From assembly GCF_900091555.1 (NCBI RefSeq), contig NZ_FMCX01000011.1, positions 1-64,000 on the forward strand: a DNA stretch of 64,000 nt, read 5' to 3'. A program made the translations under genes and the position numbers. The notes below the pieces were generated by a model that did not search any database, was not told the DNA's origin, and saw nothing but the letters and a program-made list of their open reading frames with translations. Shown in pieces: positions 1-64,000 of this stretch. The DNA comes from Micromonospora mirobrigensis (GTDB lineage: Bacteria; Actinomycetota; Actinomycetes; Mycobacteriales; Micromonosporaceae). Within the stretch, counting starts at the first letter, position 1, and each line of letters begins with the position of its first letter.

Positions 1-1
1 C

Positions 2-310
2 GACAATCCCGACCGGCTACGTTCCGAAGCGGCCCTGGCCCACCTCTGCGGCGCCGCCCCGATCCCCGCCAGCAGCGGACGCATCGACCGGCACCGCCTC
101 AACCGCGGCGGCGACCGAGCCGCGAACAACGCCCTGCACACGATCGTGCTCAGCCGGATGCGCTACGACCCCCGAACCCGCGCCTACGTTGAGAAACGCA
201 CCAAACAGGGCCTCGGCAAGAAAGAGATCATGCGGTGCCTCAAGCGATACGTCGTCCGCGAGGTCCACGCCGCCCTCCTCACCGACTTCACCGCCCTCAA
301 CACCCCTTGA
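2..310 (+). CDS. IS110-family transposase, C-terminal part (cut by window edge)
   Basis: The open frame enters from the left edge and ends with TGA at 308-310, giving about 102 residues. It contains AALAHLCGAAPIPASSG, then RHRLNRGGDRAANNALH, and a basic end with KEIMRCLKRYVVREVH. This is the usual C-terminal half (Transposase_20 type) of IS110/IS1111 transposases, which carry the conserved serine used in strand transfer. The N-terminal RuvC-like DEDD part lies outside the window. Whether the copy is intact cannot be judged. The element end probably lies shortly after 310, before the P450 gene. Confidence 0.85.
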   Translation, partial: DNPDRLRSEAALAHLCGAAPIPASSGRIDRHRLNRGGDRAANNALHTIVLSRMRYDPRTRAYVEKRTKQGLGKKEIMRCLKRYVVREVHAALLTDFTALNTP

Positions 311-339
311 CATCCATAGGAGCATCACCGGCGCACCGC

Positions 340-356
340 CCGGCCGGAAGGGCCGG
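340..356 (-). terminator. Hairpin after the P450 gene
   Basis: CCGGCC at 340-345 pairs with GGCCGG at 351-356 around a GGAAG loop. It lies directly after the P450 stop codon when read on the minus strand. It has no clear T run, so it is a weak intrinsic terminator at best. Confidence 0.4.
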
Positions 357-1601
357 TCAGGCGGTGCGCCGCACGTCGGTGATCTGGAAGCCGCTCGGCG
401 GCAGGGTGGGCATCCGGCCCAGGTCCAGCGCCAGGTCCTGCGGCGGCACCTCGTAGCGCATCGCCGTGGTGAGCAGGGTGACCGCCTGCTTCATCAGCTC
501 GATGGTGAGCCACTCGCCGGCGCAGCGGTGCCCGCCCAGGTGCTCCCCGCCGCCCTGCGGCACGAAGCCGTACGCGTCGTCGCGCCAGCCGGTGAAGCGT
601 TCCGGATGGAACCGCTCCGGCTCCGACCAGACGTCCGGGTGGTGGTCGGTGCCGTAGAGGTCGAGCAGGACCCGCCGGCCCCGGGGGAAGTGGTGCCCCT
701 GCCAGTCGAAGGAGCGCCGGACCCGGGCGGCGGCAACCGGGAAGAACGGGTAGATCCGGCGTACCTCCTGCACGAAGCACTCGGTGACGTCGTCGCCGGC
801 GCGGACCCGTTGCCGCCACAGCGGGTGGTCGTGCAGGGCCAGCGCGGCGAAGACCACGTACCGGTCCACGGCCACCGTCGGCCGCAGCACGTTCAGCAGC
901 TCCACCGCGGCGATCCGGCGGGGCAACTGCCGACCGCGGGCGTCGCGGTGCTCGGCGATCACCCGCAACGCCGCGTCCGCCGGCACCGGCAGGGCGCCCG
1001 ACCGGACCCGGCGTACCAGCTCCCCGGCCCAGCGTTCGCCCCGGCGGCGGGCGAGCAGCCCACGCCAGTGCCGGGGGCCGAGCGCGGCCGGGCCGTCGAT
1101 CATCGCGTGCAGCTCGTCGGTACGCCGGACCACGTCCCGTTCGGCCAGCGGCACCCCGGCCCAGGCGCAGACCGCCCGGGTCAGGATCCGGCCCACCTCG
1201 TCGTAGAGGCCCACCACGCCGGACCCCTCCCAGACCGCGATCCGGGCCCGCCACTCGTCGGCGAAGAGCTGGCCGAGCCGGCGTACCGCCGTCGGGGTCA
1301 TCAGCGACATGAACATCGCCTTGCGGTCCGCGTGCGCCGGACCGTCGAGCCCCTGCACGCCGCCGACGCCGGTGAGCGTCCGCTGCGCCCGCTTCGGCAT
1401 CGCGCCGGCCCGGACGAACCGCTCCGGGTCGTAGAAGAGCTCCGCCGCCGGCCGGCCGCGCAGGCAGATCGTCGGCGTGAGCAGCAGCCGGGTGGTGAAG
1501 ATGTCGCTGCCGTACCGGTCGCAGCGGGTGCCGATGAACCGGTACCCCTCGCGCAGGAAGGCCAGGGAACTGTCCGGGCTGCGGTCGGCGGGGGTCGGCA
1601 T
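357..1601 (-). CDS. Cytochrome P450, CYP152-like fatty-acid peroxygenase
   Basis: This 414-residue protein matches the usual length of CYP152 enzymes (P450-BSbeta, SPalpha, OleT), which use H2O2 to hydroxylate or decarboxylate fatty acids. Cys360 in GGHRCAGEW is the heme ligand. The I-helix reads NVLRPTVAVDRY, so Arg240-Pro241 replaces the usual acid/Thr pair; in CYP152 this Arg binds the substrate carboxylate. The active-site segment GVQGLDG puts Gln (Q83) where hydroxylating members have Gln and OleT has His, so hydroxylation is the better guess. The ATG at 1601 was chosen because AGGAG precedes it; the open frame continues upstream to 1790 without support. No redox partner lies nearby, as expected for a peroxygenase. 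Confidence 0.85.
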   Translation of the reverse strand: MPTPADRSPDSSLAFLREGYRFIGTRCDRYGSDIFTTRLLLTPTICLRGRPAAELFYDPERFVRAGAMPKRAQRTLTGVGGVQGLDGPAHADRKAMFMSLMTPTAVRRLGQLFADEWRARIAVWEGSGVVGLYDEVGRILTRAVCAWAGVPLAERDVVRRTDELHAMIDGPAALGPRHWRGLLARRRGERWAGELVRRVRSGALPVPADAALRVIAEHRDARGRQLPRRIAAVELLNVLRPTVAVDRYVVFAALALHDHPLWRQRVRAGDDVTECFVQEVRRIYPFFPVAAARVRRSFDWQGHHFPRGRRVLLDLYGTDHHPDVWSEPERFHPERFTGWRDDAYGFVPQGGGEHLGGHRCAGEWLTIELMKQAVTLLTTAMRYEVPPQDLALDLGRMPTLPPSGFQITDVRRTA

Positions 1602-1704
1602 CGGCTCTCCTGACGCGGGCGACGGTCGGCCGGGGCCGGCCGGATCGGCCATATCTACCCAGGTCGGGGCCGCTGAATCCCGTCCGTCCGGCGGCGCCGC
1701 GCGG

Positions 1705-1730
1705 GGGAGGGGCCCGCGCGGGCCCCTCCC
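1705..1730. repeat. 26-bp perfect palindrome between divergent genes
   Basis: The two 13-bp arms, GGGAGGGGCCCGC and its complement, meet without a loop. The site is about 100 bp upstream of the P450 start and 80 bp upstream of the divergent gene at 1809. It could be an operator, a cruciform or a small dispersed repeat. Confidence 0.6.
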
Positions 1731-1808
1731 AGGACGCCGGCGAGCTGGTTGGCTCGACTCCGCAGCCGGCGCCGCCGGCCCGCGGGTCACGAGGAGAGCG
1801 AGGGGTCG

Positions 1809-2222
1809 ATGCGGGAGAACGGGTCACCGTACTGGCGGACCCGGCGGGTGGTGGAGGCGCTCGGCGCCGCCCGGCCCGCCGGCACCGGATCGTCGGCCGC
1901 CGACCCGCCGCTGGTCGGCCCCGCCCGGCGTACGCCCCGGCCGCGCCGGCACTTCACCGCCCACCTGGGCTTCGAGGCCGACGGGCCGGAGCAGGCACGG
2001 GAGCTGGCCGTCGCGTACGCCGAGGCGCTCGGCCTGCTCCGTCCGGAGCTGGCCCTGGGCGCGGCGGCGCTCTCCCCGGCCGACGCCTGGCACCGCGCCG
2101 AGCGGCTCTTCTGCGGCGCCGTCGGCCCCGACGGCGAGCGCTGCGCCGACGTGGCCGGGCATCCGGGCTTCCATCACGCCGCCGGCCCGGGCGGGCTGGG
2201 CTGGGGCGAGGGGGACGGGTGA
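1809..2222 (+). CDS. Hypothetical protein (137 aa)
   Basis: A small Arg/Ala-rich soluble protein with no signal peptide or membrane segment. The ATG at 1809 follows a purine-rich GAGGAGAG stretch and gives the start MRENGSPYWRTRR; the frame is open further upstream. The C-terminal half holds FCGAVGPDGERCADVAGHPG, with two cysteines and a histidine, a pattern common in small actinobacterial proteins that describe a plain metal- or ligand-binding loop. No family is recognised. It is followed 19 bp later by the convergent DUF397 gene. Confidence 0.55.
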   Translation: MRENGSPYWRTRRVVEALGAARPAGTGSSAADPPLVGPARRTPRPRRHFTAHLGFEADGPEQARELAVAYAEALGLLRPELALGAAALSPADAWHRAERLFCGAVGPDGERCADVAGHPGFHHAAGPGGLGWGEGDG

Positions 2223-2241
2223 CCCGCCCCGGCCGGGCCGC

Positions 2242-2460
2242 TCAGTCCAGGTCGAACTCGCCGTCCTGCGCACCGGCGACGAAGGCGTCCCACTCGGCCT
2301 GGGTGAAGACCAGCACCGGCCCCTCCGGCTCGGCGGAGTTGCGCATGCCGATCAGGTCGTCGACGAAGGCCACCTCCACGGCGCTGTCGGAGGAGTCTCC
2401 CTCGGCCCGCTGCCAGACCGCCCGGGACAGGTCGAAGTCGCCCTTGGGGTGCGCACCCAT
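2242..2460 (-). CDS. DUF397 domain protein
   Basis: A 72-residue protein with the DUF397 signature: an N-terminal W..A..S..........VE(V/A)AF pattern, then IGMRNS, and a C-terminal VLVFTQAEWDAFVAGAQDGEF. Members of this family are small actinobacterial proteins usually encoded beside XRE-type regulators and linked to development and antibiotic control (bldB-like neighbourhoods). Here no XRE partner is adjacent, so this is an orphan copy. The ATG at 2460 has GGAGG nine bases upstream. It is divergent from pepN with a 66-bp shared upstream region. Confidence 0.85.
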   Translation of the reverse strand: MGAHPKGDFDLSRAVWQRAEGDSSDSAVEVAFVDDLIGMRNSAEPEGPVLVFTQAEWDAFVAGAQDGEFDLD

Positions 2461-2526
2461 TGTCGTTCCTCCATCACCACGCGTCGTCCGGGAACGCCTC
2501 CGTTCCCCATCGGGCAGGATAAGCGG

Positions 2527-5043
<2,517 letters not shown>

Positions 5044-5156
5044 GCGGCCGTGATGGCGAGGGCGGGCGCCTGAGCGCCCCGGTCGGTGGTGGCGCGGGGC
5101 GGGCGACGGTGGCCCGTCCCCGCGCCGCCCGTGGGGTGCCGGCCTAGGATCGCGGG

Positions 5157-5768
5157 GTGGAGGAAGACATCCGGCGGATCGGCATCATGGGTGGCACGTT
5201 CGACCCGATCCACCACGGCCACCTGGTGGCGGCCAGCGAGGTGGCCGACCGGTTCGGTCTGGACGAGGTCGTCTTCGTCCCGACCGGTCAGCCGTGGCAG
5301 AAGGCGGACGAACCGGTCAGTCCGGCCGAGGACCGCTACCTGATGACGGTGATCGCGACCGCCTCCAACCCGCGCTTCCAGGTCAGCCGGGTCGACATCG
5401 ACCGGGGTGGTCCCACCTACACCGTCGACACCCTGCGCGACCTGCACGCCGAACACGGCCCGAAGGCGCAGCTCTTCTTCATCACCGGGGCCGACGCGCT
5501 GGAGCGGATCCTCTCCTGGAAGGACCTGGACGAGGTCCTCGAGCTGGCCCACTTCGTCGGCGTGACCCGGCCGGGTTTCGAGCTGACCGACAAGCACCTG
5601 CCCGCGGACACGGTGAGCCTGGTGCAGGTGCCGGCGATGGCCATCTCGTCGACCGACTGCCGCGCGCGGGTGGCCCGGGGCGAGCCGGTCTGGTATCTCG
5701 TGCCCGACGGTGTGGTGCAGTACATCGCCAAACGGCGGCTCTACCAGGGAGAAGTAGGGGCGTTATGA
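5157..5768 (+). CDS. nadD: Nicotinate-nucleotide adenylyltransferase
   Basis: A 203-residue enzyme that converts nicotinate mononucleotide and ATP to deamido-NAD. The nucleotidyltransferase motif [11 protein letters not shown] is at residues 11-21, and the C-terminal SSTDCR motif (ISSTDCRAR) is present. The GTG at 5157 was taken as start; an ATG at 5187 sits inside the motif and would be too short. It begins the nadD-rsfS-phosphatase-degV cluster also found in mycobacteria. About 95 bp separates it from rsfS. Confidence 0.95.
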
Positions 5769-5863
5769 CCCCTTTCGCCCTGGTAACCAGCCAGAACTGA
5801 CAAGTCGTGACAACGCCGGGTGTGAGACGCTTGGAGGGTCGCACGGTTGATCGAAGGAGAACG

Positions 5864-6268
5864 GTGACAGTTTCCGAACGCGCTCACGAGCTGGCGATGG
5901 CCGCCGCCCAGGCCGCGGCCGACAAGAAGGCGCAGGACATCGTCATCATCGACGTGGGTGACCAGCTCGCGATCACGGACGCCTTCCTGGTCGCCTCCGC
6001 ACCCAACGAGCGTCAGGTGCTGGCCATCGTCGACGCCATCGAGGAGCGCCTCCTCGAGCTGCCCGAGAAGGCCAAGCCGATCCGCCGCGAGGGCGAGCGG
6101 GGCGGTCGCTGGGTGCTGCTCGACTACGTCGACATCGTGGTCCACGTGCAGCACACCGAGGAGCGCGAGTTCTACGCCCTCGACCGGCTCTGGAAGGACT
6201 GCCCGCAGATCCCGTTCGTCGACCGGGACCTGGCCGACTCGGCCGCCGGCACCACCAGCGCGGAATGA
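5864..6268 (+). CDS. rsfS: Ribosomal silencing factor RsfS
   Basis: A 134-residue Iojap-family protein that binds uL14 and blocks joining of the ribosomal subunits when nutrients run short. Seen are AADKKAQDIVIIDV, the ITDAFLVASAPNERQV core and the WVLLDYVDIVVHVQ strand followed by YALDRLWKDCP. The start is GTG at 5864, preceded by AAGGAGA; the frame is open to 5807 but without a ribosome site. Its stop overlaps the next start by 4 bp, so translation is probably coupled. Confidence 0.93.
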   Translation: MTVSERAHELAMAAAQAAADKKAQDIVIIDVGDQLAITDAFLVASAPNERQVLAIVDAIEERLLELPEKAKPIRREGERGGRWVLLDYVDIVVHVQHTEEREFYALDRLWKDCPQIPFVDRDLADSAAGTTSAE

Positions 6269-6894
6269 CCCGGCTGATCGTCTGGCGGCACGGCAACACC
6301 GAGTGGAACGCCACCAGCCGGGTGCAGGGCCAGACCGACGTACCCCTCAACGACCTCGGTCGGGAGCAGGCCCGGGCCGCCGCCCCGTTGCTCGCGGCGC
6401 TGCGCCCCGACGCCATCGTCGCCAGTGACCTGCGCCGCGCCGCCGACACCGCCGCCGCGCTCGCCGCGCTGACCGGCCTGCCGGTCCACAGCGACGCCCG
6501 GCTGCGGGAGCGGCACTTCGGGCAGTGGCAGGGGCTGCACCTCACCGAGGCCGCCGAGCGGTTCCCCGACGAGTTCGCCCGGTGGCGGGCCGGTCACCCC
6601 GACCCGGGCGCCGGGCTGGAGACCCTGGACGACCTCGGCAAGCGGGTCGCCGGCGCGCTCCAGGACGCCGCGGACGCCACCCCCGGTGGCACGATCGTGC
6701 TGGCCACCCACGGTGGTGCGGCCCGGCAGGGCGTCGGTCACCTGCTCGGCTGGGAGCATGCGGTGCTGCGCGCCGTCGGTTCGCTGGCCAACTGCCACTG
6801 GACCGAGCTGCGGCACGACGACACCCGGGGCTGGCAGCTGCGGGCCCACAATGTCGGCCAGATCACCCGCGGCACGCCGACCGAGGCGGTCTGA
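6265..6894 (+). CDS. Histidine phosphatase (phosphoglycerate mutase-like), possible glucosyl-3-phosphoglycerate phosphatase
   Basis: A 209-residue branch-1 histidine phosphatase. The phosphate-binding motif WRHGNTEWN is near the N-terminus, with the catalytic His in RHG; the second His is in LATHGGAARQG. In mycobacteria the gene at this place, after rsfS, is gpgP, which acts in methylglucose lipopolysaccharide synthesis. The assignment to GpgP rests on position and family only. ATG overlaps the rsfS stop (ATGA). Confidence 0.85.
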   Translation: MTRLIVWRHGNTEWNATSRVQGQTDVPLNDLGREQARAAAPLLAALRPDAIVASDLRRAADTAAALAALTGLPVHSDARLRERHFGQWQGLHLTEAAERFPDEFARWRAGHPDPGAGLETLDDLGKRVAGALQDAADATPGGTIVLATHGGAARQGVGHLLGWEHAVLRAVGSLANCHWTELRHDDTRGWQLRAHNVGQITRGTPTEAV

Positions 6895-6942
6895 GCCGTC
6901 CGGCCCGGGCGTACGCGGTCCGGATCGGCTAGCGTGCCGGGC

Positions 6943-7788
6943 ATGCCCGTCGCGGTCGTCACCGACTCCACCGCCTACCTGCCGCCCGAGCTGGTGCGGA
7001 CGCACCGGCTGACCGTCGTCCCGCTGACCGTCGTGCTCAACGGCGCGGAAGGGCTGGAAGGGGTGGAGACCACCCCGACCGACGCCACCCAGGCGCTCGG
7101 TGGCCGGCGGGTCTCGGTGAGCACCTCCCGTCCCGCTCCCGAGCAGTTCGCCGACACCTACCGCGAGCTGCTCGACGCCGGGGCCGACGGCGTGGTGTCG
7201 GTGCACCTGTCGGCCGAACTCTCCGGCACCGTCGAGGCGGCCCGGCTGGCCGCCGCCGAACTCGACGGGCGGGTCGAGGTGGTGGACAGCCGCTCCACCG
7301 GCATGGGGCTCGGCTTCCCGGTGCTCGCCGCGGCCGCCGCCGCCGAGGCCGGGTCCGACCTGGCCGGCGTACGCGACGCGGCGCTGGCCGCCGTCGACCG
7401 CACCACCATCTACTTCTACGTCGACACCCTGGAGTTCCTGCGCCGGGGCGGCCGGATCAACGCCGCCTCGGCGCTGCTCGGCACCGCCCTGTCGGTCAAG
7501 CCGATCATGCACATGCCGGACGGCGCGATCGTGCTCAAGGACAAGGTGCGCACCGCCAGCCGGGGGGTGGCCCGGTTGGTCGACCTCGCGGTCGAGGCGG
7601 CCGGCGACGGGGCGGTCGACCTGGCCGTGCACCACCTCGCGGCGCCCGAGCGGGCCCAGCAGCTGCGTCAGGTGCTGACCGAGCGGCTCGGCGACCGGCT
7701 GGTCGACACGTACGTCACCGAGGCGGGCGCGGTGGTGGCCGCACATGCCGGCCCCGGCCTCGCCTGCGTCGTCGTCCACCGCCGCTGA
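6943..7788 (+). CDS. DegV family protein (fatty-acid binding)
   Basis: A 281-residue member of the DegV fold, which holds a fatty acid between two domains and in firmicutes serves as FakB for a fatty-acid kinase. The start VAVVTDSTAYLPPEL is the family's first strand and loop, and VSTSRPAPEQF, VSVHLSAELSGT and the SRSTGMGLGF segment follow in order. The ATG at 6943 is preferred to a GTG nine bases upstream. In mycobacteria a DegV gene stands in the same cluster. No FakA-type kinase is nearby. Confidence 0.9.
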   Translation: MPVAVVTDSTAYLPPELVRTHRLTVVPLTVVLNGAEGLEGVETTPTDATQALGGRRVSVSTSRPAPEQFADTYRELLDAGADGVVSVHLSAELSGTVEAARLAAAELDGRVEVVDSRSTGMGLGFPVLAAAAAAEAGSDLAGVRDAALAAVDRTTIYFYVDTLEFLRRGGRINAASALLGTALSVKPIMHMPDGAIVLKDKVRTASRGVARLVDLAVEAAGDGAVDLAVHHLAAPERAQQLRQVLTERLGDRLVDTYVTEAGAVVAAHAGPGLACVVVHRR

Positions 7789-7796
7789 GGTGCAAG

Positions 7797-7847
7797 CAGG
7801 GGCCCCCTGTTAACGCATTCGGTATAGGAAGGGCCCCTTGTTAACAC
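7797..7847. repeat. Two copies of the GGGCCC dispersed repeat
   Basis: Copy one at 7797-7815 reads CAGGGGCCCCCTGTTAACG. Copy two at 7821-7847 reads GGTATAGGAAGGGCCCC followed by TTGTTAACAC. Both have a GGGCCC core flanked by a TTAAC side and a TATA side. The same unit occurs at 45551-45610 and 45968-46058. The copies sit 23 bp before the SDR start. Confidence 0.8.
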
Positions 7848-7869
7848 CCCGCTGCTGAGAGGCGGACCG

Positions 7870-8637
7870 ATGTCCCATGTGGTGACCGGCGGCGGTCGGG
7901 GAGTGGGCCGCGCCGTGGTGGAACGCCTGCTCGCGGCCGGCGGCACCGTGGTCGTGATCGAACGGGACCCGGTCGCGGTGGACTGGGTGCCGGCGCACCC
8001 CGCCGGGGGCCGGATCGTGGCGGTGCTCGGCGACGCCGCCGACGAGCAGGTCGCCGCGGCCGCCGCCGACCGGGCCGAGCGGGCCGCCCCGCTGGCCGGC
8101 TGGGTCAACAACGCCGCCGTGTTCCGCGACGCCTCCGTGCACACCGCCCCGGCCGCCGAGGTGTTCGCCCTGATCGAGGCGAACCTACGCCCCGTGGTGA
8201 CCGGCGCCGCCACGGCGGTACGCCGGTTCCTCGCCGCCGGCACCGGTGGCGCCATCGTCAACGTCTCCTCCCACCAGGCCGTCCGGCCGGTCCCCGGCGC
8301 CCTGCCGTACGCCACGGCCAAGGCCGCCGTGGAGGGTCTGACCCGGGCCCTCGCCGTCGAGTACGGGTCGCGCGGCATCCGGGTGAACGCGGTGGCGCTC
8401 GGCTCGGTGCACACCGAGCGGCACGCCGCCTTCCTCGCCGGGCAGGACCCCGCCGAGGCGGAGCGGATCTCCGGTGAGTTGGCGCGGCTGCATCCGCTGG
8501 GCCGGATCGCCGGGGCGGACGAGGTGGCCGCGGCGGTTGCCTACCTGCTGTCGACGGAGGCGAGCTTCGTCAACGGGGTGACCCTGCCCGTGGACGGGGG
8601 GCGGGCGGTGCTCGGCCTCGACCCCGAGGCGCGCTGA
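7870..8637 (+). CDS. Short-chain dehydrogenase/reductase
   Basis: A 255-residue classical SDR. The cofactor motif TGGGRGVG lies at residues 6-13, NNAA follows the fourth strand, and the catalytic residues are Ser in NVSSHQ and YATAK. The C-terminal FVNGVTLPVDGGRA is the standard end of the fold. The first strand begins directly at the start (MSHVVTGGG), shorter than usual by a few residues. The substrate cannot be told. The gene stands alone, with the dispersed GGGCCC repeats directly upstream. Confidence 0.88.
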   Translation: MSHVVTGGGRGVGRAVVERLLAAGGTVVVIERDPVAVDWVPAHPAGGRIVAVLGDAADEQVAAAAADRAERAAPLAGWVNNAAVFRDASVHTAPAAEVFALIEANLRPVVTGAATAVRRFLAAGTGGAIVNVSSHQAVRPVPGALPYATAKAAVEGLTRALAVEYGSRGIRVNAVALGSVHTERHAAFLAGQDPAEAERISGELARLHPLGRIAGADEVAAAVAYLLSTEASFVNGVTLPVDGGRAVLGLDPEAR

Positions 8638-8717
8638 CCGTCCGGCCGGCGCTCCGCCTGCGGTTGTGCCCGTGGTGCTGCCGCGCGCCCGTAGCAGATC
8701 CGGCCATGATCAGGCCC

Positions 8718-8746
8718 TTGTCCACAGGTGACCGCCCCGTCCACAG
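8718..8746 (+). promoter_or_regulatory. Two DnaA-box-like sites before comEA
   Basis: TTGTCCACA at 8718-8726 matches the high-GC actinomycete DnaA box exactly; CGTCCACAG at 8738-8746 is a weaker copy of the same sequence. They lie 52-80 bp upstream of comEA. Isolated boxes occur by chance, so function is unproven. Confidence 0.3.
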
Positions 8747-8797
8747 GGGAGGGCGTCGGACGGGCAGCGGCGGCCGGGGCCGCCCTAGCGTCGCGTC

Positions 8798-9844
8798 GTG
8801 TCAGACGACGAGGAGGCGCGGGTGCGGCGACGGCTGTTCCAGGTGACCGGGGAGCGGGCGGAGGATCTCGCCGACCCCCCGAAGCCGCCCGTCCCGCACG
8901 GTGCCCATCCATCCGCCGCGGCGCCACCCGTGGGGCCGTTTCCCGCCGCCGGGCCGGAATCCGCGATGCGATCGGGTCGGAACGCCCTGCCGGGTGCCGT
9001 CCGGTCCCGGCTGCCTGGTCCGGGGGAGGACGACGTGTCGGGTGCCGTCCCGTCCCGACTGCCGGGTCCGACGGACGGCGACGCTCCAGCGGGTGCCGTC
9101 CGGTCCCGGCTGTCGGCTCCGGTGGGGGATGACGCGCCGGGCGCGGTACGGTCCCGCCTGCCGGGGCCGGGCGCCTTCGACCCGGGGCGGCGCGGGGTGC
9201 GGGCACTGGCGGTGGTCGCCGTCCTGGTGGTGCTCGGCGCGGCGTTCTGGGCGTGGTGGTCCCGGCCGCAGGCCGAACCGGTCCGCCCGTCGGTGGCCGT
9301 GGCCGCCTCCACCGGTGCGGAGCCCGCCACCGCTCCGGGCCACGGCGCACCGGAGGCAACCCCCGCTGCCACCGAGCTGGTGGTGGCGGTGGCCGGAAAG
9401 GTTCGCCGCCCCGGCCTGGTCCGGGTGCCGGCCGGCGCCCGGGTCGGTGACGCCCTCGACGCCGCCGGCGGCGCGCTGCCCGGGGTGGACGTGGCACTGC
9501 TCAATCCGGCCCGGAAGGTGAGCGACGGCGAGCTGATCCTGGTCGGTGTCTCCGCCCCACCGGGACAACCTGCCCCGCCCGGACAACCTGCCCCACCCGG
9601 ACAGGCCGGCCCGGCCAGCCCGGCTGCGGGCGGAGTCGGGCCCGGGACCGGCGGACGGGTCAACCTGAACACCGCCACCCTGGCCGAGCTCGACACCCTG
9701 CCCGGGGTCGGGCCGGTGCTGGCCCAACGGATCATCACCGAGCGCGACCGGCTGGGCGGGTTCCGGTCGGTCGGTGACCTGCGCCAGGTCGAGGGCATCG
9801 GCGACGCCCGGTACGAGCAGCTCAAGGACCTGGTGACGGTGTGA
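8798..9844 (+). CDS. comEA: ComEA-like DNA-binding protein with long repeat-bearing N-terminus
   Basis: A 348-residue protein. The C-terminal 65 residues form the double helix-hairpin-helix DNA-binding domain (VNLNTATLAELDTLPGVGP, then LRQVEGIGDARYEQL). A SLBB-like region precedes it (VAGKVRRPGLVRVPAGARV). One membrane helix, near residues 131-150 (LAVVAVLVVLGAAFWAWW), anchors the protein. The cytoplasmic N-terminal part is unusually long and holds four copies of a SRLPGP-type repeat. A PPGQPA repeat links the two outer domains. GTG at 8798. Its stop overlaps comEC by 4 bp. Confidence 0.88.
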   Translation: MSDDEEARVRRRLFQVTGERAEDLADPPKPPVPHGAHPSAAAPPVGPFPAAGPESAMRSGRNALPGAVRSRLPGPGEDDVSGAVPSRLPGPTDGDAPAGAVRSRLSAPVGDDAPGAVRSRLPGPGAFDPGRRGVRALAVVAVLVVLGAAFWAWWSRPQAEPVRPSVAVAASTGAEPATAPGHGAPEATPAATELVVAVAGKVRRPGLVRVPAGARVGDALDAAGGALPGVDVALLNPARKVSDGELILVGVSAPPGQPAPPGQPAPPGQAGPASPAAGGVGPGTGGRVNLNTATLAELDTLPGVGPVLAQRIITERDRLGGFRSVGDLRQVEGIGDARYEQLKDLVTV

Positions 9845-12039
9845 GCGGCGGAAGTGGCCGGCGACCGGCGCCGGCGGAGACCGGTCCGGAGTCGGCCCGG
9901 GCGGACGCACCGGACCTACGGCTGGCGGGGCTCGCCGTGGCGGCCTGGCTGGCGGCCCTCGCCGCGCTGCATCTGGCCGCCGTGACCGCGGCGCTGCTGG
10001 CCGGTGCCGCCGCCGCGCTCGCCGCCCTGGCCGCCGGCCACCTGCTCGGCGTCCTGGGCCGGCCCCGGGAGACCGTCCGCCGCTACGGCTGGACAGCGCT
10101 CGCCGTCCTGCTCGGCGTGGCACTCGGCGCCGGGGTGACCGCCACCCGGCTGACCGCCCGGGATGCCGCTCCGATCCGGGCCCTGGCCCAGGAGCGGACC
10201 GGCGTCACCGCGGAGCTGGTGGTCCGGGACGATCCGCGTCCGCTGCGGGGTGGCACCGGACGCCCGGCCACCCTGCTGGTCCCGGCGGAGCTACGCGCGG
10301 TCACCACCCCGGATGGTCGGCGGGTCACGGCGTCGGTACGGGTGCTGGTCCTCGCCACCCACCCCGGCTGGCGAGGACTCCTGCCCGGCCAGCGGCTCAC
10401 CGCGCACGGGCGGACCGGGGCTCCGCGCGGTGGCGACCTCACCGCCCTGGTGCTGACCGCGACCGGCCCACCGGCCGCGCAGGGCCGGCCGTCCTGGCCC
10501 CAGCGCGCCGCCGGGGCGCTGCGGGCCGGCCTGCAACGGGCCTGCGCACCGCTGCCCGAGGAGCGTGGCGGCCTGCTCCCGGGCCTGGTGGTGGGGGACG
10601 TCAGCCGACTCCCGCCCACCGTCGCGGAGGACTTCCAGGCCACCGGGATGACGCACCTGAATGCCGTCTCCGGCAGCAACGTCGCGATCATCCTGGGTGC
10701 GGTGCTGCTGCTGGCCCGCTGGGCCCGGGCCGGCCCCCGGCTCGCCACCGCACTCTGCGGCGTCGCGCTGGTGGGTTTCGTGATCCTGGTCCGGCCCTCG
10801 CCGAGCGTCGTCCGCGCCGCCACGATGGGCGCGATCGGGTTGGCCGCCCTAGCGGTCGGGCGACCCCGGGCGGCGCTGCCCGCGCTGGCCGCCGCCGTGA
10901 CCGTCCTGGTGGTCGCCGACCCGGACCTGGCCGGTGATCCGGGCTTCGCGCTCTCCGTGCTGGCCACGGCCGGTCTGCTCCTGCTCGCCCCGGGTTGGCG
11001 GGACGGCCTGCGCCGTCGGGGCGTACCGGTCGGGCTGGCGGAGGCGCTGGCCGTGCCGGCGGCGGCCCAACTGGCCTGCGGTCCGGTGGTGGCCGGCATC
11101 TCGGGGACGGTGAGCCTGGTGGCCGTGCCGGCAAACCTGCTCGTGGTGCCCGCCATCGCACCGGCGACGATCCTCGGTGTGGTGGCCGCGGTGGCCTCCC
11201 CGGTCTGGCCGGCCGGGGCGGAGTTCGCCGCCTGGCTGGCGAGCTGGCCGGCGTGGTGGCTGGTGACGGTGGCCCGGCACGGTGCCCAACTGCCGGCCGG
11301 CAACCTGCCCTGGCCGGAGGGGACGCCCGGTGCGTTGCTGCTCGCCGCGCTGACCGTGGCGTTGCTGGTGGCCGCCCGCCGGCCGGTCGTCCGCCGGGTG
11401 GTGGCGGTGGTCGCCGTGGCGGCGGTGCTGGGCGCCCTGCCGGTACGCCTGGTCGCCGGTGGCTGGCCACCGTCGAACTGGGTGGTGGTGGCCTGCTCGG
11501 TCGGGCAGGGTGACGCGCTGGTGCTCCCGGCCGGGCCGGGGCGGGCGGTGGTGGTCGACGCCGGACCGGAGCCGGGCGCGGTCGACGGCTGCCTGCGCCG
11601 CCTCGGCGTACGGGAGGTCCCGTTGCTGGTGTTCAGCCACTTCCACGTGGACCACATCGGTGGGGTGGCCGGGGTGTTCAACGGTCGGCGGGTGGCGACC
11701 GTGCTGGTGCCTCGGTGGTGGGAGCCCGTCACCGGGCACGCCCTGGTCGCCGCGGTGGCGGCCCGGGGCGGCACGCTGCTGCGGCCGGCCCTGCCCGGGC
11801 AGCGGTACCGCGCCGGCGGGGTCGAGCTGGCGGTGCTGGGCCCGCCGTACGCCCTGCACGGCACCCGTTCCGACCCCAACAACAACTCGATCGTCATGCG
11901 GGCCACGGTGGCCGGGGTGAGCATCCTGCTGCCCGGCGACGCGGAGACCGAGGAGCAGCAGGCGCTGCTGGAGCGGGCCCCGCCGGGCGCGTTCCGGGCC
12001 GACGTGCTGAAGGTGGCCCACCACGGCAGCGCGTACTGA
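9841..12039 (+). pseudogene. comEC: comEC, 5' part, interrupted by the integrative element
   Basis: The frame encodes 732 residues: an N-terminal membrane region, the competence domain with GMTHLNAVSGSNVAI and many helices, and a metallo-beta-lactamase-like domain with FSHFHVDHIGG. It ends abruptly at KVAHHGSAY followed by TGA, where family members continue with QDP. The missing 73 residues are found in frame at 25341-25562, after the element. ComEC is the membrane channel for single-stranded DNA in transformation. The truncated form loses the last strands of its nuclease-like domain. GTG at 9841 overlaps the comEA stop. Confidence 0.92.
12028..12036 (+). other. Left attachment core (attL)
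   Basis: AGCGCGTAC occurs here and again at 25332-25340. Joining the left flank to the right flank at this core gives HHGSAYQDPAF, the expected ComEC sequence. The core was deduced from this comparison. Confidence 0.85.
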
Positions 12040-12089
12040 CACATGTTACCGTACTTCTCTTCATCGGTCGACCAGCGGAGCGGGAAGCT

Positions 12090-13583
12090 ATGCGCGCGGC
12101 ACTCTACCTGCGGATATCGAAGGATCGAACTGGCGAGGCAGAGGGAGTGGAGCGCCACGGCGAGGACGGCCGAGCACTGATCGATGTCAAGGGCTGGACC
12201 CTGGTCGAGACCTACACCGACAACGACACGTCCGCCACCACGGGCCGGCGCCGGCCAGGTTTCGAGGCACTGATGGCTGCCGTTGAGCGGCGCGACATCG
12301 ACGTGATCGTCTGCTGGAACACTGACCGCCTCTACCGCAGCCCGGCTGACCGCCTACGGGTAGTCGAGGCATGCCGGCAGCACAGCGTGTCCATCGCCCC
12401 GGTACGCGGTCCCGGCATCGACATGGCTACCCCCAACGGCCGGATGGTCGCCGGCATGCTTGGCGAGATGGCATGGGCGGAGGTCGAGGTCAAGTCGGAC
12501 CGGCAACGGCGTGCCAACCGGCAGGCAGCGGAGAAGGGCAAGCCGTGGATGACGGGCCCACGCCCGTTCGGATACGAGCGGACCGGCGGCACCCTGGTCG
12601 AGCACCCAACCGAGGGCGAGTTGGTCCGCCAAGCGTTCACCCTGATCACCTCGGGTGCCTCGCTCAACTCCGTTACCCGCATGCTCAACGGGGCAGGTGC
12701 CCGAACCACCCTCGGGAACGAGTGGCGGCACAACAACGTGCGGGTGATGCTGCTCAACCCGCTATACGCCGGCCTCCGGGCGTACGCCGAGATGCCCCCA
12801 CTCGGGTCCAAGCAATCCGCTCGATCCCGTCCGCCGGTCGAGAGCCGGAAGCTGGTCCCGGGTACCTGGGAAGCACTGATCACAGAGGACGTGTGGCGAG
12901 CATCGGTTGCCGTGCTGCGCGACCCTGGCCGGCTCACCAACGTCGGCAACTTCTCCGCCGTCCGCCACCTCGGGAGCAACCTGTTCCGCTGCGGCCGATG
13001 CGGGGACCTGACGGACGGCCAGCGCAGCGGTGAGCCAGTGATGGGGGTCAACTACACCAACCCTCGGAAGGATGGCCAGCAGGGGCATCGGATCTACAAG
13101 TGCAAGCGCTGCCACATGAGCCGGCGAGCCGATCCCGTTGATGCCTTCGTGCGGGGGGTGATCGCTGCCCGGCTTGACCGGAGTGACGCTGCGGACCTGG
13201 TCGACGCCGGGAAGGCGGATGGTGCCGACCTGGTCTCGCTGCGACGTGAGGCGGGGGAGTTGCGAGCCCGGCTCGATGTGCTCGCCGACGCTCTCGCCGA
13301 TGGGGACATGACGCGCGACCAGTTCGCCCGCGCCAACCGCAAGGCACTTGACCGGCTAACGGAGGTTGAGGCTCGGCTGACCGAGGGCGGCGGCAGTCAC
13401 GTGCTGGCGGGTCTCGCTGGTCCTGGTGCCGGGCAGCGCTGGCTCACGCTGGACGACATGCCGTTGCAGCGCTCAGCCCTCGATGCCTTGGTCGAGGTGG
13501 TGTTGCACCCGGTCAAGGCGGGTCGCCCCCGTAGGGGCGAAGAGATCGACCCGGCCACCGTCGAGTTCCGATGGAGGGGATAG
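12090..13583 (+). CDS. Large serine recombinase (integrase of the element)
   Basis: A 497-residue site-specific recombinase. The resolvase domain starts at once, with catalytic Ser10 in YLRISKDRTG; Arg-rich RLYRSPADRLR follows. A recombinase domain begins near residue 155 (GKPWMTGPRPFGYERTG). A zinc ribbon has CGRCG and YKCKRCH near residues 305-345, and a coiled-coil region follows. This is the phiC31-type layout, usually acting alone for integration and needing a directionality factor for excision. The gene is 54 bp from attL, as usual. ATG at 12090 with GGAG upstream. Confidence 0.93.
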   Translation: MRAALYLRISKDRTGEAEGVERHGEDGRALIDVKGWTLVETYTDNDTSATTGRRRPGFEALMAAVERRDIDVIVCWNTDRLYRSPADRLRVVEACRQHSVSIAPVRGPGIDMATPNGRMVAGMLGEMAWAEVEVKSDRQRRANRQAAEKGKPWMTGPRPFGYERTGGTLVEHPTEGELVRQAFTLITSGASLNSVTRMLNGAGARTTLGNEWRHNNVRVMLLNPLYAGLRAYAEMPPLGSKQSARSRPPVESRKLVPGTWEALITEDVWRASVAVLRDPGRLTNVGNFSAVRHLGSNLFRCGRCGDLTDGQRSGEPVMGVNYTNPRKDGQQGHRIYKCKRCHMSRRADPVDAFVRGVIAARLDRSDAADLVDAGKADGADLVSLRREAGELRARLDVLADALADGDMTRDQFARANRKALDRLTEVEARLTEGGGSHVLAGLAGPGAGQRWLTLDDMPLQRSALDALVEVVLHPVKAGRPRRGEEIDPATVEFRWRG

Positions 13584-13688
13584 CCGCGCAGTGAGGGTAC
13601 GGCCGTCGCGCTGGCAGGAAGAGGTTGAGCACCGTCGTTGATAGCCTGACCCCCGCATCAACGTCGAACCTTCACCAAGGCAGGCAGA

Positions 13689-14231
13689 GTGACAACGGCT
13701 GAGAAGATCACTATGGGCATCAGTCTTCTCACTGCGCTGGGGGTAGGTGCCTTGCTTCCGGCGCTGGTTGGCCACCTGCTCGGTCGCGGTGAGAAGAGGG
13801 TCAACATCGCCGAAAAGTCAGTGCAGATTGCGGAGGCACTGATGAGCCGGATGGAAACTGAGCTAGCGCGGGCTCAGGAAGCCCTCGCCAAGGCGCAGCA
13901 GGAGAGCGAAGAACTGCGCGCCGACTTGGTGAGGAGTGGTGAGAAGTTGGCCCAGTCCGAGGCCGAGAAGAGCCGTGTGAAGGCGACGGTTGAAGAGCAG
14001 ATGGAGCTAACCCGGGGAGAGTTGGACCGGGCAAGCAACGTCATCGGCAACATCCAGTACAACGTGTACCAAGTTAAAGAGATCAACAGGCTGTCTCACA
14101 CTGCCGGAATCGACAAGTGGGGTGCGGCGGTCGAGGCACTGGTCAAGTCTGGGTTCGACATCATGACGCGCCCTGTTGACGACCCGGATGACGACGGCGG
14201 AGCAGTGCCCGCCCAGCCGAATCGACGGTGA
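13689..14231 (+). CDS. Membrane-anchored coiled-coil protein, unknown
   Basis: A 180-residue protein with one N-terminal membrane helix (about residues 8-30, ISLLTALGVGALLPALVG) and a long charged helix from about 35 to 115, rich in heptad-like Ala/Glu/Leu. The last part ends in an acidic PDDDGG tail. Such small proteins follow integrases in several actinobacterial elements; a holin-like or surface-exclusion role is possible, but nothing in the sequence proves it. GTG at 13689. It is the last + strand gene before a bidirectional terminator. Confidence 0.6.
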   Translation: MTTAEKITMGISLLTALGVGALLPALVGHLLGRGEKRVNIAEKSVQIAEALMSRMETELARAQEALAKAQQESEELRADLVRSGEKLAQSEAEKSRVKATVEEQMELTRGELDRASNVIGNIQYNVYQVKEINRLSHTAGIDKWGAAVEALVKSGFDIMTRPVDDPDDDGGAVPAQPNRR

Positions 14232-14341
14232 CCGGCAGCCCTGGGGGCATGACCCCTTGCGAACGGGAAGCCGGACCGCCAGGTGATAGCAGCGGAGATC
14301 GCGCGCAGCCCCAGGGAACTTTAGAACTCCACCCCTCGCGG

Positions 14342-14369
14342 GGGCCCTAGGCGGGTGCGCCTAGGGCCC
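14342..14369. terminator. Bidirectional terminator hairpin
   Basis: GGGCCCTAGGC at 14342-14352 pairs perfectly with GCCTAGGGCCC at 14359-14369 around a 6-base loop. It lies between convergent genes ending at 14231 and 14382. Confidence 0.8.
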
Positions 14370-14381
14370 ATCAGGACCGGC

Positions 14382-14540
14382 TCAGCCGCTCCGCTCGCGC
14401 ATCTGCCGGGCCCACTCCACGAAGCCGCGAGCCATGGCCAGATACCCGGCCCTCTCGGCATCGTTGAGGTTCGGCCCTTGCGCACGCTTGAACCAACCCT
14501 CCGCATGGTCGCGGAGCACCTTGTAGGCGAGTTCGTTCAC
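14382..14540 (-). CDS. Small hypothetical protein (52 aa)
   Basis: GTG at 14540 overlaps the stop of the previous minus-strand gene (GTGA), and the frame runs 52 codons to TGA. The product begins VNELAYKVLRDHAEGWFKRA and is a predicted single helical domain with many Arg and Glu. The coupling to the gene upstream and actinomycete codon use support it. It is the last gene of the leftward HNH module. No family is recognised. Confidence 0.6.
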   Translation of the reverse strand: MNELAYKVLRDHAEGWFKRAQGPNLNDAERAGYLAMARGFVEWARQMRERSG

Positions 14541-14992
14541 CGGTTCGCCTCGCCTTCCGCCTCGGAGATGGCGGCGTCGATCTCGTCGAGGGTCAGCGCA
14601 TGCGGAGCCGGCGGGGGTGGCGGCTCGATGGCCACGCGCAGGCGCAGCCGGTCAGCCGGTGGGATGATCACGCCGCGCAGCAGCCGATCTACGGTGTCCA
14701 GCGCTACGGCGCTCTTGCCCTTGGTGCGGCCCCGGCTCGCGTAGTCGCCGTTGAGGTAAGCGCTCAGCTCGCCGAAGCAGAACCGGGCGTACGCCCAGTC
14801 AACGCCGGTCATGATGCCGGCTTGCGGGGAGTCCATCAGGGCTAACCACATGTCGCGTGCGACCTGGTGCCACTCGGGATCGGCTGGAGGGATGAGCACT
14901 TGGCCCTCGCCCCGGAGGACGAACACGGGCGCAGCGTTCCGCTCGGCCCGGACCTGGTCGCGCTCACGGCTGTAGTCGTCGGGATTCCTCAC
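14537..14992 (-). CDS. Possible phage small terminase subunit (P27-like)
   Basis: A 151-residue soluble protein. The central stretch PPADPEWHQVARDMWLAL, then GVDWAYARFCFGELSAYL, has the spacing of P27-type small terminases (a proline-led helix with a conserved Trp, then an Asp-led helix pair). A Pro-rich stretch and an acidic helix end the protein. The gene follows an HNH nuclease with a 4-bp overlap, and HNH plus terminase is a known phage packaging arrangement. Family assignment is a guess from pattern. GTG at 14992. Confidence 0.5.
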   Translation of the reverse strand: MRNPDDYSRERDQVRAERNAAPVFVLRGEGQVLIPPADPEWHQVARDMWLALMDSPQAGIMTGVDWAYARFCFGELSAYLNGDYASRGRTKGKSAVALDTVDRLLRGVIIPPADRLRLRVAIEPPPPPAPHALTLDEIDAAISEAEGEANR

Positions 14993-15678
14993 CCGGTCAC
15001 TTCCTCGGCTCGGTGGATCATGATCCAGTAGGCGACGCCTACCGGCGAGAGGCTGTCGCCGATCAGCCGGCGATGCGTGCTGTCGTACCGGGCGTGGCAG
15101 CCACGGCACATCGGCAAGTAGTGGTCAGGGTTGGTGCTGTATGGCCTGCCGGTCTCGCGGCCCTCGGTGTCGGCCCGCTGCCTGAAGTCGGCATGGCTGT
15201 AGGCCCACTGCTCGGCCTGGTTGCCGCAACGGCAGAGGTAGCCCGAGGCGCTGCCTCGCTGGCCCTTCACGCGGTTGTGTGCGCCGTCGTAGGTCAGCCG
15301 GTCCTTGCGCCGGGGGTCAGGGTGGTTGACCCGGTCGGCGCAGTTGGTGGTGATGCCTTGGCTGACGTTGTTGATCTGCAACGCCTTGACGTTGCCGCAG
15401 TCGCAGCGGAACAGGGCCCGAGGCTCGCCGCTGCCCTCGACGCGCTCGACCAGGCTCAGCCCGCCGTAGCGGCTACCCGGCCTGTGCGTCTGCTGGCTCG
15501 GCCTGGTCGTAGCCCGAGGCGTCGGGACGTACGTCCGCCGATGCTTGGCCTTGCTGCGGCAGGTTCGTCCGCAGTAGTCGGGTGCCGGTCCGCGCTTGCC
15601 GGCCGGCTTGGGCGGGATCGGTCCGCCGCAGTGTCGGCACTCGCGCCCGGGGTTGTGTTGCTCGATGGTCTCGCTCAC
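14989..15678 (-). CDS. HNH endonuclease-like protein with zinc knuckles
   Basis: A 229-residue protein. An N-terminal zinc finger has CRHCGG and CGRTCRSKAKHRR; a second cysteine cluster, FRCDCGNVKALQI, resembles the short repeat of phage homing-type nucleases. The C-terminal part with YSTNPDHYLPMCRGCHARYD gives the HNH-type His and zinc cysteines. GTG at 15678 follows GGAGACC; an ATG 16 bases upstream is out of frame. The gene is coupled by GTGA to the next gene. A role in packaging or in element competition is an inference. Confidence 0.75.
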   Translation of the reverse strand: MSETIEQHNPGRECRHCGGPIPPKPAGKRGPAPDYCGRTCRSKAKHRRTYVPTPRATTRPSQQTHRPGSRYGGLSLVERVEGSGEPRALFRCDCGNVKALQINNVSQGITTNCADRVNHPDPRRKDRLTYDGAHNRVKGQRGSASGYLCRCGNQAEQWAYSHADFRQRADTEGRETGRPYSTNPDHYLPMCRGCHARYDSTHRRLIGDSLSPVGVAYWIMIHRAEEVTG

Positions 15679-15704
15679 TCGCGTTGGTCTCCATACAGAG
15701 CTAG

Positions 15705-15743
15705 GGCGCTCTCCGTAGCCCGTTGAGAGCCACGGAGAGCGCC
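15705..15743 (-). terminator. Hairpin between the zinc-finger and HNH genes
   Basis: GGCGCTCTCCGT at 15705-15716 pairs perfectly with ACGGAGAGCGCC at 15732-15743. Confidence 0.65.
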
Positions 15744-15758
15744 TGTCGTTGAACAGCT

Positions 15759-16052
15759 TTAGTCGGGTTGAGGGGTGGCGCCTACGGCCTTGTCGCGCTG
15801 CTTCAGCCGCTTGTAGGCGTGGCGGCAGGCTTCGCGGCAGTAGAGGGATGCTCGGCCGCTCTTGATCGGCACGGGAAGGCCGCACCAGACGCACGGTTCG
15901 GCCGCGTGTGGCTCTTGGCCCACGATCAGCGCGAGGTGGCCGTTGCGTTGCCATCGGGCGTAGTGCGCGTTGCAGAGGCCGCGTGAGCGGCTTGGCTTGG
16001 TGCAGTGCCGTAGCCGGCAGGCATGCGGATGCTTCTGGAGTCTTATCGTCAT
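15759..16052 (-). CDS. Small zinc-finger protein (97 aa)
   Basis: A 97-residue protein with two metal-binding patterns. The first is CRLRHCTKPSRSRGLCNAHY, followed by ARWQRNG, a motif common in phage and element proteins with HNH-like or Zn-ribbon folds. The second is CVWCGLPVPIKSG with YCREACRHAYKR. It probably binds DNA or RNA, and no catalytic residue is evident. It is flanked on both sides by hairpins, so it is likely transcribed as its own unit. Confidence 0.7.
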   Translation of the reverse strand: MTIRLQKHPHACRLRHCTKPSRSRGLCNAHYARWQRNGHLALIVGQEPHAAEPCVWCGLPVPIKSGRASLYCREACRHAYKRLKQRDKAVGATPQPD

Positions 16053-16066
16053 GGGTCAGCGCGATG

Positions 16067-16096
16067 GGGCAGGGCACTCCGCAGAGCACCCTGCCC
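16067..16096 (-). terminator. Hairpin after the 355-aa gene
   Basis: GGGCAGGG at 16067-16074 pairs with CCCTGCCC at 16089-16096. It lies between the minus-strand genes ending at 16108 and starting at 16052. Confidence 0.6.
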
Positions 16097-16107
16097 GGTC
16101 GCCTCAG

Positions 16108-17175
16108 TCAGCCAGCGGCCTTGCTGATCAGGACCAGCTCGACCGTGACGGCCAGCGCGGGCCGCATGTGGCCATCGGTGCCAACCTTGGTCGACTCCCG
16201 GTCGGTCACCTTGGCCGACTCGACCCGGCCGAGCCCGTCCGAGAAGACACCGCTGATGTCCTCGACCGCGCCGTCAACGAAGCGGCCCAGATCGCTGGGG
16301 TCGATGTTGCGGTCGATCCCGTGAACGGTGAAGGACACCTGAACCTTGCGCCGCACCATGTCTCCGTCGCGCGTCAGCGAGAGCACCGCGCCAGCGTGGG
16401 CGTGGGACCGGATGGTGTAGATGTTGGCCCACTGGTCGGTGCGGGGGTTGATGACGTATCGCTTGCTCCTGATGGCGGCAAGGCTGGCGACCTGTCCGGC
16501 CAGGGCGTAGCCCGAGGCGGTCGAGCGCTCACTGATCACGGGCATGGTCGGCTTGAGATCCTTCATGAACAGCGACAGGACGAAGTGGTCCGAACCCATG
16601 GCCAGGCTGTCCCGCAACTCGGCGTGGCCGGCGAAGTGCACGAGCTTGTAGATCCCAGTGGTGCACGCCTCGCGGATCGTGTCGAGCCCTTCGGACGGTA
16701 CGGCGACAAGCAGGCACACCGAGCCGGTCTGCCGGCCCGTCTCGTAATCCATGTCCGCACCCTCGGTCTGGTACAGGTACGCCGCCGGGGCGGTCACCTT
16801 CTCCGGCCGCTGCGGCACAACCTCGATCGGGACGCCGAAGAGACCGAAGTTGAACCGGTTCTCTTCGATGATCCCGCGCAGGTACTCGGCGAGTACCGGG
16901 TTGGTCTGACCCTCGTACAGCTTGAGAGCCCGCTCCGCCGCCGGCACCCGGCCGCGCGCCACGCGGAGCAGGTGCTCCGTGCGCTTGATCTCCGCTTCAG
17001 CGGTGGCGATGTCGAGCCCGGTCACGGAGGCGTCGCCACCGTCGAGCCGGGCGAACAGCTCGGCGGCAGAGTTCTCGGCCTGCTCGTGCTCGGCCTCCCG
17101 CTGAGCGACCAGGGCGTGAGCCTCGGCCAGGGCGTCAGCGGGGGTGGGGGTGGTGTTCTTCTTGGCGGTAGCCAC
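16108..17175 (-). CDS. Hypothetical element protein (355 aa)
   Basis: The N-terminal third is an Ala/Glu-rich coiled coil (about residues 15-90). The rest is a mixed alpha/beta domain with no membrane segment and no recognised motif; it includes AELRDSLAMGSDHFVLSLFM and ends in a strand-rich VTVELVLISKAAG. A structural role (tail tube or capsid-like) would fit its place after the possible tail-terminator gene, but nothing in the sequence shows it. GTG at 17175 follows GAAGAAGG; the frame is open upstream to 17256. Confidence 0.6.
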   Translation of the reverse strand: MATAKKNTTPTPADALAEAHALVAQREAEHEQAENSAAELFARLDGGDASVTGLDIATAEAEIKRTEHLLRVARGRVPAAERALKLYEGQTNPVLAEYLRGIIEENRFNFGLFGVPIEVVPQRPEKVTAPAAYLYQTEGADMDYETGRQTGSVCLLVAVPSEGLDTIREACTTGIYKLVHFAGHAELRDSLAMGSDHFVLSLFMKDLKPTMPVISERSTASGYALAGQVASLAAIRSKRYVINPRTDQWANIYTIRSHAHAGAVLSLTRDGDMVRRKVQVSFTVHGIDRNIDPSDLGRFVDGAVEDISGVFSDGLGRVESAKVTDRESTKVGTDGHMRPALAVTVELVLISKAAG

Positions 17176-17206
17176 GGGTGATGAACCTTCTTCCAGATAC
17201 GACGAT

Positions 17207-17226
17207 GGGCGGCCGGCTGGCCGCCC
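17207..17226 (-). terminator. Perfect hairpin between element genes
   Basis: GGGCGGCC at 17207-17214 pairs with GGCCGCCC at 17219-17226 around a 4-base loop, upstream of the 355-aa gene. Confidence 0.55.
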
Positions 17227-17323
17227 GTGATGCGTTGCAAGCCCTGAGAGCGCCACAGGCGGCCGATCAGGGCGAGGTGGTGGTAGGGGTGGGGTGGAAT
17301 GCGACAGGTGCTCTGAGGGCTTC

Positions 17324-17719
17324 TCAGGCCGTCAGCGAGGCCGAAGCGCACCAGTGATGGAGGGTCAACTTGCGGCCCCGGTTGTGCCGCACCTCTGGTG
17401 CGCGGCGCTCCCGCAGCCTCAGATCGACGCCAGGCAGCGCGGTCATCAACGGAGGCAGCACCATGGCGGACGCGGCGTCAGTGAGGTCGACCGGGGAGAG
17501 GGTCAGTGGCTCGCGCTCGCCGAAGGCCACGACCAGGAGGCGACTGGCGATGACGCCATCTTGCGTCCTGGGTCCCCGCTGTCCGCGTACGCGGATCGCC
17601 GGCCGAGACTCCGGGGGCAGGATCTCTTGCCCAGGCGCGACCGCCTGGACGTCGATGCCGGGATAGCGAGCCCTGAGCACTTCAGCGATCAGCGGCGGCA
17701 GGATGGGATCGACGCTCAC
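17324..17719 (-). CDS. Possible phage tail-terminator-like protein (131 aa)
   Basis: A 131-residue protein that begins VSVDPILPPLIAEVLRARYP and has strands around RPAIRVRGQRG and SRLLVVAFG, then two helices with PLMTALPGVDL. The order (helix led by a short hydrophobic tail, GQ..P-type strand, V..R-type strand, helix pair) resembles tail-completion proteins of siphophages, which are of this size. Similarity is by impression only. GTG at 17719 overlaps the stop of the gene before it. Confidence 0.4.
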   Translation of the reverse strand: MSVDPILPPLIAEVLRARYPGIDVQAVAPGQEILPPESRPAIRVRGQRGPRTQDGVIASRLLVVAFGEREPLTLSPVDLTDAASAMVLPPLMTALPGVDLRLRERRAPEVRHNRGRKLTLHHWCASASLTA

Positions 17720-17970
17720 GGGCGGGCACCCCGCCAGGCGACGCGGTGAACGTTGCTGGCCTGGTCGAGCGCAGCTCGGGCATCGGTGACCAGAGCCGTT
17801 GCCCGGCTCAGGCTCTCGACCGCAGCGGCGATGAGATCAGGGGCGGCCTCCGCCGCCTGCAAGCGGGCGAGATCCGCAGCGGCGGAAAACTTGGTGTCGA
17901 AGGCTAGGGCGTAACGCTGTTCGGCGAGTTGCTGAGCCTTGAGAGCGTCGGCGCGGGAGAGGGTTCCCAC
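17716..17970 (-). CDS. Small helical protein (84 aa)
   Basis: An Ala-rich, highly charged protein predicted to be one long helix or helical hairpin, with LSRADALKAQQLAEQRYAL and AVESLSRATALVTDARAALD. GTG at 17970 has AGGAG about nine bases upstream. Its stop overlaps the start of the next gene by 4 bp. The function is unknown; helical accessory proteins of this size occur in phage head and tail clusters. Confidence 0.55.
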   Translation of the reverse strand: MGTLSRADALKAQQLAEQRYALAFDTKFSAAADLARLQAAEAAPDLIAAAVESLSRATALVTDARAALDQASNVHRVAWRGARP

Positions 17971-18003
17971 TGGTTGATGACTCCTTGATGGGCATACGAA
18001 GAG

Positions 18004-18102
18004 AGCCGGCCACCGGCCGGCTACTACTGGTCTTGGTGTGCTGTGAGAGCCGGCCTCCGGCCGGCATCTACTGGCCTTGCTGGTGATGGCCCCTCCGGGG
18101 CC
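18004..18102. repeat. Three hairpins in a row between two gene groups
   Basis: Hairpin one is AGCCGGCC/GGCCGGCT at 18004-18022, two is GCCGGCC/GGCCGGC at 18049-18065, three is GGCCCC/GGGGCC at 18088-18102. The first two belong to a 45-bp tandem repeat with the tail TACTGG. Together they probably stop leftward transcription from the initiator operon. Confidence 0.65.
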
Positions 18103-18188
18103 CCATCTCCTCGCCGCTGCCAGCAACCTGACGAAGAGGTACGTACCGCAGCGGCGCAGTGCGAAGCAGGGTGCCGGGTGGCGATGGC

Positions 18189-18836
18189 CTACGGCGTCGC
18201 CTGCATCGCCACTGCCCAGGGATCTTCATCCTCGGAGGGGATGAAGTCCTCGAAGTTGTCAGGGAACTGGCTCGGCCTGGCGAACAAGGCAGGCAGCTTC
18301 GCTTCTACCTGTAGAGCAGTAGATGTGTTGGTAGTTGAGTTGGTGATGTGTTGGTAGGGGGAGCGTTCGTTCCGGTTGCAGCCGGAACGTTCGTTCCGGT
18401 TGGCCTGCGCGATCGTTCCGGTTGGCAGGTCCAGCCCGGTTGAACCGGAACGATCGTTCCGGCTGATCTCCCGTCCGGCCGTGCTTGAACCGGAACGAAC
18501 GCTCCGCCTGGGCTCACCGGCACCCTCGCTTGAACCGGCACGTTCGTTCCGGTTGGGGATGGTCAGCAGGTACAGACTCGCAAGCCCTGAGCGGCCCTCG
18601 CGCGTCTTCTTGATCCAGCCGGATTCCTCGGCCAGGTCGAGCCACTTGCGCACCGTCCGCACGTTGCAGCCGAGATCATCGGCAAGCCGCTCCTGCGTCG
18701 GCCGGACGTTGCTGCCGTCAGCATCGCCGTAGGAGGCGAGCGCCATCACCACGCCGATCGCAGGCAGGGGCAGGCCGCTTCCGCGCAGTACTGCCTTCTC
18801 CCATACCACCTTGTGTGGAGCCGGCTTACCGCTCAT
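18189..18836 (-). CDS. Winged-helix replication initiator-like protein with an iteron region in its gene
   Basis: A 215-residue protein. Residues 1-95 form a winged helix of the HTH_36 type seen in phage replication proteins: RPTQERLADDLGCNVRTVRKWLDLAEESGWI then a wing with SLYLLTI holds the DNA-reading helix. A basic, low-complexity middle has repeated NRNERSG units. The acidic C-terminal part ends in a short helix-prone tail (DEDPWAVAMQ), a place where lambda-type initiators bind the helicase. Start ATG 18836. The repeated unit is encoded by an 18-bp palindrome that occurs in more than one frame (see the repeat entry). Role in replication is an inference. Confidence 0.7.
   Translation of the reverse strand: MSGKPAPHKVVWEKAVLRGSGLPLPAIGVVMALASYGDADGSNVRPTQERLADDLGCNVRTVRKWLDLAEESGWIKKTREGRSGLASLYLLTIPNRNERAGSSEGAGEPRRSVRSGSSTAGREISRNDRSGSTGLDLPTGTIAQANRNERSGCNRNERSPYQHITNSTTNTSTALQVEAKLPALFARPSQFPDNFEDFIPSEDEDPWAVAMQATP
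18361..18552. repeat. Six 18-bp palindromes inside the initiator gene (possible origin)
   Basis: The consensus is CCGGAACG-WW-CGTTCCGG. Best copies are 18382-18399, 18445-18462 and 18535-18552; variant copies are near 18361-18375, 18404-18421 and 18490-18507. The right half CGTTCCGG (or a variant) begins at 18368, 18392, 18414, 18455, 18500 and 18545. Copies four to six are spaced exactly 45 bp. The copy at 18414 is read in a different codon frame from its neighbours, so selection acts on the DNA. Confidence 0.8.
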
Positions 18837-19050
18837 CGAGCCGCACCCCCTCGGGGATGGTCAGCACGAACACGCCCGGTCCGAGGCGGCCGATCCAGCC
18901 GGCCCGGATCGCCGTCTGTAGGTGCTCCTCAACCTCGGTCACCGGCACCCCGAGATCACGGGATAGCTGGTCCTCGGTCACTCGCACCAGCGGGCCCGCA
19001 CTTCGCCGCTGCCCCGGTCGGCCGGTCGGCCGCTTCCGTCGCCTACTCAC
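18826..19050 (-). CDS. Small winged-helix-like protein (74 aa)
   Basis: A basic N-terminus (SRRRKRPTGRPGQRR) is followed by a compact helix-turn-helix-like unit with RVTEDQLSRDLGVP and VEEHLQTAIRAGWIGRLGPG, then a strand pair with VFVLTIPEG. This resembles a shortened winged helix. GTG at 19050 overlaps the stop of the preceding gene, and its own stop lies 11 bp inside the next start. It may regulate or assist the initiator encoded after it. Confidence 0.55.
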   Translation of the reverse strand: MSRRRKRPTGRPGQRRSAGPLVRVTEDQLSRDLGVPVTEVEEHLQTAIRAGWIGRLGPGVFVLTIPEGVRLDER

Positions 19051-19295
19051 TGACTCCACCTCCTGCTCGCTGCGCCGCTGATGCTCCGGTACCACAGGGC
19101 AAGCTCGCGGGAACCGGCATCGTCGGTGCCCATCGGGTCCATCCCGCCGGAGAGATCCGGCGACTCGTCGGGCTCCTGGTCGCGCTCGATGCGCTCAGCC
19201 TCGCGCGCGGCTCGCACGCACTCCGCATGCTCGGCGCGCGCGGCTTCCATGGCATCGGCGATGGCAAGGGCTCGGTTGATCATGGCGTCGCTCAC
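19047..19295 (-). CDS. Small hypothetical protein (82 aa)
   Basis: An acidic, helical protein with an Ala/Glu-rich N-terminal half (ALAIADAMEAARAEHAE) and an ELALWYRS segment near the end. GTG at 19295 has AGGAGGT upstream. The start overlaps the previous stop by 4 bp, as does its own stop with the next gene. No family is recognised. Confidence 0.6.
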   Translation of the reverse strand: MSDAMINRALAIADAMEAARAEHAECVRAAREAERIERDQEPDESPDLSGGMDPMGTDDAGSRELALWYRSISGAASRRWSQ

Positions 19296-19468
19296 TGGCT
19301 CACCTCCTGGTCGCCGTCGTGCTCGGCTGCGTGCAGCCGGCGCAGGGCCCAGCCGCCCCGGTAGCGCCGAGCGCTCTCGCCGTCGCCGGTCAGGTCGCAG
19401 ACGCGCTGCCAGACCTCAGGGGTGATGCCGGCTACCGCCATGGCTTGGGGGGTGATCTCGATATCCAC
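19292..19468 (-). CDS. Small hypothetical protein (58 aa)
   Basis: Starts GTG at 19468 with GGAGA upstream and runs 58 codons. It begins VDIEITPQAMAVAGITPEVW and ends EVSQ. It has a short helical core with RRYRGGWALRRLH. The stop overlaps the next start by 4 bp. No family is recognised. Confidence 0.55.
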   Translation of the reverse strand: MDIEITPQAMAVAGITPEVWQRVCDLTGDGESARRYRGGWALRRLHAAEHDGDQEVSQ

Positions 19469-19492
19469 GGGTGATGTCTCCTCGGTGGTTCG

Positions 19493-19597
19493 TTACTTGC
19501 CGGTGAAGAGTCCGCGCAGCTTGGCTCGCTGCTCGGGAGTGAGGGGTGGCGCTTCCGCTGCGATCCGCTCGGCGATCCGCCGCAGCTCCTCGCTCAA
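19493..19597 (-). CDS. Very small conserved-type protein (34 aa)
   Basis: TTG at 19597 overlaps the stop of the excisionase-like gene (TTGA). The product reads LSEELRRIAERIAAEAPPLT, then PEQRAKLRGLFTGK. Peptides of this kind with the pattern EAPPLTPEQR are common in actinobacterial elements and prophages. The function is unknown. Confidence 0.55.
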   Translation of the reverse strand: MSEELRRIAERIAAEAPPLTPEQRAKLRGLFTGK

Positions 19598-19782
19598 CGG
19601 CCCACCGTCCCGGCGTACCGCTCAACCTCACTCAGCGGGTAGAGCACCCTGCCGAGGTACTTGACGTAGCGCATGGGGGAGCGGCGCTCGGTCCGCTGGT
19701 TGATCAGGGTGCGTGCGCTGAGCCCTAAGCGCTCTGCGGTCTCGTTGGTGTCTAGGTACTTCCTGCCGTCGATGACGTGCAC
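19594..19782 (-). CDS. Excisionase-like helix-turn-helix protein (62 aa)
   Basis: A MerR/Xis-type winged helix: YLDTNETAERLGLSARTL holds the helix-turn-helix, and YLGRVLYPLSEVERYAG is the typical wing and final helix of excisionases. GTG at 19782 has GGAGG upstream. With a serine integrase, a separate directionality factor is needed, and such factors are often of this kind, so this is the best candidate in the element. It begins a tightly coupled leftward operon that ends with the initiator gene. Confidence 0.75.
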   Translation of the reverse strand: MHVIDGRKYLDTNETAERLGLSARTLINQRTERRSPMRYVKYLGRVLYPLSEVERYAGTVGR

Positions 19783-19821
19783 TGCTGGCCGCCTCCGTTC
19801 CGCCCGCATCCGGGCATGAAG

Positions 19822-19850
19822 AAGGGGCAGCCGTTGATCGGCTGCCCCTT
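19822..19850. terminator. Strong hairpin upstream of the excisionase-like gene
   Basis: AAGGGGCAGCCG at 19822-19833 pairs perfectly (12 bp) with CGGCTGCCCCTT at 19839-19850 around TTGAT. It lies 40 bp before the excisionase-like start, between that gene and the 75-bp repeat array, and could stop leftward transcription from the array. Confidence 0.7.
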
Positions 19851-19921
19851 GGTTGGGTGGGTGATAGGCCCTGACATACCGGCTCAGGGGCAAGAAGAAG
19901 AGCCAGGCCCGTTGGCCTGGC

Positions 19922-20296
19922 GGATGAAGCCTCTACCTACAGATCCCCGTGATCAGGCGAGTCTTGGCGGCGATCGTGACTGGGCTCACCGGTGAGGGGT
20001 GCAGCCCCTACCTATGAATCCCTCCGCTTAGGGCCGGACGGTGACATGCCGTGACTGAGGTCACCGGCAGCGAGCACACCTTCTACCTACAGGTCCCCGT
20101 AAGCGGTCGGGTCTTACCGGCGATCGTGACTGGGCTCACCGGCAGGAAGTGAGCCCTCCTGCCTATGTATCCGCGCGATCGGGCGGGTCTTGACGACCAT
20201 CGTGACTGGGCTCACGGTCGGGGTCGAAGCCTCTACCTACGTATCCCCGCAGATGAGCACCCCTTATAAGCAGCCGTGATCGGGCTCTCTCCGGTG
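19922..20296. repeat. Five tandem 75-bp units, non-coding
   Basis: CTACCTA (CTGCCTA in unit four) begins at 19933, 20008, 20083, 20159 and 20233, giving spacings of 75, 75, 76 and 74. A second conserved block, GTGACTGGGCTCAC, begins at 19976, 20051, 20126, 20202 and (diverged) 20276 with the same spacings. Blocks such as GCGATC and ATCCCCG are also shared. The junctions can form stems, for example GGCAGGA with TCCTGCC at 20141-20163. No tRNA features (no T-loop GTTCRA) are present. The interval 19783-20323 contains no gene. Confidence 0.85.
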
Positions 20297-20323
20297 GGCT
20301 CAGCGAGTGGAGCCCCTCGCCCG

Positions 20324-20620
20324 TCAGCGAGCCGCAGGCCCGGTCCAAGCGACGAATCGAGCGAACATCTCATCAGGCTGCGGCCCGGGGTTGGGGTTGA
20401 GCCTGAGCAGGTCGCCCGTCGCATCGAACAGCATGCTGGCCATATAGACCGCCAACCCTGCCCGGTCACCCCGGAACTCCATCCCAAGCAAGAGCCGCGC
20501 CGGCTGACACGGCCAGGGGGCGGCGCACACCCGGCACAGCCAGGTTGGCCGCATCGGGTGATGCGGACGGACCGAGCGGGCTGACCGGTTTAGGACGGGG
20601 AGAGCGTTGCGTGGCGGCAT
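20324..20620 (-). CDS. Small conserved protein of actinomycete elements (98 aa)
   Basis: The pattern RPTWLCRVCAAPWPCQPARL, then YMASMLFDATGDLLRLNPNP, matches a family often found in actinobacterial integrative elements and sometimes mislabelled flavin reductase. The two cysteine pairs may bind a metal. ATG at 20620 was chosen because the family starts near this point; the frame is open further upstream. It is divergent from the HTH gene at 20719, leaving a 98-bp shared control region with CTTGTC (20649) and GACAAG (20674) as an inverted pair. Confidence 0.7.
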   Translation of the reverse strand: MPPRNALPVLNRSARSVRPHHPMRPTWLCRVCAAPWPCQPARLLLGMEFRGDRAGLAVYMASMLFDATGDLLRLNPNPGPQPDEMFARFVAWTGPAAR

Positions 20621-20718
20621 GCAATCGAGAGTCACCGCCCGATCACCCCTTGTCAAGGCGCAAGGTGCTCCTAGACAAGATGCGGTTTGACCAGTTGCAC
20701 CATGGCTAACCTGCCGCC

Positions 20719-20922
20719 GTGCCACGTCACCTCTACGGAGCAGGCGAGATCGCCACCCGACTCGGTGTCAGCAGGCAGCGGACGCGGCAGATCATCGACC
20801 GGCCAGACTTCCCGCAGCCGTACGACCGACTCGGCATGGGTGCCGTCTGGTTGAAGTCTGAGGTTGAAGCATGGATCAGGGAGCATCGGCCTCACCTGGC
20901 TGGGGATGAAGATCAGGCGTAG
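20719..20922 (+). CDS. AlpA-like helix-turn-helix regulator (67 aa)
   Basis: A single compact domain: LYGAGEIATRLGVSRQRTRQ then the helix with DFPQPYDRLGMGAVWLKSEV. This is the pattern of AlpA/MerR-type small regulators of integrative elements, which turn on excision or replication genes. GTG at 20719. It is the only + strand regulator in the element and ends at a double hairpin. Confidence 0.75.
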   Translation: MPRHLYGAGEIATRLGVSRQRTRQIIDRPDFPQPYDRLGMGAVWLKSEVEAWIREHRPHLAGDEDQA

Positions 20923-20968
20923 ACGCCTGGCGAGCGCCCCCCGGTCACCGAGGCTCGGTGCCGGGGCG
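20914..20968 (+). terminator. Two adjacent hairpins after the AlpA-like gene
   Basis: CAGGCG/CGCCTG at 20914-20929 spans the end of the gene. A second hairpin at 20935-20968 has CACCGA pairing with TCGGTG around GGC and an outer CCGG/CCGG stem, followed by a T-rich stretch. Confidence 0.7.
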
Positions 20969-21407
20969 TCGTTGTTCCTTGGCTAATGCCCGCCGCTGAC
21001 TTCATCGGCAAGCGATGCGCCATGCACCGTTTCCGCTCATCTTCAGCTGCGAGCTGATCCCGTACCTGCACTTCTCGTACAGGCTTCCGCCGGCATCTTC
21101 GACATCGATCTGGCGGTGCACACCCTCCTGATCGAGCCCTCCGGGCTGCACAAGAAGTTGTCCCGGGGCGTGGGTGGGACGTTCCGGCCTCAGTGATGGC
21201 GGAACTAGGACCAGCCATGCGGATATGCCGTCGAACAAGTGTTCTGGCACGCAGGTCGTACGACGCCCAGACACACAGGACAGAGCCGGTATGGTGTCTC
21301 CAGCGCAAACAACAGACCGAACCTGGTCTCCGAGATGAAGTCGGGCACGGATCGCCTCGACGCGCGGGGGACGGTCCCCCGGCCCAGATCTCGGGGAGGA
21401 ACGGCGA
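20969..21407. other. Interval with no convincing gene
   Basis: No frame with a start and a ribosome site is persuasive. One open stretch on the + strand, about 20986 to 21196, reads like protein (LAVHTLLIEPSGLHKKL) but has no start codon, so it may be a gene remnant. A 15-bp palindrome, GGGGGACGGTCCCCC, is at 21366-21380, just before the small gene at 21408. Confidence 0.4.
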
Positions 21408-21572
21408 GTGAAGAAGCGCGGCAAGGGGCCTTCGGGCCCGATGCGAGACCGGCAGACCAACGCCAACCGGTGGCGGACTGTCGGGGAGTGGGTGGCACTG
21501 ACACTCAAGGTGCTCACCTACGCCGTCGGCCTGGCGGTGACGCTGGCCGGAAACGGATGCGGGCCCAACTGA
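21408..21572 (+). CDS. Small membrane protein (54 aa)
   Basis: GTG at 21408 follows GGGAGGAACG. The product begins VKKRGKGPSGPMRDRQTNAN and has one membrane helix near residues 29-48 (ALTLKVLTYAVGLAVTLAG). It is positively charged before the helix, so the N-terminus should stay in the cytoplasm. It stands alone, convergent with traB. Small membrane proteins accompany TraB in mobile elements, but no family is recognised. Confidence 0.55.
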   Translation: MKKRGKGPSGPMRDRQTNANRWRTVGEWVALTLKVLTYAVGLAVTLAGNGCGPN

Positions 21573-21772
21573 CAACCGTCAGCTAGGCCCACATCAGCCG
21601 GGAAGGCCCTCGCCTCGTGGGTGGCACCAGAGGGGCGGGGGTCTTCCTCGTTCAGTGACGCTAGACGAGTTGTCTACCGTCGCTGTACACCATCTACCGT
21701 TGCAGGTTACCTGGGCTCGTAAATCTGCAACAGCAGGTCTTGGATTTATGGTCCGAGGGGTAGATCTCACCT

Positions 21773-23521
21773 CTAGCTCCCAGCTTGGACCCCGGCCCAC
21801 GTCACGAGATCTTGCCGGGCGTACAGGTCAGCGTTCCCCTGCTTACCGCGCGTCTCGGGAACCTCGCCGACTCGGCGCTGTAGCCGCTTCTTGGCCGCTT
21901 CGTAGGACCAGGGGAGCACTCCGACGTCTACCGCTTGGCGCAGTGTCAGGAAGTCCCCGGCAGGGCTTGATAGGTCGCTGACCTGGGATGTCTCCGGGGA
22001 CCGGGGACATGCAAGCTGCCGAGCCTCAGCGGCGGTGAGGTAGGCGACCTGAGTCTCAGTCGCCTGCCCACCGATGACTATCTGCCACCGGCCGAGGGTG
22101 CGGGATACCCGGGGCATGGCTGCCTCGGGTACCAACATCTTCCAGTTGTTGGCCGTGTATCGGGCCAGGCACCGGATGCCGAAGTTCTCTCGTGCCTCGG
22201 GTCCGCCGATGGCGCGAGCGGTGAGCATCTGCGCGATGGCCAGCACGTTGACCTTGGCGCTTCGTCCCATGAAGAGCAGGTCGGCCAGGGCCGAGACGGC
22301 GGGGGAGCGCTTCGGGTCTCCCTTGCCGCGTGCCTCGGCCCAGAAGTTGACGAGCTGCCCGATGGTGGCGTTCAACTCCTCGCAGATGACCAGCACGCGG
22401 GGACCGGGGTCCCAGTCTTCGGCCTCGTGCATGGCCAGGGTGTTCCGCTCGTCGGCGAGCGTGGCCAGGCGCACCAGGGCGTCATGCATCTGCGCCGGCT
22501 TGGTGCAGTAGTCGACGCCGGCCAGGCCGAGCGCCCACCGGTGCGAGCCCTTGCGGTCGAGGATCACCACCCGGCCACCCCGGTTGAGCACCTGCACCGC
22601 GACCAGCTCGGCAAGCACGCTCTTGCCCGCACCCGATCCGGCGCTCACCGCGATGTGCGGGGAGTCGTCGCGCAGAGACAGGATCACGGGCCGGTCGCCT
22701 GCACCCTGCCCGATGTAGAACTCCCACTCGGCCAGACGGGGCAGATGCTCGGCGACCTGGTCGACGCCGACCCGAGCCGGCGGACGCTTACGCACCGTCC
22801 ACGTAGCGGTTACCCGCGGACCTACCTGGTGCCAGGTCTCGACCAGGTCAGAGACCGGGATCTTGCTCCCGATGATGGAGGAGACAAGCTGCCGTTGCTC
22901 CTTAGTCAGGTACGGGGTGTCCGCCTCCAGCTCGATACGCGGGCCCTGGTCGCCGTCGACCGGCCGGCGGAACACAGCCAGCCGGGACGTGACCGGCTCC
23001 GCCTTACGCTGCACCGCCCACGCCGCCCGCTGCGCACGCTCAGGAAGCCACCGGATCACCGGCTCGACGTGCTCGCCGTACCAGGCCCTTACCGCCTTCT
23101 CGGCAGGGCTGAGCGGCTTGGCCAGTCGGGGCGTGAGGTTGCCCAACGAGGGATCAACGTGCAGGCGCACGCCGGTCTGCAAGCCCATCGCCGGGGCGAG
23201 AGCGGTCAGGGTCGGCGCGACGTACTCGCGGTTGAATCGGCGGCGTACCAGCCGTTGCCGGCCGCGCCAGGCGGCAGCCAGAGCCGCGCCGCTGGCCGCA
23301 GTCAGCGAGGCGTCAGGGAAGGCCACGGCCAGGCCGGCGGCAGCCGGCACACCAAGGCGGTATGCCTGACGCTGCCAGCCGGCCAACCGACCCGGTCCCC
23401 GGTGGCGGTACGGGTAACCCTGCTTGCCGCTGAGCGGCCTACCGGAGACGTACCGGTAGGCCACCCGCGACACGGTGTGCTTGCGCCGCAGCTTGCGGAG
23501 AGCCCGCTCAAGCTCGGTCAT
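21773..23521 (-). CDS. traB: FtsK/TraB-type DNA translocase
   Basis: A 582-residue pump. Residues 294-301 hold the Walker A motif GSGAGKS and residues 375-383 the Walker B stretch RVLVICEEL. A short membrane-spanning stretch lies near 50-85. The C-terminal tail (LTLRQAVDVGVLPWSYEAAK) is a winged-helix-like unit; in Streptomyces TraB the C-terminal winged helix recognises repeats in the transfer locus. TraB proteins move double-stranded plasmid DNA between mycelial cells. It follows a DUF2637-like gene by 3 bp. The name is by family and context, not proven function. Confidence 0.85.
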   Translation of the reverse strand: MTELERALRKLRRKHTVSRVAYRYVSGRPLSGKQGYPYRHRGPGRLAGWQRQAYRLGVPAAAGLAVAFPDASLTAASGAALAAAWRGRQRLVRRRFNREYVAPTLTALAPAMGLQTGVRLHVDPSLGNLTPRLAKPLSPAEKAVRAWYGEHVEPVIRWLPERAQRAAWAVQRKAEPVTSRLAVFRRPVDGDQGPRIELEADTPYLTKEQRQLVSSIIGSKIPVSDLVETWHQVGPRVTATWTVRKRPPARVGVDQVAEHLPRLAEWEFYIGQGAGDRPVILSLRDDSPHIAVSAGSGAGKSVLAELVAVQVLNRGGRVVILDRKGSHRWALGLAGVDYCTKPAQMHDALVRLATLADERNTLAMHEAEDWDPGPRVLVICEELNATIGQLVNFWAEARGKGDPKRSPAVSALADLLFMGRSAKVNVLAIAQMLTARAIGGPEARENFGIRCLARYTANNWKMLVPEAAMPRVSRTLGRWQIVIGGQATETQVAYLTAAEARQLACPRSPETSQVSDLSSPAGDFLTLRQAVDVGVLPWSYEAAKKRLQRRVGEVPETRGKQGNADLYARQDLVTWAGVQAGS

Positions 23522-23524
23522 CGG

Positions 23525-24334
23525 TCAGCCCTCCTCGTGCGACAGGTGGGCAAGGGCAGCGGCCATGCCGAGCACGGCGACCGGCAGGCAGGCAACCAGG
23601 GTGGTGATCCACCACGGGGCCGAGGTGATGCCGGCGGCGACCAGGAGGTGATAGGCCACCTGGCCGAGAGCACCCACCAGCAGAGACCCGATGGCGGACC
23701 ACTTGGCGAACCGGCGAGCCCGGGGCGGAACCAGGCCCGACAGCCAGGCTCGCAGGGCGTAGGCGGCGTAGACCTCCACGCCGATCGGCAGCGTGATGGC
23801 CGTGTTGATGCTGAACTCGTCAGCGATCCCGGGCAGGGGGTGGACCACCCCGAACCCGGTCAGTCCGCCGAGCCCGACCCACCCGGACCAGATGGCCACG
23901 AACGCGGGCAGCGCGATCAGGATCACCGGCCAGGAAGCCAGCCGGCGAGACTCGCTCGCCACGGTGACGGGCTCAACCTCGTCCGCCGGGTGTCCAACCT
24001 GGTCGACCTCGGCGAACGGCTCAGCGACCTTCTCGGCGGGGAGGATCAGCGGAACCGGGGCAGTGTCGACCGGCAGGGCCGGCGGGACCGGGGCAGGCTC
24101 GGCGTACTCCCACGGGTCCGAGGTGGGCCCGGCCTCGGTCTCGTCCGGCAGGGTGATGGGCTCGGCGACCAGGGCCAGGCGGACAGCCTGAGCCTTGGGC
24201 GCACCCACCTTGAACTCGCGCATGATCTGGTTGCGTGAGGGGATCTCGCCGAGTCTGTCGGCCAGGTCCCGAACGGCGGGAAGCAGGTCGGCGACGGGGC
24301 GCGGGTAGGCGCTGGTGACGGTGGCGGTGCTCAT
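23525..24334 (-). CDS. DUF2637-like membrane protein
   Basis: A 269-residue protein. The first half is soluble and acidic; the second half has four membrane helices starting near residue 135, with LPIGVEVYAAYALRAWL and AKWSAIGSLLVGALGQVAYH, a pattern found in DUF2637/spread-type proteins next to TraB genes. Residues 30-50 look like a helix-turn-helix. The ATG at 24334 overlaps the stop of the next gene upstream. It is probably part of the transfer apparatus or spreading system. Confidence 0.75.
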   Translation of the reverse strand: MSTATVTSAYPRPVADLLPAVRDLADRLGEIPSRNQIMREFKVGAPKAQAVRLALVAEPITLPDETEAGPTSDPWEYAEPAPVPPALPVDTAPVPLILPAEKVAEPFAEVDQVGHPADEVEPVTVASESRRLASWPVILIALPAFVAIWSGWVGLGGLTGFGVVHPLPGIADEFSINTAITLPIGVEVYAAYALRAWLSGLVPPRARRFAKWSAIGSLLVGALGQVAYHLLVAAGITSAPWWITTLVACLPVAVLGMAAALAHLSHEEG

Positions 24335-24651
24335 CGGGCGATCCCTCCGACCCACTGCGCGATCTCGTCGGTGCTGGCCTGCGGCAGCGCGGTCCGGATC
24401 AGCCGGGCGGCAGCCTCGCGGGTGAGAGCGGGGTCGACGACGATTACGCGACGGTTGGGAACGACCGTGCATGGCGCTCCGGTGCGCGCCTGGATGATCT
24501 GCACTGCTTCTCCTGCGGCGAGGGTGGAGGGGGCATCGGCGGGAGCGGTGTGCCGCTCAACCAGCCGGCGAGCGATGACGAACGGGGCGAGCATCGAGAC
24601 CGGGCCGCCGATGAGGATCAGGCCGAGCGCGTAGGCAGCGGTGCCGTTCAT
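24331..24651 (-). CDS. Small protein with one membrane helix (106 aa)
   Basis: The N-terminal helix (AYALGLILIGGPVSMLAPFVI) spans the membrane; the C-terminal soluble part has RRVIVVDPALTREAAARLI and a terminal helix (DEIAQWVGGI). The gene sits between an initiator-like gene and the DUF2637-like gene and overlaps both by 4 bp. It is likely an accessory transfer protein. No family is recognised. Confidence 0.6.
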   Translation of the reverse strand: MNGTAAYALGLILIGGPVSMLAPFVIARRLVERHTAPADAPSTLAAGEAVQIIQARTGAPCTVVPNRRVIVVDPALTREAAARLIRTALPQASTDEIAQWVGGIAR

Positions 24652-25232
24652 CGAGCACCCGCCAGAGCCTCAGAGCGGCAGGGGATGCACCGGCCGGCAG
24701 GCTGGCCAACGTGTCCCGGCTTGGTGCAGCGGTCGCCACCGGCGGTCATCGGGAGGGCAGCGCCCTTGCGCTCGGGGTACGGGTAGCCGTTGGTGCCAGG
24801 GTTGTTGCTCTTGTTCTTGGGAAGGAATCGACGCCAGTCGCGGGCGCTTGCGCCCGTCTTCAACTTCCCTTGGTCTTCACCACTTCGGGTGTCACCCTGG
24901 CTGTCACCCCCGGCGGGCTGATTCGTCACCCCCACCGGCTGATTCGTCACCCCCTGGGGAGCGTTCGTCACCCCCTGGCCAGTCACCAGCCGGTAGACCC
25001 GGGTGGCGATACCGGTGACCTTGGCGACCACCAGGCGGCCGAGCTGCACCAGCTTGGCGAGGGCCCGCTGTACGGTCCGCTCAGAGCAGCCGGCGTACTC
25101 GGCGAGGGTGGCGACGGAGGGCCAAGCGTTGCCCTCGTTGTTGGCGTGGGCAGCGATGGCGATAGCTACGGCGCGCTCGTTCTTCCCGAGGTCACGGGTG
25201 GCGAGCAGGGCAGCCTTCACAGCTACACTCAT
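24648..25232 (-). CDS. Second winged-helix initiator-like protein (194 aa)
   Basis: Residues 15-75 form a winged helix of the HTH_36 type: ERAVAIAIAAHANNEGNAWP, then SVATLAEYAGCSERTVQRAL and VYRLVTG. A repeat with GVTNAPQ, GVTNQPV, GVTNQPA follows. The C-terminal part has CTKPGHVGQPAGRCIPC, a possible metal-binding pair. ATG at 25232 with GGAGG upstream. It begins the operon that ends with traB. It may start replication of the element or control transfer genes. Confidence 0.7.
   Translation of the reverse strand: MSVAVKAALLATRDLGKNERAVAIAIAAHANNEGNAWPSVATLAEYAGCSERTVQRALAKLVQLGRLVVAKVTGIATRVYRLVTGQGVTNAPQGVTNQPVGVTNQPAGGDSQGDTRSGEDQGKLKTGASARDWRRFLPKNKSNNPGTNGYPYPERKGAALPMTAGGDRCTKPGHVGQPAGRCIPCRSEALAGAR
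24891..24987. repeat. GTCACC repeats inside the second initiator-like gene
   Basis: GTCACC begins at 24891, 24903, 24925, 24946, 24967 and 24982. The middle three are part of 21-bp direct repeats with TTCGTCACCCCC. The first two are read in a different frame from the middle three. Confidence 0.65.
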
Positions 25233-25259
25233 GGGCGGCGGACCTCCACTGTCCGTCGA

Positions 25260-25297
25260 GGGCCCGGAGTCCAGGTGTTACAGCACCTGCCGGGCCC
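25260..25297. terminator. Hairpin at the right end of the element
   Basis: GGGCCCGG at 25260-25267 pairs with CCGGGCCC at 25290-25297; CAGGTG pairs with CACCTG inside. It lies 35 bp from attR and is followed by GCTTGCTTTAT on the + strand. It may shield chromosomal genes from the element's transcription. Confidence 0.65.
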
Positions 25298-25331
25298 GCT
25301 TGCTTTATCCGGTAGTCGACGCGCTCATGCG

Positions 25332-25340
25332 AGCGCGTAC
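25332..25340 (+). other. Right attachment core (attR)
   Basis: This is the second copy of AGCGCGTAC. It is followed in frame by CAGGACCCGGCC, the continuation of comEC. Confidence 0.85.
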
Positions 25341-25562
25341 CAGGACCCGGCCTTCCTGGACGCGGTCCGGCCGGCCGTGGCGCTGGTGCAGGTCGGGGTG
25401 GGCAACATGTACGGCCATCCGAGCCCGGAGATCCTGGACCGCCTCGCCCGCGGCGGGGTACGGGTGCTCCGTACCGACACCGACGGGGACCTCGCGGTGC
25501 TCACCGGCAGAGGTGGGCTGGCGGTCGCGAAACGGGGCATCCCGGCGGGCCGCCGGCGGTGA
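25335..25562 (+). pseudogene. comEC: comEC, 3' part, separated by the element
   Basis: The frame GCGTAC-CAG... gives AYQDPAFLDAVRPAVALVQV, then GVGNMYGHPSPEILDRLARG and a stop at 25560-25562. This is the normal C-terminus of ComEC, including the GxxNxxGHP motif. It has no start of its own here. Rejoined with 9841-12036, it yields a protein of about 805 residues. Confidence 0.93.
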
Positions 25563-25767
25563 GGCCCGACCCGGCCGGGCCGCCCGATCCGGCGCGGCCC
25601 GACAAGGCTCCCCGGCCCGGGGCGGTCCGCTGCGGCGACTTCGAGTGACTTGCCTGGAAGGCGGAAACTGTGGTGAATGTCGGGTTTTGCGTTGTGTGCG
25701 GGCTGTGCCGCCCGAGCGGCCGATGAGCAGGCACGATCCGGCCGAAAGCCGTGCGAGTATGGGCGGC

Positions 25768-26739
25768 GTGACCGCCGCCAGCCTCCCTCCCATTCTGCTC
25801 GTCCTGGGTGACGAGGAGCTGCTCGCCACGCGCGCGGTCTCCGAAGCCGTGGCCACGGCCCGCCGGGTCGACCCCGAGGTGGACGTGCGCGAGTACCAGG
25901 CGGGCGCGCTCACCGTGGGCGAGATCGCCGAGATGCTCAGCCCGTCACTCTTCGGCGGCCGCCGGGTCCTGGTGCTGCGTTCCGCCCAGGACGCCCGCAA
26001 GGACCTGGTCACCGCGCTGCTGGCGTACGCGAAGAACCCCGACCCGGACGTGCAACTGGTCGCCCTGCACGTCGGCGGGGCCAAGGGCAGGGCCTTCGCC
26101 GACGGCCTGCGCGGCGCCGGGGCCACCGTGGTGCCCGCCGCCAAGCTCAAGGGGCACCGGGAGCGGGTGGCGTTCGTCCGCGACGAGATCCGCCGGGGCG
26201 GCGGCAGGTGCACCGACGACGCCGCCGAGGCGATGATCGCCGCGGTCGGTACGGACCTGCGGGAGCTCGCCGCGGCCTGCTCCCAGCTGCTCGCCGACAC
26301 CGACGGGCGGATCGGCGCGGACACCGTCGCCCGCTACTACCGCGGTCGGGTGGAGGTGACCGGTTTCACGGTCGCCGACGCCACGATGGTCGGGGACGTC
26401 GCCGGGGCGCTGGAGGCGTTGCGGTGGGCGCTGCACGTCGGTGTCGACCCGGTGCCGATCGCCGACGCCCTGGCCGACGGGGTGCGCACGGTGGCCCGGG
26501 TCGCCGCCGCCGGTCGGGGTGACCCGTACCAGCTCGCCGGCACGCTGGGGATGCCCGCGTGGAAGGTCAAGAACGCCCAGCAGCGCGCCCGGGGCTGGAC
26601 GCCGGAGGGCCTGGTCGAGGCGATGCGGGCGGCCGCCGAGTGCAACGCGGCCGTCAAGGGCGGGGCCGACGACCGGGCGTACGCCCTGGAGAAGGCCGTC
26701 TTCTCCGTCGCCGCCGCACGTCAGGGCGGCGGCCGGTGA
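25768..26739 (+). CDS. holA: DNA polymerase III subunit delta
   Basis: A 323-residue clamp-loader subunit that opens the beta clamp. It starts with SLPPILLVLGDEELL, the usual delta N-terminus (VLGDEELL...), continues with GEIAEMLSPSLFGGRRVLVL and ends with ALEKAVFSVAAARQ. GTG at 25768 is chosen, with ATG nine bases upstream as an alternative. The usual comEA-comEC-holA order is split by the element, so holA depends on a promoter in the 205 bp before it. Its stop overlaps the next start by 4 bp. Confidence 0.93.
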   Translation: MTAASLPPILLVLGDEELLATRAVSEAVATARRVDPEVDVREYQAGALTVGEIAEMLSPSLFGGRRVLVLRSAQDARKDLVTALLAYAKNPDPDVQLVALHVGGAKGRAFADGLRGAGATVVPAAKLKGHRERVAFVRDEIRRGGGRCTDDAAEAMIAAVGTDLRELAAACSQLLADTDGRIGADTVARYYRGRVEVTGFTVADATMVGDVAGALEALRWALHVGVDPVPIADALADGVRTVARVAAAGRGDPYQLAGTLGMPAWKVKNAQQRARGWTPEGLVEAMRAAAECNAAVKGGADDRAYALEKAVFSVAAARQGGGR

Positions 26740-27191
26740 CCGGGGCGCCGCGGACGGCGTGGGCGACGATCCCGACGGACGAGGAGCGGTTCCGGCCGCT
26801 CTACGCCCGGCTGCTCGGGCTGCGTTTCGTCAACCCGGGCGGGGTGCTCTGCTTCCTCTTCTTCGAGGGCGCCGTCGCGCTGGCCGCTCTGCTGGCCCTC
26901 GCCGAGCTGGTCAGCTGGTGGGCCGTGCTGGTGCTGCCGGCCGCCGTGGCGCTGATGGTCAAGCTCAACGACATGGTGGCCGAGGTGGTGGTCCGTTCCG
27001 CGGCGCTCGTGCCGGACCAGGAGCGCGACCGGTTCCGGCGGCAGATGGAGCCGGTGGTGGGGCGGGCGCGGGTGGACTGGACGGTCCCCGGCGTGGTGGT
27101 GACGAGCCGTCCGACGTTGCACGCGGCCGGACCGGTACGCGAGCTGCCCACCACCCACGACCTCACCGACCGACGCGACCTCCGCCGCTGA
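26736..27191 (+). CDS. Membrane protein, unknown (151 aa)
   Basis: GTG at 26736 overlaps the holA stop. Two membrane helices (about residues 40-80) contain FFEGAVALAALLALAELVSW and WAVLVLPAAVALMVKLND. The soluble end is basic. No family is recognised; the coupling with holA is typical of Micromonosporaceae genomes. It is convergent with rpsT. Confidence 0.65.
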   Translation: MTGAPRTAWATIPTDEERFRPLYARLLGLRFVNPGGVLCFLFFEGAVALAALLALAELVSWWAVLVLPAAVALMVKLNDMVAEVVVRSAALVPDQERDRFRRQMEPVVGRARVDWTVPGVVVTSRPTLHAAGPVRELPTTHDLTDRRDLRR

Positions 27192-27304
27192 CCGAGCCGC
27201 ACCAGAGCCGAGTTCCCGGCATCCCACGCCACCGTCCGGCGGAGCGGCCGCCGCGGCCCCGACGGCCGGGTGGTGCGATCGACCCGCCCGGTGAAACACA
27301 GACG

Positions 27305-27342
27305 ACCGGAAGCCCCGGGGGTCTCACCCCGGGGCTTCCGGT
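27305..27342. terminator. Terminator of rpsT
   Basis: ACCGGAAGCCCCGGGG at 27305-27320 pairs with CCCCGGGGCTTCCGGT at 27327-27342 (16 bp, 6-base loop). It lies 20 bp beyond the rpsT stop and also serves the gene at 26736-27191. Confidence 0.85.
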
Positions 27343-27362
27343 TCAGGTCTGAGCTCGGCCGG

Positions 27363-27629
27363 TCAGGCGGAGAACGACGCCACGCGCTTGGCGATGGCCG
27401 ACTTCCGGTTGGCCGCCTGGTTGGCGTGGATGACGCCCTTGCTGGCGGCCTTGTCCAGCTTGCGGGCGGCGTCCTGCATGAGGACGGTCGCCTTCTCGGT
27501 GTCACCGGCCTCCGCAGCCTCCTGGAACTTGCGGATGGCGGTCTTCAGCGACGACTTGACCGACTTGTTACGCAGCCGGCGCTTCTCGTTCTGCCGGTTG
27601 CGCTTGATCTGGGACTTGATGTTCGCCAC
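27363..27629 (-). CDS. rpsT: 30S ribosomal protein S20
   Basis: An 88-residue basic helical protein with [20 protein letters not shown] and [19 protein letters not shown], both diagnostic of bS20. It binds 16S rRNA in the small subunit body. The start ATG at 27629 follows a 20-nt leader before a T-rich stretch. It is transcribed opposite to holA, as in other actinobacteria. Confidence 0.97.
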
Positions 27630-27741
27630 GCGACAGCCTCGTCTTGATAGCTCGGTTTGGTCTGCTTCCGCGCGCGACGAGCATGCGTCATCGCTGCGCG
27701 AAGAGCCAGGTTACCAGGTCGGCCCGGACGAGCCAAAACGC

Positions 27742-28737
27742 TCACGCCCACCCGCGCCGGGCGGCCAGCCAGTGGAGTGCCTGTCCACCGCTGAACCGCT
27801 GGTGTCCGCGCAGGTGCGGGGAGGCGGTGGAGGGGCCGTCGGTGGCGCTGGTGAGAAGGTATCCGGCCAGCGCGGCCAGGGTCACGTCGAGCGCGTCCGG
27901 CGGCGCGTCCGCCGCGGCGGGGTGGGTGGCGTAGGCCACGTCGGCGTCGAGGCCGCTCGCGTACGCGGTGATCAGCAGGCCGACCAGGTCGAACCAGGCC
28001 GGCCCGTGGCAGAGCCAGTTCCAGTCGCAGAACCAGGCCCGGCCGACCGGGTCGATCAACACGTTGTCCAGCCGCAGGTCGCCGTGGATCAGCCCGCCCG
28101 CGGCGGCCGCGTACGCCGGCAGCCGGGCCTCCAGCGCGGCCAGGTCGGGCAGCCGCTCGGCGGCCCACGGGGGTAGTGGAGGCGCAGGCTCCCGGCCGGC
28201 GGCCACCTCGCCCCAGCGCAGGATGTCCGTGCGGGCCAGGTCGGCCAGGTGCGGCGCCCCGAGGGCGACCAGCTCCGGCGGTGGGTCGGCGAGCGCGGCG
28301 GCCACCTCGGCGTACCCGGCGAGGGTGGCGGTCAGCTCGGTCGGGTTCCAGGGCAGCCGGGGCAGCTCACCGTCGACGGCGTCCAGGGCGACCGCGTACC
28401 AGCCGGCGGCGTCGAGCGCCCAGCGCGGCCGGGGGACCGGCAGGCCGGCGGGGAGCCGGGCCAGCACCAGCGCCTCCCGGTGGTACCAGTCGGCGAGGTG
28501 CCGTTGCCGGGTCAGGTCGGCGGCCTTGACGAAGATCCGGCCGCCGTCGGCGGTCTCCAGCAGGCCGGCGAAGCCCCGGGTGAAGCCCGCCCCGGCGGTC
28601 CGGGCCGCCACCACCGGGCCGCCCAGCCGGCCGGCCACGGCGGCGCGCAGCTGCGCCGGCAGCTCCGACCAGTGGGGCCGGGCGGCGGTCGCGTGGTAGG
28701 GCACCGGGGGCAGGACGGGCTCGCGCACGCCCGTCAT
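27742..28737 (-). CDS. Phosphotransferase-family kinase
   Basis: A 331-residue APH/choline-kinase-type enzyme. The catalytic loop is LIHGDLRLDNVLID and the metal site is FCDWNWLCHG, which has DWN in place of the usual DxD. The N-lobe has GGRIFVKAADLTRQRHLADW for the ATP Lys. The substrate is unknown; many members act on small molecules rather than antibiotics. ATG at 28737. It is divergent from the DUF4240 gene. Confidence 0.85.
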   Translation of the reverse strand: MTGVREPVLPPVPYHATAARPHWSELPAQLRAAVAGRLGGPVVAARTAGAGFTRGFAGLLETADGGRIFVKAADLTRQRHLADWYHREALVLARLPAGLPVPRPRWALDAAGWYAVALDAVDGELPRLPWNPTELTATLAGYAEVAAALADPPPELVALGAPHLADLARTDILRWGEVAAGREPAPPLPPWAAERLPDLAALEARLPAYAAAAGGLIHGDLRLDNVLIDPVGRAWFCDWNWLCHGPAWFDLVGLLITAYASGLDADVAYATHPAAADAPPDALDVTLAALAGYLLTSATDGPSTASPHLRGHQRFSGGQALHWLAARRGWA

Positions 28738-28828
28738 GCTGCCGCACCGGTCGCGTCGGGCGGCACCGGCCGCCGGTCGCGTCGTGCCGCGCTCGGGATG
28801 TCGGCCCGCTCTGCGAGACTGCCTGACC

Positions 28829-29365
28829 ATGAGGACCGACGAGTTCTGGCAGCTGATCGACGACGCCCGGGCCGGTGCCGGGGGAGAGGCCGACGCGGTC
28901 GCCGCCCGGGCGGTCGCGCTGCTCGCCGAGCGCGACCCGGAGGAGATCGCCGGGTACGCCGAGCACCAGCGGCGGGTGCTGACCGCCTCGCACAAGGTCG
29001 ACCTCTGGGGCGCGGCGTACCTGATCAACGGTGGCGTCTCGGCCGACGGCTTCGCGTACTTCCGGGGCTGGTTGATGACCCAGGGCCGGGCGGTCTTCGC
29101 CGGGGCGGTGGGGCGGCCGGACTCCCTGGCCGAGCTGCCCCGGGTGCGGGCGGCCGCGCTCAGCGGCGAGGAGTTCCAGTGCGAGCCGATGCTCACGGTG
29201 GCCTGGGACGCGTATCGGAAGGCGACGGCGGCCGAGCTGCCGGCGGAGCCCTTCACGGCCGCCGAGCCGGACCTGAACGACTTCTGGGACTTCGACGACG
29301 AGGAGGAGGCCCGCCGCCGGCTGCCGAAGCTCGCGGCCCTCTTCGTCGAGCCGCCGATGGAGTGA
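28829..29365 (+). CDS. DUF4240 domain protein
   Basis: A 178-residue protein that starts MRTDEFWQLIDDAR, the DUF4240 hallmark, with AAYLINGGVSADGFAYFRGW in the centre and an acidic C-terminus (FWDFDDEEEARRRL). The function of the family is unknown. The ATG at 28829 matches the family start. It stands alone, 121 bp before lepA. Confidence 0.85.
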   Translation: MRTDEFWQLIDDARAGAGGEADAVAARAVALLAERDPEEIAGYAEHQRRVLTASHKVDLWGAAYLINGGVSADGFAYFRGWLMTQGRAVFAGAVGRPDSLAELPRVRAAALSGEEFQCEPMLTVAWDAYRKATAAELPAEPFTAAEPDLNDFWDFDDEEEARRRLPKLAALFVEPPME

Positions 29366-29485
29366 GCCGGGGTGACCCGCCGCGCACCCCAGGAGTGATC
29401 CGACCGCGTCCGGAGCGACGTGGGAGCATAGAGGGGGCCGGCGGCACGCCGGCCCGCTCACGTCAGCCGACCAGAACGGACCGCT

Positions 29486-31363
<1,878 letters not shown>

Positions 31364-31381
31364 CGCTCCCGGTCGTACCAG

Positions 31382-31446
31382 GGCCGGCGCCGCAAGAGGT
31401 GCGACGGACCGCGACGGTCCCGCACCGCCTCCGGCGCCGGCCTTTT
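31382..31446 (+). terminator. lepA terminator
   Basis: GGCCGGCGCCG at 31382-31392 pairs with CGGCGCCGGCC at 31432-31442, with an inner GGTGCG/CGCACC stem, followed by TTTT. The rest of the 407-bp gap to 31770 holds the promoter of the next gene. Confidence 0.85.
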
Positions 31447-31679
31447 CGGCGTACGCCCGCCCGCCGTCCGCCGGCCCAGGGGCCTCCGGGCAGGCGCTGA
31501 TACCCCTGAACGCGGGGCGTCCGGTGCCGTACCGGGGGCGGAACCCGGGTCCGGCGAAGAAATTTTTCCGTCCTTGACGCGCCGTCCATCGATCGTTCGC
31601 ACCCTTCCCGACCTGCGGTCCTGCCGGATCGACGCAGCCCCGACCATCGACGTACGGCGCTCTCCTGCTGGATGAGTCG

Positions 31680-31705
31680 GTTTGGCTTTTCGGCGGTTCG
31701 GGCAT
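31680..31705 (+). promoter_or_regulatory. SigB-type promoter, first GlsB-like gene
   Basis: GTTT at 31680-31683, a 16-bp spacer, then GGGCAT at 31700-31705. This matches the SigB-type pattern GTTT-N14-16-GGGTAY in all but one position of the -10. The same pattern precedes the paralogue. Confidence 0.55.
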
Positions 31706-31725
31706 CTAGCGGTCACGACAGGAAC

Positions 31726-31741
31726 CACACGAAAACGTGTG
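31726..31741 (+). promoter_or_regulatory. Leader hairpin, first GlsB-like gene
   Basis: CACACG and CGTGTG pair around AAAA. It lies in the untranslated leader, 30 bp before the start codon, and is conserved in the duplicate at 32430-32445. Confidence 0.6.
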
Positions 31742-31770
31742 TACGGGATCTTTTAGAAGGAGGAGCGACC

Positions 31771-32058
31771 ATGGAGCTCACCGTTTGGGGCATCATCACC
31801 GCGCTCGTCGTCGGTCTCATCGTCGGCGCGCTGGGCCGCCTGGTCGTTCCGGGCCGGCAGAACATGCCGATGTGGCTGCACATGCTGATCGGCGTCGGCG
31901 CCGCGCTGCTCGGTACGGTCCTGGCCCGGGCCATGGGTATCGCGACGGAGACCGCCGGCATCGACTGGCGTGAGCTGCTCGTCCAGGTCGTGCTGGCCGC
32001 CATCGCCGTCGCCCTGGTGGCCGGTGTGGGTCGTCGTCGCCACCACGTCACCCGGTAA
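31771..32058 (+). CDS. GlsB/YeaQ/YmgE-type membrane protein, copy 1
   Basis: A 95-residue protein with three membrane helices; the start MELTVWGIITALVVGLIVGA is the family's first helix, with the GxLGRLVVPG turn after it (GALGRLVVPGRQNMP). Members are small inner-membrane proteins linked to stress response in firmicutes and actinobacteria. ATG at 31771 has AGAAGGAGGAG upstream. A nearly identical copy lies at 32474. Confidence 0.88.
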   Translation: MELTVWGIITALVVGLIVGALGRLVVPGRQNMPMWLHMLIGVGAALLGTVLARAMGIATETAGIDWRELLVQVVLAAIAVALVAGVGRRRHHVTR

Positions 32059-32080
32059 TTCCGCGACATCTCGCGACTTC

Positions 32081-32117
32081 GAGCGGGCGCCCGACCACCA
32101 CGGTCGGGCGCCCGCTC
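32081..32117 (+). terminator. Terminator of copy 1
   Basis: GAGCGGGCGCCCGACC at 32081-32096 pairs with GGTCGGGCGCCCGCTC at 32102-32117 around ACCAC. Confidence 0.85.
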
Positions 32118-32138
32118 GCGTCGTGCCCACACGCAGCC

Positions 32139-32241
32139 GACAACATCAGCGATGTTGTCGTCTCCCGCCGGATCCACGGCGACTACATCGGGGATGTTGT
32201 CGTCTCCCACCGGGTCCGTGGCGGACAACATCGGGATGTTG
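32139..32241. repeat. Three palindromes in tandem (GACAACATC-N-GATGTTGTC)
   Basis: Copies are at 32139-32159 (perfect, 3-bp centre), 32181-32201 (one mismatch) and 32224-32241 (shorter centre). The spacing is about 42 bp. The block lies between the terminator of copy 1 and the promoter of copy 2, and no gene is present. Confidence 0.65.
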
Positions 32242-32383
32242 GTGCCTCGGCGAGGGCGGGAGGATGGCGTGCGTCAATGGGGGGTGGGGGTTGCGGTGGC
32301 TGGACCGGGGGCCGTGAGCTGGGCGGACGTGGCGGGATCGTCCCCGATCGGGGGATCTGGGGATCTGCCGGGCCGAAAGTCGG

Positions 32384-32409
32384 GTTTGGTTTTTCGACGG
32401 GTCGGGAAC
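32384..32409 (+). promoter_or_regulatory. SigB-type promoter, second GlsB-like gene
   Basis: GTTT at 32384-32387, 16-bp spacer, GGGAAC at 32404-32409, in the same position relative to the gene as in copy 1. The -10 match is weaker. Confidence 0.45.
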
Positions 32410-32429
32410 TAAGCGGTCACGACAGGAAC

Positions 32430-32445
32430 CACACGAAAACGTGTG
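32430..32445 (+). promoter_or_regulatory. Leader hairpin, second GlsB-like gene
   Basis: CACACG and CGTGTG pair around AAAA, as in copy 1. Confidence 0.6.
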
Positions 32446-32473
32446 ACGGAAACTTAGAAGGAGGAGGGCGACC

Positions 32474-32761
32474 ATGGAGCTCACCGTCTGGGGCATCATC
32501 ACCGCGCTCGTCGTCGGTCTCATCGTCGGCGCGCTGGGGCGCCTGGTCGTTCCGGGCCGGCAGAACATGCCGATGTGGCTGCACATGCTGATCGGCGTCG
32601 GCGCCGCGCTGCTCGGTACGGTCCTGGCCCGGGCCATGGGTATCGCGACGGAGACCGCCGGCATCGACTGGCGTGAGCTGTTCGTCCAGGTCGTGCTGGC
32701 CGCCATCGCCGTGGCGCTGGTCGCCGGTGTGGGTCGCCGCCGGAGCGTCTCGCGCTACTGA
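32474..32761 (+). CDS. GlsB/YeaQ/YmgE-type membrane protein, copy 2
   Basis: A 95-residue protein identical to copy 1 through residue 69 except silent changes (L-to-F at the ELLVQ/ELFVQ position is the first difference), with a different C-terminal tail (GRRRSVSRY). The DNA of the first part, leader and promoter is also nearly the same, so the copies arose by a tandem duplication of about 700 bp or are kept alike by gene conversion. ATG at 32474. Confidence 0.88.
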   Translation: MELTVWGIITALVVGLIVGALGRLVVPGRQNMPMWLHMLIGVGAALLGTVLARAMGIATETAGIDWRELFVQVVLAAIAVALVAGVGRRRSVSRY

Positions 32762-32776
32762 CACCACTCGCACCTC

Positions 32777-32810
32777 AGCGGGCGTCCGACCTCAGGGTCG
32801 GGCGCCCGCT
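32777..32810 (+). terminator. Terminator of copy 2
   Basis: AGCGGGCGTCCGACC at 32777-32791 pairs with GGTCGGGCGCCCGCT at 32796-32810 with one G-T pair. It resembles the hairpin after copy 1. Confidence 0.8.
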
Positions 32811-32981
32811 CGCGTTGTGCCGCCGTTCGGAGGTATGCCGTTCGGCACCTCAGGTTCCGGTCCGGTAACACCGCGGCGCCGTCACCGCCGGTCCCGTGGT
32901 GACTCGTCCCGATCTGCCGGGGGCCCCGCGAGCTGCGGTACGGTCGCCTCGCCGTGGCTTCCCGTCCACCCCCTGTCGTAA

Positions 32982-32994
32982 AGGAATTTTTCCT
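32982..32994 (+). promoter_or_regulatory. AT-rich palindrome before the ABC operon
   Basis: AGGAA-TTT-TTCCT is a 13-bp inverted repeat 54 bp upstream of the binding-protein gene. It lies within the likely promoter region and could be a sugar-repressor operator. No regulator gene is nearby. Confidence 0.35.
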
Positions 32995-33047
32995 ACTAAG
33001 GTGCGGCGGAGAAGGTTAGTGCCAGGACGGCGCGAGGGAGATGTGGC

Positions 33048-34337
33048 GTGAACAGGTGGAAGCGGCTGGCCCCGGTCACCGCCTTCGTGGCGTCGGCCGC
33101 GATGGTGCTGACCGGCTGTGGGGGCTCGGACAAGGACGAGGCCGCCGACGACAGCAAGCTGACGGTCTGGATGATGGGCGAGGGCGGGGACGCGCAGAAC
33201 GCGTTCCTCGACACCGTCGAGACCGAGTTCCGCAAGAAGCACCCGGACACCGACGTGGTCGTCCAGTACATCCCCTGGCTCGAGGCGCCGAAGAAGTTCC
33301 AGGCGGCGCTCGCCGGCGGTGAGGGTCCGGACGTCACCGAGCTGGGCAACACCGAGACGCAGGGCTGGGCCGCCCAGGAGGCGCTCGCCGACGTCAGCGA
33401 CAAGTTCAACGGCTGGTCCGAGGGCAAGGACATCCTCCCCGACCTGGTCAAGAACGCCCAGCTCGACGGCAAGCAGTACGGCGTGCCGTGGTACGCCGGC
33501 GTGCGCGGCATCTACTACCGCACCGACTGGTTCGCCGAGGCCGGCGTGCAGCCGCCGAAGAACTGGGACGAGCTGGTCACCGTCGCCAAGGCCGTCCAGG
33601 CCAAGAAGCCCGGCACCTACGGCATCGCGCTGCCCGGCAACTCGGAGCTGCCGTTCTACTCCTTCCTCTGGGGTGCCGGCGCGGAGATCGCCACCAAGCA
33701 GGGCGACACCTGGAAGTCCGGCTACAACACGCCGGAGGCGCAGAAGGCGGTCAAGTTCTGGACCGACCTGGTCACCGTGCACAAGGTCGCCCCGCCGGCC
33801 GCCGCCGGCTGGAACGAGGTCGACGCCCGGACCCAGTTCGCCACCGGCAAGGCCGCGATGGCCTTCGCCGGTAGCTGGCAGGGCGCCGCGATGAAGAAGG
33901 ACAACCCGGAGATCGAGAAGGTCTGGGGCACGTTCCCCATCCCGGGCCCGGACGGCCAGGCGGCTCCCGCCTTCGCCGGTGGCTCCGACATCGCCATCTG
34001 GAAGGACAGCGAGCGCCAGGACCTGGCGTGGGACTACACCACCGCGCTGCTGAGCAAGCAGAAGGACAAGGAGTTCGCCAGCAGCCTGGGCTTCTTCCCG
34101 GTCTACAGCGACCTGGTCGGCGGCAGTGAGTACACCAACGACAAGGTGATGGCCTCGTTCGCCACCGCGATGCAGAAGACCAAGCTGACCCCGCTCACCC
34201 CGAAGTGGGTCGAGGTCAGCCGGACCAAGACGGTCACCCAGGCGATGAACAGCTCGGTCATCAAGGGGCAGAAGACGGTCGAGCAGGCCACCGCCGACGC
34301 GGCCACCGAGATGGAAAGCATCCTCAACGCCAAGTGA
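33048..34337 (+). CDS. Sugar ABC transporter, solute-binding lipoprotein
   Basis: A 429-residue lipoprotein of the type-1 extracellular solute-binding family. A signal peptide with lipobox LTGCG is cut at the Cys near residue 25; the mature protein begins GGSDKDEAADD. The central WGAGAEIATKQGDTW, YNTPEAQKAVKFW and FAGSWQGAAM segments are typical of binding proteins for oligosaccharides. GTG at 33048. It overlaps the first permease by 4 bp. The sugar is not evident; no ATPase lies in the cluster, so a shared MsiK-type ATPase probably serves it. Confidence 0.92.
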   Translation: MNRWKRLAPVTAFVASAAMVLTGCGGSDKDEAADDSKLTVWMMGEGGDAQNAFLDTVETEFRKKHPDTDVVVQYIPWLEAPKKFQAALAGGEGPDVTELGNTETQGWAAQEALADVSDKFNGWSEGKDILPDLVKNAQLDGKQYGVPWYAGVRGIYYRTDWFAEAGVQPPKNWDELVTVAKAVQAKKPGTYGIALPGNSELPFYSFLWGAGAEIATKQGDTWKSGYNTPEAQKAVKFWTDLVTVHKVAPPAAAGWNEVDARTQFATGKAAMAFAGSWQGAAMKKDNPEIEKVWGTFPIPGPDGQAAPAFAGGSDIAIWKDSERQDLAWDYTTALLSKQKDKEFASSLGFFPVYSDLVGGSEYTNDKVMASFATAMQKTKLTPLTPKWVEVSRTKTVTQAMNSSVIKGQKTVEQATADAATEMESILNAK

Positions 34338-35320
34338 GCACCCTGACCGAGGCTCCGGAGGCGGCCGCCGCGCGGGAGACCCCCGCGCGGCGGCGGCCCC
34401 GCGTCGACCGCCTGCCGTACCTGCTGCTCCTGCCCTGCCTGGCGATCATCGCGGTGCTGCTGCTCTGGCCGCTCGGCCAGGTGGTGGCGATGTCGTTCTA
34501 CAAGCTGAACAACGTCCGGCAGCTGCGCGGTACGCGCGAGTGGCCGTGGGTCGGGCTGGACAACTACGTCCAGATCCTCGGTGACCCGTTCTTCCTCAGG
34601 GTGCTGCGCAACACGGTGCTCTTCGCCGCCGCGAACGTGGTGCTGACGATGATCCTCGGCACCCTGGTCGGGCTGCTGCTCAACCGGCTGGGCAAGAGGA
34701 TGGCCACCTTCGTCGCCAGCTGCGTGATGCTGGCCTGGGCGACCCCGGCGTTGACCGGCACCATCGTCTGGAAGTGGATCTTCGACGACACCAGCGGCCT
34801 GGTGACCTGGTTGTTCAACAAGCTGCCCGACGGGCTCTCCACCGCCCTGTTCGGGCGCAGCGACTGGACCGGGTACGGCTGGTTCAACTCGCCGCTGCTC
34901 TTCTTCGCCATCCTCACCCTGGTGGTGGTCTGGCACTCGTTCCCGTTCATCGCGGTCAGCGTGCTGGCCGGGTTGAAGAGCGTGCCGAGCGAGCTGCACG
35001 AGGCGGCCCGGGTCGACGGCGCCGGCCCGTGGCGGGTCTTCTGGTCGGTGACCTTCCCGATGCTCCGGCCGGTCTTCGGGATCCTGGTGGTGCTCTCCAC
35101 CATCTGGGACTTCAAGGTCTTCACCCAGCAGTTCGTGCTGGCCGGCGGCACCCAGGACCGGACGACCTTCATGCTCTCCATCTACTCCTACGCGGAGGCG
35201 TTCTCGCCCCCGCCCAAGTACGGCCTGGGCGCGGCGATCGCGGTCATCCTGACCCTGATCCTGCTCCTGGTCACCGGCATCTACGTCCGGATGGTGCTCC
35301 GGCAGGAGGAGGACGCGTGA
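34334..35320 (+). CDS. Sugar ABC transporter permease 1
   Basis: A 328-residue MalF-type permease with six predicted helices. The ATPase-contact motif is ELHEAARVDGAGPWRVFWSV near residue 230. GTG at 34334 overlaps the binding-protein stop. The N-terminus is long and basic (ETPARRRPRVDRLPY). It ends with a 4-bp overlap to permease 2. Confidence 0.92.
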   Translation: MSTLTEAPEAAAARETPARRRPRVDRLPYLLLLPCLAIIAVLLLWPLGQVVAMSFYKLNNVRQLRGTREWPWVGLDNYVQILGDPFFLRVLRNTVLFAAANVVLTMILGTLVGLLLNRLGKRMATFVASCVMLAWATPALTGTIVWKWIFDDTSGLVTWLFNKLPDGLSTALFGRSDWTGYGWFNSPLLFFAILTLVVVWHSFPFIAVSVLAGLKSVPSELHEAARVDGAGPWRVFWSVTFPMLRPVFGILVVLSTIWDFKVFTQQFVLAGGTQDRTTFMLSIYSYAEAFSPPPKYGLGAAIAVILTLILLLVTGIYVRMVLRQEEDA

Positions 35321-36147
35321 AGCGGATCGCGCTCAACGGGGCCGGCCTGCTGGTCGCGCTCTTCGCCGCCTTCCCGGTCTACTGGATGGTCGCCACCTCG
35401 CTCAAGCCGAACCGGGAGATCTTCGCGTCGACGCCGCGACCGGTGCCGGCCCAGCCGACCCTGGAGCACTACCGGGAGATCCTCACCGGCAACCTGATCC
35501 CGGGCGTGACGTTCCTCGACTTCTTTCTCAACAGCGTGCTGGTCGCGGTGGCCACCGTGCTGCTCAGCGGGCTGGTGGCGCTGTTCGCCGCGACGGCGGT
35601 GGCCAGGTTCCGGTTCAAGCTGCGGACCAGTTTCCTGATCATGCTGCTGGTGGTGCAGATGATCCCGCTGGAGGCGCTGGTCATCCCGCTGTTCCTGATG
35701 ATCCAGCGGCTCGGCCTCTACAACACGCTGCCCAGCCTGATCCTGACGTACCTCGGCTTCTCGCTGCCGTTCGCGGTCTGGATGCTGCGTGGCTTCGTCG
35801 CGGCCGTGCCCAAGGAACTGGAGGAGGCGGCGGCGATCGACGGCGCCAGCCGGATGCAGACCTTCCGCCGGATCCTCTTCCCGCTGGTGGCGCCCGGCCT
35901 GGTCGCGACCAGCATCTTCTCCTTCATCACCGCCTGGAACGAGCTGATCTTCGCGTTGACCTTCGTCAACGACCAGAGCCGCTACACCCTGCCGGTGGCG
36001 ATGACCTTCTTCTTCGGCCGGGACGACACGGCCTGGGGCTCGGTGATGGCCGCGTCCACCCTGTTCACCCTGCCGGTGATCGTGTTCTTCCTGCTGGTGC
36101 AGCGCCGGATGGTCTCCGGGCTGGTCGCCGGCGCCGTCAAGGGCTGA
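35317..36147 (+). CDS. Sugar ABC transporter permease 2
   Basis: A 276-residue MalG-type permease with the EAA-loop motif ELEEAAAIDGASRMQTFRRI and six helices. GTG at 35317 overlaps the previous stop. It completes the importer together with the lipoprotein and permease 1. The following gene is not part of the same function. Confidence 0.92.
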   Translation: MKRIALNGAGLLVALFAAFPVYWMVATSLKPNREIFASTPRPVPAQPTLEHYREILTGNLIPGVTFLDFFLNSVLVAVATVLLSGLVALFAATAVARFRFKLRTSFLIMLLVVQMIPLEALVIPLFLMIQRLGLYNTLPSLILTYLGFSLPFAVWMLRGFVAAVPKELEEAAAIDGASRMQTFRRILFPLVAPGLVATSIFSFITAWNELIFALTFVNDQSRYTLPVAMTFFFGRDDTAWGSVMAASTLFTLPVIVFFLLVQRRMVSGLVAGAVKG

Positions 36148-36193
36148 GATGACGCATTCCCCGCCGCTGACCCGCCGCACTAGGCTCACCGGC

Positions 36194-36838
36194 ATGACGG
36201 GCAGGGTGGCAGCGGTGAACCTCGGCACGGTGACCGAGGCGGAGTGGGCGGGCGACGCCAGCGGTCGCAGCGGCATCGACAAGCGGCCGGTCGACGGGCC
36301 GGTGATGGTCCGCCTCGACGGGCTGGTCGGCGACTTCATCGCCGAGCGGGCCCACCACGGCGGCGCCGACCAGGCGGTCTACGTCTACGCCGAGGAGGAC
36401 GCCGGCTGGTGGGCGGCCGAGCTGGGCCGGGCGGTCCCGGCCGGCGCGTTCGGCGAGAACCTCACCACGTACGCGGTGGACGTCACCGGCGCGGTGATCG
36501 GCGAGCAGTGGGCGGTCGGCACGGCGCTGCTCCAGGTGACCAAGCCGCGTACCCCGTGCACGACCTTCGCCGGCTTCTGGGGGGTGCCGGACCTGATCAA
36601 GCGGTTCACCGTGCGGGCCCTGCCGGGGGCGTACCTGCGGGTGCTCCGGGAGGGCGAGGTCGGCCCCGGTGACCCGGTCGAGGTGGTGGAGCGGCCGGCG
36701 CACAGCGTCACCATCGGCGAGGTGTTCCGGGCGACGAGCCTGGAGCCGGAACTGCTGCCCCGGCTCGCCGAGGTGACCGAGCTGCCCGCACCGCTGCTGG
36801 ACAAGGTCCGCCGCCGGCTCGCCGGCACCCGCCCCTGA
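36194..36838 (+). CDS. MOSC domain protein (YiiM-like)
   Basis: A 214-residue protein with a MOSC beta-barrel: HHGGADQAVYVYAEED and GAFGENLTTYAVDVTGAVIG, and the possible molybdenum-sulphur Cys in RTPCTTFAG. YiiM-type members protect against base analogues such as N-hydroxylated purines through a molybdenum cofactor. The ATG at 36194 is chosen; a longer frame starts at 36149. It is convergent with the next gene. Confidence 0.85.
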   Translation: MTGRVAAVNLGTVTEAEWAGDASGRSGIDKRPVDGPVMVRLDGLVGDFIAERAHHGGADQAVYVYAEEDAGWWAAELGRAVPAGAFGENLTTYAVDVTGAVIGEQWAVGTALLQVTKPRTPCTTFAGFWGVPDLIKRFTVRALPGAYLRVLREGEVGPGDPVEVVERPAHSVTIGEVFRATSLEPELLPRLAEVTELPAPLLDKVRRRLAGTRP

Positions 36839-36859
36839 CGTCACCGCGCCGCGGTCGGG

Positions 36860-37723
36860 TCAGGCGTCGGCGAAGACCTCGGCGAGCACCCGCGCGTCGT
36901 CCGGCCGGTCGTCGGTGATCTTGTTCCACTTGCCGGCGGTCGCGGTCCACTCCAGGTCGCCGAAGCGCACCCGCTTCACCCCGTGGTCGTGGGCGTGCGA
37001 GACCAGCCAGTGCGCGTACCGCCAGCCGTCACGCAGGTCGGGGGCGGGGACGGCGAGGCCGGTCAGGTCGGTGGCGGCGGCGGAGCTGCCCAGGCCGAGC
37101 CCCCAGTCCAGGGTGAGCCCCTGGGTCAGCGCCACGGCCGCGGCCTGGCCGCGCATCGTCGGGTACGGCCCGACCGCGCAGGCCACCGCGCCGGTCGCCT
37201 CGCCGAGCAGGGCCCGGGTCAGCACCTGCGACTCGTCGGACCACTTCTCGTACGCCTCGGGGAAGGCCGAGCGCTGCACCGCCTGCGCGGCGTCGGTGAC
37301 CCGCATCCGCTCCCAGCCGCGCACCCTGCCCAGCGCCGTGTAGAACCGCTTGGCGGCGTACCTCGGGTCGCGGATCTGCGTCGGGGTGCCCCAGCCCTGG
37401 CTGGGTCGCTGCTGGAACAGGCCGACCGAGTCCCGGTCGCCGCCGGCGAGGTTGCGCAGCCCGGACTCCTGGTACGCGGCGGCCAGCGCGACCACCACCG
37501 CCCGCTCGGGCAGCCGCTGCTGGGTGCCGATCGCCGCGATCGTCGCCGCGTTGGCCATCTGGTCGCCGTCCAGCACGACCCGACCGTCGGCCTGTACGGT
37601 GCACGACCGGTCCGCGACGGGAAGGCGCAGGTTGTCGACCACGTGACGGGCGACGACCCAGACCCCGACGACGGCGACGACGACCAGAGCCACGCCGGCC
37701 GCCACGATTGCCCGAGTTCGCAC
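36860..37723 (-). CDS. Secreted or membrane-anchored protein with a lysozyme-like fold signature
   Basis: A 287-residue protein. One N-terminal helix (IVAAGVALVVVAVVGVWVVA) anchors it outside the membrane. The region ALAAAYQESGLRNLAGGDRD, then VGLFQQRPSQGWGTPTQIRD and AAKRFYTAL, has the Glu and the GLFQ(Q)R pattern of lytic-transglycosylase-like proteins. In the genomes of relatives it is often labelled heavy metal transporter, which this sequence does not support. GTG at 37723 has GGGAGG upstream. Confidence 0.75.
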   Translation of the reverse strand: MRTRAIVAAGVALVVVAVVGVWVVARHVVDNLRLPVADRSCTVQADGRVVLDGDQMANAATIAAIGTQQRLPERAVVVALAAAYQESGLRNLAGGDRDSVGLFQQRPSQGWGTPTQIRDPRYAAKRFYTALGRVRGWERMRVTDAAQAVQRSAFPEAYEKWSDESQVLTRALLGEATGAVACAVGPYPTMRGQAAAVALTQGLTLDWGLGLGSSAAATDLTGLAVPAPDLRDGWRYAHWLVSHAHDHGVKRVRFGDLEWTATAGKWNKITDDRPDDARVLAEVFADA

Positions 37724-37876
37724 CCGCACCTCCCGTTCACCAGTTCGACAAGAGTACGTCTCCAAAACCACCGTTCGGGTCGTCCGACCGGCCGAGCCGC
37801 TCGCCGTGACCGACCGGTCGCACTGTGTGTCCGCGCCGTCGGGCTGGGGAGTTCCCCCGGCCGACGGCGGAGAAAC

Positions 37877-38659
37877 TCACTCGGCGGGCACCCAGGCCGC
37901 GGGGCGCTTCTCCCGGAAGGCCAGCACCCCCTCCATGCCCTCCTCGGACAGGAAGTAGCCGGTGGAGCGGGCGGCCAGGTCGGCGATCTCGGCCCGCAGG
38001 TCGGTGGCGGCCGGCCGGCGCAGCAGCTCCTTCGCCCCGGCCAGCGCCCTCGGGGCGCCCCGGACCAGCGACGCGCAGTACCGCGCCACCGCCTCGTCCA
38101 GTTCGGCGGCCGGCACGGCGGCGGTGACCAGGCCGACCTCGGCGGCCCGCCGGCCGTCGAAGGTGTCCCCGGTCAGATAGAGCTCGGCGGCGGCGCGCGG
38201 GTGCAGCCGGGGCAGCACGGTGGCGGAGATGACCGCCGGGATCACCCCGATCCGGACCTCGGTGAAGGCGAAGGTGGCCTCCTGCGCGCAGACCGCCAGG
38301 TCGGCCGCCGCGATCAGGCCCAGCCCGCCGGCCCGCGCCGGGCCGGCCACCCGGGCCAGCACCGGCTTCGGGCACTCCCGGACCGCGGCGAGCACGTCGC
38401 CCAGCTTCCCGGCCGGGACGGTGCCCGAGGCGTACGCGGCGGCGGTCTCCCTGAGGTCCGCGCCGGAGCAGAAGACCGGCCCGGTGTGGTCCAGCACGAT
38501 CACCCGGACCGTGTCGTCGGCCACCGCGGCGGTCAGCCCGTCCAGCAGCTGGGTCATCAGCGGGGTGGAGAGCGCGTTGCGGTTGTGCGGGCTGTCCAGG
38601 GTGAGGGTGGTCACCCCGCGGGCCGTGGAGACCCGCACGAGCGCGTCGGAGGAGGTCAT
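37877..38659 (-). CDS. Enoyl-CoA hydratase/isomerase family protein
   Basis: A 260-residue crotonase-fold protein. The CoA oxyanion-hole loops are SPHNRNALS and FCSGADLRE; GPARAGGLGLIAAADLAVC replaces the common GGG. The catalytic Glu of the second site is in EVRIGVIP (E-R-I). It may act in leucine or fatty-acid breakdown. ATG at 38659. The start is only 19 bp from the hemW start on the other strand. Confidence 0.88.
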   Translation of the reverse strand: MTSSDALVRVSTARGVTTLTLDSPHNRNALSTPLMTQLLDGLTAAVADDTVRVIVLDHTGPVFCSGADLRETAAAYASGTVPAGKLGDVLAAVRECPKPVLARVAGPARAGGLGLIAAADLAVCAQEATFAFTEVRIGVIPAVISATVLPRLHPRAAAELYLTGDTFDGRRAAEVGLVTAAVPAAELDEAVARYCASLVRGAPRALAGAKELLRRPAATDLRAEIADLAARSTGYFLSEEGMEGVLAFREKRPAAWVPAE

Positions 38660-38678
38660 GCCGGGCACACTAGTGGCC

Positions 38679-39902
38679 ATGCCCGGCGCTCTTCCAGAAG
38701 GCGAATCCGTCCCCGTGGACGGGTCGCTGCCCGCCACCGCCACCCGTGCCGTCGGCGCGCGTGGTTTCGGCGTCTACGTCCACGTGCCCTTCTGCGCCAG
38801 TCGCTGCGGCTACTGCGACTTCAACACGTACACCTCGGCGGAGCTGGGCGGTGGCGCCGACCGCGAGTCGTACGCCGACACCGTGCTCGCCGAGCTGGCG
38901 CTGGCCGCCCGGGTGCTGGGCGACACCCCGCCGCCGCGGGTGGACACCGTCTTCGTCGGCGGCGGCACGCCGACCCTGCTCCCCGCCGACGACCTGGCCC
39001 GGATCCTCGACGGCATCGACCGCACCTGGGGGCTGGCCGCCGACGCCGAGGTGACCACCGAGGCCAACCCCGAGTCGGTCACGCGTGAGTCGCTGAAGAC
39101 CCTGCGGGCGGCCGGCTACACCCGGATCTCGCTGGGCATGCAGTCCGCCGCCCCCGGTGTGCTGGCGATCCTCGACCGCAGGCACAGCGCCGGCCGGGCC
39201 ACCGCCGCCGCCCTGGAGGCCCGGGACGCCGGCTTCGACCACGTGAACCTGGACCTGATTTACGGCACGCCGGGGGAGAGCGCCGACGACTTCGCCACCT
39301 CCCTGGACCAGGTGGTCGCGGCCGGGGTGGACCACGTCAGCGCGTACGCCCTGATCGTGGAGGACGGGACCCGGCTGGCCGCCCGGATGCGCCGTGGCGA
39401 GCTGCCGTACCCCTCGGACGACGTGGCGGCGGACCGTTACCTGGCCGCGGAGGCGGCGCTGCACGCGGCCGGTTTCTCCTGGTACGAGGTCTCCAACTGG
39501 GCCCGCTCGGAGGCGGCCCGGTGCCGGCACAACCTGCTCTACTGGACCGGGGCGCACTGGTGGGGCCTCGGCCCGGGGGCGCACAGCCACGTCGGCGGGG
39601 TGCGCTGGTGGAACGTCAAGCACCCCACCGCGTACGCGAAGCGGCTCGCCGCCGGCGAGTCGCCCGGCCTGGCCCGCGAGGTGCTGACCCCGGACGAGGC
39701 GCACATGGAGGACGTGATGCTGCGCCTGCGGTTGGCCTCCGGCCTGCCGCTTGCCGCGCTGGACGACGCGGGCCGGGCCGGCGCCGAACGGGCCCGGGCG
39801 GCCGGCCTGCTGGACGCCGACCGGTACGCCGGCGGGCAGGCCGTGCTCACCCTGCGCGGCCGGCTGCTGGCCGACGCGGTGGTCCGCGACCTGCTGCCCT
39901 GA
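38679..39902 (+). CDS. hemW: Radical SAM heme chaperone HemW
   Basis: A 407-residue radical SAM protein. The iron-sulphur motif FCASRCGYCDF is the CxxxCxxC of HemN/HemW, followed by VFVGGGTPTLL, QSAAPGVLAILDR and VNLDLIYGTPGE. HemW inserts heme into respiratory enzymes; older annotation as coproporphyrinogen oxidase is not supported since the fourth Cys of HemN is missing. ATG at 38679. It often lies next to lepA and hrcA-dnaJ, as it does here. Confidence 0.93.
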   Translation: MPGALPEGESVPVDGSLPATATRAVGARGFGVYVHVPFCASRCGYCDFNTYTSAELGGGADRESYADTVLAELALAARVLGDTPPPRVDTVFVGGGTPTLLPADDLARILDGIDRTWGLAADAEVTTEANPESVTRESLKTLRAAGYTRISLGMQSAAPGVLAILDRRHSAGRATAAALEARDAGFDHVNLDLIYGTPGESADDFATSLDQVVAAGVDHVSAYALIVEDGTRLAARMRRGELPYPSDDVAADRYLAAEAALHAAGFSWYEVSNWARSEAARCRHNLLYWTGAHWWGLGPGAHSHVGGVRWWNVKHPTAYAKRLAAGESPGLAREVLTPDEAHMEDVMLRLRLASGLPLAALDDAGRAGAERARAAGLLDADRYAGGQAVLTLRGRLLADAVVRDLLP

Positions 39903-39905
39903 GCC

Positions 39906-39938
39906 GGCGGGGCCCCGGTCACCGCCGGGGCGCCCGCC
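39906..39938. terminator. Terminator between convergent genes
   Basis: GGCGGG-GCCCCGG pairs with CCGGGGC-GCCCGCC around TCACCG; hemW ends at 39902 and the DUF4870 gene ends at 39945. Confidence 0.75.
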
Positions 39939-39944
39939 GTCGAC

Positions 39945-40562
39945 TCACTTCACCAGGCGGATCGACATCGGGTAGCGGTAGAGCTGCCCCTCCCCGGCCT
40001 TGATCCCGGCGATCACGCCGAAGATCACCCCGACCAGCCAGGGGCCGCCGAGCAGGAAGAACAGCACGCTGCCCAGGCCGAGGGTGACCACCGTGCCGCA
40101 GCACAGCACGATCGACAGGGCGACCGACGCGCCCAGCCAGGTGAGCTGGAAGTTGAGCGCCTCCACGGCGTGCGCCCGGACGGTCGGGGACTGCGCCCCA
40201 CGGCCCATCATGGCGATCAGCGGCGGTAGGAAACCCAGCCAGGCGGTGAAGAAGGTCGCGGCGGCGCCGCCCCAGTGGGCGACCAGCGCCCAGGTCTTGT
40301 CCTCGGCGTTGGCGTAGCCGGTCGGCGGCCCGTACGCCCCACCGGTCGGATAGCCGACGCCCGGCGGGGGGTGACCGCCCGGCGGCGGGTAGCCACCGGC
40401 GGGCGGGGGATAGCCGCCGGCCGTGGGCTGCCCGGGGGCCCCGGACAGCGGTGCGGTGGGCTCGTCGCCGGCCGGCGGGCCGAACGGGGCCGAGGGCGGG
40501 ATCGGTTCCGGCTGGTACGGGCCGGGTTCCCCCGATCCCGGTGGGCGAGGTGGCTCAGTCAT
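39945..40562 (-). CDS. DUF4870 membrane protein with Pro-rich N-terminus
   Basis: A 205-residue protein. The first 85 residues are Pro/Gly-rich with GGYPPP repeats. The rest has four membrane helices, with WALVAHWGGAAATFFTAWLG and TVRAHAVEALNFQLTW, the latter the DUF4870 signature. The family is of unknown function. ATG at 40562. Confidence 0.85.
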   Translation of the reverse strand: MTEPPRPPGSGEPGPYQPEPIPPSAPFGPPAGDEPTAPLSGAPGQPTAGGYPPPAGGYPPPGGHPPPGVGYPTGGAYGPPTGYANAEDKTWALVAHWGGAAATFFTAWLGFLPPLIAMMGRGAQSPTVRAHAVEALNFQLTWLGASVALSIVLCCGTVVTLGLGSVLFFLLGGPWLVGVIFGVIAGIKAGEGQLYRYPMSIRLVK

Positions 40563-40704
40563 GGACGTCACGGTAGGTGCTGTCGACAAGGGGGCACCAG
40601 GGGACACTGGTCGGCGTCGGCGCGCCGATCGGCCAGCCGTCGACCCGCGGCGGGCGGACGCCGGCCCGTCGTGATCATCGCGTCGGCGGGGGTGCCGACG
40701 TAGA

Positions 40705-40731
40705 CTGGCACTCGCTACAGTCGAGTGCCAG
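40705..40731 (+). promoter_or_regulatory. CIRCE operator for HrcA
   Basis: CTGGCACTC at 40705-40713, a 9-bp gap, then GAGTGCCAG at 40723-40731. The canonical CIRCE is TTAGCACTC-N9-GAGTGCTAA; here the outer bases differ but the arms are perfectly complementary. It lies 56 bp before hrcA, as expected for autoregulation. Confidence 0.9.
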
Positions 40732-40787
40732 GATGCTCGCCCCGGTCGCGCCGCAGGCCCCGGGCGGGCGCGCGAGGAGGTGGGGAG

Positions 40788-41810
40788 ATGGGTCTCGACG
40801 ACCGCAAGCTCGCCGTGCTGCGCGCGATCGTCGAGGACTACGTCGCCACGCAGGAGCCGGTCGGCAGCAAGGCGCTGGTCGAGCGGCACCAACTGGGCGT
40901 CTCGCCGGCCACCGTGCGCAACGACATGGCGGTGCTGGAGGAGGAGGGCTACATCCGGCAGCCGCACACCAGCGCCGGCCGGGTGCCCACCGACCGCGGC
41001 TACCGGCTCTTCGTCGACCGGCTCTCCCGGGTCAAGCCGCTCAGCCCGGCCGAACGCCGGGCCATCGAGCGGTTCCTGGTCGGCGCGGTCGACCTGGACG
41101 ACGTGGTGCACCGCACGGTCCGGCTGCTGGCCCAGCTCACCCGCCAGGTGGCCGTGGTGCAGTACCCGTCGCTGGCCCGCTCCAAGGTGCGCCACCTGGA
41201 GCTGGTGCCGATCTCCACCACCCGGCTGATGGTGGTCATGATCGCCGACACCGGCCGGGTCGAGCAGCGATTGGTCGAGCTGCCTGGCCCGATCCCCGCC
41301 GAGGACGTCACCGACCTGCGCCGGCTGGTAAACGAGAAGCTGGTCGGCAGCCCGCTGACCGACACCCCGCCGCTGGTGCAGGCGCTGGTCGACGAGGCCA
41401 CCCCGCAGCTGCGCGGCGCCATGACCACCCTCTCCACGGTGCTGCTGGAGACCCTCGTCGAACGGCACGAGGAGCGCATCGCGCTGGCCGGCACCGCCAA
41501 CCTCACCCGGGGCGGCCTGCTCGACTTCCAGGGCTCGCTGCGACCCATCCTCGAGGCGCTGGAGGAGGAGGTGGTGATGCTCAAGCTCATCGGCGAGGCC
41601 GAGTCGACCACCACCCGGGTGCTGATCGGCGACGAGAACGAGATCGACAACCTGCGGGCCGCCTCGGTGGTCAGCACCGGATACGGCCCGGGGGCGACCG
41701 CGCTCGGCGGGCTCGGCGTGTTGGGGCCGACCCGGATGGACTACCCCGGCACCATCGCCACGGTGAGGGCCGTGGCACGCTACGTGGGCGAGCTGCTGGC
41801 CCAGAACTGA
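40788..41810 (+). CDS. hrcA: Heat-inducible transcription repressor HrcA
   Basis: A 340-residue repressor of chaperone genes that binds the CIRCE operator. The winged helix has [20 protein letters not shown] and [20 protein letters not shown]; the C-terminal GAF-like domain ends with [23 protein letters not shown] at 40788. The gene precedes dnaJ as in other actinobacteria. A CIRCE copy lies upstream. Confidence 0.96.
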
Positions 41811-41886
41811 TCACCGACGCCGGGCCGGTGGGCGGCTCCGGCCGACGACCGCGCAACGCGACACGAACATGAGGACACCGAACCCA

Positions 41887-43032
41887 GTGGCCAGGGACTA
41901 CTACGGCATTCTCGGCGTGAGCCGGGAAGCCTCCGACGACGAGATCAAGCGCGCCTACCGCAAGCTGGCGCGGCAGTTCCACCCGGACGTCAATCCGGAC
42001 CCGGAGGCACAGGAGAAGTTCAAGGACATCAACGCCGCGTACGAGGTCCTCTCGGACGACCGGAAACGGCAGATCGTCGACCTCGGTGGCGACCCGCTCG
42101 CCCCGGGCGGCGGGGGCGCCGGCGGTCCGGGTGGCCCGGGCGGAGCCGGCCCGTTCGTCGGCTTCCAGGACATCATGGACGCCTTCTTCGGCGGCGCCGC
42201 CGGCGGCGCCCGGGGGCCGCGTCCGCGTACCCGGCCGGGGGCCGACGCGATCCTGCGGCTGGAGCTGGACCTGCACGAGACGGCGTTCGGCGTCGAGGCG
42301 CCGATCACCGTCGACACGGCGGTGCTCTGCACCACCTGCTCCGGCGCCGGCACGGCGGCCGGCACGCACCTGGCCACCTGCGAGGCGTGCGGCGGCCGGG
42401 GCGAGGTCCAGTCGGTGCAGCGCACCTTCCTCGGCCAGGTGGTCTCGGCCCGCCCGTGCACCGTCTGCCAGGGCTACGGCACCACCATCCCGCACCCCTG
42501 CCCGACCTGCGCCGGGGACGGCCGGGTCCGGACCCGCCGGTCGCTGACCGTCAAGATCCCGGCCGGGGTCGAGGACGGCATGCGGATCCGGCTGGCCCAG
42601 CAGGGCGAGGTGGGCCCGGGCGGCGGCACCGCCGGTGACCTCTACGTCGAGATCCACGAGCGCCCGCACGACGTCTACTCCCGCAAGGGCGACGACCTGC
42701 ACTGCCGGGTGACCGTGCCGATGACGGCCGCGGCGCTCGGCACCCGGCTGACCATCAAGACCCTGGACAGCGAGGAGCCGGTCGACGTCAAGCCCGGCAC
42801 CCAGCCGGGCAGCACGCTGCGGCTGCGCGCGCGGGGCGTGCCGCACCTGCGCGGCACCGGCCGGGGTGACCTCTACGTCCACCTGGACGTGCGCACCCCC
42901 ACCAAGCTCGACGCCGACCAGGAGAAGATGCTCCGCGACTTCGCCAAGACCCGCGGCGAGGAGGTCGCCGAGCTGACCAAGCAGGGCGGCTTCTTCTCCC
43001 GGATGCGCGACGCCTTCAACGGGCACGCCTGA
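41887..43032 (+). CDS. dnaJ: Chaperone protein DnaJ
   Basis: A 381-residue J protein. The J domain has [20 protein letters not shown] and the HPD tripeptide. A Gly-rich linker follows. Four zinc motifs are [24 protein letters not shown] and CPTCAGDG. It delivers substrates to DnaK. GTG at 41887 with GAGGA upstream is preferred over an in-frame ATG at 41869 that lacks a ribosome site. rsmE starts two bases after the stop. Confidence 0.95.
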
Positions 43033-43033
43033 G

Positions 43034-43768
43034 GTGTCGGCGCCGCTGTTCCTGGTCGAGGCGCTGCCCACCGCCGACACGCTGACCCTGGACGGCCCGG
43101 AGGGGCACCACGCGGCCACCGTCGCGCGACTGCGGGTCGGCGAGGAGCTGCTGCTCGCCGACGGGCGGGGCGGCACGGCCGCCGCCGAGGTCACCGCCGT
43201 CGGCCGGGGCGCCCTCGACCTGCGGGTCACCTCCCGGGGGTACGTCGACGCGTCCGTCCCCCGGGTCGTGGTGGTGCAGGGCATCGCCAAGGGGGACCGG
43301 GGCGAGCTGGCCGTGCAGGCGATGACCGAGGTCGGGGTGGACGAGATCGTGCCCTGGGCGGCGTCCCGCTCGGTGGTGCAGTGGCGCGGCGAGCGGGGCG
43401 TACGGGCCCGGGACAAGTGGGCCGCGACCGCCCGGGAGGCTGCCAAGCAGGCCCGCCGGGCGTGGCTGCCGGTGGTGGCCGGGACGCCCGACGAGTCCAC
43501 CACCACGGTGGTACGCCGGCTGGCCGGGTCCGCCGCGGCGTTCGTGCTGCACGAGGAGGCCGAGGAGCGGCTGACCGCCGTCGAGCTGCCCGACGCCGGG
43601 GAGATCACGCTGGTGGTCGGCCCGGAGGGCGGCATCGCGCCGGCCGAACTCTCGGCCTTCCGCGAGGCCGGCGCCCGGCCCGTCCGGCTCGGCCCGTCGG
43701 TGCTGCGCACCTCCACCGCCGGCGTCGCCGCCCTCAGCGTGCTGGCCACCCGCCTGCGCCGCTGGTGA
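43034..43768 (+). CDS. rsmE: 16S rRNA (uracil-1498-N3)-methyltransferase
   Basis: A 244-residue SPOUT methyltransferase. The N-terminal PUA-like part holds the family's start; the trefoil-knot SAM site is LVVGPEGGIAPAELSAF, then GPSVLRTSTAGVAAL. It modifies U1498 in the decoding region. GTG at 43034. The hrcA-dnaJ-rsmE order is conserved. Confidence 0.94.
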   Translation: MSAPLFLVEALPTADTLTLDGPEGHHAATVARLRVGEELLLADGRGGTAAAEVTAVGRGALDLRVTSRGYVDASVPRVVVVQGIAKGDRGELAVQAMTEVGVDEIVPWAASRSVVQWRGERGVRARDKWAATAREAAKQARRAWLPVVAGTPDESTTTVVRRLAGSAAAFVLHEEAEERLTAVELPDAGEITLVVGPEGGIAPAELSAFREAGARPVRLGPSVLRTSTAGVAALSVLATRLRRW

Positions 43769-43783
43769 CCTGCCCACCCGGCC

Positions 43784-44695
43784 TCAGGGGCGGGGGAAGA
43801 CGGGGACGGGTCGCTCCTCGGGGTCCAGGTCCAGGCCGGCGGGGCCGACGATCAGCGGGTCCGGGGCGCCGACCACCTCCGGGTCCTTGCCGGCGTACGG
43901 GAAGCGGTGCAGCACGTGCCGCATCGCCTCCAGCCGGGCCCGCTTCTTGTCGTTGCTCTTCACCACCGTCCACGGCGCGTCGGCCGTGTCGGTCCAGAAG
44001 AACATCGCCTCCTTCGCCTCGGTGTAGTCGTCCCACCGGTCCAGCGAGGCCAGGTCCATCGGGGAGAGCTTCCACTGGCGTACCGGGTCGACCTGCCGGA
44101 CGGCGAACCGGGTGCGCTGCTCGTTGCGGGACACCGAGAACCAGAACTTGACCAGCCGGACACCGGAGCGGACCAGCATCCGCTCCAGGTCCGGGGCCTG
44201 CCGCAGGAACTCCAGATATTCGGTACGCGAGCAGAAGCCCATCACCCGCTCCACGCCGGCCCGGTTGTACCAGGACCGGTCGAAGAGCACGATCTCACCG
44301 GCCGCCGGCAGGTGCGCCAGCCACCGCTGGAAGTACCACTGGGTCGACTCCCGCTCGTTCGGCTTGACCAGGGCGACGACCTTCGCGCCGCGCGGGTTCA
44401 GGTGCTCCATGAAGCGCTTGATCGTGCCGCCCTTGCCGGCCGCGTCCCGCCCCTCGAAGATGATCACCAGCCGCTCGCCGGACTCCTTCACCCAGTCCTG
44501 AAGCTTGAGCAGCTCGATCTGGAGCAGCCGCTTGGTCTGGTCGTACTCCTCCCGGGTCAGCCGGCGGTCGTACGGGTAGTCCTCGCGCCAGGTGTCGACC
44601 GGGCTGCCGTCGGGGCGCAACAGCACCGGGTCGTCGTCGTGCCCGTCGTCGACCCGGTAGTCGGCGGTGAGGTCCAGCGGCGCGGTCTCCGTCAT
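43784..44695 (-). CDS. ppk2: Polyphosphate kinase 2
   Basis: A 303-residue PPK2 of the one-domain class. The Walker A motif is EGRDAAGKGGTIKRF, followed by the lid segment with FDRSWYNRAGVERVMG and SRNEQRTRF. It moves phosphate between polyphosphate and nucleotides; which direction is favoured cannot be told. ATG at 44695. It is convergent with rsmE. Confidence 0.93.
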   Translation of the reverse strand: MTETAPLDLTADYRVDDGHDDDPVLLRPDGSPVDTWREDYPYDRRLTREEYDQTKRLLQIELLKLQDWVKESGERLVIIFEGRDAAGKGGTIKRFMEHLNPRGAKVVALVKPNERESTQWYFQRWLAHLPAAGEIVLFDRSWYNRAGVERVMGFCSRTEYLEFLRQAPDLERMLVRSGVRLVKFWFSVSRNEQRTRFAVRQVDPVRQWKLSPMDLASLDRWDDYTEAKEAMFFWTDTADAPWTVVKSNDKKRARLEAMRHVLHRFPYAGKDPEVVGAPDPLIVGPAGLDLDPEERPVPVFPRP

Positions 44696-44760
44696 GCCGG
44701 TGACCCTTACCCCCGATCGGGCGTCCCTCCCGGCGACGGCCCTGACAGTTCGCCGAGCGT

Positions 44761-45531
44761 TCAGCTGCGCAGGTAGGAGGCGCCGTTGAGGTCCACGATG
44801 GTCCCGGACGCCCACTCCGCCTGCGGGCTGGCCAGCCAGTGCACGGCCGCGGCGATCTCGTCCGGGCGGGCCACCCGGTTGAACGGCGACTGCGCCCGGA
44901 TCGCGGCGCCCCGCTCACCGGCCAGGTGGGTCGTGGTCATGTCCGTCTCGACGAAGCCGGGCGCGACGGTCGCCACCGCGATCCCGTACGGCGCCAGCGC
45001 CAGCGCCAGCGACTGGCCGAGCGCGTTCAGGCCGGCCTTGCTCGCCCCGTACGCGGGCTGCTCCGGCTCGCCCCGGAAGGCGCCCCGGGACGACACGTTG
45101 ACGATCCGGCCGCCCCGCTCCCGCATGTGCTGGGCGGCGCACCAGGTGACGTTCGCGGCGCCGGTCAGGTTGGTCTCCACGACCAGCCGCCACTGCTCCC
45201 GCCACTGCTCGTAGGTGTTGCCGAAGACCGGGTGCGGCAGTTCCCGCGGGCCGTACACGCCGGCGTTGTTGACCAGCACGTCCAGTCCGCCCAGCGCCTG
45301 CGCCGCCGCGTCCACCATGGCCCGTACGCCGTCGGCGTCGGCCAGGTCGGCGCGGACCACGACGTGCCCCTCGCCGGGCAGTTCGGCCCGCAGCTTCTCG
45401 GCCAGCTCCGCCGAGTCCCGGTGGTGGATCGCCACCCGGTCCCCGCCCGCCGCGAACGCCCGCGCCACTGCCGCGCCGATGCCGCGCGAGGCCCCCGTCA
45501 CCAGTACCGCCCGTCCCGCCATGGCCGCCAT
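44761..45531 (-). CDS. Short-chain dehydrogenase/reductase
   Basis: A 256-residue SDR with TGASRGIG near residue 13, NNAG, and the catalytic residues Ser in NVSSRGAF and YGASK. The N-terminal MAAMAGRAVLVTG leaves two start choices (45531 or 45522). Its closest pattern is 3-ketoacyl reductase-like. GGGCCC repeats lie in the 84 bp between it and the HIT gene. Confidence 0.88.
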   Translation of the reverse strand: MAAMAGRAVLVTGASRGIGAAVARAFAAGGDRVAIHHRDSAELAEKLRAELPGEGHVVVRADLADADGVRAMVDAAAQALGGLDVLVNNAGVYGPRELPHPVFGNTYEQWREQWRLVVETNLTGAANVTWCAAQHMRERGGRIVNVSSRGAFRGEPEQPAYGASKAGLNALGQSLALALAPYGIAVATVAPGFVETDMTTTHLAGERGAAIRAQSPFNRVARPDEIAAAVHWLASPQAEWASGTIVDLNGASYLRS

Positions 45532-45550
45532 CCTGCCGGAGGCGTCACTG

Positions 45551-45610
45551 GTGTTAACAGGGGGCCCTTCCTATACACCAGGCGTTAAAAGGGGGCCCTT
45601 CCTTACACTG
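45551..45610. repeat. Two copies of the GGGCCC dispersed repeat
   Basis: Copy one at 45551-45579 reads GTGTTAACAGGGGGCCCTTC followed by CTATACACC. Copy two at 45581-45610 reads GGCGTTAAAAGGGGGCCCTT followed by CCTTACACTG. Copy two ends six bases before the HIT start, so its TACACT could serve as the -10 of a leaderless promoter. Confidence 0.8.
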
Positions 45611-45615
45611 CCCGG

Positions 45616-45966
45616 ATGGGAACCGACTGCCTGTTCTGCCGGATCGTCGCCGGGGAGATCCCGGCCACCGTCGTGCGGGAGACCGACCGCACCCTCGCCT
45701 TCCGGGACGTCGACCCGAAGGCGCCCGTCCACCTGCTGGTGATCCCCAAGGAGCACTACGCCGACGTGGCGACGCTCGCCCTGGACGACCCGGGGCTGGC
45801 CGGTGAGCTGCTGGCCACCGCCGCGATGGTCGCCGAGGAGGAGGGGCTGGACGCCGACGGCTTCCGGCTGATGTTCAACACCGGGGCGCACGGCGGCCAG
45901 GAGGTCTTCCACGTCCACGCCCACCTGCTCGGTGGCGCCCCGCTGGGACCGATGGTCTGCCGCTGA
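45616..45966 (+). CDS. HIT family hydrolase
   Basis: A 116-residue HIT protein. The catalytic triad is HVHAHLLGG and the zinc-like CLFC pair is at the start. HIT members hydrolyse adenylated small molecules. ATG at 45616. The upstream spacing suggests a leaderless mRNA. Confidence 0.9.
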   Translation: MGTDCLFCRIVAGEIPATVVRETDRTLAFRDVDPKAPVHLLVIPKEHYADVATLALDDPGLAGELLATAAMVAEEEGLDADGFRLMFNTGAHGGQEVFHVHAHLLGGAPLGPMVCR

Positions 45967-45967
45967 G

Positions 45968-46058
45968 GCGTAAGCAGGGGCCCCTTCTTAACGCCTCCGG
46001 TATAGCAGGGGCCCCCTATTAACGGGCGTGTGTCAACAAGGGGGCCCTCCTTACACTG
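45968..46058. repeat. Three copies of the GGGCCC dispersed repeat
   Basis: Cores GGGGCCCC, GGGGCCCC and GGGGGCCC are at about 45977, 46008 and 46040. Each has TTAAC or a close variant on one side and a TATA/TACACT block on the other. The last ends just before the hydrolase start. Confidence 0.8.
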
Positions 46059-46063
46059 CAGTC

Positions 46064-47440
46064 GTGATCGAGGTGAACGAACGACTGGACCGGATGGTGC
46101 ACCGGGTCCAGGCCGACGCCCGGGTGCCCGCCCTCGCGGCGGCCCTGCACCGGGCCGACCGCCCGCTCTGGAGCTGCGCGGTGGGCGACACCGGCAACGG
46201 CACCCCGCTGGACGCCGACACCGTGTTCCGGATCGGCTCGGTCACCAAGACCTTCACGGCGGTGCTCGTGCTCCAGTGCCGCGACGACGGGCTGCTCGAC
46301 CTGGACGACCCGATCGGCCGGCACCTGGACCTGCCCGGGCACGGCGAGCTGCCGGTGCGCCGGCTGTTGTCGCACACCTCCGGCCTGCAGCGCGAGCCGC
46401 ACGGCGACGTCTGGGACAGCCTGCGCGCCCCGGACGCCGACCAGCTCCTCGCCGACCTGGCCCGGGTGGAGCGGGTGCTGCCGCCGGCCCGCCGCTACCA
46501 CTACTCCAACCTGGGCATGGCGCTGCTCGGGGCGCTGGTCGGCCGGCTGCGCGGCGGGACCTGGGCGGAGGTGCTGACCGACCGGGTGCTCCGCCCGCTC
46601 GGGCTCACCGGCACCGCCGCCCGGCCGGGGGAGCGGGCCGCGACCGGGTTCCTGGTCGACGCGTACTCCGACGAGGCCCACCCGGAGCCACCCACCGACT
46701 TCGGCGCGGTCGGGCCCGCCGCGCAGCTCTGGAGCACCGCCCCGGACATGGCCCGGTGGGCGGCGTTCCTGGCCGACCCGGCGGGGCTGGACCCGGCCGG
46801 CGCGGTGCTGGCCCCGGCCACCGTCGACGAGATGCGCTGGCCGCTCACGGTGACCGACGAGACGGCCTGGGGCACCGGCTTCGGCCTCGGGTTGATCCTG
46901 GTGCCGCAGGGCGCCCGGGTGACCCACGTCGGCCACGACGGGGCGATGCCGGGCTTCCTGGCCGCCGTCTACGGCCGGCGGGGCGGCGACGGCACGGCCG
47001 GGGCGATGGGCGCCGCGGTGCTCGCCTCCTCCGGCACCGCCGCGGAGATCTTCGACCTGCCGCACCGGCTGCTCGCCGCGGCGGCCGAGCACGACCCGGC
47101 GGAGATCACCCCCTGGCGGCCGGGTCCGCCCGCGCCGGAGCAGCTGCGCGGCATGCTGGGCCGCTGGTGGGGCGAGGGTTTCGAGTACGTCTTCTCCTGG
47201 CACGACGGCACCCTGCGGGCCCGCGGCGCGGACGACCCGGTCGGCAAGCCGCCGGCGGTCTTTGCCCCGCTGCCGGAGCGGCCCGACGTGTTCCGCACCG
47301 TCTCCGGGCGCGAGGTCGGCGAGCTGCTCCGGCTCACCCGCGACGAGCGGGGCGTGGTGGTCCGGATGCACTGGGCGACCTACCGGTTCACCCGGGCCCA
47401 GGAGACCTTCGACGGGTACGACTTCCGTGCCGGTGGCTGA
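46064..47440 (+). CDS. Beta-lactamase-fold serine hydrolase
   Basis: A 458-residue class-C-like hydrolase. The catalytic residues are Ser in GSVTKTF (SxxK), Tyr in YSN (YHYSNLG) and GHDGAMPG for the third motif. The N-terminal part has no signal peptide, so it is probably cytoplasmic. An extra C-terminal domain of about 110 residues follows. GTG at 46064. It may be an esterase or D-aminopeptidase-like enzyme; the substrate is unknown. Confidence 0.85.
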   Translation: MIEVNERLDRMVHRVQADARVPALAAALHRADRPLWSCAVGDTGNGTPLDADTVFRIGSVTKTFTAVLVLQCRDDGLLDLDDPIGRHLDLPGHGELPVRRLLSHTSGLQREPHGDVWDSLRAPDADQLLADLARVERVLPPARRYHYSNLGMALLGALVGRLRGGTWAEVLTDRVLRPLGLTGTAARPGERAATGFLVDAYSDEAHPEPPTDFGAVGPAAQLWSTAPDMARWAAFLADPAGLDPAGAVLAPATVDEMRWPLTVTDETAWGTGFGLGLILVPQGARVTHVGHDGAMPGFLAAVYGRRGGDGTAGAMGAAVLASSGTAAEIFDLPHRLLAAAAEHDPAEITPWRPGPPAPEQLRGMLGRWWGEGFEYVFSWHDGTLRARGADDPVGKPPAVFAPLPERPDVFRTVSGREVGELLRLTRDERGVVVRMHWATYRFTRAQETFDGYDFRAGG

Positions 47441-47575
47441 CCCGCGGGCGGGGGAATTGGAGAAGGTGCGTCCGGTGTTGACCCGATACGATGGGAGCAA
47501 CGTCCGTCCGCCGCGCCAGCTGGGCCCGGCACCGAGATCGAGAGCAGGTGGCGCAGGGCCCGACGGGCCCGAACT

Positions 47576-48631
<1,056 letters not shown>

Positions 48632-48650
48632 TTCCACCAGAGGAAGACAG

Positions 48651-49124
48651 TTGTCCATCGAGATCGCCAACGAGTCCGGTGTCGAGGTCGACACCGACGC
48701 CGTGCTCGCCGTGGCCCGGCACGCGCTCGACGAGATGGGGGTCAACCCCCTCGCCGAGCTCTCCGTGCTGCTGGTCGACGTCGGCTACATGACCGAGCTG
48801 AACCACCGCTGGATGGGTGGTGACGGCCCGACCGACGTGCTCGCCTTCCCCATGGACGAGGGCAGCGTCGACCACGGGCCGGGTGAGGCCGCCTCCGCCG
48901 GTGGCGAGCCGGCCCTGCTCGGCGACATCGTGCTCTGCCCGGAGGTGGCGGCCAGGCAGGCGGCCACCGCCGGTCACTCCGCCGCGGACGAGCTGCACCT
49001 GCTCACCGTGCACGGGGTGCTGCACCTGCTCGGCTACGACCACGCCGAGCCGGAGGAGGAGCGCGAGATGTTCGGGCTCCAGGCCAAACTGCTGGCCAGT
49101 TGGCGGTCGACCCGGTCCCGGTGA
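48651..49124 (+). CDS. ybeY: Endoribonuclease YbeY
   Basis: A 157-residue metal-dependent RNase for 16S rRNA processing. The zinc site is [12 protein letters not shown] second hallmark is the [20 protein letters not shown] segment. TTG at 48651 is used as start, following AGAGGAAG; the family start SIEIANES supports it. The stop TGA overlaps the next start. Confidence 0.93.
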
Positions 49125-50515
49125 TGTCCTCCCCGACACTCGCGGCCGGCGCGGCCGCCGGCCTTCCCGACCTGCAACTGATCTTCTTCGCGGCCGGCCT
49201 GGTGGTCCTCGCCGGCCTGCTCGCGATGACCGAGGCGGCGCTGGCCGCGGTCTCCCCGGCCCGGGCCGCCGAGCTGACCCGGGACGGCGCGCGCGGCGCG
49301 CGCGCCCTCCAGGTGGTCGCCGGTGACGTGGTCCGCCACCTCAACCTGCTGCTGCTGTTGCGGCTGCTGGCCGAGCTGACCGCGACCACGCTGGTCGCGC
49401 TGGTCGCGGTGGACAGCTTCGGCGCCGGCTGGCGGGCCGCGCTGGTCACCGCCGGCGCGATGACCGTGGTCAGCTTCGTCGTGGTCGGTGTGGCGCCGCG
49501 CACCATCGGCCGGCAGCACGCGTACGCGGTGGGCCGGGCGGTGGCGCCGCTGGTGCGCTGGCTGGGCCGGGCACTCAACCCGCTGGCCTCGCTGTTGATC
49601 CTGATCGGCAACGCGGTCACCCCGGGCAAGGGGTTCCGGGAGGGGCCGTTCGCCAGCCAGATCGAGCTGCGGGAGCTGGTCGACCTGGCCGAGCAGCGCG
49701 GCGTGGTCGAGCACGGCGAGCGGCAGATGATCCACTCGGTCTTCGCGCTGGGCGACACCATCGCCCGTGAGGTGATGGTGCCGCGTACCGAGATGGTGTG
49801 GATAGAGGAGGGCAAGACCCTCTCCCAGGCGTTGGCGCTCTTCCTGCGCTCCGGGTTCTCCCGGATCCCGGTGATCGGCGAGAGCGTCGACGACGTGCTG
49901 GGCGTGCTCTATCTCAAGGACCTGATCCGGCGTACCCGGGGCGGCGATCCGCGCGCCCACCAGACGCCGGTGTCGGAGCTGATGCGTCCGGCGACCTTCG
50001 TGCCCGAGTCGAAGCCGGTCGACGACCTGCTGTCGGAGATGCAGGCCGCCCGCAACCACCTGGTGATCGTCGTCGACGAGTACGGCGGCACCGGTGGCCT
50101 GGTCACCATCGAGGACATCCTGGAGGAGATCGTCGGGGAGATCACCGACGAGTACGATGTCGAACGCCCGCCGGTGGAGCACCTGCCCGACGGCTCCGTC
50201 CGGGTCACCGCGCGCCTGCCGGTGGAGAACCTCGGCGAGCTGTTCGACACCGAGCTGCCCACCGACGAGGTGGAGACGGTCGGTGGCCTGCTGGCCCAGT
50301 CGCTCGGTCGGGTCCCGATCCCCGGGGCCGAGGCCGAGGTGGCGGGGCTCCGGCTGATCGCCGAGGGCACCACCGGCCGGCGCAACCGGATCGACTCGGT
50401 GCTGGTCAGCCGGGCCGAGTCGACCGAGGGGCAGGACGCCCCGGGGCGCGGCGAGCACGCCGAGTCCCGCAACCACCCGAACCGATCCGAGGAGAGGCTG
50501 CCCGCCGATGCCTGA
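49124..50515 (+). CDS. CNNM/CorC-type membrane protein with CBS domains
   Basis: A 463-residue protein. A DUF21 membrane region has four helices, with AGLLAMTEAALAAVSPARAA; two CBS domains follow (REVMVPRTEMVWIEEGKTLS and ELMRPATFVPESKPVDDLLS), then a CorC/HlyC domain near VEHLPDGSVRVTARLPVENL. The family handles magnesium/cobalt or works as a membrane sensor. ATG at 49124; the TTG at 49100 is inside ybeY. Confidence 0.9.
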   Translation: MSSPTLAAGAAAGLPDLQLIFFAAGLVVLAGLLAMTEAALAAVSPARAAELTRDGARGARALQVVAGDVVRHLNLLLLLRLLAELTATTLVALVAVDSFGAGWRAALVTAGAMTVVSFVVVGVAPRTIGRQHAYAVGRAVAPLVRWLGRALNPLASLLILIGNAVTPGKGFREGPFASQIELRELVDLAEQRGVVEHGERQMIHSVFALGDTIAREVMVPRTEMVWIEEGKTLSQALALFLRSGFSRIPVIGESVDDVLGVLYLKDLIRRTRGGDPRAHQTPVSELMRPATFVPESKPVDDLLSEMQAARNHLVIVVDEYGGTGGLVTIEDILEEIVGEITDEYDVERPPVEHLPDGSVRVTARLPVENLGELFDTELPTDEVETVGGLLAQSLGRVPIPGAEAEVAGLRLIAEGTTGRRNRIDSVLVSRAESTEGQDAPGRGEHAESRNHPNRSEERLPADA

Positions 50516-50894
50516 GTCCGCTGCCGTACCTGCCGCCCGGCCCACCCCGTCCGACCCGGCCGAGCTGAGCGCCGAGGACGGCAAGCTGGTCGTCCTGGCC
50601 CGGGGTGCGCGCGGCCGGGTGGCCGCCGTGGAGGGCGCGGCCGTCCGTGACCAGGACGGCCGGACGTACGCGGCGGCCAGCGTCTCGCTGCCGTCGCTGA
50701 CGCTGACCGCGTTGCAGCTCGCCGTGGCCTCGGCGGTCGCCGCCGGGGCGAGCCGGCTGGAGGCGGCCGTGGTGGTCACCGAGGCTTCGACGCTGGACGG
50801 GGCGGGGCACGCGGCGGTCCGTGACCTGGCCGCCGACGCGCCGATCCACGTGGCGGCGCCGGACGGCACGGTCCTCGGCACGGTGGTCGAGTGA
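50508..50894 (+). CDS. Cytidine-deaminase-like protein lacking the active site
   Basis: A 128-residue protein in the place held by a similar gene (Rv2365c-like) before era in mycobacteria. It has the fold-like strands AAVEGAAVRDQDGRTYAAA and HAAVRDLAADAPIHVAA, but the zinc motifs HxE and PCxxC are not present. It starts 8 bp inside the end of the previous gene and overlaps era. A binding or structural role is more likely than catalysis. Confidence 0.65.
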   Translation: MPESAAVPAARPTPSDPAELSAEDGKLVVLARGARGRVAAVEGAAVRDQDGRTYAAASVSLPSLTLTALQLAVASAVAAGASRLEAAVVVTEASTLDGAGHAAVRDLAADAPIHVAAPDGTVLGTVVE

Positions 50895-51796
50895 CCGGCG
50901 CAGCTCAGCCCCAGGAACGCCCGTACCGGGCGGGTTTCGCCTGTTTCGTCGGTCGGCCGAACGCCGGCAAGTCGACGTTGACCAACGCCATCGTCGGGCA
51001 GAAGATCGCCATCACCTCGAACAAGCCGCAGACCACCCGGCACGTGATCCGGGCGGTGCTGCACCGTCCCGAGTCGCAGCTGGTGCTGGTCGACACCCCC
51101 GGACTGCACCGCCCCCGTACGCTGCTCGGCGAGCGGCTGAACGACCTGGTCCGCTCCACCTGGAGCGAGGTCGACGTGATCGGGCTCTGCATCCCGGCCG
51201 ACGAGCCGATCGGCCGCGGCGACCGGTTCATCACCGGCGAGCTGGCGGAGCTGAAGGCGACCGTCATCGCGGTGGTGACCAAGACCGACCTGGTGGACAA
51301 GAAGCGGCTGGCCGAGCAGTTGCTGGCGGTCAGCGAGCTGGGCGAGTTCGCGGACGTGGTGCCGGTGAGCGCGGTCTCCGGCCACCAGGTGGAGACCCTG
51401 GTCGAGGTGATGACCGGTTACCTGCCGCCGTCGCCGCAGCTCTATCCGGACGACATGCTCACCGACGACCCCGAGCAGGTGCTGGTCGCCGAGCTGATCC
51501 GGGAGGCCGCCCTGGAGGGGGTCCGGGACGAGCTGCCGCACTCCATCGCGGTGGTGGTCGAGGAGATGATCCCCGAGGGCCAGATCATCAAGATCTACGC
51601 TGACGTGTACGTCGAGCGGCCCAGCCAGAAGGCGATCGTGCTCGGTCACAAGGCGAGCCGGCTCAAGCACGTGGGCACGACCGCCCGCAAGCAGATCGAG
51701 GAGCTGCTGGGCAGCCGGGTCTACCTGGACCTGCACGTCCGGGTGGCCAAGGACTGGCAGCGCGACCCGAAGCAGCTGCGCAAGCTCGGCTTCTGA
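50891..51796 (+). CDS. era: GTPase Era
   Basis: A 301-residue GTPase for 30S assembly. G1 is GRPNAGKS, G2 lies in ITSNKPQTTRHVI, G3 is DTPGLHRPRTLLG, G4 is TKTDLVDK. A KH domain ends the protein with LDLHVRVAKDWQRD. GTG at 50891 overlaps the previous stop (GTGA). Confidence 0.96.
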   Translation: MTGAAQPQERPYRAGFACFVGRPNAGKSTLTNAIVGQKIAITSNKPQTTRHVIRAVLHRPESQLVLVDTPGLHRPRTLLGERLNDLVRSTWSEVDVIGLCIPADEPIGRGDRFITGELAELKATVIAVVTKTDLVDKKRLAEQLLAVSELGEFADVVPVSAVSGHQVETLVEVMTGYLPPSPQLYPDDMLTDDPEQVLVAELIREAALEGVRDELPHSIAVVVEEMIPEGQIIKIYADVYVERPSQKAIVLGHKASRLKHVGTTARKQIEELLGSRVYLDLHVRVAKDWQRDPKQLRKLGF

Positions 51797-52199
51797 CCGG
51801 CGCGGACCGGGCCGCGCCGGTCACGGCCGGCGCGGCCTGGACCGGCGCGAGTTGCGGCAGGTCGGTGCTTGTCTGCCGCGCTCAGGGCCGTCCCGCCGCA
51901 TCGTTGCGTCCCTGGCCCTGCCTGCGTCGTCGCGCCCTGGTCCCGCGTCCCACCCCCACGCTTGGTGCTCGCCGCCGATCCCTGGGCCCCCGGCTCCGCT
52001 GAGTCGTTGACGCTCTCAAGTCTGTAGGCGCCGGAACGGCCTCCCCGGCTGGTTGCCCGCCGTGGCGCTCCGACCGACGATCCGGCCGATCTGGCATATG
52101 GGATGGTTCACTGTGCGGCGGCTCGGTTGGCCGTTTGTCGTCGCCGCGCCGGAGGGTAGGGAACGCCTCGCCCCCTGCCCCGGAGACAGATCCAGGCCG
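51797..52199. other. No gene found
   Basis: A 403-bp GC-rich stretch between era and the acyltransferase. It holds no open frame with a believable start, no clear hairpin and no repeat that I can tie to the others. The acyltransferase promoter probably lies in the last 150 bp. Confidence 0.5.
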
Positions 52200-53333
52200 A
52201 TGCGAAACCGATACTTGGACCTGCTGCGCTTCCTGGCGATCATCCGAGTGGTCGTCTACCACGTGACCGGCTACGCCGTGCTGACCCTGGTCTTCCCGGC
52301 CATGTCGGTCATGTTCGCGCTGGCCGGGTCGCTGATGGCGGCGTCGCTGGACCGGTCCGGCGTACGCGCGGTGGGGCGCCGGCTGCGCCGCCTGCTGCCG
52401 TCGCTCTGGGTGGTCGCGGCCGTCTTCGTGCCGGCGATGCTGCTCACCGGCCTGCCGTTCACCAGTCGGGTGCTGCTGTGGCTTTTCCCGGTGGCCGACC
52501 CGCCGGCCAACCACTGGGGGGCGCTCGCGCTGAGCGTCATCTGGTACCTACGGGACTACCTCTGGTTCGTGCTGGCCTCGCCGGTCGCGCTGTGGCTGTT
52601 CCGCCGAGCGCCGGTGCTCACCCTCGCCGCCCCGTACGCGCTGCTCGCCGCGATCGAGTTCGGCCTCCGCCCCGGGGCGCCGCTGGTGCTGCGCGAGTTC
52701 GGGCTCTACTTCGGCGCCTGGATGCTGGGCTTCGCCCACCACGACGGGCTGCTGCGCCGGCTGGCCAGCCGGGTGCTGGTGCCGGTGGTCCTGCTGGTGG
52801 GCGGTGCGGGCGGGGCGTGGATCCTCACCCACCGGGGCGTGCGCGGCTACGACCTCAACGACATCGACCTGGGCAACGCGCTCTGGTCCACCGCGTTCAT
52901 CCTCGTGATGCTGGGCCGGGCACCGGCCGCCGCGGCCTGGGTCGACCGCAACGCGCTGTTCAGCCGGGCGGTCACGGCGGTCAACCGGCGTGCGCTGACC
53001 ATCTACCTCTGGCACATGCCGTTCGTGATCGCCCTCACCCCGCTGGTCGACGTGGTGGGGATGTCCCGCACCGACCCGGTGGGCCTGGCGATCCGGGTGC
53101 TGCTGGTGTTCGCCCTGGTCGGGGTGGTCACCCTGCTGGTCGGCTGGGTGGAGGACGTCGCGGCCCGACGCCGTCCGGAGCTGGTGCCCGGCGGTCGGGC
53201 CGGGCGCGCCCCCGCGGCCGCGCCGACCAGCCCCGCGCCGGCCGGACCGGTCGCGCCGGTGCTCGTGGGGGCCCGGCCGCCCGCCCAGCGCAACGCCGAG
53301 GCCGCCGTCGTCGGACACCTCAGCGGGCGGTGA
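52200..53333 (+). CDS. Membrane acyltransferase, OafA/AcyP type
   Basis: A 377-residue protein with about ten helices. It begins MRNRYLDLLRFLAIIRVVVY, the acyltransferase-3 signature (R..DxLRFLAI..VVxYH), with the catalytic-type His following. WYLRDYLWFVLASPVALWLF is a further family segment. Such proteins add acetyl or longer acyl groups to surface sugars. The C-terminal 40 residues are Pro/Ala-rich and probably disordered. ATG at 52200. Confidence 0.88.
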   Translation: MRNRYLDLLRFLAIIRVVVYHVTGYAVLTLVFPAMSVMFALAGSLMAASLDRSGVRAVGRRLRRLLPSLWVVAAVFVPAMLLTGLPFTSRVLLWLFPVADPPANHWGALALSVIWYLRDYLWFVLASPVALWLFRRAPVLTLAAPYALLAAIEFGLRPGAPLVLREFGLYFGAWMLGFAHHDGLLRRLASRVLVPVVLLVGGAGGAWILTHRGVRGYDLNDIDLGNALWSTAFILVMLGRAPAAAAWVDRNALFSRAVTAVNRRALTIYLWHMPFVIALTPLVDVVGMSRTDPVGLAIRVLLVFALVGVVTLLVGWVEDVAARRRPELVPGGRAGRAPAAAPTSPAPAGPVAPVLVGARPPAQRNAEAAVVGHLSGR

Positions 53334-54096
53334 GCGTCACGTTGCCGCTGTCGGCGCTGACGTCCAGCAGCACGGTGGCCTTCGGGTCGTCGGTGAACCC
53401 GACCTGCTTGTCACCGGAGTCCGCCCGCGCCTGGACCCGGTAGGCGCCCGGCGGCACCAGCACCGACACGTCTCCGCTGGCGGCGTGGGCGCGGACCCCG
53501 GCCGGGGTGCTCACGTCGAGGGTGATGTTGCCCGAGTCGGCGTCGGCGTCGACCGGGCCGGCGAGCCGGGTGCCGGTGACGTTGCCGGAGTTGGCCCGCA
53601 GCCGGGTCGGTCCGGTCACGTCGGACACCTCGACGTTGCCCGAGTTGGCCTCGATCCGGACCGCTCCGGTGGCGCCGGCCACCCGCACGTCGCCGGAGCG
53701 GGCGGTGAACTGAACCGGGCCGGTGCCGGCCAGCTCGACGTTGCCCGAGGCGGTCTCGCCGCGTACCTCGACGCCCTTGGGGAGCGTGACGTCGTAGGAG
53801 ACCGAGCAGCGCGGACCGCAGTCGGTGTCCAGCACCAGTGCGGCGCCGTCGACCCGCCAGGTCTGCCCCGGCTGGTCGCCCTGGTAGCGCAGGGTGCGCT
53901 TCACCCGTACCTGCCCGGCCGGGCCGGTGCCGTGCAGCACCACGTCGCCCGCGCCAGGCAGCACGGTGACCCGGTCGACGCGGGCGGACTCGGTGGTGTC
54001 GAAGTCGAGCCGGCGGGAGGCGATGGTGTCACACCCGGCGAGGAGGATCAGCAGGGCGACGGCGCCGGCCGCGTGGCGGGTGCGGGGAGAGGACAT
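53320..54096 (-). CDS. DUF4097-type beta-repeat lipoprotein
   Basis: A 258-residue protein. The signal peptide ends with LLILLAGC (lipobox). The rest is a right-handed beta-solenoid with repeats such as SGNVEL, SGDVRV, SGNVEV, SGNVTG, SGNITL, SGDVSV, each about 18-20 residues apart, as in DUF4097. It may be a surface or sensor component. ATG at 54096. Its last bases overlap the end of the acyltransferase gene on the other strand. Confidence 0.88.
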   Translation of the reverse strand: MSSPRTRHAAGAVALLILLAGCDTIASRRLDFDTTESARVDRVTVLPGAGDVVLHGTGPAGQVRVKRTLRYQGDQPGQTWRVDGAALVLDTDCGPRCSVSYDVTLPKGVEVRGETASGNVELAGTGPVQFTARSGDVRVAGATGAVRIEANSGNVEVSDVTGPTRLRANSGNVTGTRLAGPVDADADSGNITLDVSTPAGVRAHAASGDVSVLVPPGAYRVQARADSGDKQVGFTDDPKATVLLDVSADSGNVTLTAR

Positions 54097-54197
54097 GGCA
54101 GCACGCTACGACCGCCAGGCCCGGGGGCACATCCGGGTTCCGCCGCCGGCGCACCCCGAACGGACCCTGATTCCGTACCCTGAGGGAGAATGACCGG

Positions 54198-55064
54198 ATG
54201 GCCGGATACCGCCGTCAGCTCTACCGCGACGACGCGGTGGTGCTGCGCGTGCAGAAACTCGGCGAGTCCGACCGGATCATCACGCTGCTCACCCGCCGGC
54301 ACGGCCGGCTGCGCGCGGTGGCCCGTGGGGTACGCCGCACCACCAGCAAGTTCGGCGCCCGGCTGGAGCCGTTCGGGCACGTGGACGTGCAGCTCGCCGG
54401 CGACCCGAAGGGCAACACCGGCAGCGCGCTGCACAGCGTCAGCCAGGTCGAGGGGATCGACCTCTACGGCAAGCGGTTCCTCGGCGACTATCCCCGCTAC
54501 ACGGCGGCCAGCGCGATCGCCGAGACCGCCGAGCGGCTCACCCCGGTCGAGCGGGAGCCGTCGCTGCGGCTGTTCCAGCTCACCCTCGGCGCGTTGAAGT
54601 CGCTGGCCCGCGGCGAGCACGCCACCACGCTGGTGCTCGACGCGTACCTGCTGCGCGGGATGGCCCTGGCCGGGTGGGCGCCGGCGCTGATCGCGTGCGC
54701 GGTCTGCGGCACGCCCGGGCGGCACCGGGCGTTCTCCGTGCCGGCCGGCGGCGCGGTCTGCCCGGACTGCCGGCCACCCGGCGCGGCCCACCCCGCGCCG
54801 GCCACCATCGACCTGATGTCCGCGCTGACCAGCGGCGACTGGGTGCTCGCCGACGCCACCGAGACCGGCGTACGCCGGGAGTGCAGCGGCCTGGTCGCGG
54901 CGCACCTGCAGTGGCACCTGGAACGCGCGCTACGCTCGCTGCCGCTGGTCGACCGGGGGGCCACCCCGACGGCCGGCCCGGTCCGCCAGGCCGGCGCCGG
55001 CGGGCTGCCGGGCCGGGTCGCCGAGGCCGGGGCAGTGGACGTGAGCAGGGAGATGACCGAGTGA
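54198..55064 (+). CDS. recO: DNA repair protein RecO
   Basis: A 288-residue recombination mediator. The OB-fold N-terminus has [20 protein letters not shown] and [20 protein letters not shown]. The zinc site has CAVCG and CPDCR near residue 170. It loads RecA together with RecR. ATG at 54198. It overlaps uppS by 4 bp, an order typical of actinobacteria. Confidence 0.95.
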
Positions 55065-55885
55065 TCCGATCGATGAGGGCCGGCCGGCGTGAGCCGGTGC
55101 CGCCGACACCGCACCCGTCGGGCGCCCGGCCGCCGGCGCTGCCCGCCGAGGCGAAGCCGAAGCACGTGGCGGTGGTGATGGACGGCAACGGCCGGTGGGC
55201 CAAGGACCGCGGCCTGCCTCGCACCAAGGGCCACGAGGCGGGCGAGCACTCCCTCTTCGACACCATCGAGGGCGCGATCGAGCTCGGCATCCCCTATCTC
55301 TCGGCGTACGCGTTCTCCACCGAGAACTGGCGGCGCTCGCCGGAGGAGGTCCGCTTCCTGATGGGCTTCAACCGGGACGTCATCCGGCGTCGCCGGGACC
55401 AGCTCGTCGAGCTGGGCGTGCGGGTGGTCTGGTCGGGGCGGGCCGGGCGACTGTGGAAGAGCGTCATCTCCGAGTTGCAGACCGCGGAGGAGATGTCCCG
55501 CGGCAACTCCACGCTGACCCTCCAGTTCTGCGTGAACTACGGCGGCCAGGCGGAGATCGCCGACGCCGCCGCGGCCATCGCCCGGGACGTCGCGGCCGGG
55601 AGGCTGCACCCGGACAAGGTCACCGAGAAGACCATCGCGAAGTACCTCTACCACCCGGAGATCCCGGAGGTGGACCTCTTCCTGCGCCCCTCCGGCGAGG
55701 AACGGATCTCCAACTTCCTGCTCTGGCAGGCCGCGTACGCCGAACTGGTCTTCCTGGACACGCTCTGGCCGGACTTCGACCGCCGCCACCTCTGGTACGC
55801 CTGCGAGCTGTACGCGCAGCGCGACCGGCGCTTCGGCGGCGCGCTGCCGAACCCGGTGGCCCCGCAGGGCCCAGGTCACGCTTAG
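55061..55885 (+). CDS. uppS: Isoprenyl transferase (undecaprenyl diphosphate synthase type)
   Basis: A 274-residue cis-prenyltransferase. The motifs [46 protein letters not shown] and [20 protein letters not shown] are all present. It makes the lipid carrier for cell-wall synthesis. GTG at 55061 overlaps recO; an ATG at 55073 is another option. The chain length of its product cannot be told. Confidence 0.95.
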
Positions 55886-55944
55886 CCCGGGCCGGGGCTG
55901 GGTATCACCTTCTCAGCAGCAGACAAACGCGGAGGTGAACCCAC

Positions 55945-56130
55945 ATGATTCAGAAGCGCATCGCCCAGTGGGCGCTCATGGCGGTCGCCGTGCCGCTGGC
56001 GGCGGCCGGCGCACGCCGGCTCAGCAGCACGTTGGAGGCCAAGCGCGGCCCGTCCGGCGTGAGCCGACTGCTCAACCAGGGCGCGAACATGCTGCGCCCG
56101 CAGAAGGCCAAGCGTCGCCGGTTCTTCTGA
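55945..56130 (+). CDS. Small membrane protein (61 aa)
   Basis: ATG at 55945 follows GGAGGTGAACC. One N-terminal helix (QWALMAVAVPLAAAGARRLS) is followed by a basic tail (RPQKAKRRRFF). It is conserved-looking in this genomic position in Micromonosporaceae, by my impression. The function is unknown. Confidence 0.65.
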   Translation: MIQKRIAQWALMAVAVPLAAAGARRLSSTLEAKRGPSGVSRLLNQGANMLRPQKAKRRRFF

Positions 56131-56232
56131 GCCGGTAGGTTCGGCGCCGCACGTCCCCCGGATGTGCGGCGCCGTCGCGTTTCCACCACCCCTCGGGTAC
56201 GCCGACAGTAGGGTCGGCCGCGGGGGTGCGCG

Positions 56233-56454
56233 ATGGTGGAGCTGCGGTACAAAATGATCATGGCGTTGAACGCCGCCGACCTGGGCAGTCCGATCTGCGA
56301 GCAGGTCGCCGCGATCTGCGCCGAGATCGCCGAGCAGCACTGCGACGAGCTGGGACACACCCCGGTCGTCCGCTCCGGCGAGATCGCCGAACTGGCCAAC
56401 GGCGAACCGGCGCTGGGCTGGGCGCCCACCGAGACCGGGCAGCGGGCCTGGTGA
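56233..56454 (+). CDS. Small hypothetical protein (73 aa)
   Basis: A compact acidic protein, MVELRYKMIMALNAADLGSP, then CEQVAAICAEIAEQHCDELG with three cysteines. ATG at 56233. Its stop overlaps the pirin start by 4 bp. No family is recognised. Confidence 0.55.
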   Translation: MVELRYKMIMALNAADLGSPICEQVAAICAEIAEQHCDELGHTPVVRSGEIAELANGEPALGWAPTETGQRAW

Positions 56455-57218
56455 CGGCCGTCGCCCCGGTGCCCGCGGTGGACGTCCGCCGGGCCACCGA
56501 CCGATTCGCCACCCGGCTGTCCTGGCTGGACTCGAAGCACTCCTTCTCGTTCTCCCGGCACTACGACCCGGGCAACACCCACCACGGGCTGCTGCTGGTC
56601 AACAACGACGACGTGGTGCACCCCGGCACCGGCTTCGAGACCCACCCCCACGAGGACATGGAGATCGTCACCTGGGTGCTGCGCGGCTCGCTGGTCCACC
56701 AGGACTCCACCGGCCACTCCGGGGTGATCTATCCAGGGCTGGCCCAGCGGATGAGCGCCGGCACCGGCATCCTGCACTCGGAGAAGAACGACTCGTGGCG
56801 GCTGGAGAACACCGCCCCGCACACCGACCCCGTCCACTTCGTGCAGATGTGGGTGCTGCCCGACACCGAGGGGATCGACCCCGGCTACGAGCAGCTGGAG
56901 ATCGGTGACGAGCTGCTCCGCGGCGGCCTGGTACCGGTCGCCTCCGGCATGGACCGCCACGCCGGCGACGCCGCCATCCGGATCCGCAACCGGTACGCGA
57001 CGCTGCACGCCGCCCGGCTCGGCCCCGGCGACGAGGTGGTACTGCCCGACGCGCCGTTCCTGCACGTCTACGTCCCCGCCGGCGCGGTCGACCTGGAGGG
57101 CTCCGAGCGGCTCGACACCGGCGACGCCGCGCGGATCACCATGACCGGTGGCCAGCGGGTCACCGCCGCCGAGGCCGCCGAGATCCTGGTCTGGGAGATG
57201 CACGCCACCCTCGGCTGA
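56451..57218 (+). CDS. Pirin family protein
   Basis: A 255-residue bicupin. The metal site has HPHEDMEIVTWVLRGSLVHQ and further HSEKNDS; both are typical of pirins, which can act as quercetinase-like dioxygenases or redox sensors. GTG at 56451. A second cupin domain follows with LHVYVPAGAVDLEG. Confidence 0.9.
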   Translation: MTAVAPVPAVDVRRATDRFATRLSWLDSKHSFSFSRHYDPGNTHHGLLLVNNDDVVHPGTGFETHPHEDMEIVTWVLRGSLVHQDSTGHSGVIYPGLAQRMSAGTGILHSEKNDSWRLENTAPHTDPVHFVQMWVLPDTEGIDPGYEQLEIGDELLRGGLVPVASGMDRHAGDAAIRIRNRYATLHAARLGPGDEVVLPDAPFLHVYVPAGAVDLEGSERLDTGDAARITMTGGQRVTAAEAAEILVWEMHATLG

Positions 57219-57225
57219 GCCCCGG

Positions 57226-58668
57226 TCAGGCCTCCACCTCGGAGCGGTCACCCGCCCAGAGGGTGTGGAAGGAGCCCTCCCGGTCCACCCGGTGGTAGGT
57301 GTGCGCGCCGAAGTCGTCCCGCAGGCCCTGGATCAGAGCGGCCGGCAGCCGCTCGGCGCGCAGCGCGTCGAAGTACGCCAGCGACGAGGAGAAGGCCGGC
57401 GTCGGCACTCCGGCCCGGGCCGCGTCGGCCACCACCCGCCGCCAGCCCGGCACGCCGTCGGAGACCCGTTCGGCGAACCACGGCGCCACCAGCAGCGTGG
57501 TCAGCTCCGGCTCGGCGTCGTACGCCTCCCGGATCCGGTCCAGGAAACGGGCCCGGATGATGCAGCCACCCCGCCAGATGGTGGCGGTGCCGCCCAGGTC
57601 GATGTCCCAGTCGTACTCCCGGCTGCCGGCCCGGATGTGGTCGAAGCCCTGCGCGTACGCGACGATCTTGCTGGCCAGCAGCGCGCGTCGTACGTCCTCG
57701 ACGAAGGTGTCCCGGTCGTCGACCTGCCACTTCTCGCCGGCGTCGCCGAAGGCGCGGCGGGCCTCGGCGCGCTGGTCGGCGTGCCCGGACAGTGACCGGG
57801 CGAAGGTCGCCTCGGCGATGCCGGTGATCGGGATGCCCAGGTCCAGCGCGCTCTGCACCGTCCAGCGACCGGTGCCCTTCTGCTCGGCCTGGTCGAGCAC
57901 CACGTCCACGAACGGGCGGCCGGTCGCCGCGTCGGTGTGCGCCAGCACGTCCGCGGTGATCTCGATGAGGAAGGACTCCAGCTCCCCGCCGTTCCACTCC
58001 CGGAAGATGTCGGCGATCTCCGCCGGGCTCGCCGACAGGCCTGCCCGCAACAGGTCGTACGCCTCCGCGATGAGCTGCATGTCGGCGTACTCGATGCCGT
58101 TGTGGACCATCTTGACGAAGTGGCCGGCGCCGTCGGGGCCGATGTGCCGGCAGCACGGGGTGCCCTCCACCTGCGCGGCGATCTTCTCGAACATCGGGCC
58201 GAGCTTCTGGTAGGACTCGGCCGACCCGCCGGGCATGATGCTCGGGCCGAGCAGCGCGCCCTCCTCGCCGCCGGAGACGCCGGTGCCGACGAAGTGCAGC
58301 CCGTGCCCGCGCAGCGCCTCCTCGCGGCGGCGGGTGTCGGCGAAGTGCGCGTTGCCGCAGTCGACGACGATGTCCCCCTCCTCCAACAGCGGGACCAGCT
58401 CGTCGATCACCGCGTCGGTGGGGCCGCCCGCCTTGACCATCACGATCACCGCACGGGGACGCTCCAGCGAGGCGACGAAGTCCGCCATGGTCTCCGACGG
58501 CACGAAGGTGCCCTCGTCGCCGTGCTCGGCCACCAGACTGCGGGTGCGCTCGGGCGAACGGTTGTGCAGCGCGACCCGGAACCCGTTGCGAGCGAGGTTG
58601 CGGGCCAGGTTGCGGCCCATCACCGCCAGCCCGGTGACCCCGATCTGCGCCGTCGCCTGCTCTGCCAT
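57226..58668 (-). CDS. gnd: 6-phosphogluconate dehydrogenase, decarboxylating
   Basis: A 480-residue enzyme of the pentose phosphate pathway that makes ribulose 5-phosphate. The NADP site is GLAVMGRNLARNLARNGFRV and the catalytic region has VSGGEEGALLGPSIMPGG, then KMVHNGIEYADMQLIAEAYD. Length fits the long GND class. ATG at 58668. It stands alone, upstream of the thiamine cluster on the same strand. Confidence 0.96.
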   Translation of the reverse strand: MAEQATAQIGVTGLAVMGRNLARNLARNGFRVALHNRSPERTRSLVAEHGDEGTFVPSETMADFVASLERPRAVIVMVKAGGPTDAVIDELVPLLEEGDIVVDCGNAHFADTRRREEALRGHGLHFVGTGVSGGEEGALLGPSIMPGGSAESYQKLGPMFEKIAAQVEGTPCCRHIGPDGAGHFVKMVHNGIEYADMQLIAEAYDLLRAGLSASPAEIADIFREWNGGELESFLIEITADVLAHTDAATGRPFVDVVLDQAEQKGTGRWTVQSALDLGIPITGIAEATFARSLSGHADQRAEARRAFGDAGEKWQVDDRDTFVEDVRRALLASKIVAYAQGFDHIRAGSREYDWDIDLGGTATIWRGGCIIRARFLDRIREAYDAEPELTTLLVAPWFAERVSDGVPGWRRVVADAARAGVPTPAFSSSLAYFDALRAERLPAALIQGLRDDFGAHTYHRVDREGSFHTLWAGDRSEVEA

Positions 58669-58830
58669 GCGTACCGCCACCCTTCGTCTTCGATGCCCGT
58701 CCTGCGACCGTATCGCGGCCGACGAGCCGCCGGGTCCGGTCGTCGACGGTGGGTGCACGGGCGGGCACGCAACGCCGCCCCCGGCACCGGCCCGTGCCTC
58801 GTCCGTTCGCGCGCCCGGCTCCCGGCCGGG

Positions 58831-59127
58831 TCAGCCCTGCGCCAGGCGGGCCTCCACGTGGGCGACCTTGGCGTGCATCGCGTCGGTGACCCCGGGCCGG
58901 ACGTCCGCCTTGAGCACCAGGCTGACCCGGGGCGCCTGGGCGGCGACCGTGTCGACGGCCCGCTTGACCACCGCCATCACCTCGTCCCACTCGCCTTCGA
59001 CGGTGGTGAACATGGCGTCGGTCCGGTTCGGCAGCCCGGACTCGCGGACCACCCGGACGGCGTCGGCGACCAGGTCACCGACGGACTCACCCACGCCGAG
59101 CGGGGTGATCGAGAACGCGATCAGCAT
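58831..59127 (-). CDS. Thiamine-binding protein, YkoF/MTH1187 type
   Basis: A 98-residue protein, [20 protein letters not shown], then [20 protein letters not shown]. The MTH1187/YkoF fold binds thiamine or its precursor hydroxymethylpyrimidine. It lies in line after the ECF genes, as YkoF does with YkoEDC in Bacillus. ATG at 59127. The gap to ecfT is 28 bp. Confidence 0.85.
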
Positions 59128-59155
59128 GCCTCCGATCGTGCCAGGGATCCGGCGG

Positions 59156-59956
59156 TCAGCCGATCAGCGGGCGGAACGTCCCCAGCAGCACGCTGACCGT
59201 CAGCGCCGCCCCGGAAACCACGGCCGCCGAGGCGATCAGCGCCCAGTCGGCGAGCCCGAACCGCTGCCGGCGGGCCACGGTTCGCGGGACACCGGCGTCG
59301 AAGCCCCGCGCGTCCATCGCGACGGCCAGCCGGGTGCCCCGCCGGATCGCCCCGACCAGCAGCGCGAACGCGGTGGAGACGAAGAGCCGCAGCCTGGCCA
59401 CCGGGTTGCGGCCGGCGTCCACCCCCCGGGCCCGGCGGGCCATGCTGATCATCTGCCACTCCTGCCCGAGCAGCGGCACCAGCCGGAACGCCGCCAGCGC
59501 GCCGATGGCGAACCGGGCCGGCGCCTTCGCGTTCTGGATCAGCGCGTCGGCCAGGTCGGTGGCGTCGGTGGTGGCGAAGACGATGATGCCGGGCAGCGCC
59601 ACCGCCAGCAGCCGGAGCACCAGCCCGAGCGCGGTGACCAGCACCCCGGAGGTGACCAGGACCGGGCTGGCGTCGAGCAGCACCCGGCCGGAGCGGTCGG
59701 CGGCGAAGAGCACCAGGGTGACCAGCACGCCGACGGCGCTGGCCAGCAGCGGCCAGGCCCGCAGGGCCAGCAGCCGGTAGCGGACGCCGAACAACGGCAG
59801 CACGGCCAGCTCGACGGCGATGGCCAGCGCCGGGGCCACCGGGTCCAGGGTGGCGAGCAGGACGAACGAGAAGACCAGCGCGGCGGCCACCTTCGCCACC
59901 GGGTTGCGCCGGGCCAGCGGCGCGCCGGGCGCGGCGACCGGCTGGATGTCGATCAC
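59156..59956 (-). CDS. ECF transporter membrane (T) component, YkoC-like
   Basis: A 266-residue protein with five to six helices. The coupling motifs are ARRARGV and [10 protein letters not shown], typical of EcfT (A-R-G). It joins the ATPase and the substrate-binding subunit. ATG at 59956 overlaps the ATPase stop by 4 bp. Confidence 0.9.
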
Positions 59957-61371
59957 GGGCGGCGCTCCAGGGTGACGGTGCGGTCGGCCAGGGCGGCGAC
60001 GAAGTCCGCGTCGTGGGTGACCGCGACGATGCCGTGTCCGGCGTCGCGCAGCCCGGCGAAGAGGTCGACCAGCTCCCGCCAGGTCCGCCGGTCCTGACCG
60101 AAGGTGGGTTCGTCGCAGATCAGCAGGCGGGGCGCGGTGGCCAGGGCGGTCGCCACGCTCAGCCGCCGCGCCTCGCCACCGGAGAGGGTGTACGGGTTCG
60201 CGCCGGCCAGCGCGGCCAGGCCGAGCCGTTCCAGCAGCTCGTCCACGGTCGCCCGGACGGCCGGTTCGGGCGTTCCGGTGCGGCGGGGGCCGAGGGCCAG
60301 TTCGTCGCGGACGGTGCCGGTGACGAACTGGTGCTCGGGATCCTGGAAGACCGAGCCGATCCGGCGGGCCAGGGCTGGCGCCCGCCAGCGGTGCGGGGGA
60401 GTGCGGGCGTCCCGGCCGGCCAGTTCGGCGCTGGCGGTGACCCGGCCGGCGCCGGGGCGGAGCAGGCCGCCCAGCAGCAGGGCGAGGGTGGACTTGCCGG
60501 CGCCGTTCGGGCCGAGGACGGCGAGCGCCTCGCCGGCGCGTACCGAAAGGTCGGTGGGGGCTAGCCGGGGTGGCAGGCCGAGCCGGTCGGCGGTGATCAG
60601 CAGGTCACCGGCCGGGCCGGCGGCGCGGCGCGGCGGTACGGGGTGGCCCGGCACCCAGACCCCCTCCGCGGCGAGCACGTCGCCGTGCGCGGCGAAGACC
60701 GCCTCGGGTGTGCCGTCGGCCCGCACCCCGCCGCCCGGTTCGACGACGACCACCCGGTCGACCAGCGGCAACGCCTCGGTGACCCGGTGTTCGACCAGGA
60801 TCAGGGTGGTGTCGGCGTCGAGGGCTTCGGCGACGGCCCGGCGGACCTGGGCGGCGCCGGCCGGGTCGAGGTTGGCGGTGGGCTCGTCGAGCAGCAGCAG
60901 CTCGGGGCGCAGGGCGAGCGTCCCGGCCAGGGCGAGCCGCTGCTGCTCGCCGCCGGAGAGCGCGGCGGTGGGCCGGTCCCGCCGGTACGGGAAACCGACC
61001 CGGCGCAGCGCCTCGTCCACCCGGGGCCAGATCTCCTCGGCCGGTACGCCCCGGTTCTCCAGCCCGAACGCGACGTCGTCGCCGCAGCGGGCCATCACCA
61101 GTTGGCTCTCCGGGTCCTGGAAGACGATGCCGACCCGCTCCCGGGCCTTGCGCGGGTCGAGCCCGTCGATCTCGACGGTGCCCTCCTGCTCACCGGAGTC
61201 CTCCGGGAGCAGGCCGGCCAGCGCGGCGAGCAGCGTGCTCTTGCCGGCGCCGGACGGCCCGAGCAGCAGCACCCGCTCCCCGCGCTCGACGCGCAGGTCG
61301 AGCCCGCGTACCGCCCACCGCTTCCGCCCGGCGTGCCGCCACCCGAACCCCCGCAGCACCACGGAACCCAC
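59953..61371 (-). CDS. ECF transporter ATPase with two fused ABC domains, YkoD-like
   Basis: A 472-residue protein. First ABC: Walker A GPSGAGKS, signature LSGGEQQRLALAGTL, Walker B LLLLDEP. Second: GPNGAGKS, LSGGEARRLSVATA and LLICDEP. Thus EcfA1 and EcfA2 are fused, as in YkoD. GTG at 61371 has GGGAGG upstream; the longer frame to 61440 overlaps an inverted repeat. Confidence 0.93.
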   Translation of the reverse strand: MGSVVLRGFGWRHAGRKRWAVRGLDLRVERGERVLLLGPSGAGKSTLLAALAGLLPEDSGEQEGTVEIDGLDPRKARERVGIVFQDPESQLVMARCGDDVAFGLENRGVPAEEIWPRVDEALRRVGFPYRRDRPTAALSGGEQQRLALAGTLALRPELLLLDEPTANLDPAGAAQVRRAVAEALDADTTLILVEHRVTEALPLVDRVVVVEPGGGVRADGTPEAVFAAHGDVLAAEGVWVPGHPVPPRRAAGPAGDLLITADRLGLPPRLAPTDLSVRAGEALAVLGPNGAGKSTLALLLGGLLRPGAGRVTASAELAGRDARTPPHRWRAPALARRIGSVFQDPEHQFVTGTVRDELALGPRRTGTPEPAVRATVDELLERLGLAALAGANPYTLSGGEARRLSVATALATAPRLLICDEPTFGQDRRTWRELVDLFAGLRDAGHGIVAVTHDADFVAALADRTVTLERRP

Positions 61372-61404
61372 CGCTACACCCCCCTCCCGGAACACCCTGC
61401 CTCG

Positions 61405-61465
61405 TCGATCATGAGGTTGGCGGCACAATCGGAGATCCACATCGCCGTCAACTCCGTGATCAACG
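61405..61465. repeat. Inverted repeat between two genes of the thiamine transporter operon
   Basis: TCGATCATGAGGTTGGCGGC at 61405-61424 and GCCGTCAACTCCGTGATCAA at 61444-61463 form a long, imperfect inverted pair with a 19-bp loop. It lies in the 106 bp between ecfS and the ATPase gene. It resembles a small dispersed repeat of this genus. Confidence 0.6.
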
Positions 61466-61477
61466 AAAGGATCGGGG

Positions 61478-62068
61478 TCAGACCGTGGCGCGGTCGCGGG
61501 CTACCGGGAAGCGGTCCAGGGCGCCGGTGTTGGCCAGGGCTCGGGTGAGGTAGTAACCGCCGACGCCCGCGATCAGGGCCGAGCTGACCACGGTCAGCGC
61601 CGCGTACGGCAGGCGGTAGCCGACCAGGGCGTACTCGGAGTTCCAGACGAAGAAGTCGAACAGGGCGGCGCTGAGGCCGGTCAGCGCGCCGGCGAGCACC
61701 GCCACCGGCAGCCGGAACGACCGGTACCGGAAGGCGGCGAAGGCCAGCTCGGCGCCGAGCCCCTGGACCAGGCCCTGGACGATGACGACGCCACCCCACT
61801 GGCTGCCCAGCAGCGCGGAGACGACCGCCGCGACGGTCTCGCAGAACAGGGCCGCGCCCGGCTTGCGGATGACCAGGCCGCCCAGCACGGCGGGGACCAG
61901 CCAGACGCCGTACATGATCGCCTGAGCGGCGGGCGCCGCGGCGAAGGCCGGGTCGGCGGCCTTCCAGACCAGCCCCCAGGCCCAGAAGACGACGCCGAAG
62001 GCGACGGCGATGACCGCGGCGACCACGATGTCGATGGTGCGCCAGCGGTTGCTGTCGGTGTGGTTCAT
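61478..62068 (-). CDS. ECF transporter substrate-binding (S) component, YkoE-like
   Basis: A 196-residue membrane protein with six helices; WRTIDIVVAAVIAVAFGVVF, then YGVWLVPAVLGGLVIRKPGA and FFVWNSEYALVGYRLPY are YkoE-like. The family imports the thiamine precursor hydroxymethylpyrimidine or thiamine. ATG at 62068. A TPP riboswitch lies 90 bp upstream. Confidence 0.9.
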   Translation of the reverse strand: MNHTDSNRWRTIDIVVAAVIAVAFGVVFWAWGLVWKAADPAFAAAPAAQAIMYGVWLVPAVLGGLVIRKPGAALFCETVAAVVSALLGSQWGGVVIVQGLVQGLGAELAFAAFRYRSFRLPVAVLAGALTGLSAALFDFFVWNSEYALVGYRLPYAALTVVSSALIAGVGGYYLTRALANTGALDRFPVARDRATV

Positions 62069-62156
62069 GGTGTGCTCCCAGTCCAGTGAACGAACCAGGA
62101 GAAGACGCACGCCGCGCCCGGTGGCTACCGGACGGCGGCGCGGCTGGAGGTCGACC

Positions 62157-62244
<88 letters not shown>

Positions 62245-62325
62245 ATGTGAAGTTGTCTCGATGCAGACGCTAGCACCGCACGTGGGCGGCGGCCCAGTGG
62301 GCCGACGGTGGGTAGGCTGCCGATC

Positions 62326-63150
62326 ATGCGGGTCGACGCGCGAGGTCTGACGTTCGAGGTACGCACCGGCGGTCCGGAGGACGGCGTACCCGTCCTGCTG
62401 CTGCACGGCTTCCCCCAGCACAGCGGCGAGTGGGATGCGGTGCTGCCCGCGCTGCACGCCGCCGGGCTGCGCACGTACGCCCTGGACCAGCGCGGCTACT
62501 CGCCGGGGGCGCGGCCGGCCGAGGTCGGGGCGTACCGGATCCCGGAGCTGGTGGCCGACGCGGCCGGCGTGCTCGACGCGCTCGGGGTGACCGCCGCGCA
62601 CGTGGTGGGACACGACTGGGGGGCCATCGTCGCCTGGGGTCTCGCCGCCGCCCACCCGGACCGGGTGCGCACGCTGACCGCGGTCTCCGTGCCGCACCCG
62701 GCGGCGATGGGGCACGCCCTGGCCACCGATCCGCAGCAGAAGGCCCGCTCGTCCTACATCGCGCTGTTCCGCAAGCCGGGCAAGGCGGAGAAGGTGCTGC
62801 TGGCGTTCAACGCCACCGCGCTGCGCAGGCTGCTCTCCGGGGTCGGCGACCGGGCGCGGGTGGCCCGCTACGCCGACCCGATGCGCGAGCCGGCCGCGCT
62901 GACCGCCGCGCTGAACTGGTACCGGGCCATGACCGGCTCCGACATGAAGGCCGTCGGCCCGGTGACCGTCCCCACCACCTACGTCTGGAGCGACAAGGAC
63001 ATCGCCATCGGCCGGACCGCCGCGCAGGCCTGCGCCGGCCACGTCGAGGGCGACTACCGCTTCGTCACCCTGCCCGGCGTCACCCACTGGATCCCGGACG
63101 AGGCGCCGGGGCCGCTGGCCGAGGCGATCCTCGCCCGGGTCCGGGGGTGA
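62326..63150 (+). CDS. Alpha/beta hydrolase (epoxide hydrolase-like)
   Basis: A 274-residue hydrolase. The oxyanion motif is LLLHGFPQHSGEWD, the nucleophile is Asp in VGHDWGAIVAW, and the His is in GVTHWIPDEAPG. An Asp nucleophile in GHDWG indicates the epoxide hydrolase or haloalkane dehalogenase type. ATG at 62326 is chosen. It overlaps the next gene by 4 bp. Confidence 0.9.
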   Translation: MRVDARGLTFEVRTGGPEDGVPVLLLHGFPQHSGEWDAVLPALHAAGLRTYALDQRGYSPGARPAEVGAYRIPELVADAAGVLDALGVTAAHVVGHDWGAIVAWGLAAAHPDRVRTLTAVSVPHPAAMGHALATDPQQKARSSYIALFRKPGKAEKVLLAFNATALRRLLSGVGDRARVARYADPMREPAALTAALNWYRAMTGSDMKAVGPVTVPTTYVWSDKDIAIGRTAAQACAGHVEGDYRFVTLPGVTHWIPDEAPGPLAEAILARVRG

Positions 63151-63959
63151 CCGCGACGCCCGCGCCGGCCGGGCCGCACACCCGCGCGTCCCTCGCCGCG
63201 CAGCTCCACGACCTGGGAGTACGCCCCGGCGGGGTGGTCCTGGTGCACGCCGCGTCGCGCCCGTTGGGCTTCCTCTGCGGCGGTCCGGAGGCGATGGTGC
63301 TCGCCCTGCGCGACGTGCTGGGGCCGGACGGGACGATCGTGGTGCCCACCCACACCCCGGAGAACAGCGACCCGGCCGGCTGGAGCAGGCCGCCGGTGCC
63401 GGCGCACTGGTGGCCGGTGATCCGGGCGGAGTCACCCGGCTTCGACCCGGCGCGGACGCCCAGCCGGTTCATGGGCGCCCTCGCCGAGCAGGTGCGGACC
63501 TGGCCGGGGGCGCGGCGCAGCGCCCACCCGCAGGTGTCGTTCGCCGCGCTCGGTCCGGCGGCCGACCGGATCGTGGTCGGCCACGCGTTGACCGACATGC
63601 TGGGCGAGACCTCCCCGCTGGCCCGCCTCTACGACCTCGACGCCGACGTGCTGCTGCTCGGCGTCGACCACGGTTCCAACACCTCGCTGCACCTGGCGGA
63701 GTACCGGCTGCCCGGCCTGCCTCGGCAGCGTTGCGGCGCGGCCGTGTCGACCGGTGACGGCGGCCGGGAGTGGGTGTGGTGGGACGACGTGGACCTCGAC
63801 GAGAGCGACTTCGCCCGGCTGGGCGACGACCTGGCGGCCACCGGTGCGGAGCGGACCGGGCCGGTGGGCGACGGGACCGGCCGGTTGGTGCGGCAGCGGA
63901 CGGCGGTCGACTTCGCGGTGGGCTGGCTGGCCCGGGAACGACGGACGGAGACGGCATGA
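63147..63959 (+). CDS. AAC(3)-family N-acetyltransferase
   Basis: A 270-residue member of the antibiotic acetyltransferase (AAC(3)) family: LGVRPGGVVLVHAASRPLGF, FMGALAEQVRTWPGARRSAH-type segment and LLLGVDHGSNTSLHLAEY with the His of the active site. Family members add acetyl groups to aminoglycosides or other amines. In soil actinomycetes many have no resistance role. GTG at 63147. Confidence 0.88.
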   Translation: MTATPAPAGPHTRASLAAQLHDLGVRPGGVVLVHAASRPLGFLCGGPEAMVLALRDVLGPDGTIVVPTHTPENSDPAGWSRPPVPAHWWPVIRAESPGFDPARTPSRFMGALAEQVRTWPGARRSAHPQVSFAALGPAADRIVVGHALTDMLGETSPLARLYDLDADVLLLGVDHGSNTSLHLAEYRLPGLPRQRCGAAVSTGDGGREWVWWDDVDLDESDFARLGDDLAATGAERTGPVGDGTGRLVRQRTAVDFAVGWLARERRTETA

Positions 63960-64000
63960 CGGTGAGCGCGGAGGCGTACCTGGCGGTGGTGCGCGAGACG
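63956..64000 (+). CDS. Start of a gene cut by the window edge
   Basis: ATG at 63956 overlaps the previous stop (ATGA). The first 15 residues read MTVSAEAYLAVVRET. Too short to identify. Confidence 0.5.
   Translation, partial: MTVSAEAYLAVVRET

Follow-up and report, generated by a model that had tools for sequence, protein, structure and literature searches.

The closest described arrangement is that of phage lambda, whose O gene contains, as described in PMC4488673, four iterons of 19 bp and an A-T-rich region of 49 bp with strong strand asymmetry. In the account cited in PMC6022878, the O protein binds DNA through its N-terminal part and P through its C-terminal part, with a flexible linker, and occupies each iteron as a dimer. 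Integrated elements of the AICE kind are served by other replication proteins, the types described in PMC3218068 being RepSA, RepAM and Prim-Pol. In the lambda sequence (NC_001416), the four annotated iterons are 20, 24 and 23 bp apart and stand in codon phases 0, 2, 2 and 1, so that all three frames are used, and the least stable 60 bp of the gene begin 4 nt after the array. Hybrids between lambda and phi80 reportedly mapped the specificity of O.

We propose that 18189-18836, in the 64-kb window (the whole stretch of DNA that was analysed), very likely encodes a lambda-O-like initiator with an origin inside its own gene. Since the lambda iterons fall in several frames and the tract lies at the end of the array, the layout of the two genes is the same, and the likeness to lambda O that had been suggested from the sequence alone proved apt. 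As in lambda (PMC4488673, PMC6022878, PMC7466680, as far as these sources describe it), the initiator gene would hold its own origin, in which clustered palindromic iterons and then a weak asymmetric tract lie between an N-terminal DNA-binding part and the C-terminus. Unlike lambda O, the gene has another iteron sequence, six sites and a wider spacing (22-45 bp); only about 50 residues are encoded beyond the tract, with no helicase-loader-binding domain of lambda-O size; no P-like gene was recognised; and the host is an integrated actinobacterial element. The candidate origin is of a kind known from lambda, here with a shorter C-terminus, a different host element, no recognised loader gene and apparent signs of natural cassette exchange. 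The features are as follows.

12037-25340: integrated element of 13.3 kb inside comEC, with the 9-bp repeat AGCGCGTAC at 12028-12036 and 25332-25340
18189-18836, minus strand: initiator gene (215 aa), for a protein with a winged helix at the N-terminus, a disordered linker and a short C-terminal tail
18192-18284, minus strand: C-terminal tail, FARPSQF...EDPWAVAMQATP, where homology to the related locus L025 resumes; the tail motif occurs in loci L021, L022 and L025
18297-18357: putative unwinding tract, the weakest 60-bp stretch in the 64-kb window, with 46% GC and a coding strand poor in G
18356-18377: iteron closest to the tract, 16/20; peptide NRNERSP
18380-18401: iteron, 19/20, perfect 18-mer core; peptide NRNERSG
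18402-18423: iteron in a shifted reading frame, 15/20; peptide TGTIAQ
18443-18464: iteron, 19/20, perfect 18-mer core; peptide SRNDRSG
18488-18509: iteron, 17/20; peptide RRSVRSG
18533-18554: iteron, 19/20; peptide NRNERAG
18552-18815, minus strand: stretch encoding the winged helix, about residues 8-95 (AlphaFold2)
18826-19095, minus strand: gene of a small protein, upstream of the initiator gene and overlapping its start; possibly a regulator
24648-25232, minus strand: second HTH_36 gene of the element (E 4.9e-17), with direct GGGGGTGACGAA repeats around 24888-24977

The element interrupts comEC, the gene of the competence DNA-uptake channel: an upstream ORF matches Competence and Lactamase_B in Pfam, and the remainder of comEC beyond 25332 was recognised by eye. 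In other bacteria, phages sit in competence genes and their excision restores the gene. Like AICEs, this integrated actinobacterial element has a site-specific integrase, an excisionase-like protein and a transfer ATPase, and it further carries a Terminase_7-like protein and the second HTH_36 gene. The integrase is a serine recombinase with Resolvase and Recombinase domains and a phrog_95 integrase match; the excisionase-like protein (19594-19893) matches HTH_17 and phrog_66; and the product of 21773-23521 is a DUF87/HerA transfer-type ATPase (DUF87 match above the cut-off) whose distant relatives occur in 89 plasmid records (59 from Streptomyces), several annotated pRL2-11 and one 'Tra protein'. 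Unlike in AICEs, no RepSA, RepAM or Prim-Pol was recognised, and the ATPase matches DUF87, not FtsK_SpoIIIE: the FtsK/SpoIIIE Tra domain PF01580 had no match in 21773-23521 at E up to 0.1, and neither DUF3631 (RepAM) nor Prim-Pol matched any of the 18 element ORFs in libraries that do not hold the RepSA profile of PMC3218068. A Pfam scan of the same 18 ORFs recognised no helicase loader or helicase, and 18189-18836 has neither a C-terminal P- or loader-binding domain nor, in that scan, an adjoining loader gene. Because the loader-binding domain and loader of the O-P system and the PF01580 Tra of canonical AICEs were looked for and not found, we apply neither name to the gene or the element.

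The element combines phage-like genes, in the region of 14537-15109, with its transfer-type ATPase. The product of 14537-15109 resembles a Terminase_7 small subunit (E 2.8e-16) and also has a PHROG 'minor tail protein' match, and an HNH-like ORF adjoins it. The 382-aa protein of 16108-17256 matches no family; in its model (mean pLDDT 83.8) a long helical N-terminus precedes a middle domain (about 119-236) that resembles phage tail terminators, with matches to T5 p142 (Z 9.8 over 114 residues) and lambda gpU (Z 8.8), the best row being Listeria Antigen B (Z 10.5). The same gene order occurs in elements of genomes G072, G084, G329, G397 and G455 and of Plantactinospora endophytica, and among named organisms the nearest to host this family are Micromonospora humi, M. 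arborensis, M. veneta and P. endophytica. A search of the open-licence literature turned up no paper about this element or about iterons within actinobacterial genes, and no relevant one on a Micromonospora integrative element in comEC.

The product of 18189-18836 has an N-terminal HTH/winged-helix DNA-binding domain of the HTH_36/phage-initiator kind. A profile search matched it to Pfam HTH_36 (E 4.3e-11), and its PHROG matches are phrog_270, 'replication initiation protein' (E 2.4e-11), and the O-like phrog_391 (E 1.3e-8). The AlphaFold2 model, made from an alignment of nine divergent rows and with a whole-protein mean pLDDT of 63.4, reaches a mean pLDDT of 70-94 per 10-residue block over residues 11-100 and places helices and strands at residues 9-91; linker residues 100-183 fall below 50 save for a few and are predicted to be disordered. 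The iteron array encodes residues 95-161, which belong to the end of the winged helix and to the disordered linker. In BFVD, the structurally similar entries include 'Putative replication protein O' and 'Replication initiator protein', with many others unnamed or HTH. PDB neighbours of the winged helix range over generic winged helices (best Z 9.2) and single out no specific initiator family, several of the best being repressors (Zur, LexA); a PDB sequence search gave one weak match (E 0.043), and Rep_3 (PF01051), the domain of iteron-plasmid initiators, had no match at E up to 0.1. The small protein of 18826-19095 has no Pfam match above the cut-off and weak HTH matches, and in L025 and L021 its homologues adjoin the initiator slot. 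A little downstream of the initiator gene, 18001-18082 holds two 38-nt direct repeats (87% alike) and a CCGGCC-rich inverted sequence.

Among 151 relatives searched for the same winged helix, six match at E 1e-5, the genome itself included, and the same-genus G084 matches the initiator in the C-terminal tail only. There was no match in the phage collection, one among plasmids (Rhodococcus, 34.7% identity) and one contig among viral contigs. As these searches gave no close homologue of the winged helix, its iteron and specificity are not traceable within one lineage.

Inside the initiator gene, at 18356-18554, lie six sites of the 22-bp palindrome AACCGGAACG-NN-CGTTCCGGTT, which match AACCGGAACGNNCGTTCCGGTT at 15-19 of 20 scored positions and have centre-to-centre spacings of 24, 22, 41, 45 and 45 bp. 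This confirms what the sequence-only reading had claimed, six palindromic copies within a winged-helix gene, three consecutive ones being 45 bp apart; the arms that it gave, CCGGAACG-WW-CGTTCCGG, are exact in only two of the six. It had also read every copy as NRNERSG except one in another frame, TGTIAQ; the shifted copy stands, but only three of the six read NRNER. Its argument from two reading frames is thin within this gene, since five of the six copies share one codon phase and the shifted one, 18402-18423, is the weakest and has one poor arm; the argument is carried mainly by the relatives. The sites are nearly private to the gene. Elsewhere in the window the best AACCGGAACGNNCGTTCCGGTT score is 15/20, at one place (60259), and a single-strand scan of the organism's own 6.17-Mb genome, allowing up to 3 mismatches, put in the gene both exact 18-mers, the one site with a single mismatch, one of four with two mismatches and two of 24 with three. 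The exact palindrome also occurs in six viral contigs, one isolated site each, with no other site reaching 12/16 within 400 bp; we rejected these as related arrays and read them as chance.

Synonymous-codon shuffles, which preserve both the protein and its codon use, gave the null expectation for such repeats. The both-strand 10-mer repeat count of the initiator gene is 9 (shuffle maximum 6; 0/100 reach 9), and near-identical 12-mer pairs in different frames number 30 (null mean 1.0, maximum 15; 0/300). The palindromy of the array is reached by 39 of 1000 shuffles, a modest excess over the protein constraint, and a generic palindrome count of the gene is not significant (32/300). In other words, the gene holds clustered iterons beyond the pattern imposed by its protein, and the shuffle comparisons have shown these putative sites to be under selection as DNA and not merely as protein. 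Being selected as DNA, the copies can fall in different reading frames.

A low-stability, strand-asymmetric tract directly adjoins the iterons. Nearest-neighbour energies were calculated for 60-bp stretches over the entire 64-kb window, and the weakest stretch lies on the gene-sense 3' side of the array, starting at nt 480 of the gene where the last iteron ends at nt 481. At 46% GC it is poorer than the element (68%) and the flanks (74%), and within its 58-nt core the coding strand counts 21 A, 21 C, 10 T and 6 G. The weakest 60 bp start within 30 nt of the 3' end of the array in 11 of 13 repeat-bearing genes, a limit that was set after seeing the data and a set that includes relatives, which are not independent; the exceptions are L058 and the second HTH_36 gene of this element. 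A DnaA-driven origin is without support: matches to the DnaA box TTGTCCACA with at most one mismatch number four in the window, as many as in 79 of 100 shuffles, and none is in the element.

Three related loci have the same gene order, L025 (G084), L021 (G397) and L022 (G329). Their initiator slots hold different winged helices and different repeats, with a related C-terminal tail, and they share a layout in which the winged helix is followed by repeats, a weak tract and the C-terminal tail. In L025 a 22-bp repeat, ACATGTCGANCCNNTCGACATG, occurs four times and in all three frames (EHFDPVDM, QHVDPIDI, TCRPDRHD, DMSTPSTP); L021 has five copies of GAGAGGGACACAGAGTCCCACTC in two frames, and L022 four copies of GAGTACCGAAATCGATACTC in one. 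Homologues that kept NRNERSG over unrelated DNA would have pointed to the protein; it is the other way, these three keeping neither the peptide nor the DNA but keeping the layout. No shuffle of 100 reaches the both-strand repeat count in any of the four slot genes (this one, L021, L022 and L025), and none reaches the out-of-frame count in three of them (30, 44 and 62), that of L022 being 0; with 9-mers, two of 100 shuffles do so for L025. The slot of L020, L026 and L029 is filled by a shorter protein that is of a different type and lacks this linker; a slot gene was not recognised in L043, L044 or L045.

The second HTH_36 gene gives a less consistent picture. The repeats of 24648-25232 do not rise above synonymous shuffles, and none of the five second genes of type A (this element, L020, L025, L043 and L044) reaches 0/100 on either repeat test, the best being L020 with 2/100 out of frame. 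Second genes of type B (L021, L022, L026 and L029) all pass the out-of-frame test and all miss the both-strand one (0/4); their CGGAAGCAGGCTTCCG-type palindromes are read in two frames (PEAGFR, RKQASY). In L056, from another Micromonospora, a related protein has a different repeat, CGACCGGGGCGTCGTC, read by eye in three frames, and its out-of-frame count of 28 is reached by 0/100 shuffles. With type A failing both tests and type B passing only one, we rejected the second HTH_36 gene as an equal replicator, and 24648-25232 as a second replicator at all is uncertain.

As a positive control, lambda O has an out-of-frame count of 14, above the null maximum of 10 (0/200). Ten phage genes were picked from 40 of 109 matching records, and eight of them reach 0/100 on the out-of-frame count, including all six annotated 'replication initiation protein'; Adora and pMLP1 fail. 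The HTH_36 initiators of Andrew, Abidatro, Austintatious, ClubL, OneUp and vB_Pae_U2 (actinophages and Pseudomonas phages) are like the present one in having an HTH protein, a linker and out-of-frame intragenic repeats, and differ from it in their unrelated repeat sequences and longer C-terminal domains; vB_Pae_U2, unlike this element, has an annotated DnaC-like loader and DnaB-like helicase as its next genes. Rep of Lactococcus phage Tuc2009 has an origin annotated inside the initiator gene, as we propose here, but is DnaD-like, and its out-of-frame signal is marginal (6/200). None of 55 control ORFs (32 neighbouring, 23 from the window outside the element) reaches 0/100 on either statistic.

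Genomic HTH_36 genes are a mixture. From 33 drawn, two were set aside for N or unreadable letters, and 10 of the 31 tested, L052 among the positives, reach 0/100 on one of two statistics; at least three of these 10 are doubtful, L068 being GntR-regulator-like, L070 having G runs and L077 being marginal (24 against a null maximum of 22). The arrays of L058 and L004 keep to one frame. The L058 gene closes with four exact 33-bp tandem copies (nt 452-565) carrying the palindrome GGGAACTGAGTTCCC, with no C-terminal part beyond. In L003 (1444-1839) and L007 (1239-1625), related winged-helix ORFs end at a stop past which an overlapping frame continues, by eye, with GGGACA/GGAGAC-like repeats.

Over 11 genes, 22 of the 42 adjacent iteron spacings are 21-25 bp and 25 are multiples of three. 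Spacings of 22-24 bp are often not multiples of three, so that copies would move between frames; given the 25 that are, spacing only partially accounts for the frame differences. A helical-phasing test that left out two tandem families gave R 0.40 at 10.5 bp (p 0.004 against a uniform 17-57 bp). We do not claim exact helical phasing, since 10 to 12 bp fit about equally and 25 of 42 spacings are multiples of three.

Where the relatives can be aligned, homology breaks off near the tract. This element and L025 share 83.9% DNA identity over 17399-18284 and are homologous again at 19130-19300, with no alignment at E 1e-5 between 18285 and 19129; 13 bp separate the border and the tract. Between L021 and L022 the alignment (73.7%) begins at gene nt 514 and 505, respectively 12 and 4 nt past their weakest 60 bp, and continues from there. 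Between L021 and L025 an alignment (70%) takes in the upstream gene and roughly the first 150 nt of the initiator gene and goes no further, which indicates that they have the ancestry of the winged helix in common, but not that of the repeats. As a single gene holds both sites and protein, the winged helix could be exchanged together with its iterons and tract, giving a new specificity in one step, and the border pattern fits their exchange as a unit. However, the shared borders rest on two pairs, and rapid divergence could also explain them. We advance as possible rather than probable the broader proposal that winged helix, iterons and unwinding tract form a mobile specificity cassette with its border at the tract, the C-terminal tail staying in place; that the family switches replication specificity by intragenic recombination; that some members (L021 and L022, with type-B second genes) have two intragenic origins with unrelated palindromes; and that repeats in different frames with an adjoining weak tract are a general signature by which origins within initiator genes could be found.

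We hypothesize that initiator dimers bind the palindromes through the winged helix, the four tract-side sites being 22-41 bp apart, and that the resulting assembly would open the tract at 18297-18357. The C-terminal tail, or a partner or host factor, may then recruit the replicative helicase of the host, which would allow the excised, circular element to replicate from the intragenic origin. The placing of an origin inside the initiator gene, at first suggested by this one sequence, gains support from the comparison with relatives and lambda O.

The palindromes could instead be operators, by which the winged-helix protein represses its own or neighbouring genes through intragenic binding. HTH_36 does occur in regulators, and Zur and LexA are among the best structural neighbours, though the winged-helix fold is common; autoregulation through iterons is also seen with real initiators. 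We nevertheless consider operators unlikely, as the sites lie 280-480 nt into the gene rather than at a promoter, and are nearly confined to it genome-wide, while the weakest DNA of the window adjoins them and the same layout recurs in lambda O and in phage genes annotated 'replication initiation protein'. It is highly improbable that the repeats serve the protein, as NRNERSG-type units spread by tandem duplication, with the DNA pattern a by-product: the single frame of five copies, the three centres exactly 45 bp apart and a palindromy modestly above shuffles would suit such units, but repeats in different frames (0/300 here, three frames in L025 and lambda O), the predicted disorder of the linker and the loss of the peptide in relatives of the same layout do not.

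An array of this kind might also be a partition, transfer or packaging site for another protein of the element, and the HerA/DUF87 ATPase or the Terminase_7-like subunit could use clustered sites. Yet the repeats differ among relatives whose transfer ATPases are 77-93% identical, and winged helix and repeats change together, which makes this very unlikely. Finally, the array could be the non-functional remnant of a former intragenic origin in an element that now replicates from elsewhere, for example from 24648-25232. Leaving aside L045 and the fragments L046 and L047, each of the nine tra-bearing loci examined has a second HTH_36 gene, whereas the first slot is occupied by a different protein or was not recognised in L020, L026, L029, L043 and L044, and copies 1 and 3 of the array are degenerate. 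We give a remnant scarcely any credence all the same, because the gene is open, the tract and four good sites are kept, and the repeats of the type-A second gene here are not above shuffles.

If 18189-18836 does carry the origin of its element, a mobile-element origin in Micromonospora would be placed to within about 260 bp, and with it a minimal candidate replicon for the genus. The lambda arrangement would be seen to occur with many unrelated palindromes, and cross-frame repeats with the weakest DNA adjoining them would offer a cheap origin test, one that passes lambda O and six of six annotated phage initiators and none of 55 control ORFs. Natural swaps within the family could then reveal how changes in a winged helix and in its DNA site go hand in hand.
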